This document shows positions 1 through 64,000 of a DNA stretch of 64,000 bases, one piece after another. This DNA is from Scilla litardierei (taxonomy: Eukaryota > Streptophyta > Magnoliopsida > Asparagales > Asparagaceae). The notes below the pieces were generated by a model. It saw only the letters and a list, made by a program, of their open reading frames with translations. It did not search any database and was not told the DNA's origin. The DNA is taken from NCBI GenBank assembly GCA_030789695.1, contig CM061134.1, positions 60,023,334 through 60,087,333 on the forward strand, written 5' to 3'. Made by a program: the position numbers and the translations under genes. Numbering within the stretch: position 1 is the first letter of the stretch; each line of letters opens with the position of its first letter.

Positions 1-203
1 CGCGAAGGATTGTCGGCATGCGGATCAGATGCGGAGGGCACCTGTTGCTGCTCAGCCGTTGCAGCATCGAGCGTCTGTTCCTGCTGGACGTGGAGCAGCT
101 CTTGTTCCACAGAGGCAGTCTTTTCAGCAGGCTATTCCGCCGAGGAGGCAGGCTTTTCTGATGACCGCTGTGGAGAGCGAGGCTGTGGATGAGGTTATCG
201 CAG
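1..203 (+). CDS. gag C-terminal segment (partial, 5' end outside window)
   Basis: Frame 2 is open from the window edge. The first codons give KDC, consistent with the last Cys of a CCHC zinc knuckle. A basic, Gln/Pro-rich linker typical of chromovirus gag follows, ending at ...VDEVIAG. The frame then runs into a stop at 242-244, but the codon at 203 joins in phase with the protease exon at 318 if 204-317 is removed. In this family Gag binds and packages the element RNA. The start codon is outside the window. The first in-frame ATG, at 29, is internal and not a real start. Confidence 0.7.
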
Positions 204-317
204 GTAATCCTCAATCTAGCTGGTACTTTCCTAGCTGGTTTTGATTGTTAGGTTGTGTTGTTTGCTTGAACATGATTGTTTGCTAGACTAGGGTTTGATT
301 GTTAGACTGTTTGCTAG
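204..317 (+). other. putative spliceosomal intron 1 between gag and protease
   Basis: This 114-bp segment starts GTAATC, is T-rich and ends TTTGCTAG. It contains in-frame stops (TGA at 242-244 and others). Removing it joins a Gly codon in phase (g203 + gt318-319) and links ...VIAG to VVLV and the protease motif LFDSGAS, matching the usual spacing of the gag-protease junction in chromoviruses. Splice signals and phase are seen directly. That it is spliced is inference. The alternative is decayed sequence that happens to keep the frame. Confidence 0.55.
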
Positions 318-2737
318 GTGTGGTTTTGGTTTGCACATTTCCTGCACGAGTCCTCTTTGACTCTGGTGCATCGATGTGCATTATTTCTCGGAGCTTCGTG
401 GAGAAGCATTCCTTGTCGACGTCCCCTCTTCTGAAGAGTTGGAATATCGTCATGGGAAATGGCGTGGTCTCGGTGCATCTTGGTTGTGATTCTTGCCCGT
501 TGGTGGTCTGTGGACATGAGCTTTATGCTGATTTCATTGTCCACGACATCATCAACTATGATGAGGTCCTTGGGATGGATTGGCTTGCGAGCTTCCATGC
601 TACGATCGACTGTCGGAGGAAGAAGGTGGTGTTCGAGATTCCCGGACATCCAGTATTTGAGTTCAGCCGTGGTAGCAGCTCGCTTGGTCCTGTCAGATTT
701 CGGGCCAGGCCGGTGGAGATTGTGGCTATGCAGATGGGGCTGGAGAGGCCAGCGGTTGTGCGGGATTTTGATGATGTCTTCCCCGAGGAGATGTCTGGTT
801 TGCCACCTGATCGAGCTTTAGAATTTTCTGTTGATCTTGTTCCGGGAGCGCAGCCGATTTCGAAGGCGCCGTATCGTATGGCACCCGCTGAGTTGGAGGA
901 ATTGCAGAAGCAGCTGGATGAGCTTTTGCGAAAGGGTTATATCAACCCTAGTGTGTCTCCGTGGGGAGCACCGGTGCTGCTGGTGAAGAAGAAGGATGGT
1001 TCGCGTCGCATGTGCGTGGACTATCGGGAGTTGAATGCGGTGACCATCAAGAATAAATACCCGTTGCCTCGCATCGATGATATTTTTGATCATCTTGGAG
1101 GTTCGAGGGTGTTTTCGAAGTTGGATCCGAGGAGTGGTTACCATCAGTTGAAGGTGAAGAAGGGAGATGTTCCGAAGACAGCGTTCAGGACAAAGTATGG
1201 ACACTACGAGTTTATGGTTATGCCCTTCGGTGTAACCAATGCACCCGCAGTTTTCATGAATCTGATGAACCTGATCTTCTATGACTTTTTAGATAAGTTT
1301 GTCGTTATCTTTATTGACGACATTCTGATCTATTCAAAGTCGGAGGAGGAGCATGCATCGCACTTGAGGATGGTGTTGGAGATTTTGAGGAAGCATCGGC
1401 TGTATGCTAAGTTTTCGAAGTGCGAGTTTTGGCTAGATAGAGTTGCTTTTCTGGGGCATGTGGTGACTGGAGATGGTATTTCAGTGGATCCCGAGAAGAT
1501 TAGGGCCATCAGAGAGTGTCATGTTCCGCAGTCAGCGTCTGAGATCCAGAGTTTCCTTGGGCTTGCTGGTTACTATCGGTGTTTCATTAAGGACTTTTCC
1601 CGTATTGTTGAGCCGATGACCAGATTGACGCAGAAGGATGTACCTTTTGTTTGGTCGGGTGATTGTGAGAATGCTTTTGGTGTTCTGAGGGAGAGATTGA
1701 CGATTGCCCCTATTCTTGTTGTGCGTGATCGCAGCGGTGGATTTGAGATCTTTTGCGATGCTTCTGGCAAGGGTCTCGGTTGTGTTTTGCATCAGCACGG
1801 GCATGTAGTGGTTTATGCGTCTCGTCAGCTCAAGGTTCATGAGAAAAATTACCCGACGCATGATTTGGAGTTGGCTGCTGTTGTGTTTGCTCTTAAGATT
1901 TGGAGGCACTTCCTGCTGAGTGAGAAAGTGAAGATTTTCACCGATCACAAAATCTTGAAGTATATTTTTACTCAGAAGGAGCTCAACATGCGACAGCATC
2001 GATGGTTGGAGCTCATGGCGGATTATGAGATTGATTTGCAGTATCACCCTGGCAAGGTGAATGTGGTTCCTGATGCGCTGAGTAGGCTTCCAGCGGTGAT
2101 GATTTTGACCTCGCAGTGGAGATTGCAGCAGGATTTTTGCGAGTCTGGTGTTGAGATTGTTCTTCCTGGGGAGGTTTCTTCGTTGATGTGTATGCAGATA
2201 CAGTCGACGATTGTGGATCGGATCAAGGCTGGCCAGGCTGAGGATCCGAAGCTGGTGAAGATTTGGGAGCAGGTGGAAGCTGGTCTGCGGACTGAATTTT
2301 TGATTCATGAGGATGGCTCGCTGAGGTTTGGAGCCAGGTTGTGTGTGCCAGCCGGGGATATTAGAGAGGAGTTGATGGTGGAGGCACACAGTTCGCCGTA
2401 TTCTGTGCATCCTGGTGGCACCAAGATGTACCAGGATCTTCGTCTGAACTATTGGTGGCATGGTATGAAGAGGAGTGTGGCTCGGAGTGTAGCCAAATGT
2501 TTGGTTTGCCAGCAAGTGAAGGCGGAGCATCAGTGTACGGCAGGGTTGCTGCAACCGCTTCTGATTCCGGAGTGGAAGTGGCAACACATCACTATGGATT
2601 TCGTGACTGGACTACCTCGGAGTCCGAAGCAGAATGACGCGATTTGGGTGATCGTAGATCGATTGACCAAATCCGCGCACTTTATTCCGTTCCGAGTGGG
2701 ACAGTCCACTGAGGCGCTAGCGAGGAGATATATGGAG
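318..2737 (+). CDS. pol exon: protease, reverse transcriptase, RNase H, integrase N-part
   Basis: An uninterrupted frame of about 800 codons. The aspartic protease active site is DSGAS (about 352-366). The RT domain spans about 880-1480, with the FIDDIL catalytic box at about 1311-1328. The RNase H domain starts with FCDAS at about 1750 and includes FTDHK at about 1936. The integrase zinc-binding HHCC module (H-x5-H ... CLVC) lies at about 2383-2510. The first DDE aspartate is in TMDF at about 2593. These enzymes mature the polyprotein, copy the RNA to cDNA and insert it into chromosomes. The RT motif usually written LDLRSGYHQ reads LDPRSGYHQ here, a likely damaging change. The TTG at 299 is not the real start; the frame should continue from gag. 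Confidence 0.92.
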
Positions 2738-2808
2738 GTAAATTCTTTTGCTCTCTGTTTTTATTTCCTTTTCCTAGTTTAGATAGTGATGTAACGTGAA
2801 TCGTGCAG
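2738..2808 (+). other. putative spliceosomal intron 2 inside integrase
   Basis: A 71-bp segment that begins GTAAAT, is strongly T-rich and ends CGTGCAG. It interrupts the integrase core between the first and second catalytic aspartates and contains the stop that ends the upstream frame (2780-2782). Removal joins Met-Glu (ends 2737) to Glu-Val-Val-Arg-Leu-His-Gly at 2809 without gain or loss of a residue relative to the family. The length is near the lower limit for plant introns. Splicing is inferred, not shown. Confidence 0.6.
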
Positions 2809-3709
2809 GAGGTCGTGCGACTTCACGGAGTCCCCGTGAGTATTGTGTCGGACAGAGACACGAGGTTCACATCTCAGTTCTGGCAGAGTTTGCAAAGAGT
2901 TTGGGTACGCGTCTGAGTTTCAACACGGCGTACCATCCGCAGACTGATGACCAGTCTGAGAGGACGATTCAGATCTTGGAGGACATGCTGAGGGCGTGCA
3001 TGTTGGATTCCAAGGATTCGTGGGAGGACCATCTACATCTGGTAGAGTTTTCTTACAACAACAGCTTCCAGGCGAGTATTGGCATGGCGCCTTTCGCCGC
3101 TCTTTATGGGAGGAAATGTCGATCGCCATTGAGTTGGGATGACGTTGGTGATCAGGAGCTGTTGGGACCTGAGATGATCGTGGAGGCCGTGGATGTTATC
3201 AGGAATATTCGGGAGAGGTTGAGGATTGCTCAGGACCGTTTTAAGCATTGGGCGGATACTAAACGTCGTCCTTTGGAGTTTCAGCCGGGCGACCATGTGT
3301 TTCTGAGGATTCCCCTGAATCGTGGTGTGATTCGCTTTGGGAAGCGAGGGAAGTTGAGCCCGCGATACATTGGACCGTTTGACATTCTGGAGAAAGTTGG
3401 CGAGGTAGCTTATCGCTTAGCATTGCCGCCATCTTTGAAGGAGTTCACGATGTTTTCCATGTGTCGCAGCTTCGTCGATACATTAGCGATCCATCTCATG
3501 CTGTGGATTTCTCAGAGATTACCGTTCGCCCCGATATGACGTATGACCAGCAGCCAGTGCAGATTCTGGACAGGCGTCAGAAGTCACTTCGGAACAAGGT
3601 TGTCAATCTTGTGAGGGTGATGTGGCGACACGGCACGCCTGGAGAGTCTACTTGGGAGAATGATGATGAGATACGAGAGCGTTTCCCACTTTTGTTTTCG
3701 GACACGTGA
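2809..3709 (+). pseudogene. integrase C-part and chromodomain, with two frameshifts
   Basis: The frame from 2809 reads the second catalytic region (SDRDTRF). A 1-nt deletion near 2895 then moves it to another frame, which continues the integrase core with SERTIQ (third acidic residue), LYGRKC and the GPF / VAYRLALP C-terminal region. A second 1-nt deletion near 3441 shifts to a third frame. That frame holds the FHVSQLRRY motif and a chromodomain (about 3580-3706; VMWRHG, ESTWE, FPLLF) and stops with TGA at 3707. Chromodomains of this family direct integration to marked chromatin. With both shifts, no intact integrase-chromodomain protein can come from this copy. Confidence 0.85.
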
Positions 3710-3747
3710 GTGTTGGGAAATTCCGAGGATGGAATTTTTCTTACGTC

Positions 3748-3755
3748 GGGGAGGA
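3748..3755 (+). promoter_or_regulatory. polypurine tract
   Basis: GGGGAGGA lies directly before the TGTAACG start of the 3' LTR. This is where plus-strand cDNA synthesis is primed in LTR elements. The same GGGGAGGA tract borders the minus-strand Tekay LTR at 11965. Confidence 0.8.
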
Positions 3756-4019
3756 TGTAACGACTGGTTTTCATGTATCTGGATTAATTATATTATATTA
3801 TATGTTTTGGTGGATTTTCTCCTCGTGTGTGGTTTTCTTCTCCGTAGCTTTCATTTCCGATCGTTTCGTCGTGATTTTCTAGCTTCTTCTTTAGAACGTC
3901 GATTTTGGAGTAAGTCATTCGTGACGGGCTCTATATCGGTCATATCTTATTGTTAGATCAAGCCTAGGAGTCTTAGGAATCGATCCCGGAGCTTCGCGCT
4001 CCATTTCGGAACTTTTGGT

Positions 4020-4560
4020 GCACATTAGCCGGTGTAAGAAGGGGCACCGACCGATTAGATGACGATCCAGTCGGTCGGAAAACCTTCTTGAACCGACTAG
4101 TGGGCTTTGTTAAATGTTCAGGAGTTATTGTTTATCGTTAGTCGGTCTAAGAACATTGGTCGACCGACTAGGTTGCAAACTAGTCGGTCAGCAATCGTTC
4201 TTTAACCGACTAGCTCTATGATCATTTTTGACACAAAGTACTATTCATTCTTAGTCAGTCTAAGAACGTTCATCGACCGACTAGATTCAAAACTAGTCGA
4301 TCAGTAGTTGTTCTTTGACCGACTAAATCTAAATCCTATTTTTGTACAGGAGTTACTGTTTGGACTTAGTCGGTCTGCGTTGGTCAACCGACCGACTAGT
4401 TCCCAAACTAGTCGGTCAGTGGTTGCTCTTTGACCGACTAATTCATTACCCAGATTTTTCCCTAATTTCGCTGCTTGGTGTTAGTCGGTCACAGCTAATC
4501 GACCGACCGACTAGTTGCTAAACTAGTCGGTCAGCCAACCTTCTTTGACCGACTAATCAG
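4020..4560 (+). repeat. U3 palindrome array, TAGTCGGTC / GACCGACTA
   Basis: About five units of about 112 bp start near 4027, 4138, 4252, 4365 and 4479. Each contains alternating TTAGTCGGTC, GACCGACTAG, CTAGTCGGTC and GACCGACTA blocks separated by 10-20 bases, so each unit can form two hairpins. The array ends about 40 bp before the TATA box. The same array occurs in the copia-2 LTR. Confidence 0.88.
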
Positions 4561-4598
4561 TGTCGAACCCCTAATTTCTGGGCAGCCGCCAGCACTTC

Positions 4599-4608
4599 CT
4601 ATTTAAAC
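4599..4608 (+). promoter_or_regulatory. LTR TATA box
   Basis: CTATTTAAAC lies just downstream of the palindrome array and is followed by a TTC repeat and a C/T-rich leader, as expected for the U3/R promoter. The minus-strand relatives have CTATATAAAC (11211-11220) and a TATTTAAAC-type box (near 31950). Confidence 0.65.
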
Positions 4609-6321
4609 CCCTCCCAAACGTTTTCTTCTTCTTCTTCTTCAACTCTAAACCTAATTTCTCCCTCATTGAGCCCCCTACTACCTCAAACCCTTATTCCTTC
4701 ATCCCAAGCCCAAAATCCATCATCCAAACCCTCACTTAACACATTCTACCTCTCATCTTCCTCAAACCTTCATCAAATCCCCCAAAATCCCCAAAACCCC
4801 ATTTCTCCAGAATTTCCCCATCTATTCCAGATCTGAACCCTAGGTTCCCCGGAGCGTTTCTTCCATTGCCGTGCTTGCTCGGCATCATTCTTCCGCTTCC
4901 GATACGGTAATAATCGATCTCTTAATGTTTTCATAACCCGTTGTGTTTTTGTGAAACCCTAATGAAATGAATGTTGATTTGATGATTGTTTCTCCATAAC
5001 AACGACTTTCACGTAGATTAGCGTCCGTGGGATGAACCCTCGTTGATCGTCATCCTCGGTGCTAGGCAAGTGAAACTTGCCACTTAGGGTTTTGGGCCAT
5101 GTCTTAGGCCATTTGCTTGTTGTAGGCGTAAAAGAGACTAGGCGACGAAATGATACTCGCCTAGGCGCAATTTTAGGAACTAGCTTAACAACGAAGCTAG
5201 ATCCGACATTCATCATGTTGCACAACTACCATGTCATGTTTAATTTCCATTAACGGTACGCAAATTAATTGTCATGTCATTGCATTCTTTAAGTGTTCCC
5301 GTGATTGCGTAGCTCCGCTACACCTTGTGAAATGATTGAGGCTAGGTGCACCCCTAGGCCAAATGGAATACGCTCCTGGTTTTGATCCAGGAAACGAGCT
5401 CTTATGCAGGGCAACCCTGGCTCATTTACTGAGCTCATGTACAGGGACCTTGGCTCGTCTACATGTGGGTATTGGGGGTAAGAGTTAAGCGGCCAATCAA
5501 CTGGGAGTCTGCCCGATCAGCAACTGCAGTGGTAAGGCGTAAACTCTGGGTTCTGGGGTAGTGTTAAGCGGCCAATCAGCGTGAATGCCAAACCGTTCAG
5601 CTGTAAGGCGTAAACATCTACAAACAACTTGAAACGTGACTAGTGAAAAGATTGAGATTGTTAGTAGCTTGGCTACTCTTGACTTGTCCTGATAAATTGT
5701 TCTCTTGTACTTATTGTTTCACCATGTCTTGCTTGTGCACTCATGTTATAACTGCCATGTCATGCATACTATAACTGTTAGGTTGTTAGTTTGCCTTACT
5801 TTCAGTTTCCTTGCCCAAGTCTTTTAGACTTGCTGACATGTGCCCCTTTACTCTTTTGGGTGACACATGTTAGACCCTGAGCCTGAGTACATTGTTGAGG
5901 ACGAGGTGTTTGCTGATGCCGAGCCCGAGCTTGTGTTTGGTGAGGAGTACGTGGACACTGGGGACCAGTCCTAGTGTCTTCGTTGAGCTTTCCCTTTTGT
6001 TTAGACTGCTATTTTGTTGTCGGTGTGTGGCACCTATACTTTGTTACGTTGTTCCTTTTGTTGGCCTTGTTCTGGGCCTTTAGACTCTTTCTTTTAGCCT
6101 GGTGGCTTTTCTGGATGTTGAACTTAATTTTCATGTTGGACAAATTATGAGATATGAGATTTTATTTCTGTCTCTCCTTGTGTTATTATTGTTGTTCCGT
6201 TTGTGGTTACAGGGACCTGCTTATGTTTTATTGACGCTTATCGGGTTTGGGGCTTCACAGCTCCACTCTCGTGCGGACCTTCTCACGTCTCGCCTCCATT
6301 TTAGGGAAGCGGGGCGTGACA

Positions 6322-8285
6322 CCTATCATAGCCAGACAATTTCATACACGTATTTCAATCATTCATATAGTCACAACATCCTTATAGAACTATTAAATAC
6401 TTATCACATACCATGGTGCACATACTCACAAACAACCAAATAGTTCACGCCACATTTAGATAACTACCTATGAACCAAATAATAAGGATACACTACTCCC
6501 TATATCTTCTAGTGCACATCCAATACCAAACAATCAATATGTGTAATCACACCATACCATTATTAAAACAAGTTCACTATATCTAATATACATTCACCAT
6601 CATTATAATTTCACAATTTATAGTCATTCAAATGCATGCACACATTTCACCATATTATCACTTCATATATAGTCCTATAGCTATAATCACGACACACCAC
6701 ACATACCATAGTCACCAATTCCTATAACTATCACATACTTACCCGTGTATGGTGCACATCCACGCATGCTAATGTAACATTCATATATACCACTATATAC
6801 TCAGCACATATACACACTTAGCTTTAGCTAGCACACATATATTCACGCAACCAAGTCCTTAGTGAATAACTATACCACAAGACCAACTCATATAACTATA
6901 TATTGGTATAGCCACCCACAATCGTGTGCGTAACACAACCAGGCACAAACAATCCAAACATTATACATACATCATCCATCACTATACACCAACCACATAC
7001 AATACACCAATGTACATAGAGTATACCCACTCAAGCTTGAGTGAGACTCAAATCATAGCAGAGTATTCTATATACATAACACAACATCCATACATATATC
7101 AATACCAACACACATACAACTTCATAAGCACCATGAAATTAAATACACTATGACGACATATCAAATTACACTAATGGGGCCCACCAAACTATATTAAGGT
7201 TGACACGGCGACGACAAGCTCTATTGGCTAGACAAAAGGAAAGAAACCGAAATCAAAAGCGTGACGAATGGAAAGATCGAAAAGCACGAGTTCATCTAGG
7301 ACGAAGGTAAGGAGCCAGATTGGTTAGATGAACTAGGCTAAAACTGTGATTGCTTAGGTGGGAAGAGTAAGAGGTAAGGATACCCTTATGGAATAGAGAA
7401 AAATAGTATGTAAAAGTTTTAAGTTAAAATACGAAAAGTTTGAAAACTGTTGTACTTCAAAAGTTGATGTCCCTTTTCGTATAAAAATATTTAGAGGTCG
7501 ATAAAACAAATTGTTCGAAATAAGCTTGAGTCGAATATACATGATAGGAGAAAACGGTTTATTGGTTTATATAAAATCATTATAAAAGGAAGTAAATCAT
7601 TTACACGGATATTAAGGTCGTAGTTTAGGAAAATATTACACGGTAGTAATTTAATAATGTTTGCAAAGTTTGAAATGAAATTAAATTAACTGAATAATTT
7701 AAACTCAGGTTAAATGCTTTCAAAGTCTTTAAGTCAGGGGAAAATTTAAAATAATCAATATTGAAACTACTTTTAGAGGAATCAGGATTTGCCAAAAAGA
7801 ACTGTTTTATACAAAGCTCTTAACATATGAGCTAACGAGCCTAGTACGGATATTTAAAAATATTTGAAATTCAATTTAGTTTAGAAATTATTCTAAGAGC
7901 ATGTATGGTAAACGGAAAGATAATAATAGCTTATTAGTAGTATTATCAAAATTGGTGGTAAAACTTTAAAATCAAATTATGGAAGGTCTAGATCAGGAAA
8001 TGGTTTTGAAAAGTAATTTTACGAAAATCGGAACTAGGAAAAACGTTGAGCTTAAAATCGACTTGCTGAAATCATATGCGACTTGAAAAGTATATTAAAG
8101 GAAGCGCAACGAGTCATTTGAACCGCATAAATAAGAAAGGAAAATTATAAATCGAATTGGGAAAAATAGAAATACGGCTCAGAATACAATTAATATGTGA
8201 AAAGGAACAAGATATTTAAATAGGTATGAAAAGTATAGGCTGGAAAAACATTATAAAACAGTAATCAAAATCTCTTCAAAACTTT
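6322..8285. repeat. AT-rich non-coding block, copy A
   Basis: This block is nearly identical, at a constant offset of 5835 bp, to 12157-14120, and it lacks reading frames of interest. Copy B continues leftward into the polypurine tract and LTR of a minus-strand Tekay-type element. Both are therefore probably 3' internal sequence of such an element, and copy A was cut off from its LTR by insertion of the element ending at 6321. The short matching frames at 6926-7153 and 7354-7542 simply reflect the duplication. Confidence 0.85.
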
Positions 8286-9325
8286 CGAAATTTCAAAATG
8301 AATTTAAGTCAACGGAAAAGCATGAAGTCCAAATACATATATTAAAAGTTTTCGAATGAGTTTAAACCTTGCGAATAAGGGAATCGAAAATACTTCCAAA
8401 GATTCAGCATTTGCGATAAAGAGATTTTAAAGTATGTATGCTAAACGGTTAGAATAAATCTCATAGTTTAGAAAAATGGTATATCGAATTTTCAAAATAG
8501 TATTAGAGTCCTTCAACCGAAATGCGAAAAAAATATAGATTAGAAAATGGTTACAAGATAGTAATTTAAAACTACGACCAAATAGACTTTGAAATCTAAG
8601 AATTGCTTTAACTTAACCGAAGGTAAGGGAAATATACGAGAAGGTGATTTAAAACAAAATTTAAATTGAGTAAAAACTTTAAATAAGGAAAGCATTTGAA
8701 AATGACTTGGAAGATTCAAGATTTGCAACGGAGAAGATTTGAAAGGTCAACGATTATCGAAACGTGGTGGTCATGGGGATCGAGGCAAGGAATTTGTCGC
8801 ATGATCGAAACATAAACACGCATAGGATATGACTCATGAACCTACGGGAAACTCATACGGTCGACCAACTAAAGATTAGGAAACTTAGCGCTAAGACTTT
8901 CTAAGGAACTAGACAATAATGAAATGCGTTCAGCTTGGTCCGAAATCAATGAACCCAAGCGAACGACCAAAGAAATCCTAGGAATCTATCATAGTCAGAG
9001 CTAGACAGGAACCACTAAGGTAACTCTTAGGACTATCAAATCAATCACTAACATGGAGTCTAACTAACAATCAAGGATCCCTAACTAGCAAGCACAAACT
9101 TCTAACTAAGTCTCACTATGGTCCTGATCTAATGGATTTCCTACCAAGCTGGGACAGATGCTCTAACACGCCTACCAACCACCTAAGACATAGGAACGCT
9201 AAAAACCTAGACTCCGGGCTTATAACTTGGATGTTCTAATTTATTTAATGGACATTCTATAATTATTATCGTTGTTCCGATAATTCGCATTTGCAAATGG
9301 ACCTGCATGGGCCACCAATAAAACC
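8286..9325. other. AT-rich non-coding continuation of copy A
   Basis: No gene is seen. Base composition and style continue the block to the left, up to the boundary of the minus-strand LTR at 9326. There is no PBS at 9325, so the LTR that follows is not the 5' LTR of this segment. Confidence 0.5.
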
Positions 9326-9979
9326 TGTCACGCCCTGCTTCCCGAAAATGTGGAGGCGAGACGTGAGTAGGTCCGCTCAGACTTGAAGCCGTGAAGCCCC
9401 AAGTCCGATAAGCGTCAAAAGAAACTTCAAATGGCAAGTCCTTGCAAATGCGATACGAAACAAAGATAACAATAAGAAAATGAGACAATAAGCAATTTAT
9501 TGAATCCCTGAATATCCATAAATAAATTACAATATCACAGAAAAGCCACCAGGCTAAAAGGAAAGACTAAGGCCCAACATGGCCAACAAGGTGCAACACA
9601 CAAACAAGGGTGCCACGCACCAACAACTAACAGCAAACCTAAACAAGGGAAAGGGGACACCAGCGGTCTCTACGACAGATCACCAGTACCCACGAACTCC
9701 TCGCCCAGCGGAGGCTCAGGCTCAGCGACAGCAACACTACACCCTCAACCACGATCTCTACCTCAGGATCTAACATGTGTCACCCAAAAGAGAAAAGGGG
9801 CACATGTCAGCAAGTCGAAAGACTTGTGCAAGGAAACTGAAAGAAATGTAAACTAGCAACCTAGCAGTTAAAGTATGATGCATGGCGTGGAAAGTATGGT
9901 ATGGAAGTGACAAGTAAAGTAAAGTACAAGTAGCAAGTAACAAGTGGTAGGTGTGACAAGTATTGTCAAGTAACAAGTA

Positions 9980-10140
9980 CAATGGATCGCCCACACACGG
10001 GTGCCCTATTGCCCGCAGGCTGTGTTCAAGTACAAGGGATCACTCACACACAGGCGAGTGCCCTATTGCCCGCAGGTTGTGGTCATGTACAAGGGATCAC
10101 TCAGAGAGTGCCCTATTGCCCGCAGGCTGTGTTGAGCTCG
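9980..10140. repeat. short tandem repeat inside LTR
   Basis: Three units of about 50-60 bp share GTGCCCTATTGCCCGCAGG, separated by GTACAAGGGATCACTC. They are absent at the equivalent place in the LTRs at 3756 and 30165, so this is a local expansion in this copy. Confidence 0.7.
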
Positions 10141-10268
10141 TTTTCTAGAACACAAGCCAGAATTGTAATTGGCCTAGGGTTGTGCCCGCAGAACGGGTGC
10201 CTAGCCGGAACAAATAGTACAAGTATGTAGCGAAGCTACGCAATCACGATGAGTGTTCAAGCATGCAA

Positions 10269-10600
10269 TGACATGAGCAGATATTCGCATACCTTTAATT
10301 GAAATTAAACGTGACAGGCAAAATGCAATGACATGAACATATTCGCGTACCGTTAATTTAAATTAAACATGGCAGTTAAAATGCAATAGCAGTTAAGGAT
10401 GCATGGATGACATGAACAGATATTCGTGTACCGTTAATTGAATTTAAACATGGCAGATAACAATGCATGAATGACAATTAATTCGCGTACCGTTAATTTA
10501 AATTAAACATGGCAGTTAAAATGCAATAGCAGTTAAGGATGCATGGATGACATGAACAGTTAATACGCGTACCGTTAAGGGAAAGTAAACGTGACATACA
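10269..10600. repeat. tandem repeat inside LTR (about 60-80 bp units)
   Basis: Five units start near 10269, 10330, 10409, 10473 and 10549. They are built on GACATGAACA, ATTCGCGTACCGTTAATT, and AAATTAAACATGGCAG. The other LTR copies have only one such unit (compare near 5250 and 31270). Confidence 0.75.
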
Positions 10601-11257
10601 AGCATGATGAAGGTGACGGACCAAGCTTCGTTGTCAAGCTAGGTCAATGGCGTCCAGACGGCTATCCTTTCACCGTCTAGTCTCTTTTACGCTAAAGCAA
10701 GGTAATGGCCTAAGACATGGCCCAAATCAAGAGATGCAAGTTTCACTTGCCTAGCACCGAGGAAGACGATCACGAAGGTTCGTCTCACAAACGCTAATCT
10801 GCGGGGAAGGGAATCGCTGTCATGGAGAAACAATCATCAAACAACATCCATTATTATTAGGGTTTCACAAATCATAATGTGGGGGGTTATGAGAATATTA
10901 AAGGAAGAATACTACCCGATAGCGTAGTGGAAGAACGACGCCGAGCAAGCACGGCAACGGAAGAAACGATCCGGGGAACCTACGGTCCAGATCTGGAATG
11001 GGGAGAAAATCTGGAGAAATGAGGTTTTGGGGATTTTTGGGGGTTTTCTGGTGACCTAGAGGAGGTGTCCGGCCTAAATGGCGAGAGGGAAGCTCCAAGG
11101 GAGGAAGGAATGGCTTGGGATGAAGGAGGAAGGGTTTGGGGATGAAGGGGGATGATTTGGGGAAGGAGGAGGTTCAGGAGAAGAGAGGGAAGAGAAGAAA
11201 ACGATTGGGGGTTTATATAGAAAATCGTGTGGCGGCTAGGGCAAACCTAGGGTTTCT

Positions 11258-11690
11258 GGGTGAATTAGTCGGTCAAAGAAGGGTGGCTGACCAACTAGTT
11301 TGGGAACTAGTCGGTCGGTCGTTCAACTGTAACCGACTAAGAGAAAACAGTAACTCCTGAAGGAAAAATGAACTTTGAATTAGTCGGTCTGTGAAGGCTT
11401 GTCAACCGACTAGTTTGAGAACTAGTCGGTCGGTGAGTGTTCATAGACCGACTAAGAGTAAACAGTAACTCGGCTGGGAAAATGATCAATGAACTAGTCG
11501 GTTGAAGAACAATGGCTGACCGACTAATTTGTAATCTAGTCGGTCGAAAGATGTTCTTAGACCGACTAAAGATAAACAGTAACTCCTGAATTATAATCAA
11601 AGCCCACTAGTCGGTCCATTAAGGATTGCCGACCGACTAGATTGAGATCTAGTCGGTTGGTTCTCCTTCTTGAACCAACTAATGTGCACA
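11258..11690 (-). repeat. U3 palindrome array of the minus-strand Tekay LTR
   Basis: Alternating TTAGTCGGTC / GACCGACTAG blocks correspond to 4020-4560. On the minus strand the array is followed by CTATATAAAC (11211-11220), so the array-then-TATA order is kept. Confidence 0.85.
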
Positions 11691-11964
11691 AAAAGTGTCG
11701 ATTCGAAGCGCGAAGCTTCGGGAAGATTTCTATGGCTTCTAGGATCGATTTATACTCTAAGATATGAGCGATAAGAAGCTCGTCATGAGTGACTCACCTC
11801 AAGCTCGACGATCTAAGGAAGGAAGCTAGAAAGTCACGACGATACGAACGAAATCGAAAGCTACGGAGATGGAAAATCACACGTAAAGAGAAAATCCACC
11901 AAGACTCATATAATACTCATATATAACATCGAAAACCCAAACACATGAAAAACCAGTCGTTACA

Positions 11965-12156
11965 TCCTCCCCAACTTAAAATAAAGTCCGTCCTCAGACT
12001 TTCTAACATATCTAGTCGCTCTAGTAACTACCCTCAATCAATATCACATTATCATTCAACCACGTATAGTCATTTCAAACGCTTATACATATGCACTAGG
12101 TAGTCAATCATTTATTCTACAATCATGTATTTATTCACGCACATTATACTCCTATA
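11965..12156 (-). other. polypurine tract and start of internal region of the minus-strand Tekay element
   Basis: Read on the minus strand, the sequence ends AAGTTGGGGAGGA directly before the LTR, so 11965-11975 is the polypurine tract. The rest is AT-rich and non-coding, and leads straight into the duplicated block at 12157. Confidence 0.7.
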
Positions 12157-14120
12157 CCTATCATAGCCAGACAATGTCATACACGTATTTCAATCATTCA
12201 TATAGTCACAACATCCTTATAGAACTATTAAATACTTATCACATACCATGGTGCACATACTCACAAACAACCAAATAGTTCACGCCACATTTAGATAACT
12301 ACCTATGAACCAAATAATAAGGATACACTACTCCCTATATCTCTTAGTGCACATCCAATACCAAACAATCAATATGTGTAATCACACCATACCATTATTA
12401 AAACAAGTTCACTATATCTAATATACATTCACCATCATTATAATTTCACAATTTATAGTCATTCAAATGCATGCACACATTTCACTATATTATCACTTCA
12501 TATATAGTCCTATAGCTATAATCACGACACACCACACATACCATAGTCACCAATTCCTATAACTATCACATACTTACCCGTGTATGGTGCACATCCACGC
12601 ATGCTAATGTAACATTCATATATACCACTATATACTCAGCACATATACACACTTAGCTTTAGCTAGCACACATATATTCACACAACCAAGTCCTTAGTGA
12701 ATAACTATACCACAAGACCAACTCATATAACTATATATTGGTATAGCCACCCACAATCGTGTGCGTAACACAACCAGGCACAAACAATCCAAACATTATA
12801 CATACATCATCCATCACTATACACCAACCACATACAATACACCAATGTACATAGAGTATACCCACTCAAGCTTGAGTGAGACTCAAATCATAGCAGAGTA
12901 TTCTATATACATAACACAACATCCATACATATATCAATACCAACACACATACAACTTCATAAGCACCATGAAATTAAATACACTATGACGACATATCAAA
13001 TTACACTAATGGGGCCCACCAAACTAAATTAAGGTTGACACGGCGACGACAAGCTCTATTGGCTAGACAAAAGGAAAGAAACCGAAATCAAAAGCGTGAC
13101 GAATGGAAAGATCGAAAAGCACGAGTTCATCTAGGACGAAGGTAAGGAGCCAGATTGGTTAGATGAACTAGGGTAAAACTGTGATTGCTTAGGTGGGAAG
13201 AGTAAGAGGTAAGGATACCCTTATGGAATAGAGAAAAATAGTATGTAAAAGTTTTAAGTTAAAATACGAAAAGTTTGAAAACTGTTGTACTTCAAAAGTT
13301 GATGTCCCTTTTCGTATAAAAATATTTAGAGGTCGATAAAACAAATTGTTCGAAATAAGCTTGAGTCGAATATACATGATAGGAGAAAACGGTTTATCGG
13401 TTTATATAAAATCATTATAAAAGGAAGTAAATCATTTACACTGATATTAAGGTCGTAGTTTAGGAAAATATTACACCTTAGTAATTTAATAACGTTTGCA
13501 AAGTTTGAAATGAAATTAAATTAACTGAAGAATTTAAACTCAGGTTAAATGCTTTCAAAGTCTTTAAGTCAGGGGAAAATTTAAAATAATCAATATTGAA
13601 ACTACTTTTAGAGGAATCAGGATTTGCCAAAAAGAACTGTTTTATACAAAGCTCTTAACATATGAGCTAACGAGCCTAGTACGGATATTTAAAAATATTT
13701 GAAATTCAATTTAGTTTAGAAATTATTCTAAGAGCATGTATGGTAAATGGAAAGATAATAATAGCTTATTAGTAGTATTATCAAAATTGGTGGTAAAACT
13801 TTAAAATCAAATTATGGAAGGTCTAGATCAGGAAATGGTTTTGAAAAGTAATTTTACGAAAATCGGAACAAGGAAAAACGTTGAGCTTAAAATCGACTTG
13901 CTGAAATCATATGCGACTTGAAAAGTATATTAAAGAAAGCGTGACGAGTCATTTGAACCGCATAAATAAGAAAGGAAAATTATAAATCGAATTGGAAAAA
14001 ATAGAAATACGGCTCAGAATACAATTAATATATGAAAAGGAACAAGATATTTAAATAGGTATGAAAAGTATAGGCTGGAAAAACATTATAAAACAGTAAT
14101 CAAAATCTCGTCAAAACTTT
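12157..14120. repeat. AT-rich non-coding block, copy B
   Basis: This is the paralogue of 6322-8285. It preserves, uninterrupted, the CCTAT site at which the element ending at 6321 inserted in copy A. Homology stops abruptly at about 14120, where the internal leader of a minus-strand copia element begins. The junction is therefore a deletion or recombination breakpoint. Confidence 0.85.
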
Positions 14121-15661
14121 AAAACATTTTAAAAGTATCTCATAACTTTAAAACATCTTAAAAGTATTTTTTAAAAAAAAATTCAATGTTTAATAAAATC
14201 GCAGTGCTAGATCGTTATGCAAACCTAGGCTCTGATACCACTGTAGAGTTTTAGGGAACCCTTAGGGCACAAAAACTCTATTACCTTCCTAAGTCGGACG
14301 GAACATAGACATAAAAATAATAACTTTGCAGCGGAAGAATAAACAAGTTAAACAATTTAACTTAGCCCTAACGTATAAGACCCTTAGCCAAGATCTATGC
14401 CGACTCAGGAATGGATCTGACCATCCCAAGAAGGATCTAACCTACAGCGATTAAAGTAAACTAATGCTTAAAACACATACCCGGAATCTCAACCCTGGGG
14501 CAGGGGAGCCGCTCCCCGTCCCACACCGAGCCGCTCCTTGAACCACTCCCCGAACCGCTCCTCGAACCGCTCTGCATCCCGAGGCGATCAATCCCCGTGT
14601 CACCGAGCCAACCACGCACGGAAGAAAGTTTCACGCGAGTGAAACCTTCGCCAAGATTTCGGATCCGAATCTGAACTCATTTGCGGCTTTGCTAGAGCCC
14701 TCGGGATTAAGGCAGAAATATAAGGAGAAGAAGACTATTAAATTAAGCCTAGATCCGAGCGTGCTCCAACATTTACGGGAGCCGATCAGATCTAGAGCTT
14801 GGAACGAGTTTGGAGGAAGGGGGATGCCTCTATTTATATAGGCGGTCTCTCCCCTTTTCCGCACAACCGATGTGGGACTATTAATTGGAGTTAATTAAAA
14901 TCAAGTTAGTTTGCCTTTCACAAAGTGCAAACTTCCGTGAATTTTAACTCCCTCACCGTTGAGCTTCATGATTGATACAACCTACCAATTCGAAGGGTGT
15001 TCAACGGTGGACGCATAGGAAAAAACGGCGAGTCAATCGGAGTCCGTTTGACTCTCCAATTGATCGCCCAAAGTTCAGCCCAAGGCTTGTTTTTCGCAGA
15101 AACTGAGCCGTCAAAAACTACCAATAAACATAGGGTTCTGCACCCTATGGTGGGGCCCAGCCAGTGGGCCCCACAGTTCAAATACTGCTGACTGGGCGCC
15201 TGGCCCAGACCTGGGCACAGGCGCCCAGGCGCCTGCGGCCCTGGCGCCAGGCGCCTGGGCCCAAGCGGGCCCAGGGCGCCCGCCCTGGGTGCATGGGCAG
15301 GCGCCCAGGCGCCAGGGCCTGGGCACGGGCCCAGGCCCAGGGCTGGCACTGTCCAGGTGTCAAGGCCATACCCTAGTCTGGCCTGGGTCAACATGGTCTG
15401 AATTTACTGGACCTATTGAACTGTTTTAGGCATATCTTGAGCATCCGGCGTCCTATTTGGACGTCGTTCGAACTTGGATTTAGACCGGGACATTCCCGTC
15501 TTACCCGTGAACTTTTCCTTGCGTTTATTATATTAAATATAGTCTTAAACAATTTAAGACAAATTTAATTTATTTTGCATCATATGCAAATTAGTCCCTA
15601 TCTAGGCTTAAATTTATCATTTGCATCAAATACAAATGATCCGAGGGCACATTCCTCTACA
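14121..15661 (-). mobile_element. copia-3-family 5' LTR (14242-15661) plus about 120 bp of leader, truncated
   Basis: On the minus strand the LTR runs TGTAGAGG ... CTCTACA (1420 bp) and is related to the LTRs at 47915 and 54854. It is followed after one base by the tRNA-iMet PBS TGGTATCAGAGC (14229-14240 on the plus strand). About 120 bp of AT-rich leader similar to that of copia-3 follows, and then the sequence breaks off at about 14120. The LTR has a GC-rich palindrome array (15186-15353) and a CTATATAAATAG TATA box (14830-14841). The rest of the element is missing. Confidence 0.85.
15186..15353 (-). repeat. GC-rich palindrome array in copia LTR U3
   Basis: Repeated CCTGGGC, GCGCCCAGGCGCC and GGCGCCTGGGCC blocks form overlapping hairpins. 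It corresponds to 48181-48405 and lies upstream of the TATA box on the minus strand. The overlapping reading frames here are by-products of GC-rich repeats lacking stops. Confidence 0.8.
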
Positions 15662-15708
15662 CCCTGACTACTCCCCACTCATGTCCCTGCGATTTGCCTC
15701 TATATAGG
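15662..15708 (-). other. probable remnant of a Tat-like LTR (TATA region)
   Basis: On the minus strand this reads CCTATATAGAGGCAAATCG and onward, resembling the CTATAAAG promoter region of the LTR at 24136. With 23509-23771 it would be one LTR split by E1. The stretch is only 47 bp long, so the assignment is tentative. Confidence 0.4.
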
Positions 15709-15771
15709 TGATCACTCCAAAATGCAACCCTAGAGCACAACCTAGTATGGCGCAAATTATACGGAGATAAA

Positions 15772-15789
15772 TCCCCGGCAACGGCGCCA
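15772..15789 (-). other. PBS-like tRNA-Asp sequence embedded within the 3' LTR
   Basis: TCCCCGGCAACGGCGCCA on the plus strand is identical to the real PBS at 21414-21431 but lies 63 bp inside the LTR. The other LTR has the same embedded copy at 21501-21518. Confidence 0.85.
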
Positions 15790-16960
15790 AAAACTTGATC
15801 GGCCCCGGATATACACCCGGAGAACGATTGTAGTTTTACCGCAAGCGTATGGTCAAGTGACGAGCGGGTATCGAACACGAGGAGGTGGTGTTGGTTCCAA
15901 TCTATCCTAGGTTGGTTTGACTACGAATGTATTATTGGTGGAGATGGTTATGGTATGTTGTAATGACAATGGTGATGGATGTCGGTGTTGGTGATAAAGA
16001 TGTTGGTCTAGTATCGATTCAAATATAATATAATAAAAGAGTCTAGAGCTAGGGAATCCCCACTACGGATCGTCATTCATCCTTGTAAACAGTGAATCTC
16101 AATATTACTAGACTTGAATTGAGGTGAACTAGTCGTAACTGAATAGAGAACCAAGCTCACGCTCTCTCGCTATTGCCGGTCTATAGCAACCTAGGTTAGT
16201 GCCCAATCTCTTGCAAACTCTAACCTAAGACACTAGCATGAGGATCGACATCATCGTTCAATCGCTCCTCGAGCCCACTCTCGTGCAAACTCGAGTCACG
16301 ATCTAGGTTGTGATAGTTCGTATTCGTCCAATCTCTTGCAAACGAATATGGGTATAGATTTATAATAAAAATGCTAGCTTTGGTCCAATCTCTTGCAAAC
16401 CAAATCTAGTGGATTTCGATTATAAACCTAAATCGAATATCTAGGCCTTTCCATCGATTAGAATCCAATCTCTTGCAAACCCCAATCGATGGAAATTCCT
16501 AGCTATCCGTAATAAATCAATCACAACCTAACCCCTTTAGCAATTCTAGCAACATATGAAACCATTCATCACAAATCTGAAATTAGATCTATAGGGTTCA
16601 TCCACATGCCCTAGAACAACAAATCTACTCAAGCATAGCAATAACAGTATGAGAATCAATAAAAATCATTGCTTGCATACAAAAAGATAGAAAAACAAAG
16701 ATTCAAATAGCAAGAACAAAATACTTAGCTTTGATGAAGATCTTCAATCTAAATACAAGCTTTTTGATCCAAGAGGGGGCCTAGGGCATGGCCTAACCTC
16801 TAAAATAATTACCAAGAAAACATATGGGGACTTTTTTCTAATGGTGGCTACAAAACCCTTATATAGTCTCCCAAAACCTTAGCAAATAACCCTAGAAAAA
16901 CCCCCAAAATCGTGCCCAAAAACAGCCCAAACCGCAACTTAAAATCTGGGCCCGTCGCCG

Positions 16961-17475
16961 ACTCGGCCGAGTGGAACATGTGACCCGGCCGAGTGGAAAT
17001 TCCAGCACTGCAGCGTCAACTTACAGAAATTCTCCAGATTTCATCCGACCTCTGATTGGCGTATTCTTGGCGGCGTTGGAACCTTCATGAAGTCTACTAT
17101 CCATAAAAAATATGAGAAAAATACTTTGATTGCTGGAATGATAGCAGATTTCAAAAGAGTGGGAGGCTGTCTGAAAATCTGGGCGCTGCGTGTCCTCGGC
17201 ATCACTCGGCCGAGCGGCAAATGTCACTCGGCCGAGGGGCTTTTGGTACTCGACCGAGTCGGAGCTCGTAGTCGACTGACGGATTACAGTAAGTCTGGTC
17301 TTTTGGTTGCAGTCGTTCGTGTGCCACTCGGGCGAGTGGTGTCTCCATACTCGGCCGAGTCGGATGTCGTCACTCGGCCGAGTGCACGCTAATCTTCAAG
17401 TAATTGTGTGTCCGATCTGGCCGGCCGAGCGGGCTTCTTTGCTCGGCCGAGTGACTCCTTCACTCGGCCGAGTGG
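16961..17475 (-). repeat. CTCGGCCGAGT palindrome array in the E1 3' LTR
   Basis: About ten palindromes of the type ACTCGGCCGAGT or close variants are spread over 515 bp. On the minus strand they end about 90 bp before the TATA box. The array matches 22690-23203 in the 5' LTR, with point differences that include gain or loss of perfect symmetry. Confidence 0.85.
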
Positions 17476-17778
17476 CATGCTGAAAATGCCCAATCTTCAT
17501 CATTTCGCTTCCTCGTCGCTCCTACGACGTTCTTTCTTCTTCCACTCGTCTTCTATCGCTGATAGGTCCTCAATAAGTCCATGAGCGATGCTCCGTTACG
17601 CGTGCAAGTCCTTTAAGCTCATTTTTTCTCCCAATTGCTCATATTTCCTGAAATCCGACAAAAACAAGAATAGTGAAAAGTAACACAATATCATCGAATA
17701 ATCGTGAAAATCGCAATATGAGCAACCGAAATGGCATGCAAATATGCAGAAAAAAAGGTGTAAAATATGGAGTGATCA

Positions 17779-17793
17779 AAATCCCCCAATCTT
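17779..17793 (-). promoter_or_regulatory. polypurine tract of E1
   Basis: On the minus strand, AAGATTGGGGGATTT directly precedes the LTR start TGATCACTCC. It is followed on the plus strand by TTACCTCTTACTCGTCCTCG, a block also found at the same place in E2. Confidence 0.75.
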
Positions 17794-19765
17794 ACCTCTT
17801 ACTCGTCCTCGAGGAAGATAAGTAGAGAGACGAACTCGGGAGATGAAAATAAAGAAAATGAAATGAAAAAGAAAGAACACGAGGTGGAATGGGTCGCTAG
17901 ATTATTCTCTCAGATCTCACGCCAAAGCTACACATCACGATAACTTGGAAAATACGAATCACATGCTATAAGGATTTCATATCTTACTTAAACATGGTAC
18001 TTGCAAGCTTTTAAGAACAAAGGAAGGGACTCCCTAAATTCATGCAATCAACTCATATTCACATCATGAATTTCATAGAATATAATATACAATTCATTGG
18101 TGATGCACTTTTCAATCAAAAGTTATAAATGAAGCAAATAAGATACACACGAAGCATGCAATAGAGAATAGAATAAGAGTCATGGCATTCACATATTTAT
18201 TTCAAATCATGAAAAATCTCCATATCTAATATATTTTGCAAAGTCTAAGCATTATCGTATATCCCCATTCATGCACGTCTCCACTCTAAGGTCATACTCA
18301 CTCATTTGGTCAAATGAATTCACCCCCCTCCCAAGCTTAGCTTGAGGCATCGCATCTAAAGGAATATGATAGCGGAAAATGGGATTTTTGCCTTGGTTTT
18401 CCCAAGTATTTTGTGGCTCCAATAATGAGATAGAGAAATATCTTTCTTTTTCTCTTTTTTTTGAACATTTTGTTTCTCATTTTTTTTCTTTTTGGATTTT
18501 TGTAGGAGCTATATGATTTGTATTTTTGGTTTTTGGCTCCTTTTTGGCTTTTTGGACTTTTTGGAGCAACCTTTTTCTTTTGTAGGGATTTTTGGGAAAT
18601 AGATGCGATATAAATAGCTTTAGGAGGTGAACTCAAGTGACATGTAGAGAATAAAAAGATATATGTGGAGGAAGAAATAATGTAGCACTCGGTTCACTCT
18701 AAGATGTGCACGAATGGTTCAATAAAATAATAATTCAACTAAAACTCATATGTAAGCATGGATATTCTCAATCATTTTAATAAATAGTGAAGTCAAGCAG
18801 TAAAGTTTACAACCATATCAGGCATGCAACAGAAGGTGAATAAGACAATAAAACTGATGCTTTAGATATACTAATGATGCGTGAATCTTGGTGCATTTCC
18901 AACAAAAGCATACTAAACACTAATCAAAACATTCAGCTTCAATTAATATCATGCATTCATATAGAGGAATCATCAAAAGAAATGGATTTGCAAGAACATG
19001 TGAATAGCAAGACTATGGAATACTCTAAGTAGCATGGCAAGGAATAATAAGCATCGTGATGGTTGCTAAAGCAATAAGAGATATCATCATACGAAATTCA
19101 TCTAGCGGAAGAAGAAAAAAGAAAAATAAAGAAATAAAAATAAAAGAGAGGAAAGAAAAGAAAAACAAGCACAACATGATGCATGAACACACATAAAAGG
19201 AAAATAAGATGGAAAAATCAAAAAGATGATGCAAAAATTTTGAAAAATTTAAAAAAACCCTGAAATAAAGTAAAAATGCAACTAATGCATCTAAATGGCA
19301 TGGAAATGCACTCCCCCAAGCTTAAACTTCACATTGTCCTCAATGTGATCATAGAGGAAGAATATGAGGAACAACGATAATAATAGGGGGGTGAATGCAA
19401 AATGATGAAATGAATGACATGAGATCCTAATGCAACTATATGCACATACAATGATTCATGAGAGCGCCTTCCCCCAAGCTTATACCAAACAATCCTATCC
19501 AAATGACTTGATCGATAAAATCACGACTTTGCTAAGCGTGATCAAGTCAAATGAATAAGAAAGTAAGGTTTCACTTGAAAGAAATGCTTGATGGTGGTGA
19601 GCAAAAGGATGTGACACATCAAAATATAAAGAGGGCAATATATATATAATGGGTTTGGGGTGTAAAAATTTTGTTTCCGTCATATGAGGTAATATTTATT
19701 CAAGCAAATCTATACGGTTCTCTCGCTGTCGAGAGAATTCGGGTTTATTGAAAGCATAAAAATTT
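17794..19765 (-). other. non-coding 3' internal region of E1
   Basis: AT-rich, with no supported gene. The small lysine-rich frame at 18337-18636 is low-complexity. The region carries further polypurine-like blocks (18325-18340, 19311-19324, 19468-19482). At 19330-19347 a perfect hairpin CACATTGTCCTCAATGTG is also present in E2. Confidence 0.7.
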
Positions 19766-20782
19766 CTACACTACTGGATTAATATCACCTATAGCAAAAG
19801 GCGGATCCAGTATCTTTGCCGGTGCAGGCAACTGCTCCAACTGCTCCTTCTGTGGCTCTGCCAGATGCGTGTGTCCACGGACTCCAACGAACTCCAGCAA
19901 TGCATCCTCCAGCATTCCCACAAGGACTCCACCTGTACCCTGCAGAGAATAGGATGCATCAGTTCGCTGCAAAAAATTCACCCTCGTAATAAAAGTATCC
20001 CAAAGAGGATCGTCTATAGAAATATATGGAATAAATGATGGTGGACGATACTTCCCTGGAAATAATCCAATATCCTCACGTGCCGTGATAGCTGTCTCCA
20101 TGGTATCCTCTCTCAGCTGCTCAGGTAAATCTACATCATAGGTGTGGACCTCCTCGATAGGCTCGTCGAACTGTGACATGTCCAAGCATACCTCCGGTCC
20201 ATAATCGTATGTGTGCTGCAAAAGGTATGACGTGTCAAAAATATCTGAATCAAAATAAATATCAAATGGAATGCATGATTCAGATATGGAGTGGGTAAAA
20301 ATATCTCCCTGAGTGGGAGCAGTAAGCTCTGTGGGATAGTCCTCGACGTCAGTGGGAGGATGAGGTGGCTGCGGGAGCTCCAATAGAGGAGGGTAGTGCT
20401 CGGGATCCTCATGAATGGCTATGTCCTCGTCCCGATGCACGACCTCCTCGACAATAAACTCTGGCTCCGTGTGTGATGCCTCCTCAAAAGCATGCTTCGG
20501 CTCTGCGAGGTAAATAACATCACTGTCTTCTCCATCTGAATCATCTCCATCCATCCACTCATCGTATGGACTAGCTGTGTGTGTGGGTGGGGGAGTGACG
20601 ACGGTGAAACCCGGCTCTGTAGAAACACGCCCTGAGTATCTCATCACAGTTCTCTCATCAGAAGTGGCTGCATCTGTGCCTGGCACTGTTGTCTCCTCAG
20701 ATGTGGAAGCATCAATGTCCTCAGCCTGCCGTCCAAGAATCTCATCCAGATATGCATAAAAATGTGTGGTCCATATAATCAC
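19766..20782 (-). CDS. unrecognised acidic protein of E1, C-terminal part
   Basis: A 338-codon frame, rich in Asp and Glu, that begins with GTG overlapping the TGA of the upstream frame. It is probably not an independent gene but the continuation of 20779-21246 after a frameshift or readthrough. Features seen: WTTHFYAYLDEIL at the start; an acidic Pro-rich module EPEF...HYPPLLELPQPP (about codons 105-140) that repeats a module of the upstream frame; an aromatic FPGKYRPPSF...DDPLWDTF region; GTGGVLVGMLEDALLE; and a C-terminal Gln/Glu-rich tail. The last third is clearly homologous to 58231-58743 in E2. I do not recognise the family. A derived gag or env-like protein is possible. Confidence 0.65.
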   Translation of the reverse strand: MIIWTTHFYAYLDEILGRQAEDIDASTSEETTVPGTDAATSDERTVMRYSGRVSTEPGFTVVTPPPTHTASPYDEWMDGDDSDGEDSDVIYLAEPKHAFEEASHTEPEFIVEEVVHRDEDIAIHEDPEHYPPLLELPQPPHPPTDVEDYPTELTAPTQGDIFTHSISESCIPFDIYFDSDIFDTSYLLQHTYDYGPEVCLDMSQFDEPIEEVHTYDVDLPEQLREDTMETAITAREDIGLFPGKYRPPSFIPYISIDDPLWDTFITRVNFLQRTDASYSLQGTGGVLVGMLEDALLEFVGVRGHTHLAEPQKEQLEQLPAPAKILDPPFAIGDINPVV

Positions 20783-21246
20783 AGCCTCAGCAGAAGGTAG
20801 GGTGGCTGCGGAAGCTCAACTATCGGTGGGCAAGACTCTGGATTTATCTGAAGGAAGTTACCCTCGTCCCAAAGTGCTACCTCCGTAATGCAATGCTCTG
20901 GCTCTGCATGTGATGCCTCCTCGTGAACTATCAATGTAGGCTCTCTCTGGCGTGGTGATGCTGGCTGCTCATGTGTGTCAACTTGTGGAGAAGCATCATG
21001 TGGAGGGGAATGCCCGCAAGCAATCCGAAAATATAGTCTATCCCCCTCAAGACTGACATGGATGTACTCCTCAATTGTTCCTGCAGCTGAAACATGGTTC
21101 ATAACAAAATCTGTAAATCGTAGATCAAATGCATCACCTGCCGTAATGCTCTCTGAACCGGTGAACCTCACTGACTCCAAGAGGCCCTCCAATAAGTTCC
21201 GAAATGCTTCCTCCTCAAAATCTGTGGTCCACATAAAACCATCCAT
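20779..21246 (-). CDS. unrecognised acidic protein of E1, N-terminal part
   Basis: A 155-codon frame starting at ATG 21246, about 170 bp after the PBS, so it is the first reading frame of the element. A module of about 50 residues spans GSESITAGDAFDLRF and AAGTIEEYIHVSLEGD. The same module occurs twice in E2 (about 59200-59340 and 59400-59560). It ends with an acidic Pro-rich stretch EPEHCITEV...CPPIVELPQPP that is duplicated in the next frame. No zinc knuckle, signal peptide or enzyme motif is visible. It is likely the retained structural gene of a non-autonomous element. Function unknown. Confidence 0.65.
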   Translation of the reverse strand: MDGFMWTTDFEEEAFRNLLEGLLESVRFTGSESITAGDAFDLRFTDFVMNHVSAAGTIEEYIHVSLEGDRLYFRIACGHSPPHDASPQVDTHEQPASPRQREPTLIVHEEASHAEPEHCITEVALWDEGNFLQINPESCPPIVELPQPPYLLLRL

Positions 21247-21413
21247 AACACCTGATAAACAAAGATAAATACCTGGAGAAAAATATTAGTGGCACAAAAG
21301 AATATAGAAATGGTAGTAAGGGTGGCGGGGGTGAAATTTTCTTTTTTTAAAATTTTTTTTTTCGTAGTCTAATCAACCTAAAGGTGACAAATTGGCACCC
21401 AACGGGAAACACC

Positions 21414-21431
21414 TCCCCGGCAACGGCGCCA
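21414..21431 (-). promoter_or_regulatory. primer binding site of E1 (tRNA-Asp)
   Basis: On the minus strand this reads TGGCGCCGTTGCCGGGGA, complementary to the 3' end of plant tRNA-Asp including CCA. It lies 6 bp from the LTR end at 21438. The leader 21247-21413 between it and the first ATG holds no gene. Confidence 0.88.
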
Positions 21432-21437
21432 AAAACT

Positions 21438-23508
21438 TGATCGCTCCAAAATGCAACCCTAGAGCACAACCTAGTATGGCGCAAATTATACGGAGATAAA
21501 TCCCCGGCAACGGCGCCAAAAACTTGATCGGCCCCGGATATACACCCGGAGAACGATTGTAGTTTTACCGCAAGCGCACAGTCAAGTGGCGAGCGGGTAT
21601 CGAACACGAGGAGGTGGTGTTGGTTCCAATCTATCCTAGGTTGGTTTGACTACGAATGTATTATTGGTGGAGATGGTTATGGTATGTTGTAATGACAATG
21701 GTGATGGATGTCGGTGTTGGTGATAAAGATGTTGGTCTAGTATCGATTCAAATATAATATAATAAAAGAGTCTAGAGCTAGGGAATCGTCACTACGGATC
21801 GTCATTCATCCTTGTAAACAGTGAATCTCAATATTATTAGACTTGAATTGAGGTGAACTAGTCGTAACTGAATAGAGAACCAAGCACACGCTCTCTCGCT
21901 ATTGCCGGTCTATAGCAACCTAGGTTAGGGCCCAATCTCTAGCTAACCCTAACCTAAGACACTAGCATGAGGATCGACATCATCGTTCAATCGCTCCTCG
22001 AGCCCACTCTCGTGCAAACTCGAGTCACGATCTAGGTTGTGATAGTTCGTATTCGTCCAATCTCTTGCAAACGAATATGGGTATAGATTTATAATAAAAA
22101 TGCTAGCTTTGGTCCAATCTCTTACAAACCAAATCTAGTGGATTTCGATTATAAACCTAAATCGAATATCTAGGCCTTCCCATCGATTAGAATCCAATCT
22201 CTTGCAAACCCCAATCGATGGAAATTCCTAGCTATCCGTAATAAATCAATCACAACCTAACCCCTTTAGCAATTCTAGCAACATATGAAACCATTCATCA
22301 CAAATCTGAAATTAGATCTATAGGGTTCATCCCCATGCCCTATAACAACAAATCTACTCAAGCATAGCAATAACGGTATGAGAATCAATAAAAATCATTG
22401 CTTGCATACAAAAAGATAGAAAAACAAAGATTCAAATATCAAGAACAAAATACTTAGCTTTGATGAAGATCTTCAATCCAAATACAAGCTTTTTGATCCA
22501 AGAGGGGGCCTAGGGCATGGCCTAACCTCTAAAATAATTACCAAGAAAACATATGGAGACTTTTTTCTAATGGTGGCTACAAAACCCTTATATAGTCTCC
22601 CAAAACCCTAGCAAATAACCCTAGAAAAACCCCCAAAATTGTGCCCAAAAACAGCCCAAACCGCAACTTAAAATCTGGGCCCGCCGCCGACTCGGCCGAG
22701 TGGAACATGTGACCTGGCCGAGTGGAAATTCCAGCACTGCAGCGTCAACTTGCAGAAATTCTCCAGATTTCATCTGACCTCCGATTGGCGCGTTCTTGGT
22801 GGCCTTGGAACCGTCATGAAGTCTAATATCCATAAAAAATATGAGAAAAATACTTTGATTGCTGGAATGATAGAAGATTTCAAAAGAGTGGGAGGCTGTC
22901 TGAAAATCTGGGCGCTGCGTGTCCTCGGCATCACTCGACCGAGCGGCAAATGTCACTCGGCCGAGGGGTTTTTGGTACTCGGCCGAGTCGGAGCTCGTAG
23001 TCGACTGACAGATTACAGTAAGTCTGGTCTTTTGGATGCAGTCGTTCGTGTGCCACTCGGGCGAGTGGTGTCTCCATACTCGGCCGAGTGGGATGTCGTC
23101 ACTCGGCCGAGTGCATGCTAATCTTCAAGTAATTGCGTGTCCGATCTGGCCGGCCGAGCGGGCTTCTTTGCTCGGCCGAGTGGCTCCTTCACTCGACCGA
23201 GTGGCATGCTGAAAATGCCCAATCTTCATCATTTCGCTTCCTCGTCGCTCCTACGACGTTCTTTCTTCTTCCACTCGTCTTCTATCGCTGATAGGTCCTC
23301 AATAAGTCCATGAGCGATGCTCCGTTACGCGTGCAAGTCCTTTAAGCTCATTTTTTCTCCCAATTGCTCATATTTCCTGAAATCCGACAAAAACAAGAAA
23401 TAGTGAAAAGTAACACAATATCATCGAATAATCGTGAAAATCACAATATGAGCAACCGAAATGGCATGCAAATATACAGAAAAAAAGGTGTAAAATATGG
23501 AGTGATCA
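21438..23508 (-). repeat. 5' LTR of E1 (2071 bp)
   Basis: Same structure as the 3' LTR: TGATCGCTCC at the left end, GGAGTGATCA at the right end, a TATA box at 22586-22597, a palindrome array at 22690-23203, and an embedded PBS-like copy at 21501-21518. The two LTRs differ by scattered substitutions, implying some age since insertion. Confidence 0.88.
22690..23203 (-). repeat. CTCGGCCGAGT palindrome array in the E1 5' LTR
   Basis: Counterpart of 16961-17475. Several palindromes here are perfect where the 3' LTR copy is mutated, and the reverse. Confidence 0.85.
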
Positions 23509-23771
23509 ATATGCATCAGCGTGCATCGTGGGGGAGTCAATTAATGTGCTCCTTAACGGTCATTAAGGTGATGTGCTTTTAGGGGGACGGTTATCTCCTG
23601 AGAGCGCAAGCTAATAGTGCACATTCCGGGTCGGGGCCGGTCCAGCTCCGAGTCCTTCTGTGGGCCTCGTCGGACGGGCCAAATGGGTTTCCCGTCCTTG
23701 GTTTGGCCTCAGGCCTCTTGCTCTTGGGCTTGGGCCTCTCACTCTTGGGCTTCTCCAAAATAGTCGTATCA
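23509..23771 (-). repeat. fragment of a Tat-like LTR, minus strand
   Basis: On the minus strand it starts TGATACGAC, like the LTR at 24136. It shares AGGAG(A/C)TAACCG and the small hairpin CCTTAA...TTAAGG (23552-23569; compare 24318-24337). It is cut at 23508 by E1, with a probable continuation at 15662-15708. Homology is by eye and diverged. Confidence 0.55.
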
Positions 23772-24135
23772 AAACCCTTGCAGGTGAATGCCAACTGATT
23801 CCTTATTGATAGATAGAACATGAGCCATGAAGTGCAAATAGATACACCAAGTCCCATAAGGTAAATACTAACTTAGCCTCTGACCATCAGCCCTAAATGA
23901 CGAATAAAAACTAAGACCCTAGAGCTGATACTAGCATTGGATGATGAATAAGAATTGAGCCCCTTGGAGTGGATAAAAATCGAGTCCCTAAGAGCAAGCT
24001 GTATATTAAACTTGTAAGAGTGGATAACAACTGAGCATTGAAGAAGGAATATTAAGACACAAAATTTAATGATGCACAAACAATTAAGTGTGCTAATCAA
24101 TATTTGTGAGTGCGTAAGTATTTGAAGATATATTC
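23772..24135. other. intervening sequence, no gene seen
   Basis: The segment between two LTRs of the same family in opposite orientation. It contains four degenerate repeats of the type GAATAAAAACTAAGACCC / GAATAAGAATTGAGCCCC / GATAAAAATCGAGTCCC / GATAACAACTGAGC between 23898 and 24035. No coding potential is seen. Confidence 0.5.
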
Positions 24136-24976
24136 TGATACGACCCTCCCAAGATGGGCCAAACCCGAGTGACCCAGGTCCATGTCGCAAGCCCGCGGCA
24201 CTGGAGAAGAACAGGCCTAGCGGCGAGGCCCTCACGAAACTTGGAATCGGGCCGGCCTCGGACCGAAGTGGACGCCACACTTGCCCACGTCAGCAGGAGC
24301 TAACCGCTCGCCTTAAAACGCGCCCCTTAATCACCATTAAGGAGCCCCATTATGCCCACCTTTAAACCCATGAAGGCACCATCAAAGTGACGGATCGTCG
24401 GGGCGAAAGAGGTGGACGTTGAGGAGACGTGGCCGGAGAAGGCTCCTATAAAGAGACTCGAGGTACAACATACAAAAGGACACTTCCTGGAAACCCAAAA
24501 CACTGAGGTATTCCTTTTACACAACCTTGTCTTCCACCTTATATTTCTCCTCCATAGCTCGGCCCGAGGACTCACGTATCGGCCTCTCCATGAGCCATAC
24601 CGTTCCCACCAAGCATCCTTCAGATCTGTTCTGACTTAGGCATCGGAGGGGACTTGGTCAGAACCAAGATCCGACCCCCTGACGAGCTTTCTCGTCTATT
24701 CAGGTCAAGTATATTCGGCCGCGCAGAGGCTACCCTTCGGCGCCCCGCTAGCCCGTAGCCGAACGTGCTCGCTTTCGAGTTTGTTCATCTACACCCCAAC
24801 AGAGGCCATCGCCTTGCCGAGGATTCCCTTTGGCACACCGACGCGCAGACCTGCACGCTCTTTATCGAAGCCGAACGAGCCGAATCCTGCTCTTGGAGGC
24901 CGCACGTGATCCTCACGAGACCGTTGACCTCCAGCCCCTAGTCAACCAATCCGTGGTGTGAAAACACCCTGAAACA
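24136..24976 (+). repeat. 5' LTR of the Tat-like element (about 841 bp)
   Basis: It begins TGATACGACC, matching the start of the minus-strand fragment ending at 23771, and ends ...CTGAAACA just before TCTGGCACCG. A TATA box CTATAAAG lies at 24446-24453, and the segment from about 24640 is C-rich. The 3' LTR is not in the window, so both borders are judged from motifs only. No palindrome array is present here, unlike the other gypsy LTRs. Confidence 0.65.
24446..24453 (+). promoter_or_regulatory. LTR TATA box
   Basis: CTATAAAG in a GC-rich context about 310 bp into the LTR, a plausible U3/R promoter of the Tat-like element. Confidence 0.55.
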
Positions 24977-24978
24977 TC

Positions 24979-24993
24979 TGGCACCGTATGTGA
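24979..24993 (+). promoter_or_regulatory. probable PBS of the Tat-like element
   Basis: TGGCACCGTATGTG lies 2 bp after the LTR end. It resembles the TGGCGCCGTCTGTG block found at this place in Tat-lineage elements, with two or more substitutions. The cognate tRNA is not certain. Confidence 0.5.
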
Positions 24994-25034
24994 AAAACGA
25001 ACAAGCACCCACGTCAAACAACCGAATCACCGAA

Positions 25035-25143
25035 ATGGAATCCACCTACAATGGAGTAGGATGCATGCCACCCATCCATGAGGAGCGTGACTACGTCCCG
25101 CCCAGAAATGGGAACAGCCACACCACCGAGGACATGAGCGACT
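25035..25143 (+). pseudogene. Tat-like gag, piece 1 (N-terminus)
   Basis: An open frame beginning at the first in-frame ATG (25035) reads a short N-terminus ending DMSD. It breaks at 25143, where copia-1 is inserted. The frame resumes in phase at 45449 once the insert and one copy of its target duplication are ignored. The GTG at 24990 in the same frame overlaps the PBS region and is not preferred. Confidence 0.7.
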
Positions 25144-26182
25144 TGTTGGATCTGGATCCTAGCCTAGAGGGGGGTGAATAGGCTTATAAAAATATTCTCG
25201 CGCAACCTACGAGAAATCACACGCAGTTAAAATCACAAGTAGAGTTAATAAGAGACAATCACAGAGTACGCACAGATTAACCCTGATTCAGTCACATCAA
25301 CGACCTACGTCCAGCCCCAAGCAAATACTAGTATTAATAAGTTCTTTCTGTATACCTACAATGGGGTGCTAGCTCCAACTTCCCACCTAGACTGTACCAC
25401 ACTCAGCAAAGTGCAGAACTCTATCAACCTAGTAAGTACATATCTTGACTGCACCAACATGTCAAAACCCTCTTGTCTAGCCCCAACCAGACAAGTCCCA
25501 AAATTATCACAAATACTGGTAAAGTTTCTCCTATATAGATCATTACACAAATACACGAATATAAAAGAGTAAAGGGTTTAGAAATGCTCAGTCCGTGTCC
25601 GTGTAGACGTCTCTGTCAATCAGCACGTCGTCAGCTCCAGTCTGACGTAAATGGTGTCTCGATATGGCTCCTGGTTCTCAATCTGTAGCCCTTTGAAGTC
25701 GAGTGCACAAGTAGGTCTGTGCGTAAAGCAATCAAGTTCAAAGCAATAAACAGTTCGGTCTGTGCACACAGCAACCCCTTTAAAAAACCCTTTCCACGTC
25801 AGCAGCCCTATTTTTCATTTTCATGCAAATCTCTCCACGTCGGCACGTCATTATTTAACTTCGAGTTCGCCTGGGATCAACGGCGACTTGCTGAGGAGGT
25901 CTTCGGCAGGGATGACGGCCACGGCGAGGCTTTCGGCGTTACGATGATGATTCGACTACAAGGATCAGGGGCACAGTGACTGTCTCGTCGGCAACGCTCC
26001 TCAGCGACAACACCAAGGAGGACAACGTTCTTCGACAGTGAAAGCATCTCCTTGATGACGCTTCGGAGATCACGACTTCGACTCGTCTTCAACTCATGCC
26101 ATCTACACATGGATGAAGCGGTCGGGTCCTCGTCGACGACAAGAAGGTGGCACGACAGCGAGGTCTTCGAACGAGGACGATC
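25144..26182 (-). repeat. copia-1 3' LTR, outer part
   Basis: Matches 43349-44379 of the other LTR. It ends at the insertion point of copia-2 (target CGATC, 26178-26182). Confidence 0.9.
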
Positions 26183-26866
26183 TGTTGAGTATTGGACTCT
26201 CCACCATGATTTTGATGATGATCAAACACAAATCATTGTGACTAACTCTTGTGTTTGCAGTTAGCTGAAAAGTCACCAATTAGATTCAAGAAGATCAAAA
26301 GTGACTACACGTGTTGATTCAAGTGGAGGACTTGGTAGATCAACACAGGTGAAGCATTGGCTTGAAGAACTCAAAGGCTACCTCAAACCTCACGCCAATG
26401 GCATCAACAAATGAATGGAGATTCAATCCAATGGAGATTCAATACAAAGAGAAGAAAGGAATGGATGAGTCAAAAGCTTCGAAGACCATGACGTTGAAGA
26501 TATTCAAGTCATTCAACTAAAAGACTCAAGTCCATGAAGAATTATGGAGATCGTCGCCAAAGTAATTTGTTCATCTCAAGCGACGTCCCAAGACTTCCTC
26601 AGAACGCGTGATCGTTGTGCCTGGAGCTTTGTTGAAGCTCAAGGAGTATTCATGAAGTCAAGGGATTCGGATTCTCCATGTTGAAGCTTCGAAGACGGTT
26701 CGTCATGTTATTTATATTGTCTTCTAGCTTCGGTTTAGTAGAATGTTAAGCCTTGAGTAGTACTTGCCTAGAAATCTTCATAACTTTCATATCGTATCTC
26801 TAAGATTGCCTTAGAAGCCATTAGAAACTTTCCCGTAGCCTATCGTTTCATTTCACGGCTTCATAT

Positions 26867-27440
26867 GCATCTTAGTTGGTTCAAGAAGAAGAACCAACCG
26901 ACAAGATGACGATCTAATCGGTTGGAAATCCTTCTTGAACCGACTAGATATCCTTGCTTAATTCAGCACATTCACTGTTGGTCAATTAGTCGGTCCAAGA
27001 AGGTTCGCCGACCGACTAGATGACAATTTAGTCGGTTGGAAATCCTTCTCAGACCGACTAGTTATCCTAATCAATTCAAGACCACTTGTTGACCAATTAG
27101 TCGGTCCAAGAAGGTTCACCGACTGACTAAATGATGATCTAGTCGGTTGGTGTCTCTTCTCAGACCGACTAGTTTTCCTTATTAATTCAGCCTTTGCACT
27201 ATTGACCAGTTAGTTGGTTCAAGAAGGATGGTTAATGCATTAAAAGCCAATCTAGTCGGTCCAAGAAGGTTCACTGACCGACTAGTTGTCAATCTAGTCG
27301 GTTGATGATCCTTCTTAGACCGACTAGTTCTTACCCAGATTTCACCATCTTCTCTGTTAACCATCTAGTCGATCCAAGAAGGTTCACTGACCGACTAGTT
27401 GTCAATCTAGTCGGTTGATGATCCTTCTTAGACCGATTAA
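26867..27440 (+). repeat. U3 palindrome array of copia-2 5' LTR, same motif as Tekay LTR
   Basis: TTAGTCGGTCC, GACCGACTAG, CTAGTCGGTTG and AGACCGACTAG blocks recur with a period of about 110 bp, as in 4020-4560 and 31995-32420. The array opens with GCATCTTAGTTGGTTC, found also at the array edge of the solo Tekay LTR (near 32400-32421, complement). Reading frames here (27182-27364, 27331-27594) are repeat by-products. Confidence 0.88.
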
Positions 27441-27506
27441 GCAGCTTCAGAAATAGATCCGTTGGGCATTTAATGCCACGAATTTTGTGACCGTTTTCTC
27501 TCTTCC

Positions 27507-27515
27507 CTATATAAG
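27507..27515 (+). promoter_or_regulatory. LTR TATA box
   Basis: CTATATAAG, about 70 bp downstream of the array, in CTTCCCTATATAAG. The Tekay LTR has CTTCCTATTTAA at the same place. The 3' LTR copy is at 38239-38247. Confidence 0.7.
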
Positions 27516-28343
27516 TTTGTGTGCTTCTAACCAGGGATCCAAGGCTGAAATTAGAGACATTTTCACACCTTTGAGAAGAGCCATTCATTCTCATTTCTAA
27601 GCTCTCTCATCTCACAAGAATCTCTCTCTTACTCTTTGAGCACTAATTTCTCAAGAGAGATTCTCGTTCCTTGTGAGCTTCTCAAGCTAATAGCTTGAAT
27701 CCAAGTCACCATCCTCCCTAGCCATCTATTGCTACTCATCTTGGTGGAGCTAGGGTTTGGTGATCTCATCTTCCTCAAAATCCATTCTTGCCCCATATTG
27801 GTAAGTATTTCTCAAGGCATAGGATTTTGTGGTAAGAAGTTTTATATTTCATTCTTTATACTTCATATTTGTCGTATACTCACGGTGGTGAGAGGATTGG
27901 CTTGATCCCAAGTTGTGGGAGTCAAGATTTCGTTTTACTCTCGGTTTGTGAGAGTGTGCTTAGTCCCAAGTTGTGGGACTAAGGTCTTTGTGTGTTCCCG
28001 AGTTGTGGGATACACGGACATCGATTGTAGGTCGATTGTACTTGTTGGAGGTTTTCCGCAAGTGGGCTAAAGGAAATCTCTAGCGGTTTGCTAGAGTATC
28101 CGGAGGGTATCCAGGTGTTGCTGGAGTAGGGCACCGGTAACAAGTCGGGGAGACTTGGGTGGCACCGAACCAGGGTAGATTGCTTGTTTGCATTGCATTA
28201 TTGCTTGTGTGGTTGTTCATTTATTGTATTCCACATTTGTTGGTTAACTAAGGTTTTATTTGGCGTAAATTCCTTATAATTCTATAAAACACTATTCACC
28301 CCCCTTCTAGTGTTTGTTCCTCATAGCACAGGGTCATTACAAT

Positions 28344-28355
28344 TGGTATCAGAGC
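28344..28355 (+). promoter_or_regulatory. primer binding site of copia-2 (tRNA-iMet)
   Basis: TGGTATCAGAGC, two bases after the LTR end, complementary to the 3' end of plant initiator tRNA-Met and standard for Ty1/copia. Confidence 0.92.
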
Positions 28356-28367
28356 GAGGTTATAGCT

Positions 28368-29747
28368 ATGGCAACCAACAACAACAACACAAGATGCACT
28401 CTTCCACCATATCTCCTCGGGTCCAATTATCAAATTTGGTGTGTGAAGATGAAGGCCTACATTCAATCCATAGATGATGATTATTGGAAGCTTGTGGAGA
28501 AGCCCTTTCCACCTACCACTTCCGTACATGAATGGACAAATGAGCAAAAAGAATTGGTGGGGAAACATCAAGAGGTAATGGATATCTTGCTTGATTATTT
28601 AACTTATGACATTCTTATGCATGTGTCCAAGGCAACAACGGCATATCAAATATGGCACATGCTAGCGGAGCAAGAAGAGTCCACCTCGGAGTGTTCTTCC
28701 TCAAATGATGAAAGAGATTCATTCATAGGCTTGATGGCACGAGAGGACGACTCTAGTGATGAATCAAGCGATTCAAGTGAAAGCGATAGCGACAATGAAG
28801 AGGTAACAACGGATGATCTTAAAATTGAGCTTAAGCAATTATTTGATAAATATCAAAAGCTTATGCATAAATATTGTGATGCTAAGAATAAGATTACTAG
28901 TCTCTCTAACACATCTTCATGTAGCACCTCTAACAATGACACCATTGTTGAGACACTCGCTATTGAGAAAGCAAGTTTGCTTACTCAAAATGGCATGTTG
29001 AGAAATGATGTGGAATCCCTTAAATCTAAACTTGATCGTGTTTCTATTGTGGATAGTAACGATCTTGAGATTGAAAATCTTCAATCTCAAAACACTTGTT
29101 TGGGAATTGAGAATGAGGATCTCAAATCCCAAGTGCACGAGCTCACCACACATGCATCCATCTTGAATGCACACACCTCCTATAGTGAAGAAATTATAGA
29201 TTTAGTGAGGCCATCCTCCGGTGCATCCACGAGTGGTGTCTATAACAACTTGGGTAGTTCTACTACTAAGGAAACCACCACTCCTATTCCTCCCTCCTTT
29301 GGAAAGAAACCCACTTTGGGTGGACATCAAAGGAAGGGACATGCTTTCATGTACACCAATACACGTAGGAATACATCCACTCCTCACATTTCTACTAATG
29401 ATGGTTTTTATGTTCCACACCCACGAGCAAGTGTAAACACTCATTTGAGACACTCTCATGCACGTACTTATGCTCATGCACCTTCACATGCTTATGATCA
29501 CACATCACATCCACATGTGCATGCTTATTCTCATGATCATCCTCATGCATACACACCTCATGTTCATCCACGTATGTATGCTACACCACACCATGGATCA
29601 AATGCTCATCATCATGCTTTTGCACAACACAATGTTCCTCATGCTCTTGCTAGATCTCATGTTCCTAGGCCACATGCACCACGTAGAGATCAACCTTGTG
29701 TACATGCAACCACTAGGAAGAGGATTCCCAAATCATACACTATTTGA
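28368..29747 (+). CDS. copia gag-like protein with a long histidine-rich tail
   Basis: The ATG at 28368 lies 12 bp after the PBS and gives 459 codons. The N-terminal 110 residues (LPPYLLGSNYQIWCVKMKAY, then ...DILLDYLTYDILMHVSKATTAYQIW) match the copia Gag fold (DUF4219/UBN2 type). An acidic Ser/Asp stretch follows (about 120-160), then a coiled-coil-like region (about 165-290). The last 110 or so residues are extremely His-rich, with dozens of HxH or HH pairs. The usual CCHC zinc knuckle is absent. The frame stops with TGA at 29745 in a context (stop-GPKNTSTHA) where related proteins have Trp, so the original frame probably ran on. No pol follows. Confidence 0.85.
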   Translation: MATNNNNTRCTLPPYLLGSNYQIWCVKMKAYIQSIDDDYWKLVEKPFPPTTSVHEWTNEQKELVGKHQEVMDILLDYLTYDILMHVSKATTAYQIWHMLAEQEESTSECSSSNDERDSFIGLMAREDDSSDESSDSSESDSDNEEVTTDDLKIELKQLFDKYQKLMHKYCDAKNKITSLSNTSSCSTSNNDTIVETLAIEKASLLTQNGMLRNDVESLKSKLDRVSIVDSNDLEIENLQSQNTCLGIENEDLKSQVHELTTHASILNAHTSYSEEIIDLVRPSSGASTSGVYNNLGSSTTKETTTPIPPSFGKKPTLGGHQRKGHAFMYTNTRRNTSTPHISTNDGFYVPHPRASVNTHLRHSHARTYAHAPSHAYDHTSHPHVHAYSHDHPHAYTPHVHPRMYATPHHGSNAHHHAFAQHNVPHALARSHVPRPHAPRRDQPCVHATTRKRIPKSYTI

Positions 29748-30164
29748 GGTCCTAAGAACACTAGCACTCATGCTAAGGATATGTATGTGCAATCTTATAT
29801 TCATAATATTATTTTGAATGATGATTATGTTGGGAAATCACGGTCCTCTTGGACTTGGTTTCCGAAGGGTTAGTTTTCATTGACCCTTCATTGCTTGGTA
29901 CCATAAGTTTATATTCATTTTATGGGTACCAAAGCATTTGTGTTAAGAATTGATTATTCTTTTGTTTGCATTTTGGCCTTACATGCTCATGTGTGATTAG
30001 AAACGTAAATTCATATTGAATTTAATTTCCATTGCATGACTATTTGTAAATCATTGTGTTTATGATTTTCATATTTAGAATATTTAATATTTCTTCTTGC
30101 AACACATGCGTTGGCTCATATTCATGTTTTGTTGCATGTGATACATGTCATGCGTTTGGATTAT
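29748..30164 (+). other. copia-2 internal sequence after gag
   Basis: The gag-like frame continues past the TGA for about 40 codons (to KSRSSWTWFPKG near 29868) and then decays into AT-rich sequence. It ends at the solo LTR insertion (target ATTAT, 30160-30164). Confidence 0.6.
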
Positions 30165-32686
30165 TGTCACGCCCCGCTTCCCAAAAATGTGGAGGCGAAG
30201 CGTGAGAAGGTCCGCTCAGACTTGAAGCTGCAAGCTCCAAGCCCGATAAGCGTCAATCAACAATAAATTTGCAGGTCCTTGCAACGCGATACGAAACAAA
30301 GATAATAATAAAGGAAATGAGACAAAAGACAATCTCAGAACATCCATCATATTAAATTCCAACATCACAGAAAAAGCCACCAGGCTTAAAGAGAAAAGAA
30401 TCTAAGGGCCCAAACATGGCCAACAAAAGTACAAAGTACAACAAGGGTGCCACGCACCGACAACTAACAGGAATCCTAAAACAAAAGGAAACAGCGAGAT
30501 CCTAAGAAAGAACACCGGTATCTCAAACTCCTCGTCTAACAACAGGATCGGGCACGAACTCCACGAACTCGTCGCCCTCAACAACAATCTCTGGCTCGAC
30601 AACTAACATGCGACACCCAAAGAGAAAGGGGCACATGTCAGCAAGTCTAAAAAGACTTGGGCAAGGAAACTGAAAGGAAAGTAAACTAGCAGTTCTAAAA
30701 GCATGCATGACATGGCAGTTTTAGTATGAGTGCACAAGTAAGACGTGGTGTAACAATAAGTGCGAGAGAACAATTATCACGGCATGTCAAGAGTAGCCAA
30801 GCTACTAACAGTCTCAATCTTTTCACTAGTCATGTTTTCAAGTTTTATGTAGATGTTTACGCCTTACAGCTGAACTGTTGGACATTCACACTGATTGGCC
30901 GCTTAACAACTACCCCAGAACCCAGAGTTTACGCCTTACCACTGTAGTTGCTGATCAGGCAGACTCCCAGTTGATTGGCCGCTTAACTCTTACCCCACCC
31001 ACATGTAAACGAGCCAGGGTCCCTGTACACGAGCTCAGTAAATGAGCCAGGGTTGCCCCGCACAGGAGCTCGTATTCTAGTTCACGATTCATAAGTATTT
31101 GGCGTAGGGCTACGCCCACGAAAAGTGGGTGCCTAGCCGGAAACAGTGGATCGGGCATTGCCTATCAACCAACACATGGCCCGCTTCTGGAACACGAGCC
31201 AGGAAACACAAGTATTGTAGCGTGTGCTACGAATGCGACATTCAACATGGATGGCATGGCATGTAGTAAGGCGTACAAATAAGGAATTAAACATGGCAGT
31301 TTAATATGCATGAACAACAAGTTAAAAGGGTTGGATCTAGCTTCGTTGTCAAGCTAGATCATTTGAGGTGACAGATCTAGTTCCGTTGTCAAACTAGATC
31401 AAATAGGCGTCTAGGCGGCTATCATTTCACCGTCTAGTCTCTTTTACGCTACAACAAGTAAATGGCCTAAAACATGTCCTAAACCCTAAGTGGCAAGTTT
31501 CACTTGCCTCACGCCAAGGAAGACGATCAACGAGGCACGCCACGAAATGTTATCTACGGAGATGAAATCGCTGCCACGGCAAAACAACATTAGAACAACA
31601 TCCAACCTAGTTTATTATTAGGGTTTCAATAAAATCACAAGGAGAGTTATGAGAAAACCAAAGGATCGAACCCTACCATATAGAAGCAGAAGATCGATGC
31701 CGAGCAAGCACGGCAACGGAAGAAAGATCCGGAGATCCACGGTTCAGATCTGGAAATGGGGAGAAATCTGGAGAAATGGGGTTTTGGGGATTTTTGAGGG
31801 TTTTCCGGCGACCTAGAGATGGTGGCCGGCCAAAATGGAGAGGGGGAGAGGCTCTTGATGAAGGAGGAGGGCTAGGGTTAGATGGATGATAATTTGGGGA
31901 AGAAGGAGGCTCAGGAGAAATGAATGAAGAAAGAAAACGTTGGGGGGGTTTAAATAAGCACAGCCGGCGGCTGCCCAAAAATTAGGGTTTCTGGGGTCAT
32001 TAGTCGGTCAAAGAAGAGTGGCTGACCGACTAGTTTAACAACTAGTCGGTCGGTCGATTAACTGTGACCGACTAACACCAAACAGTGAAAGTAGGGAAAA
32101 ATCTGGGTAATGAATTAGTCGGTCTGTGAAGGCCCGTCGACAGACTAGTTTGGAATCTAGTCGGTCGGTGAGTGTTCATGAACCGACTAACGAGGAACAG
32201 TAGCTTAGGTAAAATTAATCAAAGGAACTAGTCGGTCTGAGAGCAAGTTCTGACCGACTAGTTTCACATCTAGTCGGTCGGTGGTTATTCTTAGACCGAC
32301 TAAGAGTAAACAGTAACTCCTGTACAGTGGATTTAAAGAACTAGTCGGTTTGAGAAGAGTTCCTGACCGACTAGATTGAATTCTAGTCGGTTGGTCCGCC
32401 TTCTCGAACCAACTAAGATGCACTAAAAGTGCCGATTTGAATCGCGGAGCTTCGGGAAGATTCCTATGGCTTCTAAGATCACTTTAACTCTAAAATATGA
32501 GCGATTTGAAGCTCGTCACGAATGACTTACTCCAAACCCAACGATCGAAGGAAGAAGCTAAGAAATTACAACGAAACGAATGAAAACGAAAGCCACGGAG
32601 ACGGAAAAATCACATCCAAGGAGAAAATCCACCAAGCATATATTTTTAATATAGATAATCCAATCACATGAAAACCAGTCGTTACA
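30165..32686 (-). mobile_element. solo LTR of the Tekay-like family (2522 bp)
   Basis: On the plus strand it runs TGTCACGCCCCGC ... CCAGTCGTTACA and is flanked by a perfect 5-bp duplication ATTAT (30160-30164 and 32687-32691). No internal sequence is attached, so it is a solo LTR left by recombination between two LTRs. It contains the palindrome array (31995-32420) and, on the minus strand, the downstream TATA-like box near 31950. Confidence 0.93.
31995..32420 (-). repeat. U3 palindrome array of the solo Tekay LTR
   Basis: Blocks of TTAGTCGGTC / GACCGACTAG type, homologous to 4020-4560. The distal flank (32457-32476) reads TTAGAAGCCATAGGAATCTT on the minus strand, close to TTAGAAGCCATTAGAAACTT at 26811-26830 of the copia-2 LTR. 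Confidence 0.85.
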
Positions 32687-32691
32687 ATTAT

Positions 32692-35600
32692 AATATATAT
32701 ATATACTTATTTTTGGTATAATTGGTATATGCATGTATTTGGTTAAATATTTATCTTGTAACATGATTACATGTTTCATTAATATTGTGTATGATTACAC
32801 TAAGATATGGGTTATATTAATTTGAATTTAGTTTGTTAAACTTGTTGACTAACCCATAGGATCCAAAAAGGTTTTTGGATACCAAAATTATGTTTTCTAG
32901 GTTCAATCCACATTGGGATACCAACCCTACCAACTCCTTAATTTGCAAAGATTTTCATTCAAATGGAGTAGTTGGTGCTTAAGTGATGCACCAAAGTAGG
33001 GGGAGCTTAATGTTGTAAGTATATTCTTACATTTGGTTTCCATGTGTGTTGGATGCATGTAGATGTCACTTTGTGTTTGAGACTATCTCATGCATATTCT
33101 ATGTTTGCATATTGTGTGCCTCGTATGTCATTCATGTCTATGTGTTTCACGTGTGTCAAATTCTTGACTAATGTGTATTGTGTATTCATAATCCTTACTC
33201 ATATGTTTATTCGAGGATTATTTATAACATATGGCTTAAATATTTTCATGTTAGAACTAATGCTCATTTGCAAGTTTCACACACTGGACACGCTTATATT
33301 TATGTTCCACTTCACAAGCGTGCATCCCAACTTCCTACTCATGCATCTACAACCTCTTCTTAAGAATCCCAAATCACTATCTTTTGGATTCCTAAGATTG
33401 TTTCTAGGCATGGTATGAACACACATATAGAATCGTATATTAGGAATGACATATTCTCTTGCGACTCATATTGCGTTTCATTGCTTGGGTACCATGCTTG
33501 TATGATTATCTTTTTGTACCCATATATGTATGTGAGTTCTTCCTCTACTCCCAAGTTTGCTTAGTTTGTATGATTTTGAGGGAGTATGACATGTTTGATT
33601 GCTATCAGGACATTACATTTGGTATCAGATTAGTTGAGTTCGTCCACTACCCCCAACATCATTATATGCCATTACATTTCTCTCATATTATGTTGTGCAT
33701 ATAGATTAGTTGATTTCTCTAACCCTTGGTGATTTTCTATCTTGTTGATATGCCAAAGGAAAGAGAAATTTGGTTTTGAAAATTAATACTTTATGCTTTT
33801 CATGCACACTCTTTGTGGTATTACTTTTCATGCCTTCCTTCAATATGTGTTGTGTTGTGAATGTTTATTTTGTGCACATATGCATATTGAACGAGGAATC
33901 TTTCTAGCACACACTATTGTATTAGATATGTGTATTCATAATGATGTTGCTTGACTAAATCATATGCATAGGAATTATTAGTCTAGGTGTTTCTAATTTC
34001 TAATGATTGAGAATTGTTAATTCCTTATATGTATGATTTTCGTGATTATAATAACTCCTATTAATGCATGTCATGCATTTCTATTGATGAGTGTTATTTA
34101 CAATTGGTAAATGTTTGGTTATTGGACTACTTGATTTTGTTCCTTAACCTATTGGATCCAAAAAAATTTTGGATACCACCAATTGTTGTATTGTCAGATT
34201 GTTGTGCAAGATCCCTACTCTTCACACTCCTTGATTTACAAATGATGGATCAATTCAAAGGAAAGGATGGTGCATTGGAGATGCACACATATAGGGAAAG
34301 CTAAATGGTTGTAAGTATGTGTTTTGCACAATTGGTATTTTAATATATTGGTTTTGACTACCATATTTACAATTGGTATTTTAATATATTGAATTTGTGT
34401 AATATAGCATACTTCTTCATTAGCTCATTCTTGTCACACCCTCATGAAGATTGTTTGTTTATGTGACTACCATGTTCATGTATGTCTTGTATGTCTTATT
34501 ACGACTCATGTATCATGGTAGCTATAATATTCATATAATGATTTGGTTAGTTGTTTATTGATGTTCATATCTTTGGAACACGTTGTCATCACACATCGCA
34601 TTCCTCACATGCATGCTTCTGTGTGAAGATTGTTATATGTTCTGGATATGATAACTGATGTGTATGACATGCTTGCTTGTTTATTAGACTGTATTAAGTA
34701 TATTGATCTTAATCTTCATTGAAATTTTTTCAATTCCTTCATTTAAGATTCATTTCTTACTGGCATGCTATACTTCATCATGTCATACATAATTCATGCT
34801 ATGTATAAGATTAATGATTTAGGATCTTTATGCGTATTTGTTCATTGTATCACCACACATCTCATACTTTTCTTATGGTTTGTATGATTATCTTTATGAG
34901 ATGTATTGATATGATTTGCGGTGATCAAAGTATGTTACTTGTCTTTTTTTTAATTACTTCATGACTGATGTTTAGCTATATAGTTATTCAAGAGATCTTT
35001 CATGCCTATAGCTAAATCTTTCATGTAGGATATTTTCGCAAGTGACATAACATTCATTCATATTAGTTAGTGATCTTCAAGCTGTATTTCTCACTATGTC
35101 ATCTCTCATCTCATGCTCATATTTTATGCTATTTTTATGAGATGTTAGAGATAACTTGTGCTTTACACGATCACATAAGCTTTATATTGTGTTTGATGAT
35201 ATGTATATTTTGTCATAGATATTCTTCCATGAATATATCTTGATGCACTATGACTTCTTTGATGCTACCTCTGATTATATTGTGCTTACTCAAGATTTTA
35301 TTCTATTCGCACAATTGGTATGCATGCATGCAATGTTCATGATAAACTTTATTCGTTTATATCCTACCTTGTGACTTTGAACGTAGACTATCTTCATGCC
35401 TTTGCTCAAAAGATGCTTTGTTACATTATGCTTCATGGTGAATTCTTTGTGATAATTGAGCTAGGATGAAATCATGTCTCTATTTGTTCACTTGGTTTCC
35501 TTCTCAAGTGATATCATGGTCTTGACATTAAATTGCCATGCTTTGCATACTCTGTTAGACTACAATTGGTATCATCTCTACATATCATATTTACATTTGG

Positions 35601-36900
35601 TATCATATTTACAATTGTTAGACTATTGATTTTGGATATCATCTTTACATGCTCATGGCATTCCATGCTTATCTTTGACTCATTATGTGAGTATCTATTC
35701 TGGAATGCATGCTAGTACTATGGTTCTTTTGAACATTGTGTCATTTAGTATCCTAGTGTACTAGAATTGTGTATGCCATATGTTTTATAAGTTACTATCT
35801 CTATTTTGGCATAACACTTTTGTATGATATAGATATTTGTGTATGCCCACATTGCACACTTCACTTAGATTCGATATGTTTACAATTGGTATCACATGCC
35901 ATTATACTTAATTTGTGTTATTATTTCATAACATAACTGTGTACACATGGCTAAGAATTTCCATAGTCATGATTGTTGCATTTTTTATGTTTGACTTAGA
36001 CCTCAGTTTATTGATATTATTTATTGATCTATGTCAATGTGATGATTTTGATTCCACCATAATGTATTTAATCATGTTCATGTCATTTTTCTTGCCAAGT
36101 ATACTATTGGTATCACAAGACAGTCTATCACATTATGCTTCATGTTATAAATTTTGTGATAATTGAGTTTGTTTGGGTATTTGACACTATTTGATCACTT
36201 TTTTTCCTTTCACAAGTGATGTCATGATTTTTTGCATTGTCACTTTTCTAACACTGCTCACACTACTCTTTACAATTAGTATCTATTGTAATTTTTTATC
36301 ACATATGCTTATTGCTTATCTTTTTGTGATAATTGAGGGTGATTGAGTTTTTGTTGGACATGTGCTCTTGCATTTGATATCTTTATTTCGATATCTAGTT
36401 TTCAATTGGTAACTTTACATTAGAGAACTTTACAATTGATATACCTTTATGTTTTCCACTCTATTGTTGCATTTGGTGTTTCTATACCCCCATATCTTTT
36501 TTGTTGATGACAAAGGGGGAGAGAAATAAACAAGATATGCTTATTAAATGTTGAGTGTTAAACAATAACTTGAATCATATAGACTTTATGTTTGATCGTT
36601 CATGTATATGATTCAGGGGGAGCATTGGTGATTACCTTGGTTTATATAGATTACATTATATATATGTTGGTAATCATGCTCATGTTTATGATGTGTATCA
36701 CCTACATGATTTGTATTGTGTATGCATATTATTTCTGGTCATTCATGCGATATATACACAACCTCATGTGATACACACACTATTAACTGCTGAATGATGC
36801 AATTGATTATTGATATTAACTTGATTGTCATCATTGCAGTGGGAGTAAGTATATTTAATGCACAATTATTTGTTTTGTTTATATTTGGTTTGTCATCATC
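32692..36900 (+). other. copia-2 internal region, non-coding
   Basis: 4.2 kb of T-rich sequence without a supported gene. There is a decayed second copy of a gag C-terminal segment (33230-33470, including IPKIVSRHGMN). A degenerate internal duplication links 32865-33015 and 34140-34315. At least ten dispersed copies of (T)ACAATTGGTATCA-like sequence resemble the LTR/PBS junction. Confidence 0.6.
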
Positions 36901-36914
36901 AAAACGGGGGAGAA
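36901..36914 (+). promoter_or_regulatory. polypurine tract of copia-2
   Basis: AAAACGGGGGAGAA directly before the TGTTGAG start of the 3' LTR. Confidence 0.85.
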
Positions 36915-39072
36915 TGTTGAGTATTGGACTCTCCACCTTGATTTTGATGATGATCAAACACAAATCATTGTGACTAACTCTTGTGTTTGCAGTTAGCTGA
37001 AAAGTCACCAATTAGATTCAAGAATATCAAAAGTGACTACACGTATTGATTCAAGTGGAGGACTTGGTAGATCAACACATGTGAAGCATTGGCTTGAAGA
37101 ACTCAAAGGCTACATCAAACCTCACGCCAATGGCATCAACAAATGAATGGAGATTCAATCCAATGGAGATTCAATCCAAAGAGAAGAAAGGAATGGATGA
37201 GTCAAAAGCTTCAAAGACCATGACGTTGAAGATATTCAAGTCATTCAACTAAAAGACTCAAGTCCATGAAGAATTATGGAGATCGTCGCCAAAGTAATTT
37301 GTTCATCTCAAGCGACGTCCCAAGACTTCCTCAGAACGCGTGATCGTTGTGCCTGGAGCTTTGCTGAAGCTCAAGGAGTATTCATGAAGTCAAGGGATTC
37401 GGATTCTCCATGTTGAAGCTTCGAAGACGGTTCGTCATGTTATTTATATTGTCTTCTACCTTTGGTTTAGTAGAATGTTAAGCCTTGAGTAGTACTTGCC
37501 TAGAAATCTTCATAACTTTCATATCGTATCTCTATGATTGCCTTAGAAGCCATTAGAAACTTTCCCGTAGCCTATCGTTTCATTTCACGGCTTCATATGC
37601 ATCTTAGTTGGTTCAAGAAGAAGAACCAACCGACTAGATGATGATCTAATCGGTTGGAAATCCTTCTTGAACCGACTAGATATCCTTGCTTAATTCAGCC
37701 GATTCACTGTTGGTCAATTAGTCGGTCCAAGAAGGTTCACCGACCGACTAGATGATGATTTAGTCGGTTGGAAATCCTTCTCAGACCGACTAGTTATCCT
37801 AATCAATTCAAAACCACTTGTTGACCAATTAGTCGGTCCAAGAAGGTTCACCGACCGACTAAATGATGATCTAGTCAGTTGGTGTCTCTTCTCAGACCGA
37901 CTAGTTTTCCTTGTTAATTCAGCCTTTGCACTGTTGACCAGTTAGTTGGTTCAAGAAGGATGGTTAATGCATTAAAAGCCAATCTAGTCGGTCCAAGAAG
38001 GTTCACTGACCGACTAGTTGTCAATCTAGTCGGTTGATGATCCTTCTTAGACCGACTAGTTCTTACCCAGATTTCACCATCTTCTCTGTTAACCATCTAG
38101 TCGGTCCAAGAAGGTTCACTGACCGACTAGTTGTCAATCTAGTCGGTTGATGATCCTTCTTAGACCGATTAAGCAGCTTCAGAAATAGATCCGTTGGGCA
38201 TTTAATGCCACGAATTTTGTGACCGTTTTCTCTCTTCCCTATATAAGTTTGTGTGCTTCTAACCAGGGATCCAAGGCTGAAATTAGAGACATTTTCACAC
38301 CTTTGAGAAGAGCCATTCATTCTCATTTCTAAGCTCTCTCATCTCACAAGAATCTCTCTCTTACTCTTTGAGCACTAATTTCTCAAGAGAGATTCTCGTT
38401 CCTTGTGAGCTTCTCAAGCTAATAGCTTGAATCCAAGTCACCATCCTCCCTAGCCATCTATTGCTGCTCATCTTGGTGGAGCTAGGGTTTGGTGATCTCA
38501 TCTTCCTCAAAATCCATTCTTGCCCCATATAGGTAAGTATTTCTCAAGGCATAGGATTTTGTGGTAAGAGTTTTATATTTCATTCTTTATACTTCATATT
38601 TGTTGTATACTCACGGTGGTGAGAGGATTGGCTTGATCCCAAGTTGTGGGAGTCAAGATTTCGTTTTACTCTCGGTTTGTGAGAGTGTGCTTAGTCCCAA
38701 GTTGTGGGACTAAGGTCTTTGCGTGTTTTCGGGTTGTGGGATACACGTACATTGATTGTAGGTCGATTGCACTTGTTGAATGTTTTCCGCAAGTGGGGTA
38801 AAGGAAATCTCTAGCGGTTTGCTAGAGTATCCGGAGGGTATCCGGGTGTTGCTGGAGTAAGGCACCGGTAACAAGTCGGGGAGACTTGGGTGGCACCGAA
38901 CCAGGGTAGATTGCTTGTTTGCATTGCATTATTGCTTGTGTGGTTGTTCATTTATTGTATTCCACATTTGTTGGTTAACTAGGGTTTTATTTGGCGTAAA
39001 TTCCTTATAATTCTATAAAAAACTATTCACCCCCCCTCTAGTGTTTGTTCCTCATAGCACAGGGTCACTACA
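36915..39072 (+). repeat. copia-2 3' LTR (2158 bp)
   Basis: Differs from the 5' LTR by scattered substitutions and small indels. Palindrome array at about 37606-38170, TATA box at 38239-38247. Ends CACTACA, followed by the target duplication CGATC. Confidence 0.92.
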
Positions 39073-39077
39073 CGATC

Positions 39078-40146
39078 TACGTTCAGCAATGAAGGGCACG
39101 ACAGCTTCAGCAGTGGCAGGGTTTCGACTTCTGTCTGACGGTAGCTCGACAGCGGCGTTGTTGCAGGCTTTGAATTCTCCTCTTTACGGCTGCAGCTCCT
39201 CTCCTCAAAGAATCACACGGCAGCAATGTTGTCAACCCTCGACAGCGAGAGTAAGACTCCATGTTCACAGCTCATCAACGGGCTTGCAACGGCAAAGGCA
39301 GGCTCTCGTTGGCGAAGACAAAGACACAGATGGCAATGTGCTGGACATAGGGTTTAGGGTTGGAAGGAGTTGAGTACATGCCTTCTCCAATTTGATGTTG
39401 CCACATGAAAATATAGAACGATATATGGCCGTGGGCTATTCTTTGGTTTACCGCACGATGACGCTAGGGCTTAGGTTGCTTAGGCAATGGGAATATTTTG
39501 TTGGCCGCTGGGGTATAGGAAAAATAGGGTTTGTGGCTTGAGACGCTTACGGCAGGGGAGGGTTGATGCGTGAGATGCTTTTTGCCTTGGTGAAAAAATT
39601 TTGCCGCCTTCCTCCCTTTTTTGTTTATGCCCCTGAAGTTTTTCTCAATTGATGAAGGGGTTTTTATAAGAGGAGAGCTAGGTTTCATGCGGCAAGGAGA
39701 GGCTAGGATGAGGACACCTACTAACTAGGAAATTTGTAATTGATTAGGGATTGGGTTGAATCAACCAACTTGGGATTTGATTTGCAAGTCAAAAAGATTT
39801 GAATTGGATTTTGATTAGGAGTTTGAAAAGGAATTCTGTTTGAACAAATTTCCATAATTGATTTGATCAAATATCAAATTGATTTGAATTGATCCAATCT
39901 CCTTAGTCAATTTGACTTGGTCCACATCTCTTTTCATGACTTGACTAAGTCCACTTTGCTTTGTACACACCACTTTCTTTCTCTCCCAGAGTGCTACATG
40001 ATTAGCAAATACTCCATCTCCTGACTTAGTCAACATCCTCAAGAATTACATTCTCGTTATTCCTAAAAAACACTTAGCACACACGTTAAATAGATCAGTA
40101 CGTTTGTCATCATCAAACCAAAGATCCTATATTGTTGCTTCCAACA
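39078..40146 (-). repeat. copia-1 3' LTR, inner part
   Basis: Continuation of 25144-26182 after the copia-2 insertion; matches 44380-45443. It ends ...CTTCCAACA, followed by ATCTCCCTCTTTTGATG, whose complement is the purine-rich polypurine tract (40147-40162) of this minus-strand element. Confidence 0.9.
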
Positions 40147-41464
40147 ATCTCCCTCTTTTGATGATGACAACCCAAAAAAAGATTTGAGCAATGAGAAATG
40201 AGAGTGTGAAGTGTGTTGGAGGATGTAATGCAATATGATATACACAATGAGATATTTAAACATTACAAGCATGCACAACAATGTAGCACAAAGAAATAAG
40301 CATGCTCCCCCTTTTTCCAAGCTCCTCATATTCATGTATTTTCCAAGCTCCTTATCAAGCTCCCCCTTCAACAATACGAAATCTTTTTCTTTCTCCCCCT
40401 TTATTATCATCAAAAGTGGACTAATGAAGTCATCAATTATCACATGCAAAAATAAAGTTTTATTGAGTATTACCATCACTTACATGTCATTTTCCATAAA
40501 GTAGGCAATTCAAGTTCAAAGAAATTCATAATTTAGACTTCACCACCAATGTGTATGTCTGATAATATAAACATTGAAGTACAAAGGAAGATTCAATTTA
40601 GAACATCAACCAAATCAATTCACATTTTCAATTAAACATGAATATCACTAGGATTGATTTTTTCCACCTCTTTAAAAATGAGTTCAAGTTACCAAACCCC
40701 AAAACATAGCCTATAAGGACTCTTAGATGTGGGGTTGGCATTGCTTGACGAGTAATATACACCAATGCTAAAGATTACCCATAAAGCTTATGTTGGATAC
40801 TTGTGGGTCGTGTAATTGCCATGAATTGTATCCATTTTACATACGGAGCAATTTTCATGTATATTTTTTCATATTCATTTCTTTTCGTGCTCAATTTTTA
40901 TTCATGGCAATACATATTATATCCCTTAGATAATTCAGTTTCTATTCATCCTACATTCACTTTCCAACATTCATCAAAAGAATCTCCAAAAGTACTAGAA
41001 GTTTAGTATTCGTGAAAGTGCGTATGTAGGTGTAGAAATCAAATTAATCATTTCATGAAGCATGTCATGGCTACCAAATAGTTTCTAACAAGCGCATGTA
41101 GCTATAACAATAATATAATGATTTCTACAAGGATATGAATGAACATAAAATAGTACCACTTATAATGATTCATAAGAGGTATTCATTAAGCACTTTTTTT
41201 ATTTTTTGTTTTTCATTTTTTTGTTTCTCTTTTATAAGGAACTAAAAACAAACCTAAAAAGCAAGCAAATAAGCACACAAACAAAAATTAAGTCAAGCAC
41301 ACACAAAATCTATGAATGTATACAATGAATGCAAAGAGGGAAAAGAAATATACATTCACGTCGCTATTTGACTAAGGAGCTAAAAGAATGAAACTTTCAA
41401 TTTAATGCTCCTCGCCAAATCTCCATCACACCTACATGAAAGGTGTTAATTGTGATCTTGAAAT
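40147..41464 (-). other. copia-1 3' internal region, non-coding
   Basis: AT-rich sequence between the polypurine tract and the remains of gag. No protease, integrase, RT or RNase H motif is seen on either strand. The 138-aa minus frame at 40063-40479 crosses the LTR border and is not a gene. Confidence 0.65.
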
Positions 41465-43311
41465 CTAACAAGGTCTACTAGTGTTAGCCATTAAAGTTTT
41501 AGGAACACACACTTTTTTGAAATTTATGTTTGTGTTCCTAAACTTACAATAATAGGATGTGTGACCAACATTATCACAAGTAAAGTATTTTGCATGCATA
41601 TTTTTCACAATAGAAGTCACATTGTGGAATTTCTTAAATTTGGGCTTTTCAACGTTTTTCAAACCAAATCCAAGTCCTCTTCTATTATTGCCATATAATT
41701 GATTTTCAAGTATGGTATCCAATGAATGTTTACCAATTGAAAATTTTCTTAATGACACTTCTAGATTAGAAACTTTGGATTTTAATAATTTATTTTCATC
41801 CACAAGCAAGGTACATTTACTTATAAAAGCTCTATTGTTTTCCTCTTTCTTCTTTTCAAATTCATCCATTTTCCATTTAAGCTCGTTATTTAACATGCAT
41901 AGTTTATCATTAAGCTCTCTAATTATATAATCCTTTTCAGTTTCGAGCTTAATCAAATCTCGCTTAAGCATGCTAATATCATTCAATAAGGAAGGACAAG
42001 TAAGACAAGTAGCTTTTTCAGGCATGCTAGCTTTTCTTTTTCTAGTGACACAATTTTAGCGTTACATACAATAAGTTTCTCTTTAAGAATATCCACTTCA
42101 TCAGAAATGTCACAGTTTTCTTTTTGTAATTTAAAGCTAGCATCCCTATAATCATTCAACTTGAGTTCTTGCTCATTAATCTCATTTTGCATTCCTTTAC
42201 AAACATCTAACAATTCGGCTTTAGTGAAGGAATGTACCTCATCGTTGTTTGCCATTAAGCAGACGACAGCGGAATGGGCTACCACCTCTTCATCCTCCTC
42301 ATCAGCTTCGATGTCCATGTCCCAAGTTAGCATCTTGGCTTTTTATTTATATTTAGTAACCTGAGCAGTCTCTTGTCTGCATTGCTTCGCGAAGTGTCAA
42401 TTTTTCCTGCATTTGAAGCATTCAACTCTATTAGCATAATCTTGTTCAGAAGAATTTTTATCGTAATTAAAAGTATTAGAGCGAATGAACCTTCTATGCA
42501 TTTCTGATCTTCCTTGAGGAGTTCTGACGAACTTTCTGAAATTTCTAACCATTAGTGTCATCTCCTCATCATCATCTTCATCTTCGCTAGCTTTCAGAGC
42601 AAGTGGCTTTGAAGCTTTTTCCTTCTCCTCAGGTTTCTCTTTTTCTTCAATATTTTGCAATTCAAGCTCGTGGGACATTAGATTACCTATCAAGTCCTCC
42701 ACCCTCATCTGTGATAGATCCGTCGCTTCTTGGATGGCAGTGACTTTAGGCCTGAAAGAGCTTGGCAGCGCTCTTAATATCTTCCTCATCTGTTCAAGGC
42801 TAGAATATGGCTTACCGAGCGAGCTAGACTTGTAGACGATATTAGTGAACCTCGCAAACATCTCTGATATGATCTCCGATGGTAGCATGTGAAATTCCTC
42901 GTACTCTGTGCTCAGAAGTGCAAGTTTAGACTCCTTCACCTGTGACGTTCCCTCGTGCGTCACCTCTAATGTATGTCATATTTCCTGTGCAGTTAGACAA
43001 TGTGAGATATGAATGAATTCAGATTTATCTAATGAATAAATGAGAGCATTCATAGCTTTAGTATTAGGAGAATAAAGTCTCCAATCATTGTCATCCCATT
43101 TATCATCATGTTTAATTATCTCAACATTTTCAATTTTAACGACAGGTGGTTTATAGCCTTTTTCAACAGTTTGCCAAGCTTTATAATCAATAGAAATTAA
43201 GTAGATTCTCATACGGTTTTTCCAATAAGCATAATCTACTCCATTAAATCTAGGAGTACGTGATATGGACTGACCCTCAGCAAAAGTACTATCAATGGGA
43301 TCCATGGTCAT
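41465..43311 (-). pseudogene. decayed copia gag of copia-1
   Basis: It starts at ATG 43311 (MTMDPIDST). The first part (FNGVDYAYWKNRM...) is the copia Gag N-terminus. A TGA at 42976-42978 replaces the usual Trp. The frame resumes (THEGTSQVKESKLALL ... LPSSFRPKV) to a zinc knuckle CFKC...HFAKQC broken by another TGA near 42395. A third part (42333-41983) and a fourth (42025-41465) carry coiled-coil-like Lys/Glu/Leu segments and a second degenerate knuckle CDNVGHTSYYC ending near VCVPKT. The parts lie in different frames, so it is a pseudogene. Gag would package element RNA. Confidence 0.85.
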
Positions 43312-43334
43312 TCCTAGGCTAAATCCTAAAACCC

Positions 43335-43346
43335 GCTCTGATACCA
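43335..43346 (-). promoter_or_regulatory. primer binding site of copia-1 (tRNA-iMet)
   Basis: GCTCTGATACCA on the plus strand (TGGTATCAGAGC on the minus strand), two bases from the LTR border at 43349. Confidence 0.92.
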
Positions 43347-43348
43347 CT

Positions 43349-45443
43349 TGTTGGATCTGGATCCTAGCCTAGAGGATGGGTGAATAGGCTTATAAAAATA
43401 TTCTCGCGTAACCCACGAAAAATCACACGCAGTTAAAATCACAAGCAGAGTAAATAAGAGACAATCACAGAGTACACATAGATTTATCCTGGTTCGATCG
43501 CATCAACGACCTACGTCCAGCCCCAAGCAAATACTAGCATTAATAAGTTCCTTCTATACACCTACAACGGGGTCCTAGCTCCAACTCCCTACCTAGACTG
43601 TACCAGACTCAACAAAGTACAGAACCCTATCAACCTAGTAAGTGCGTATCTTGACTTCACCAACACGTCAAGACTCTCTTGTCTAGCCCCAATCAGACAA
43701 GTCCCAAAATAGTCACAAATACAGGTAAAGTTTCCCCTACAGAGATCGTTACACAAATACATGAATAGAAGAGTAAATGGTTTATAAATGCTCAGTTCGT
43801 GTCTGTGTAGACGTCTCTATCAATCAGCATGTCGTCAGCTCCAGTCTGACGCAAACGGTGTCTCGATCTGACTCCTGGTTCTCAATCTGTAGCCCTTTGA
43901 TGCCTAAAGCAATCCAATTCAAAGCAATAAACAGTTCGGTATGTGCGCACAATAACCCCTTCTAAAAACCCTTTCCACGTCAGCAGCCCTATTTTTTCAT
44001 TTTCATGCAAATCTCTCCACGGCAGCATGTCCTTGTTTAACTTCGAGTTCACCTAGGATCAACGGCGACTTTCTCAGGAGCTCTTCGGTATGGATGACGG
44101 CCATGACGAGGCTTTCGACGGCACGATGATGATTCGACTGCGAGGATCAGGGGCACGGCGACTGTCTCATCGGTAACGCTCCTCTACGACAACACCAAGG
44201 AGGACGACGTTCTTCGACGGAGAAAGCAGCTCCTTGACGACGCTTCGGAGATCACGACTTCGACTTGTCTTTAACTCACGACAGCTGCACTTGGATGAAG
44301 CGGTCGGATCCTCGTCGACGGCAAAAAGGTGGCATGGCAAGAAGGTGGCACAGCAGCGAGGTCTTCGAACGAGGATGATTTACATTCAGCAATGAAGGGC
44401 ACGACAGCTTCAGCGGTGACGGGGTTTCGACTTCTCGCTGGCGGCAGCTCGATGACGTTGTTGTTGTGGACTTCGAAGTCTCCTCTTTACGGTAGCAGCT
44501 CCTCTCCTCAAAGAATCACACGACAGCAATGTTGTCAACCCTCTGCAGCGAGAGTAAGACTCAACGTTCACAGCTCATCAACGGGCTTGCAAAGGCGAAG
44601 GCAGGCTCTCGATGGTGAAGACAAAGACACAGATGGCAATGTGCTGGACATAGGGTTTAGGGTTTGAAGGAGTTGAGTACAGGCATTCTCCAATTTGATG
44701 TTGCCGCATGAAAATATAGAACGATATATGGCCGTGGGCTATTCTTTGGTTTGCCGCACGATGATGCTAGGGCTTGGGTTGCTTAGGCAATGGCAATATT
44801 TTGTTAGTTGCTGGGGGTATAGGAAAAATAGGGTTTGTGGCTTGAGAGGCTTATGACAAGGGGAGGGTTGATGCGTGAGATGCTTTTTGCCTCGGTGAAA
44901 AAATTTTGCCGACTTCCTCCCTTTTTTTGTTTATGCCCCTGAAGTTTTTCTCAATTGATGAAGGTTTTTATAAGAGGAAAGGTATGCGACAAGGAGAGGC
45001 TATGATGAGGACACCTACCAACTATGAAATTTGTAATTTACTAGGGATTGGGTTGAATCAACCAACTTGGGATTTGATTTGCAAGTCAAAAAGATTTGAA
45101 TTGGATTTTGATTTGGAGTTTGAAAAGGAATTGGTTTTGAACAAATCTCCATCATTGATTTGATCAAATATCAAATTGATTTGAATTGATCCAATCTCCT
45201 TAGTCAATTTGACTTGGTCCACATCGCTTTTCATGACTTGACTAAGTCCACTTTGCTTTGTGCACACCACTTTCTTTCTCTCCCAGAGTGCTATATGATT
45301 AACAAATACTCCATCTCTTGACTTAGTCAACATTCTCAATAATTACGCTCTCGCCATTCCAGAAAAACACTTAGCACACACGTTAAATAGATCAACACGT
45401 TTGTCATCATCAAACCAAAGATCCTAGATCGTTGCTTCCAACA
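43349..45443 (-). repeat. copia-1 5' LTR (2095 bp)
   Basis: Uninterrupted partner of the split left LTR. It shows the empty copia-2 target near 44371-44381 (GAGGATGATTTACATTCAGC versus the filled site). A CTTATAAAAACC box on the minus strand (near 44965) may be its TATA box. No palindrome array is present. Confidence 0.9.
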
Positions 45444-45448
45444 TGACT

Positions 45449-46139
45449 CACGCTCGGTGACCCAAGAACAACTTCATCTATTTGCCCAAGAGATGAACGC
45501 CCACTTCCAAACGCTGGCAGCGGCCATCCAACAACTCGCGGGCAACCCACACCTCCCAGAGAGGGGCTCGGTGGCCATTCTCGGTCGACAAGAACGTCGC
45601 CACCCACTGCACTCGGCCGTGGTCGCCAATTACGACGACGAGGGCGCCAACCCGGAGCGACGGTTCACCATGTCGAACTTCATCCCAGTGCGATCCCTCA
45701 TCCCCACTTCATTACAAGATGAAGTGAACGAAAGGCCTGACTGGACCAGAGGCGAGTCGACTACGGCCTCGTCCAGGCGACCTTGCTCGGTGCATCGATG
45801 ATCACCCAGCCATCGGACCATTGAGGATCGATGGGGTCGAAGCGGGAGCCCCTGTTAACAGAGGCATAGAGGCTGGGAAGATCGCAATGAGAGGAGAAAC
45901 GCTCTGTAACCTACGCCTATCCCCAGTCAAGATGGACGTAGAGCAGATTCCCCCCAAACCCCCATCAGCCTGCTGGTATAGCCAAGCCCTCGTGCCGAAG
46001 CGTCAGCGGGCCAAAGAGACCTGGGAGGCCACAGGGATGACCGATGCCCGTTAGCAAGGAGCATTACAGATGCACGGGTACCGTCCAGGTTCAAGGTGCC
46101 GACCTTGGAAAAATACGACGGAACGGGGGACCTGGAGGA
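45449..46139 (+). pseudogene. Tat-like gag, piece 2
   Basis: It resumes in phase after copia-1 (SVTQEQLHLFAQEMNAHF...). The first frame stops at 45801, another frame continues (45821-46051), and the PTLEKYDGTGDLED motif that opens the conserved Gag core lies at about 46099-46139 in the first frame again. At least two frameshifts are therefore present. It ends exactly at the E2 target duplication GAGGA (46135-46139). Confidence 0.78.
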
Positions 46140-47914
46140 TGATCGGGCTGGAACTAACTCTGAAATGATGTCGTCTAACCGCAAGCGCACAGTATAGTGG
46201 CAAGCGGGTATCGAACACAGGGAAGCGGTGCTATACTACTTATCTACTCCTAGGTTGAGTTAGACTTGCAGGTTTATTGGTGGATGTGAAATATGAATGT
46301 TGTAATGGTGATGGATGTGAAGGTCGTGTCACTCGATATCACAAACGAGGGGTTCCACACAATATAAAAGAATAAAATACAAAAAAGACTAAGGCTTTAG
46401 GACTCGCCACTAGGACTGTCGGATGTCGATGCTAGGCTAGGACTCTTACGTTGCATTGGTTTTATTGGGGGATTGTAGCATCTAGAAAGTGAATTCATGT
46501 GTCTGGGCATCATGAATCTAACGTATCGCATTAACGCCGCTCTCGAGATAGGCGCATACGATACATGCATTAAGGATCTACAAAGTTCTTACCACTCTCG
46601 TGGTTCGAATGCTCTTAGCTCGTACCACTCTCGTGGGTTAGAGCTTCGAGGTATTTTGGTGGCTCTTATTGACGCAATGGCGTTAGCTGTCAATTAATTA
46701 TAGAGTTCATCAGTGGCTCCCCTCAAGGCACGAGCCGGGCATGGTCACGTGCCTCGGTTGAATCCACTAACTCCCTAATTAAATCCGCAGGATACTCCTT
46801 AAGCTAATCGATTCCACCGACTGTGGGCACGATTTCAGTACGATTTGCCCTAGGTATTTTGCTAGATCAACCAAAATACAACCCCATTTATATCCAACAC
46901 ATCATAAAAATCCCATCTTTGCATCTAAATCCTAAGATCCATGGGCGAATCCCTTAGCCCTAGATGGAATTACTCATGCATGATTGCAATAAAAGATTTA
47001 ATAATAGCAAGAGAATTCATTATAGCATGTATAAAAAGATATTCAATAAGAAACCACAAAGAAATAATAATGGAATTAAGAGGACAAAAGTACTTATCTT
47101 GATACAAGGGAGGGGCCTAGGGCATGGCCTAACTCCCAAAAGATCGTCTCCCAAAACTCATTAGAACTCCCTAAAAACTCTCCAAAAGTATACAAAAAGT
47201 CCCCCTAGAAAATGACGGCTCAAAATAATATATATCTCCCTCAAAAACTCGCGTGAAACAACCCAGAAAATACCCCTCCAAATCTTCCCCAAAATCCGGA
47301 CGCATCTTAAAGTTTGGGCCCACGACGACTCGGTCGAGTAGGTGGCTGCTCGGTCGAGTCATCAGAAGTCTGAATCCATCGCCCAAAACATCGCTCTGTC
47401 TGCTCGGACCGAGTAGGGTCTGCTCGGTCCGAGTAGGTAGCTGCTTGGTGGAGTAATAGGCTGCTAGGTCGAGTCGTCAGAAGTTTGGATTCATCGCCCA
47501 AACAACGCAATGCTTGCTCGGACCGAGTATGCAGCTGCTCGGTCAAGCAGCCAACTGCTCGGTCGAGTATGTTGATGTTCAGCCAAATTTCAGCACTGCA
47601 TCACTCTGCTCGGTCGAGTAGTGTGTTGTTCGGTCGAGTAGGGTGCTGAAAATAGATTTCAGCACTATAGCATCACTTAAAGAAATTTTCTAGAGCTCAT
47701 CCAACCTCTGATTGGCGCGTTCTTGGTGATGTTGGAACCGTATTGAAGTCTACTATCTGGTAAAAATATCAAAAAAATACTGAAAAATCCCAGGTGATAG
47801 CAGATTTGAAATAGTGCAAGGCTTTCCAGTTTCCAGCACTTTGGGTCGCTCGATTCCTTCGCCGCATCGTCGCTCGATCGAGCGACCTGGAATCCATGAG
47901 TCATAGTATCATAG
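46140..47914 (-). repeat. E2 3' LTR, outer part
   Basis: Homologous to 60061-61789. It carries a CTCGGTCGAGTA palindrome array (47329-47640) and a TATA-like run (about 47224-47238). It ends at the copia-3 target CATAG (47910-47914). Confidence 0.9.
47329..47640 (-). repeat. CTCGGTCGAGTA array in the E2 3' LTR
   Basis: About a dozen copies of GCTCGGTCGAGTA, GCTCGGACCGAGTA and variants with a spacing of about 20 bp. They are imperfect or perfect palindromes, upstream of the TATA-like region on the minus strand. The counterpart is at 61254-61513, with a different number and order of units. Confidence 0.82.
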
Positions 47915-49362
47915 TGTAGGGATATATACCCTCAGATCATTTGTATTTGATGCAAATGATAATTTAAGCTTAGATAGGGACTATTTTGCATTTGATGCAA
48001 AAGCGATTAAATGTGTATTAAATTTTTTAATACAATATTTAATAAAATAAACACAAGGAAAAGTTCACGGGTAAGACGGGAATGTCCCGGTCTAGACCCA
48101 GGTTCGAACGGCGTCCAAATCGGACACCAAATGCTCAAGTTAGAGCCAAAACAGCCCAAAGGATCAAACCAGGCCAGGCCCAGTAAATGTCAGACAGAAC
48201 AGGCTGCCTGGACTAGCCCAGACGCTGCCTGGGCTAAGCCTAGGCTCGGCCTGGGCTAGCCAGGCACAAGCCTGGGCTTAGCCCAGGCTCGGCCTGGGCA
48301 AGCCCAGGCGGAAGCCTGGGCAGAGCCCAGGCCGCCTGGGCTCTGCCCAGGCGCGGGCCTGGGCGCGCCCAGGCGCGGCCTGGGCTCTGCCCAGGCGCAT
48401 TTTTGCACGCGCTGGATGCGTGGGGCCAACCCGTGGGCTCCACCACTAGGGTTTCGAACCCTAAGTGTGCAGATTTAATTGACGGCTCAGTTTTTGTGAA
48501 AAACTAGTCTTGGGATGATCTTTGGACACTCAATTGGAGGGTCAAATGAACTCCGATTGACGAACGGTTTTTTCCTATGCGTTCACCGTTAAACGCTTGT
48601 CGTATTGATAGGTTGTATCAATCTTGAAGCTCAACAGTGAGTGAGTTAAAATTCACGGAAGTTTGCACTTTGTGAAGTGCAAACTAACTTGATTTTAATT
48701 AACTCATTATTTAGTCCCACATCGGATTTTGAGAAAAGGGGAGAGTCCACCGCCTATATAAATAGGGGTCTCCCCCCTTCCTCAAAACTCGTCCCAAGCT
48801 CTAGATCTGAGAGGCTCTCGTAAATGTTGGAGCACGCTCGGATCTAAGCTAAATTAATATTCTCCTCTCCCTATAAATTTCTGCCTTACTCCTGCGGGCT
48901 CTAGCAAAGCCGCAAAGGAGTTCGGATTCTGGATCCGAAATCTAGGCGGAGGTTTCACTCGCGTGAAACTTTCTTCGGCGGTGGGTGGCTCGGTGACACG
49001 GGGATTGATCGCCTCGGGATGCGGAGCGGTTCGAGGAGCGGTGCGGGGAGCGGTTCAAGGAGCGGCTCGGCGTGGGACGGGAGCAGCTCGGAAGACGGCG
49101 CGGAACATCTCGCCTGCCCCAGGGCTGAGATTCCGGGTATGTGTTTAAGTTTTCATTTAATTATTCGCAGTAGTTAGATCCCTCTTGGGGTGGTCAGATC
49201 CACCCCAAGTTGGCAGAGTTCCTGGCTAATAGGATCTGGTTCCTTAGGGTTGCATGTTAATTAGATTAACATAAAAATTTCCGCTGCATTTCTGTCTATG
49301 TTCCGTCCGACTTAGGACGGGACTAGAGTTTTTGTGCCCTAAGGGTCCTATAAAACCCTTCA
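47915..49362 (+). repeat. copia-3 5' LTR (1448 bp)
   Basis: Contains a GC-rich palindrome array (48181-48405) and a TATA box CTATATAAATAG (48754-48765). A GAGCGGTT / GGAGCGGC repeat run lies at 49022-49067. Nearly identical to the 3' LTR except in the array. Confidence 0.93.
48181..48405 (+). repeat. GCCTGGGC...GCCCAGGC palindrome array, copia-3 5' LTR
   Basis: Nested and adjacent hairpins of GCCTGGGC and GCCCAGGC with 2-6-base loops, upstream of the TATA box. Compared with 55138-55360 in the 3' LTR, whole blocks are rearranged although the flanks are almost identical. Confidence 0.88.
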
Positions 49363-49429
49363 TTGGTATCAGAGCCATCTCTGTATGCTGATCTAGGACT
49401 GCGAATTTATTATTTGAATGCTTTTACAG

Positions 49430-49960
49430 AAAAATGTTTTCTTTAAATTTATGCGATAAATTTAATTTTTTTTAAAAAAAATGTTTTCTTTAAATTTATG
49501 CGATAAATTTGAATTATTTTTAAATGTTTAAAATTTTTATATGATAAATTTTAAACATGAAAGTTTTAAAATGGAATTTTAAATTTATGTGATAAATTTT
49601 AAAATTGTTTTAAAGCTTTAAAACTTTATGCGATAAGTTTAAAAGGTTGTTTAAAATTTTATGTGATAAATTTTAAGCATGGAATTTTTTAAATGATGTT
49701 TTAAATTTATAAGATATTTTTAAAAGCTGATTTTAAAAGTTTAAAATTTTTATGCGATAAATATTTTAAAGGAGCATGCAAATGTTATGATTTTAAAACA
49801 AGCTTTTACTTTATGAGATGAAATAAATGTTTTTAAAATCATATTTTAAATTTAAATGTTAAATTTAAGAATGCATGCCAAAACTGTTTATGCGATAAAC
49901 TTTAGTCTATTTAAATTGTTAAATATTTGTACACCTTTTTTATGCGATAAAATTAGTGTA
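49430..49960 (+). repeat. AT-rich hairpin repeats after the PBS (TTTATGCGATAAA)
   Basis: About eleven degenerate copies of AAATTTATGCGATAAATTT occur every 30-60 bp. Each can fold with TTTAT / ATAAA arms around a GCG loop. The truncated relative at 14121-14228 has a similar AT-rich start. Confidence 0.75.
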
Positions 49961-50629
49961 ACATTATTTTAATGGCTATGTCATCTTGTCCTTATTTGAT
50001 AACACAAGACAACCCTTTAGGTTAGCCATTAAAAATGATTAAAATTTATTACTTGAATTTTAATGACATGCTATGTTTTAATAAAACATTAACAATGCTT
50101 CAAGACCTAATTCCTGATTAGGGTAGTCCTTTTAATGAAATTTTTAATTTTAATTGTTATTATTAAATCATTAAAGGACTTCGCTTTTAGCGTTGGTTAA
50201 TAATTTATTAAAATCCTAATAAAGATTAGGATAGCACGTGAACCTTATAGTTGATAAGGACTTAATAAAAGTTATTAAACAAATCCTAAAATTTTGAATT
50301 TAAGGATGCAACTAGTTGATAGGATTAATTAGTTGTTAATAAAAGCTGTTTAGTCTATGGCACACATACAAAAATGACAAGCTTCATTCAATGGACCATG
50401 ATCCAGTCAATGTGCTTGGCTAAGAGTTCTGGGTCAACCCTTGCTAGTACAAGGGGCAGTGATCCTGGCTTAGTCAATTCCCTGGCTGTGTTCCGCTGGA
50501 CCGCAATGTCGCGAATCATGATTGTATGACACCCTGGACTATATCTAGTCAATGCGTTATAATCTAATTAAAGTTTAATTCGTATCCCTCCTTGATTTTG
50601 GAGCTTGGTAACTCAAAGAAGACAATTAT

Positions 50630-51525
50630 AGTTGTTGAGTCTCCTCAAGCTGTGACTTGTTTTTCTTTAAGGAACAAACTCCAACATACATGTGATGTAG
50701 TCTAGACTTGACCCAAATCGATGCGTCAAGTCTCCTCGAGTATCGATCTAAGTCAAATCTGGACACGAAATCAAGGGTCTGACTAGACCAGTCATTATGA
50801 TTTGTTGAGTCTCCTCAAGATCATAAGTGACTGTGGGTAAAATCGACAGGGAATCACATGTGATGTGATTGACCAAGAGTTTGTCTACCAGTCATGGAAC
50901 CAATCAACTTGTTGAGTCTCCTCAAGGTTGTGAGGTTCGGGATGATTGGATCCCTCTTTCACTAATTTTTAAATTCGATTAAATCGTTCGTTATTAAGCT
51001 TTAAAACGATCGTAAAATTAGTGGGAGGATATAGATAGATGAAAGCCATTCTACCTATATTTAATTTTGAACATATGCCAAAACTAGGGCAAGACTATGT
51101 TTACCGAAGGAATCAAAATATAATATTGGAATAAGCTAACTGGTCAAATAGTTGATTAATTGAATATCAAGTTAAATTCTAATTGATGGAATTAAACTAT
51201 ATTCTCGTTGACATTAAATGACCTTCTAAAGAACAGACTTAAGAAATATGATTTCATTAAGTTCTGGGTCCAACAAATAAATTAAAGCTACATGTCACTC
51301 TTTTCTATATGAGGCAGCTTGAACATATAGGATATTCGTAGTATGTTTCTCCCTACAACTTGTCGAGCTACCCTCAAGGTTGTATGGACAAACAATTCCG
51401 ATCCGCAAAGTTCGAGAATTCGATCAAACCGTTTGAGTCGAATACGAGTGCATGAGCGGTGCAAGACTATGTATCCCAACCGGATCTTGAGACAAGCAAC
51501 TTCTTGAGCTAAACTCGAGATTGCA
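50630..51525 (+). repeat. dispersed TTGAGTCTCCTCAAG motif
   Basis: Full or near copies lie at about 50634, 50723, 50804 and 50909, with weaker copies at about 51358 and 51502. The motif is itself a small palindrome (TTGAG...CTCAA). No known role. Confidence 0.6.
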
Positions 51526-51808
51526 AAGCTTAAGCGTTTGGATACATAAGATGCTTGCATAGCTATTTATGTTGGGTAAATTAATATCTAAATGTGATTT
51601 AGAAAAGGAAGAAGGCACTCCGGAAAGTCAATTGAGAAAGTTAGTTTAATTTATCATTAGTAAAGGCATAAGTAGGAGGAAATGAAAATGTGATATATTT
51701 TGATGTCACGATTTCAGAATAAATAGTTATACAAAAACGTCTAACACATTTTTGACGAATGTCGTCACCTTGCTTCGGAAGCAATGTTTTGTGTTAAGTA
51801 ATTTGTAA

Positions 51809-51812
<4 letters not shown>

Positions 51813-51868
<56 letters not shown>
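51813..51868. repeat. (TA)n microsatellite
   Basis: About 28 uninterrupted TA units just left of the MITE. Confidence 0.95.
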
Positions 51869-51871
<3 letters not shown>

Positions 51872-51885
51872 TGTTAATATATAAA

Positions 51886-52275
51886 GAGGAGGGATCAAAT
51901 GACCCCCAAAAATAACCCCCTAAAATAACCCCCTATCAAAAATCCTATGCCCCCATTTTTTTCGGAAGATCCGAACCGTTCATCTTGATCTCCACCCTCT
52001 AAATACCTGACCCACCAATTTTCAACCCGATCCCATGTGTTTTGCCCGTTCATCCATCCGACCCAAATTTAACGGTTTCGCATGAACAGAACTTTTGCGA
52101 ATGGTTGATGAACGGGCAAAACACATGTGATCGGGTTGAAAATTGGTGGGTCAGGTATTTAGAGGGTGGAGATTAAGATGAACGGTTCGGATCTTCCGAA
52201 AAAATGGTGAGCATAGGATTTTTGATAGGGGGTTATTTTTGGGGGTTATTTTTGGGGGTCATTTGATCCCTCCTC
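51886..52275. mobile_element. foldback MITE, Mutator-like (390 bp, long terminal inverted repeats)
   Basis: It starts GAGGAGGGATCAAATG and ends with the exact complement CATTTGATCCCTCCTC. The two arms pair almost perfectly for about 165-170 bp, leaving a centre of about 50 bp. The flanks are a 9-bp direct repeat ATATATAAA (51877-51885 and 52276-52284), the size made by Mutator-family transposases. No coding sequence, so it is non-autonomous. The TA-rich context makes the duplication length slightly uncertain. Confidence 0.88.
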
Positions 52276-53610
52276 ATATATAAATACACAAGATAGTAGC
52301 AAACTTATATGGTAAAATAGACTAGGCCGTGTCGAGAGACTAAGCTTCACAAGTCACATAAAGAGGGGTCTGACCTCTCGTATTATGAAGTCTACGGACA
52401 CTTGTGAATCTTATCCTCTCAGATATAATGGCTGAAAACCATCTGTAAGACAGTGGAAGAATGAGTTGTCGAACTCAGTCTCGTACATACTGATGTACCC
52501 GAGTCTATTTTAACCAAAATAAGTTATTCGTATATTTTATTAAGACATGTGTTCTTGATGAAACACAAGTCTGATAAAATAAAGAACGAAAAGTAGAAAG
52601 TATTTAAACTGATTCGATTAGATCGAATGGTCAAATACTTAGCTACATAAAATCTTGTGTAATTAAAAGAAAATGTGATTTTCTCTCAGGTCAAGTCTGT
52701 TAACACATCCGTGTGTTAAAATGTATGAATCACACTTAGTGAGACTTGGTGCGATACATAGTAAGTGACTCTGAGTTAAGTCCTCTCTCTGGGTTAAGTC
52801 CCAGATCGTAATGCCTATGTTTTGATAATGTCCTATGAGGACATTGTCAATAAGATATTCATTAAATCGATCATTAAAGAAGTTGTATAATTACTCGAAT
52901 TTCGTGAGACGAATTGTCGAGTTAGACATCATAACTGATGATGACTTAGTCAACTTCCGGGATGAAATTCGGAGTAGTAACTCCGATTTAAAACTTGATG
53001 CAATCAGAATAGGTCCGTGTGCGTAAATAAATTTGAGAATTTAGTTTACGTACCCAAGGAAAATGTTTCCTCACTTTCTGCAAGTAAATCTTTAAGTTGA
53101 AAGATTGGTGCAAAGAGAATAGTAAAGTACAATCTTGTTGATCGAAAGCGGTTTTCACCCTAATTTCTTTAAAACGGATTAGTTGAAATCGTTTCGCCAA
53201 CAGATGTGTACAGATCTACTCGGACCAAATCTGATGTAAAACGCTCATGTTGACCATGAAAATTGGAGCATTCACTTATAAGTTCGTTTTTTCTAAATAT
53301 GATTTAGACGGACCAACTTATATGAATTAGCCAGAGAGTTTTCAAGGTCAGTGGGAGCGTATAAATTACATGCAAGGTATCAAAGAGATGGAACATATAT
53401 TTTGATTAAGTAATCAAAGAGTTTGATACATTATCAGAAATACATATGAGCCATTTGAAAATTATCGTAAGGTACGATGAACTGGATAAGATCCAGGGAA
53501 ATAAATATTATGGATTCCGACAGACCTAGTGAATTATTTGAATGAGATTCAAATGGTTGGTCTAATATGAACATAGAAACTCCCTAAGTCTATAGTGTAG
53601 ACGGTTATAG

Positions 53611-53673
53611 CAGATCCACTCACGAAGGCTCTACCACATGAAGTCGGGAAAACTTATGTGTAAAAACGGTATA
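53611..53673 (+). pseudogene. copia RNase H C-terminal remnant
   Basis: An in-frame stretch reads IADPLTKALPHEVGK and stops. The ADPLTK motif is the hallmark near the end of Ty1/copia RNase H. The sequence upstream is too decayed to read continuously. It proves that this non-coding internal region derives from a pol-bearing copia element. Confidence 0.82.
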
Positions 53674-53696
53674 AGATACCGAGATAAATGGGCATG

Positions 53697-54853
53697 AGTG
53701 CAAGTGGGAGATGTTGAGAGAAGATACCTTCGAGGCAATCTATCTCTGTGTGTGAATAGCACAAACGTCTTGTTCGAAATGACAGTAAGCTGTTTGGTAA
53801 TAATTTATCTAAGTTTTGTTATAATGTAGTTAACATTAGATATTAACTTAGGTAAAGTCCTGAGACTTTATGCAAGGTCAAACATGTATCGAGATGAGTA
53901 TCTCAATCATGGAGAAATGTTTGACCGTCTGTAGCATAGGTCTAAAAGGGTTCGTGGTCGTAGATGTTTCGAGACAAGGATATCGAAACATCGGATAGAC
54001 CATTGTGTCTTAGTCTTCACCGTTTAGCGGTGGCGATGATCTCATGATCGCTTGACTTGGTGAAGTCGTAGACGAGACACAGGTGCTCATTAGAGAATGA
54101 GTTCACTGAACAATCCACAAGAGTTATCATATGGTTATATTGACCAATCTGTCAATGATGACTCTGAGTGATGATAGGCTAGTTGGTCTTTTGACTTGAG
54201 GTCATTTTGACGAACCTGTGCGTGAATGGTGCCACTTAGATCAAATGACCTAGCTTCGAGGCAAGGCCTGTCGAAAGGTCTTTGATTGGGTGACACTTGA
54301 AGCGTATGAGGAGAGTAATGACCAAGAGAGGATTCGTCTCTCCCGGTCAATGGGAGTTAGTGTCGTAGGGTTAGTTCGGTCTTTAGTAAAAACTCTGGCC
54401 AGAGTATGTTGGAAGAAGTCCAACATTTTTTGACTAAAAGATCGATAGAAACTAACCGGAGTCAAGTTATTGGGGTTGACAGTTTGACCGTACCCTAGAC
54501 TTGATCTACACGACATAGTTTAGACGAAGAGACTATAACTGCGGAATTCATCACGGAAACAGTCAGGGTGGTCCCGACAATACTCATGTCAATGAGTTAA
54601 TCACATAATGATGATTCCTGAAGCAGGGACGGCAGCCACTGCTCGTGGTCACTGCCGTATAGGGCTTCGAGCCCAACTTGTTGTAAGGGTCAGGCTGTAG
54701 GGTCTCACACAGAGTGCGATCTTTCGTCTAGTAATAGGTAGAAATAAGTTAGGGAGAATAATTTGCATTTGATGCAAGGGATAAAATATTGCAAAAGATG
54801 TTTGCAATAATCTCCAGCATTCGGAATAAATGATCCTGAGTGCAAGTGGGAGA
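53697..54853 (+). other. segment between two polypurine-tract-like sites of copia-3
   Basis: GAGTGCAAGTGGGAGATGT occurs at 53696-53714, right after the RNase H remnant, and again at 54838-54856, at the real 3' LTR border. The 1.1 kb between them has no gene and begins TGTTGAGAGAAG, like an LTR start. It may be a remnant of an older LTR or a 3' extension. Confidence 0.6.
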
Positions 54854-56321
54854 TGTAGGGATATATGCCCTCAGATCATTTGTATTTGATGCAAATGATA
54901 ATTTAAGCTTAGATAGGGACTATTTTGCATTTGATGCAAAAGCGATTAATGTGTATTAAATTGTTTAATACAATATTTAATAAAATAAACGCAAGAAAAA
55001 GTTCACGGGTAAGACGGGAATGTCCCGGTCTAGACCCAGGTTCGAACGGCGTCCAAATCGGACACCAAATGCTCAAGTTAGAGCCAAAACAGCCCAAAGG
55101 ATCAAACCAGGCCAGGCCCAGTAAATGTCAGACAGAACAGGCTGCCTGGACTAGCCCAGACGCTGCCTGGGCTAGCCAGGCACAAGCCTGGGCTTAGCCC
55201 AGGCTCGGCCTGGGCAAGCCCAGGCGGAAGTCTGGGCTAAGCCCAGGCGGAAGCCTGGGGTAAGCCCAGGCCACCTGGGCTCTGCCCAGGCGCGGGCCTG
55301 GGCACGCCCAGGCCGCCTGGGCGAGCCCAAGCGCGGGCCTGGGCGCGCCCAGGCGCATTTTTGCGCGCGCTGGATGCGTGGGGCCAACCCGTGGGCTCCA
55401 CCACTAGGGTTTCGAACCCTAAGTGTGCAGATTTAATTGACGGCTCAGTTTTTGTGAAAAACTAGTCTTGGGCTGATCTTTGGACACTCAATTGGAGGGT
55501 CAAATGAACTCCGATTGACGAACGGTTTTTTCCTATGCGTTCACCGTTAAACGCTTGTCGTATTGATAGGTTGTATCAATCTTGAAGCTCAACGGTGAGT
55601 GAGTTAAAATTCACGGAAGTTTGCACTTTGTGAAGTGCAAACTAACTTGATTTTAATTAACTCATTATTTAGTCCCACATCGGATTTTGAGAAAAGGGGA
55701 GAGTCCACCGCCTATATAAATAGGGGTCTCCCCCCTTCCTCAAAACTCGTCCCAAGCTCTAGATCTGAGCGGCTCTCGTAAATGTTGGAGCACGCTCGGA
55801 TCTAAGCTAAATTAATATTCTCCTCTCCCTATAAATTTCTGCCTTACTCCTGCCGGCTCTAGCAAAGCCGCAAAGGAGTTCGGATTCTGGATCCGAAATC
55901 TAGGCGGAGGTTTCACTTGCGTGAAACTTTCTTCGGCGGTGGGTGGCTCGGCGACACGGGGATTGATCGCCTCGGGATGCGGAGCGGTTCGAGGAGCGGT
56001 GCGGGGAGCGGTTCAAGGAGCGGCTCGGCGTGGGACGGGCGCAGCTCGGAAGACGGCGCGGAACATCTCGCCTGCCCCAGGGCTGAGATTCCGGGTATGT
56101 GTTTAAGTTTTCATTTAATTATTCGCAGTAGTTAGATCCCTCTTGGGGTGGTCAGATCCACCCCAAGTTGGCAGATTTCCTGGCTAATAGGGTCTGGTTC
56201 CTTAGGGTTGCATGTTAATTAGATTAACATAAAATTTTTCCGCTGCATTTCTGTCTATGTTCCGTCCGACTTAGGACGGGACTAGAGTTTTTGTGCCCTA
56301 AGGGTCCTATAAAACCCTTCA
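54854..56321 (+). repeat. copia-3 3' LTR (1468 bp)
   Basis: Begins TGTAGGGATATATG and ends AACCCTTCA before CATAG. TATA box CTATATAAATAG at 55712-55723. The GC-rich palindrome array (55138-55360) is rearranged relative to the 5' LTR. Confidence 0.93.
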
Positions 56322-56326
56322 CATAG

Positions 56327-56613
56327 AACCATGCTTTCTTCGTTCTCCTCTTCCTCGTCCCTTCTCTCTTGCCCCTTCCTTGCTCCCCAGCAGCTTTGAG
56401 TCACCGAACACGGGGCCTCAGGAGTTCTTGTGTCGAAGCACGCGCGCTCTCCTCCAATATACTCCAAATCGCTCGATATTCCCTGAAATGCAACCAAACG
56501 CTCTTAAAGTACAATAGTTCCAATAATGAGCGTAAAAGCATATGAAATGTGTGATTGAGCAATCATTTTGACGTGTAATCATATAGATAAAATGTCGAAT
56601 AAATGACACATCA
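56327..56613 (-). repeat. E2 3' LTR, inner part
   Basis: Continuation of 46140-47914 after the copia-3 insertion; matches 61790-62076. The polypurine tract AAGCTTGGGAGAATTT (minus strand, 56614-56629) follows, then TTACCTCTTACTCGTCCTCG as in E1. Confidence 0.9.
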
Positions 56614-56629
56614 AAATTCTCCCAAGCTT

Positions 56630-58230
56630 ACCTCTTACTCGTCCTCGAGGAAGACTTGTAAGAAGCTAACACGGGATAGGGGTACAATGGAGATGTGAGG
56701 CGATGGCGTGTAATGGAGACAAGGGGTTCAATCTTAAATTCGGAAAATACAAGAACCCAAGGTGTGCAAGATCTTATGAACGCACGTCAATATGAAATTA
56801 GAACACATATACACAACAAATACTTAAGTCTCGCTCAAATTAAAATAACATGGATTTCAATAAATGTAATGAACTTGATAAGTGATAAAAATGAGAGTAG
56901 AGTTATATCATATCATAATTTATCACGCAATATACTAAGTTCACAGAAATGAAACCAATGTCCACAACTCATTCTCTAAGCAGTATAATATGTCATGATC
57001 AAACGTTTTCAAGCATGCGTGGTATTTTGTTATACTTCATGGAATGAATTTAGCAAATTCAATCAAGTTAAGGCATCGCCACACTACGACCATTTCAAGA
57101 CTCCTAGAACCCATCAATTTTGCCATGTCTTTGTTCTATATAGAAATGGAGATAAGAATATGGGATTTTTGTACTTTTATATTGTTTTTGGCTATATGAA
57201 TATTTCATATACATTTTTCTCTCTTTATATACACGAGATAACTCAATATATATATATAAGGCGGCCTATGCTCCCAGACCAGATGGTCTTAGGGCATTGG
57301 GTTACAAAGAACCCCTAGGGCCTTTTATTCGTGATATTTGTTTGATTTTTGCATTTTTGGGATTTTTACAAACTCATGTAAATGCGATGGAATACAAAAC
57401 ATGATCAAAGATCATTTATTGGCTATTCACGAAAAAAGGAAAAAGCATAGAATCTAGACATGGCTCGGTTTCAGGAATCTTAACTATCACTACTTTGGTT
57501 GTCGTGGGGTTATCCTATCTCTTTTGAATCACTAAACATCCCTGAAGCAATATAATTATCAATTAAATCACTCAGCAGTCAAATAATTTTCATATTTGAT
57601 TCATTCATTTTTAGCTTAAATGTTTCGAGAATATGGTTGTGAAACTATGGATTCTACTATGAAAAAGTATATTAACAAAGATACACTAATCAAGGAATCA
57701 AACTCTAATCTAACAGATATCAGAGTTCATAAAAAAATAAATCCACGATATTTCATAGAATATGATGCAAATGAGACATAAATATAAAAGTGAACATGGT
57801 TCAAATGGAAATTTCGAAGCGTGTTTCACGATGAAGCAAAGTGTGTGCACTATGCACTCCCCCAAGCTTAAACATCACATTGTCCTCAATGTGTGTATGA
57901 TATAAATGGATGACAACAACAAGATGGGGGGCCACTCAACAAAATAATTTCTCTCCCCCAAGCTTAAACATCACATAAAAATTGGGAGGAGAGGCAAAAT
58001 AAGCTCCAAATATAAGGGTGGGCATGGATGATAAATAGTGGGTTGGGTGCAAAAGATAATTGAGCCATCATATGGGGTGAGTTTATTAAACTAAGAAAGC
58101 ATATAAAATCCTATATGGTCCTTTCACTGCCGAGAGGATTCATGATTATTTAAAGCATAAAATTCTACACTACTGGATTGATATCACCTATAGCAAAAGG
58201 CGGATCCAGTATCTTTGCCGGTGCACGCAA
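56630..58230 (-). other. non-coding 3' internal region of E2
   Basis: AT-rich, with no supported gene. It contains two CTCCCCCAAGCTTAAACATC blocks (57857 and 57953) and the hairpin CACATTGTCCTCAATGTG (57876-57893), conserved with E1 (19330-19347). Confidence 0.7.
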
Positions 58231-58743
58231 CTATTCTAACTGCTCCTTCTGTGACTCCGCCAGGTGCATGTGTCTACGGACTCCATCAGACTCCAGCAAT
58301 GCGGCTCCCAGCATCTCCCCAAGGACTCCACCTGTACCGTGCAAGAGATAAGCCACAATAATCTGATGTGGATAATTCTTCCCCAAAATAAAAGTTTTCC
58401 AAAGAAGATCGTCAAAAGAAATATGTAAAGTAAAAATAGGTAGACGATACTTCCCTGAAAATACATCTCTGCTCTCATGTACCACAACAATCAACTCCTC
58501 GTTGTTTTTCTCTGGTTCCTCAAGTAACTCTGGCATAATAGTGTAAGTCTCGTCAGGATGCTCCTCATCATCGTCAGACTCACCCCATTGCACCTCTTGA
58601 TTATATTCAATAGCATCCATGTGTGCTAACTCCTCGCTTTTCTCCTCGTATACGTCCCATCGTACCTCTTTATTATTTGTATGTGTATCCTGCAAAAGGC
58701 ACAATGAGTCATCTAAATATGAATCATAATAAACATCAGACAC
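58231..58743 (-). CDS. unrecognised acidic protein of E2, C-terminal part
   Basis: A 170-codon frame homologous to the last third of the E1 frame at 19766-20782. It shares FSGKYRLP, DDLLWKTF, the GTGGVLGEMLGAALLES block and HMHLAESQKEQLE. The middle is very acidic (SDDDEEHPDETYTIMPELLE) and differs from E1. It overlaps the upstream frame by 31 bp and is probably its continuation after a frameshift near 58915. The tail that E1 has beyond KEQLE is cut by a stop here. Function unknown; no transmembrane segment or enzyme motif is seen. Confidence 0.6.
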   Translation of the reverse strand: MSDVYYDSYLDDSLCLLQDTHTNNKEVRWDVYEEKSEELAHMDAIEYNQEVQWGESDDDEEHPDETYTIMPELLEEPEKNNEELIVVVHESRDVFSGKYRLPIFTLHISFDDLLWKTFILGKNYPHQIIVAYLLHGTGGVLGEMLGAALLESDGVRRHMHLAESQKEQLE

Positions 58744-59348
58744 GGGAGGGGAATCAAATGTAGGAGATGAGGGGGTGAAGAGATCTCCCTGAAGGGGAGC
58801 AGTAAGCTCTGGTGGGTGGTCCTCTGAGGGATGCTCAGCCTATGTAGAAAGTGGAGGTGGCTGCGGTAGCTCGAAAGGAGGAGGGTAATGCTCGGGATCC
58901 TCATGAATGGTTGTGTCACGACCTCCTCGGTGAAAGTCTCTGGCTCTGTATGTAATATGTAAAATAAATATAGCTCTGCCTCCTCACGATGCAGTGCTTC
59001 GGCCTCCTCTTCGGGTTCCTCTGGTATAATAGGCAGAGTGAATTTCATCTTCTCCTTTTTATGCCTATATCTTCGTTTCCGTCCTGGAACTCGAGGCACT
59101 GGATGGTGTGGCTTGGCCCTCTCCACGGTAGGTGCAGGTCGCTCCATGGGCTCCTGTATCTCGACCACTGTATAAAAGTGGGTCTTGTGCCCCTCAACTA
59201 GAGCGTAGACTCCATCATCAATTGTGCCTGTGGAAGAGATACAGTGAGTAATAAAGTTTTGAAATCCAAGCTCAAAAGGATCACCTGTCATTATTGTTAA
59301 TGGACCGATGTATCGAACTGTGTCCACGATGCTTCTCAATATGTCCAT
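58713..59348 (-). CDS. unrecognised acidic protein of E2, middle part
   Basis: A 211-codon frame from ATG 59348. Its first 50 residues hold the module GPLTIMTGDPFELGF and STGTIDDGVYALVEGH, homologous to E1 (20779-21246) and to the next repeat upstream. Then follow a basic, nuclear-localisation-like stretch PGRKRRYRHKKEK and an EPETFTEEVV segment. After about residue 150 the frame becomes a Leu/Ser-rich by-product. The adjacent frame there holds HEDPEHYPPPFELPQPP, matching E1, so a frameshift near 58915 is likely. Confidence 0.6.
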   Translation of the reverse strand: MDILRSIVDTVRYIGPLTIMTGDPFELGFQNFITHCISSTGTIDDGVYALVEGHKTHFYTVVEIQEPMERPAPTVERAKPHHPVPRVPGRKRRYRHKKEKMKFTLPIIPEEPEEEAEALHREEAELYLFYILHTEPETFTEEVVTQPFMRIPSITLLLSSYRSHLHFLHRLSIPQRTTHQSLLLPFREISSPPHLLHLIPLPCLMFIMIHI

Positions 59349-59389
59349 ATATGTGTCTTCCGCTGGCAGCTCGGATGTCTCTATTTGTG

Positions 59390-59870
59390 GAGTGTTGATG
59401 GTGTAAAGGTGGATATAATCACCTTCAAGTCAAGCATACACTCCATCTATGATAGTACCTGCACCAGAGACATTAGCCATAACAAAATCGATGAATACTT
59501 GGTCGGATGGCTTACCTACCATAACGGCTAGCGAACCGGTAGATCGAGCACCATCTATCATTTGCCCAAGGTTGCTGCCAACTGCAGATCACTGAACTTT
59601 CGCACTTGCATCATCTCCATAAACTCACATGAGGGTCTCTTTAGCCTTCTAGCAAAGATATCAAATAGCTTGGGACCATCTCACTCATGGTCTGACTCCG
59701 TCTGGAACATTCCTAACATTCTTTTGAACTTGCACAAGGCTTCTCTTAAGGACTCACCATCAGCCTAATAGAATGTAGCGAGATATGTATATGATCGTAT
59801 AGAACCCTGTCGTATCCTTGGAAGCACCATCGCTGCATCAACTGTACTTAATCAAGCAAAGTAAACAACC
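59390..59870 (-). pseudogene. N-terminal part of the E2 protein, with gag-like segment, broken
   Basis: On the minus strand, about 59400-59560 encodes another copy of the module (VFIDFVMANVSGAGTIIDGVY, followed by a TGA, then EGDYIHLY). Further upstream (about 59580-59770) the frame reads ADGESLREALCKFKRML and FDIFARRLK. ADGESL.EA...FK..L is a typical block of plant gypsy Gag, which suggests that the whole protein is a derived Gag. Stops at about 59435 and near 59560 break the frame. Confidence 0.55.
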
Positions 59871-60037
59871 TGGAAAAGACGTCAATGGTACAAAGAGAGA
59901 TAAAGATAATAATAGTAGCAGGTGGTGGGGAAAAATCACTCTCTGTTTTTATTTTTTGTTTTTTAGTTGTTTTTTGTTGTTTTTTAACGCAATCTAATCA
60001 ACCTAATTGTGGTAAATAGATAATATGGCGGAACGCC

Positions 60038-60054
60038 TCCCCGCAACGGCGCCA
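60038..60054 (-). promoter_or_regulatory. primer binding site of E2 (tRNA-Asp, one base missing)
   Basis: TCCCCGCAACGGCGCCA on the plus strand, 6 bp from the LTR at 60061. It lacks one G compared with the E1 PBS, so priming may be impaired in this copy. Confidence 0.85.
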
Positions 60055-60060
60055 TAAACT

Positions 60061-62076
60061 TGATCGGGCCGAAACTAACTCCGAAACGATGTCGTCTAAC
60101 CGCAAGCGCACGGTATAGTGGCAAGTGGGTATCGAACACGGGAAAGCGGTGCTATACTACCTATCTACTCCTATGTTGAGTTAGACTTGCGGGTTTATTG
60201 GTGGATGTGGAATATGGAATGTTGTAATGGTGATGGATGCGAAGGTCGTGTCACTCGATATCGCAAACGAGGGGTTCCACACAATAAAAAAGAATAAAAT
60301 ACAAAAAAGACTGAGGCTTTAGGACTCGCCTCTAGGACCGTTGGATGTCGATGTTAGGCTAGGACTCTTACGTTGCATTGGTTTTATTGGGAGATTGTAG
60401 CATCTAGAAAGTGAATTCATGTGTCTGGACATTATGAATCTAACGTATCGCATTAACCCTGCTCTCGCAATAAGTGCATACGATACGTGCATTAAGGGTC
60501 TACAAAGTTCTTACCACTCTCGTGATTCGTATGCTCTCAACTCGTACCACTCTCGTGGGTTAGAGTTTCGAGGTATTTTAGTGGCTCTTATTGACGCAAT
60601 GGCGGTAGCCATCAATTAGTTATATAGTTCATCAGTGGCTCCCCTCAAGGCACGAGCCGGGCATGGTCATGTGCCTCGGTTGAATCCACTAACTCCCTAA
60701 TTAAAGCTGTAGGATACTCCTTAAGCTAATCGATTCCACCGACCATGTGCACGATCTCAGTACGAGTTCTCCTAGGTATTTTGCTAGATCAACCAAAATA
60801 CAACCCCATTTATATCCAACGCATCATAAAAATCCCATCTTTGCATCTAAATCATAAGATCCATTGGTCAATCCCTTAGCCCTTGATGGAATTACTCATG
60901 CATGATTGCAATAAAAGATTTAATAATAGCAAGAGAATTCATTATAGCATGTATAAAAAAGATATTCAATAAGAAACCACAAAGAAATAATAATGAAATT
61001 AAAGAGGACAAAAGTACTTATCTTGATACAAGGGAGGGGCCTAGGGCATGGCCTAACTCCCAAAAGATCGTCTCCCAAAACTCCTTAGAACTCCCTAAAA
61101 ACTCTCCAAAAAGTATACAAAAAGTCCCCCTAGAAAATGATGGCTCAAAATAATATATATCTCCCTCAAAAACCCGCGCGAAACAACCCAGAAAATACCC
61201 CTCCAAATCGTCCCCAAAATCCGGACGCAGCTTAAAGTTTGGGCCCATAGCGACTCGGTCGAGTAAGTGGCTGCTCGGTCGAGTCGTCAGAAGTCTGGAT
61301 CCATCACCCAAAACATCGCTCTGTCTGCTCGGGCCGAGTAGGGTCTGCTCGGTCCGAGTAGGTAGCTGCTCGGTCGAGTAATAGGTTGCTCGGTCGAATC
61401 GTCAGAAGTCTGGATTCTTCGCCCAGAACAATGCACTGCCTGCTCGGACTGAATACGTAGCTACTCGGTCGTGCAGCCAACTGCTCAGTCGAGTAGGTTG
61501 ACTCGGTCGAGTAGGGTGCTGAAAACAGATTTCAGCACTATATCATCAGCTTGCAAAAATTCTCCAGAGCTTATCCGACCTTCGATTGGCACGTTCTTAG
61601 TGGCGTTGGAACCGTCTTAGAGTCTACTATCTGGTAAAAATATCATAAAAATACTGAAAAACCCCAGGCGATAGTAGATTTGAAGATAGTGCACAGATGT
61701 CCTGTTTCCAGCACTTTGGGCCGCTCGATTCCTTCGCCGCATCATAGCTCGATCAAGTGACATGGAATCCATAATTCATGGTATCATAGAACCATGCTTT
61801 ATTCGTTCTCCTCTTCCTCGTCCCTTCTCTCTTTCCCCTTCCTTGCTCTCTAGCAGCTTGAGTCACCGAACACGGCGCCTCAGGAGTTTTGGTGTCGAAG
61901 CACGCGCTCTCTCCTCCAATATACTCCAAATCGCTCGATATTCCCTGAAATACAACCAAACGCTCTTAAAGTACAATAGTTCAAATAATGAGTGTAAAAG
62001 CATATGAAATGTGTAATTGAGTAATCATTTTGACGTGTAATCATATAGATAAAATGTGGAATAAAATGACACATCA
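60061..62076 (-). repeat. E2 5' LTR (2016 bp)
   Basis: Uninterrupted partner of the split left LTR; TGATCGGGC ... CACATCA. The palindrome array is at 61254-61513, shorter and rearranged relative to 47329-47640. It shows the empty copia-3 site at 61785-61789. Confidence 0.9.
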
Positions 62077-63050
62077 GAGGACCATGTGATGGACTTTGAG
62101 GGAGTCATGGCGTTCCAGGGGGCCGACGACACCCTGCTTTGTCGTGGCTTATACTCTACCCTCCGAAAATCCACCAGGAGTTGGTACCACAGGCTCCCCA
62201 ACTGCTCCATCAGCAACTTTCAGGGCCTCTCCCAGAAATTCTGCAAGCAATTTGTGGCCGGCCGACAAATAAAGCCGAACTCAGATCTTCTGTTCAATAT
62301 GATACAGAGGCCGGGCGAATCCCTAAGGAGCTACATGCGACGTTTCAACACCGAGAGGCTGAATGTGGAGAGCTGCCCGAGATGGTCGTGAAAATGGCCC
62401 TGAAGAAAGGGCTCCGACACAAGGACCTAAAGAAGTCGCTGCACAACGAACTCACGAGGGACCTCTCTAATGTAATAGCTCGGGTGGAGCATTACATGCT
62501 AACGGAGGAGGCGTTGGCAGCGGATGAAGGAGGTCTCCCTACAGGAGCCAAGTTGGGCTCCAAACGGGACGAAAGCGAGCGTTGCGAGCTGGAAGACCAC
62601 ATGCAGGAGAAGAATGCAAGGGGAAAGCAGTGCAAGGAGGAAGCGCGACCCCCCAAGCTGAACGCTACTCAAGACGCCGTACTAACATAGTCTCAAAAAG
62701 ATGGCCACATCGACAAGCCGCCCCCGAAGATGAAGGGTGGCAGAAGGGACGAGGAGAAATACTACAGGTACCACAAAGACAACGACAACGACACCAATGA
62801 ATGCTGGCACATGAAGAAAGACATAAACAAGCTGATCAGTCGCGGGCACCTAAAGAACTTTGTCGACGACTCAAAGACAACCCCGGGAGAAGGGACGTCC
62901 AAACAGATGGACAGAGGAAAAAAGGTGAACGTCGTCCAGACCGCTCTGTGCATTATCCAGCGAGAAGGTGAGACAACCAGCCGCAGCTCCTTCCCCCAGG
63001 CGAGACTAGCTCGCCATTATCTTCCTTGCTTTTTTCCTTTCAAATGTATT
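62077..63050 (+). pseudogene. Tat-like gag, piece 3 (Gag core and C-terminus)
   Basis: It resumes in phase after the GAGGA duplication. The frame from 62086 encodes the retrotransposon Gag core (MAFQGADD, STLRKSTRSWYHRLPN, FVAGRQIK, GESLRSYMRRFNTERL) and stops at 62391. A frameshift near 62370 moves to the frame ending at 62690 (ELPEMVVKMALKKGLR, LARVEHY-type segment). A stop after DAVLT and a further frame carry YYRYHKD...NECWHMKKDINKLISRGHLKNFVDD, the conserved Tat Gag C-terminal block. It then runs into the tandem array near 63110 instead of protease. Confidence 0.82.
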
Positions 63051-63119
63051 CCCGGTTCAGAGAATGAAATGCAAGTTTGCACTGAAGCAATAGCGTTTCT
63101 TCACGCTCCGCCGCACCGG

Positions 63120-64000
63120 ACCTCACAGTCGACCATAAGGCTGGGGATAACTCTCCCAGTAGGCAGATCACAACAATCGACCGAAAGGCTGGGGGCAACT
63201 CCCGCAGGCTGATCGCTCCGATCGATCGTAAGGCTGGGGCAACTTGCCCAGCAGGCCGATCACAACGATCGACCATAAGGCTGGAGGCAACTCCCCCAGC
63301 AGGCCGATTACAACGACTGACCGTAAGGCTGGTGGCAACTCCCCCGGCAGGCCGATCACAACGATCTACCATAAGGCTGGGGGCAACTCCCACGGCAGGC
63401 CGATCGTAACAATCGATCGTAATGCTGAGGCAACTCCCCCAGTAGGCCGATCGCTCTGGTCGACCGTAAGGCTGGGGACCGATCCCTCCGGTTGACCGTA
63501 AGGCTGGGGGCAGCTCCCCCAGTAGGCCAATCGCTCTGGTCGACCGTAAGGTTGGGGGCAACTCCCCCAGCGGGCCGATCACAACGATCGACCATAAGGC
63601 TGGGGGGTCGACCGTACGGCTGGGGCAACTCCCCAGCAAGCCAATCACAACGATCGACCGTAAGGCTGGGGGTAACTCCCCCAGCATGCCAGTCCCAATC
63701 CATCAATCTACCGTAAGCCTGGGGGTAGCTCCCCCAGCTGGCAGACTGAACCGATCGACCGTAAGGCTGGGAGCAACTCTCCCAGCAGGCCAGTCCATCG
63801 ATCGACCGTAAGCCTAGGGGTAGCTCTCCCAGCTGGCTGACCGACCCGATCGACCGTAAGGCTGAGGGCAACTCCCCCAGCAGGCCGATCACCCAATCAA
63901 CCGTAAGGCTAGAGGCAAGTCCCCCAGCAAGACGATCGCACATCCGACCTTAAGATCGAGGGCAACCCTTCGACAGGCCGAACATCCGTTCAACCGAAAA
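63120..64000. repeat. tandem array of about 48-bp hairpin units
   Basis: About 19 units, each starting CGTAAGGCTGGGGGCAACT, then CCCCCAGCAGGCCGATC and a variable CACAACGATCGAC. Every full unit holds a stem CTGGGGG / CCCCCAG around CAACT. Two units are shortened (near 63466 and 63594) and lose the hairpin. The array continues past the window end. The long frames through it on both strands are repeat by-products. Non-coding arrays near gag or the 3' end are known in Tat-lineage elements. Confidence 0.88.

Follow-up and report, generated by a model that had tools for sequence, protein, structure and literature searches.

The locus: nested copia and gypsy elements

The window analysed here, a 64-kb stretch of the 3.68-Gb Scilla litardierei genome from which our genome-wide counts and sampled stretches were also taken, is a nest of plant LTR retrotransposons (Table 1). 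Element C is a Sirevirus-like Ty1/copia element whose LTRs carry, in U3, an array of palindromes that is also present in three gypsy LTRs, T1, T2, and T3. A sequence-only reading had set the copia LTR at 26725-27515 and 37460-38247, and the gypsy LTRs at 3880-4608, 11210-11800, and 31950-32500. The complete LTRs are considerably longer, and the span claimed for the copia LTR corresponds approximately to the block described below (26722-27440). C sits in the apparent LTR of another copia element (25141-26181 and 39074-40146), whose other LTR is at 43346-45443.

Table 1. Features of the window, with two copia LTRs from other stretches (L016 and L031)
Feature	Position	Strand	Remarks
Gypsy polyprotein ORF	299-2782	+	Protease, RT, RNase H, integrase zinc domain
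Gypsy LTR T1	3756-6321	+	3' LTR adjoining gypsy pol ORFs 299-3539
Block in T1	3877-4557	+	Flank 3877-4024; array 4025-4557, 10 palindromes in 5 dimers
Gypsy LTR T2	9326-11964	-	
Block in T2	11265-11832	-	Flank and array, 8 palindromes in 4 dimers
Element C, copia (Sirevirus-like)	26183-39072	+	LTR pair with 5-bp target duplication CGATC
5' LTR of C	26183-28341	+	2.16 kb; 98.0% identity with 3' LTR
Block flank in C	26722-26871	+	150 bp, collinear with gypsy LTRs; left edge about here
Block array in C (U3)	26872-27440	+	10 palindromes in 5 dimers
TATA box, C LTR	27508-27515	+	67 bp 3' of array; region not common to gypsy
Gag-like ORF, C	28311-29747	+	Copia gag PF14223, E 8e-6, 25.9 bits (slightly below curated cut-off of 27)
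Primer binding region, C	28342-28355	+	ATTGGTATCAGAGC, adjoins LTR end; matches Sirevirus form in available text of PMC2829016
Gypsy solo LTR T3	30165-32686	-	Inserted within C; target duplication ATAAT
Block in T3	32000-32566	-	Flank and array, 8 palindromes in 4 dimers
Polypurine tracts, C	36514-36912	+	AGGGGGAG at 36514 and 36615; terminal variant CGGGGGAG at 36905
3' LTR of C	36915-39072	+	Second block copy about 37454-38172
LTR with another palindromic array	47326-47626, 61251-61499		CTCGGTCGAG; sites often 20 bp apart
LTR pair, copia-type primer site	48206-48398, 55144-55354		GCCTGGGC palindromes, about 11/22-bp pitch
Dense array	63125-63986		Unit about 47-48 bp, holds CTCCCCCAGC; runs near window end
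Copia LTR S	L016:3334-5148		Array of ACAGTCGMCTGT
Copia LTR D	L031:6931-7857		Array of ACAGTCGMCTGT

Element C has most of the Sirevirus features that we tested. The junction between its 5' LTR and internal region, CA + ATTGG + TATCAGAGC, has the exact Sirevirus form (28340-28355), and several AGGGGGAG tracts lie in the linker near the 3' LTR, as in Sireviruses, with one further exact copy at 32998. A polyC-rich integrase signal, TATTCACCCCCCTTCTAGTG, lies approximately 29 bp ahead of the 3' end of the LTR, with similar signals in the copia LTRs S and E; it was matched to the verbal description of the Sirevirus signal in the available text of Bousios et al. (2010, PMC2829016). The terminal tract is bordered by an inverted repeat (36889-36904 with 36942-36957, 14 of 16 positions matched), the right arm of the Sirevirus-type repeat being expected approximately 28 bp inside the LTR; according to the same text, such a repeat is also present in almost half of classic copia elements. 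The exception is the AT/TG attachment site that follows the terminal tract in Sireviruses, since C has AA/TG at this position. C may be non-autonomous: no recognisable pol was found in the scanned pieces of 28342-36914, and the N-terminal part of its gag has only approximately 25% likeness to the E gag. A search with the gag of C returned zero homologues at E 0.001, and in a gag comparison meant to root the copia families neither the gag of C nor that of E had a match beside D.

T1, T2, and T3 are 2.5-2.6 kb in length. Their carriers, as represented by the T1 ORFs and a gypsy element in another stretch (L023), have the Ty3-type capsid, the reverse transcriptase ahead of the integrase, and the chromodomain of Ty3/gypsy chromoviruses. 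In the L023 element two array-bearing LTRs surround Ty3_capsid, protease, RVT_1, RNase H, Integrase_H2C2, and Chromo domains; its Chromo match is weak (E 3e-4) and, like that in the T1 tail (E 1e-4), falls below the curated cut-off. LTR length and the TGTAAC start fit the Del elements described in the accessible portion of PMC4029996, and the T LTRs probably belong to the Tekay/Del lineage. The copia gag and the gypsy pol ORFs bear out the earlier placement of the carriers in different superfamilies.

A block common to copia and gypsy LTRs

The LTRs of C and T1-T3 have in common a block that comprises a 150-bp flank followed by an array of three to six double palindromes, approximately 570-810 bp in the copies read. 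The array of C additionally holds one half-decayed palindrome at 27211, the right half of which is lost. The best copia/gypsy alignment between C and the T LTRs has 72% identity over 371 bp (E 2e-44), and C is 65% identical to T1 over 668 bp (E 2e-31). As the sequence-only reading had proposed, more than a 10-bp motif is shared: the 88 bp immediately 5' of the array scored z values of 9.1, 8.8, and 9.7 with the three gypsy LTRs, and 0 of 200 dinucleotide shuffles scored as high in each comparison. The array edge GCATCTTAGTTGGTTC that it had singled out is present in both the copia LTR and the gypsy LTR at 32.4 kb, and the upstream flank starting with TTAGAAGCCAT is likewise common to copia and gypsy LTRs.

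The block has clear edges. When identity was computed in windows along both LTRs, it dropped to about the shuffled level beyond position -150 and 3' of the array. Between the end of the array and the TATA box, C is no closer to T1, T2, and T3 than shuffles are (z 0.3, 0.7, and -0.3; 200 shuffles), contrary to the claim of similar TATA contexts, and the R-U5 part downstream of TATA gave the same result (z 0.3, -0.9, and 0.5; 60 shuffles). On the upstream side, positions 1-601 of the C LTR scored z 3.3, 2.5, and 1.7 against T1-T3 (2, 1, and 3 of 60 shuffles as high), a signal that adjoins the flank (C[530:620], z 5.6 with T2, 2.3 with T1, and 1.0 with T3); the C LTR gave no such signal before position 430. 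The left edge is sharper in E, an LTR of a second copia family, from stretch L032: its flank (-150 to 0) scored z 9.3, 14.1, and 13.0 against three gypsy LTRs, compared with -1.5, -0.4, and -0.5 for the region from -260 to -150 and 1.0, 1.3, and 0.6 for the post-array region. Because the TATA region, R, and U5 are not common to both superfamilies, the block would be an upstream, enhancer-like segment rather than a complete promoter. Thus, of the earlier proposal that a complete promoter/enhancer block had moved, the long homologous block across superfamilies stands, and the TATA box and transcribed part fall away.

The internal order of the array is also shared. In a tree of 18 dimers, in which 1 of 15 inner branches was well supported, the first dimer of C fell with its counterparts in T1-T3 (support 81/87) rather than with the other C dimers. 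First-to-first identities were 0.82, 0.86, and 0.78 for T1, T2, and T3, the best of all dimer pairs for T1 and T2 and just under one other (0.79) for T3. Furthermore, the last inter-dimer spacer of C is matched in T1 and T3, at a level reached by 3 and 1 of 5000 shuffles, but not in T2. Taken together, the flank in shared order, the grouping of first dimers, the last spacer in two of the three gypsy LTRs, and the clear edges support the view that this long block is common to the Ty1/copia and Ty3/gypsy LTRs by descent.

Geometry and conservation of the array

The half-site of the array, TAGTCGGT(C), is arranged in inverted pairs, 24 bp from start to start, with two pairs 42 bp apart. The dimer period claimed previously was confirmed in the LTRs of C and T, where it is 111-115 bp; it is 108-125 bp in E, and 155 bp across the half-lost unit in C. 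Palindrome spacing is nearly fixed at 24 bp. In five LTRs (two of C, and T1-T3) all 46 palindromes had this spacing when 22-26 bp was allowed, and in twenty sampled 10-kb stretches, with 18-30 bp allowed, 46 palindromes were spaced at 24 bp and one at 20. Genome-wide, the perfect 24-bp form TAGTCGGT-N16-ACCGACTA occurs 628,684 times (reversed control, 1) and the same half-sites with N11-15, a spacing of 19-23 bp, occur 1,618 times (control, 154); these counts cover spacings of 19-24 bp only and are inflated by the copying of whole LTR families, so they do not represent independent events.

Between collinear gypsy dimers, 28 of 480 half-site positions were changed versus 141 of 432 spacer positions (Fisher 1e-26), 5.6 times fewer changes in half-sites, a contrast favoured by our choice of half-sites by likeness to the consensus and drawn from LTR pairs that are not independent. 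No indels were found over the 912 positions compared in these dimers; the R-U5 rate of 0.070 gap openings per substitution leads one to expect approximately 12 across the three gypsy pairs, with single-pair expectations of 3.3 for T2-T3 (P 0.037) and 4.6 for T1-T3 (P 0.010). Each expected place in the T1-T3 arrays holds a half-site. In the LTR pair of C, which has drifted since a single insertion, changes number 4 in 200 half-site positions and 4 in 180 spacer positions. Since half-sites change less than spacers between gypsy copies but alike within the LTR pair of C, the constraint acted between active lineages rather than after insertion, and the pattern is as expected for sites selected while the elements were active.

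Counted on both strands in five LTRs, the motif ACCGAC has 16-19 occurrences in each array and 0-1 in the remainder of the LTR. ACCGAC is the core of the DRE/CRT element, and AP2/ERF factors are candidate readers only. DREB/CBF proteins were considered for this role and stay no more than candidates; the base following ACCGAC differs from the usual consensus, and literature searches gave no support. Sirevirus arrays form a CpG island; in the present array the observed/expected CpG ratio is 0.59-1.19 and the G+C content only 0.40-0.43.

Further carriers and related arrays

E belongs to the same lineage as C (65% identity over 1916 bp of LTR). The array of E consists of six dimers, a copia gag (95 bits) lies downstream of the LTR, and E aligns with T1 at 67% over 700 bp (E-value 1e-86) and with T3 at 69% over 601 bp. 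A tree of flank and first dimer separates copia from gypsy modules with support of 100/99; it has 11 rows, 2 copia and 9 gypsy with several near-copies, and gives no direction. The last 114 bases yield the same split more weakly (58/89). A single ancient transfer would be the simplest reading of the module tree. In the twenty sampled stretches, palindromes were present in five, all in stretches matching gypsy LTRs, and gypsy carriers look far more common than copia carriers. Scans for the palindrome picked up one stretch in viral contigs and two in bacterial/archaeal contigs, which we take to be chance.

The sister copia LTRs S and D carry an array of a different sequence but similar pitch. 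Its paired ACAGTCGMCTGT pattern occurs genome-wide 6,564 times forward and 6,683 times reverse (control, 0). Centre spacing in intact groups is 22/19-20/22 in S and 22/18-19/22 in D, and 22/20/22, measured CG to CG, in the arrays of C and T. Compared array to array, S scored z 8.8, 4.1, and 2.1 with T1-T3 and 5.5 with C; D scored 2.7, 3.5, and 1.1 with T1-T3 and 1.2 with C. These similarities may reflect common descent, or merely a shared core and pitch. S and D are related to each other in the array (z 19), upstream (z 6.2), and in the proximal region (z 5.3). S and C have LTR ends in common, as well as the proximal promoter (z 5.9); the region just upstream of the block resembles S weakly in C (z 3.2) and only at z 1.2 in E. 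The flanks of C and E have no detectable relation to S and D (z 0.8-2.5), and the flanks of four gypsy LTRs scored z -0.6 to 2.9 against them.

Function and origin of the block

We consider it likely that the block is an upstream enhancer module that has crossed between superfamilies and whose array is read by a host factor. A fixed half-site and spacing, variable filler, and a position upstream of TATA would be most economically read as an array for protein on DNA. The copia and gypsy carriers differ in the proteins that they encode, which makes a host factor a likelier reader than an element-encoded one; a host DNA-binding protein would most likely recognise the half-sites and act on the TATA box of each element. 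Its occurrence in both superfamilies would be explained by copying between them, most simply in a single ancient event, after which the two versions diverged along with their carriers.

A hairpin, of RNA or DNA, might instead be what matters in the array, each 76-bp dimer being one long inverted repeat. Folding of the array RNA is far stronger than that of shuffled sequence (z -19 and -12.5), although inverted repeats fold well by construction. Covariation is weak: for the long hairpin, 13 of 500 shuffles were as high in covariation score and 9 of 500 in paired cells, but pairs in which both partners changed are no more frequent than in shuffles (247 of 500), and pairing within palindromes has no covariation beyond sequence conservation (111 of 500). 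We therefore regard a hairpin role as unlikely. Still less probable is a separate mobile element inserted into both LTRs: the clear edges would suit such an element, but the arrays in the window, in the sampled stretches, and in L032 all lie within LTRs of copia or gypsy carriers. Separate construction of palindromic arrays for the same host factor in each superfamily might be entertained on the grounds that other LTR families of the window hold palindromic arrays of approximately 20-22-bp pitch (47326-47626 and 48206-48398). Contradicting this account, copia and gypsy LTRs have a non-repetitive flank of 150 bp, a first dimer, and a last spacer in common and in the same order, and the other palindromic arrays of the window have no match to the block array at E 0.001; we judge it very improbable.

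If the enhancer module was copied between superfamilies, the donor was perhaps a Sirevirus-like copia element, which we hold to be somewhat more likely than a gypsy element; a gypsy donor is possible but doubtful, and a third source improbable. C has most of the tested Sirevirus features, Sireviruses carry palindromic arrays of CGG-CCG core in their LTRs according to the available text of PMC2829016, and the geometry of S and D is like that of C and T. The comparison in that text covered Sireviruses and other copia elements only and, calling the motif Sirevirus-specific, says nothing on gypsy, which lowers the case for transfer from copia to gypsy and raises the reverse. The reverse account, which we think rather unlikely, holds that a chromovirus LTR gave rise to the array, which then took the place of an earlier palindromic array in the lineage ancestral to C and E. 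It gains from the agreement of C and S outside the block (in LTR ends, proximal promoter, and weakly upstream) but not in the flank, from the array type common to S and D, and from the seemingly far greater number of gypsy carriers. It suffers from the matching geometry of S and D, since the gypsy array would have replaced a similar one, although the approximately 20-22-bp pitch of other arrays in the window means that equal geometry may be convergent. A T-like-ended LTR in L031 (2533-5398) is without such an array, which also speaks against it, but this LTR is too diverged to be a firm outgroup. It is conceivable, though somewhat less likely than not, that a Sirevirus-type array crossed from copia to a gypsy chromovirus and helped the latter to grow into a large part of this genome; both lineages would then rely on a single host factor, by way of the same geometry-locked module.

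Relation to known systems

The closest known counterpart is the repeated motif (RM) of Sirevirus LTRs, described in the available text of PMC2829016 as many palindromic LTR copies upstream of TATA with a CGG-CCG core, several being of the form CGGTC..GACCG, as here. Such arrays are reported in 12 of 13 motif-bearing Sireviruses, the thirteenth having the motif ACAATCGATTGT. Sirevirus arrays have at least eight palindromic CGG-CCG copies upstream of TATA, and C has 10; they begin 200-400 bp into the LTR, however, and that of C begins 690 bp in. The same text describes the RM in copia Sireviruses, with none in the classic copia elements compared, whereas the present array is also found in Ty3/gypsy LTRs; its RM units are without the 14-bp gap of the C palindromes, and no fixed 24/18/24 spacing appears in it.

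Del/Tekay elements, probably the gypsy lineage of T, have, towards the upstream end of the LTR, a plastic 5' CpG island of variable length (Cruz et al. 2014, PMC4029996); the accessible main text has neither "tandem" nor "palindrom" and draws no link to copia. In the available text on centromeric retrotransposons in grasses (PMC4079200), segments including LTRs are exchanged between lineages, for which template switching or nested insertion is proposed. Those exchanges take place among related elements, within CR gypsy, unlike the block described here, which lies across superfamilies. Among the matches listed in our literature searches, which covered few subscription papers, no title or abstract opening described sharing of U3 across superfamilies. 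Tnt1 resembles C in having short repeated boxes in a copia U3; such boxes of Tnt1 are not known outside copia, and the present array is larger in size and geometry. Tandem U3 repeats of Tnt1 are named in the accessible text of PMC3601003.

The presence of this block in two superfamilies suggests that regulatory sequence can travel independently of the coding part of an element, so that an LTR family cannot be assumed to own its regulation. One host factor could thereby control two large fractions of a genome, and the fixed geometry should make such a factor easy to seek.

Other repeats in the window

The LTR bearing CTCGGTCGAG palindromes is presumably Athila/Tat-like. At 51813-52282, downstream of a (TA)27 run, a 405-bp segment matches its own reverse complement with 89% identity and may represent a foldback element.
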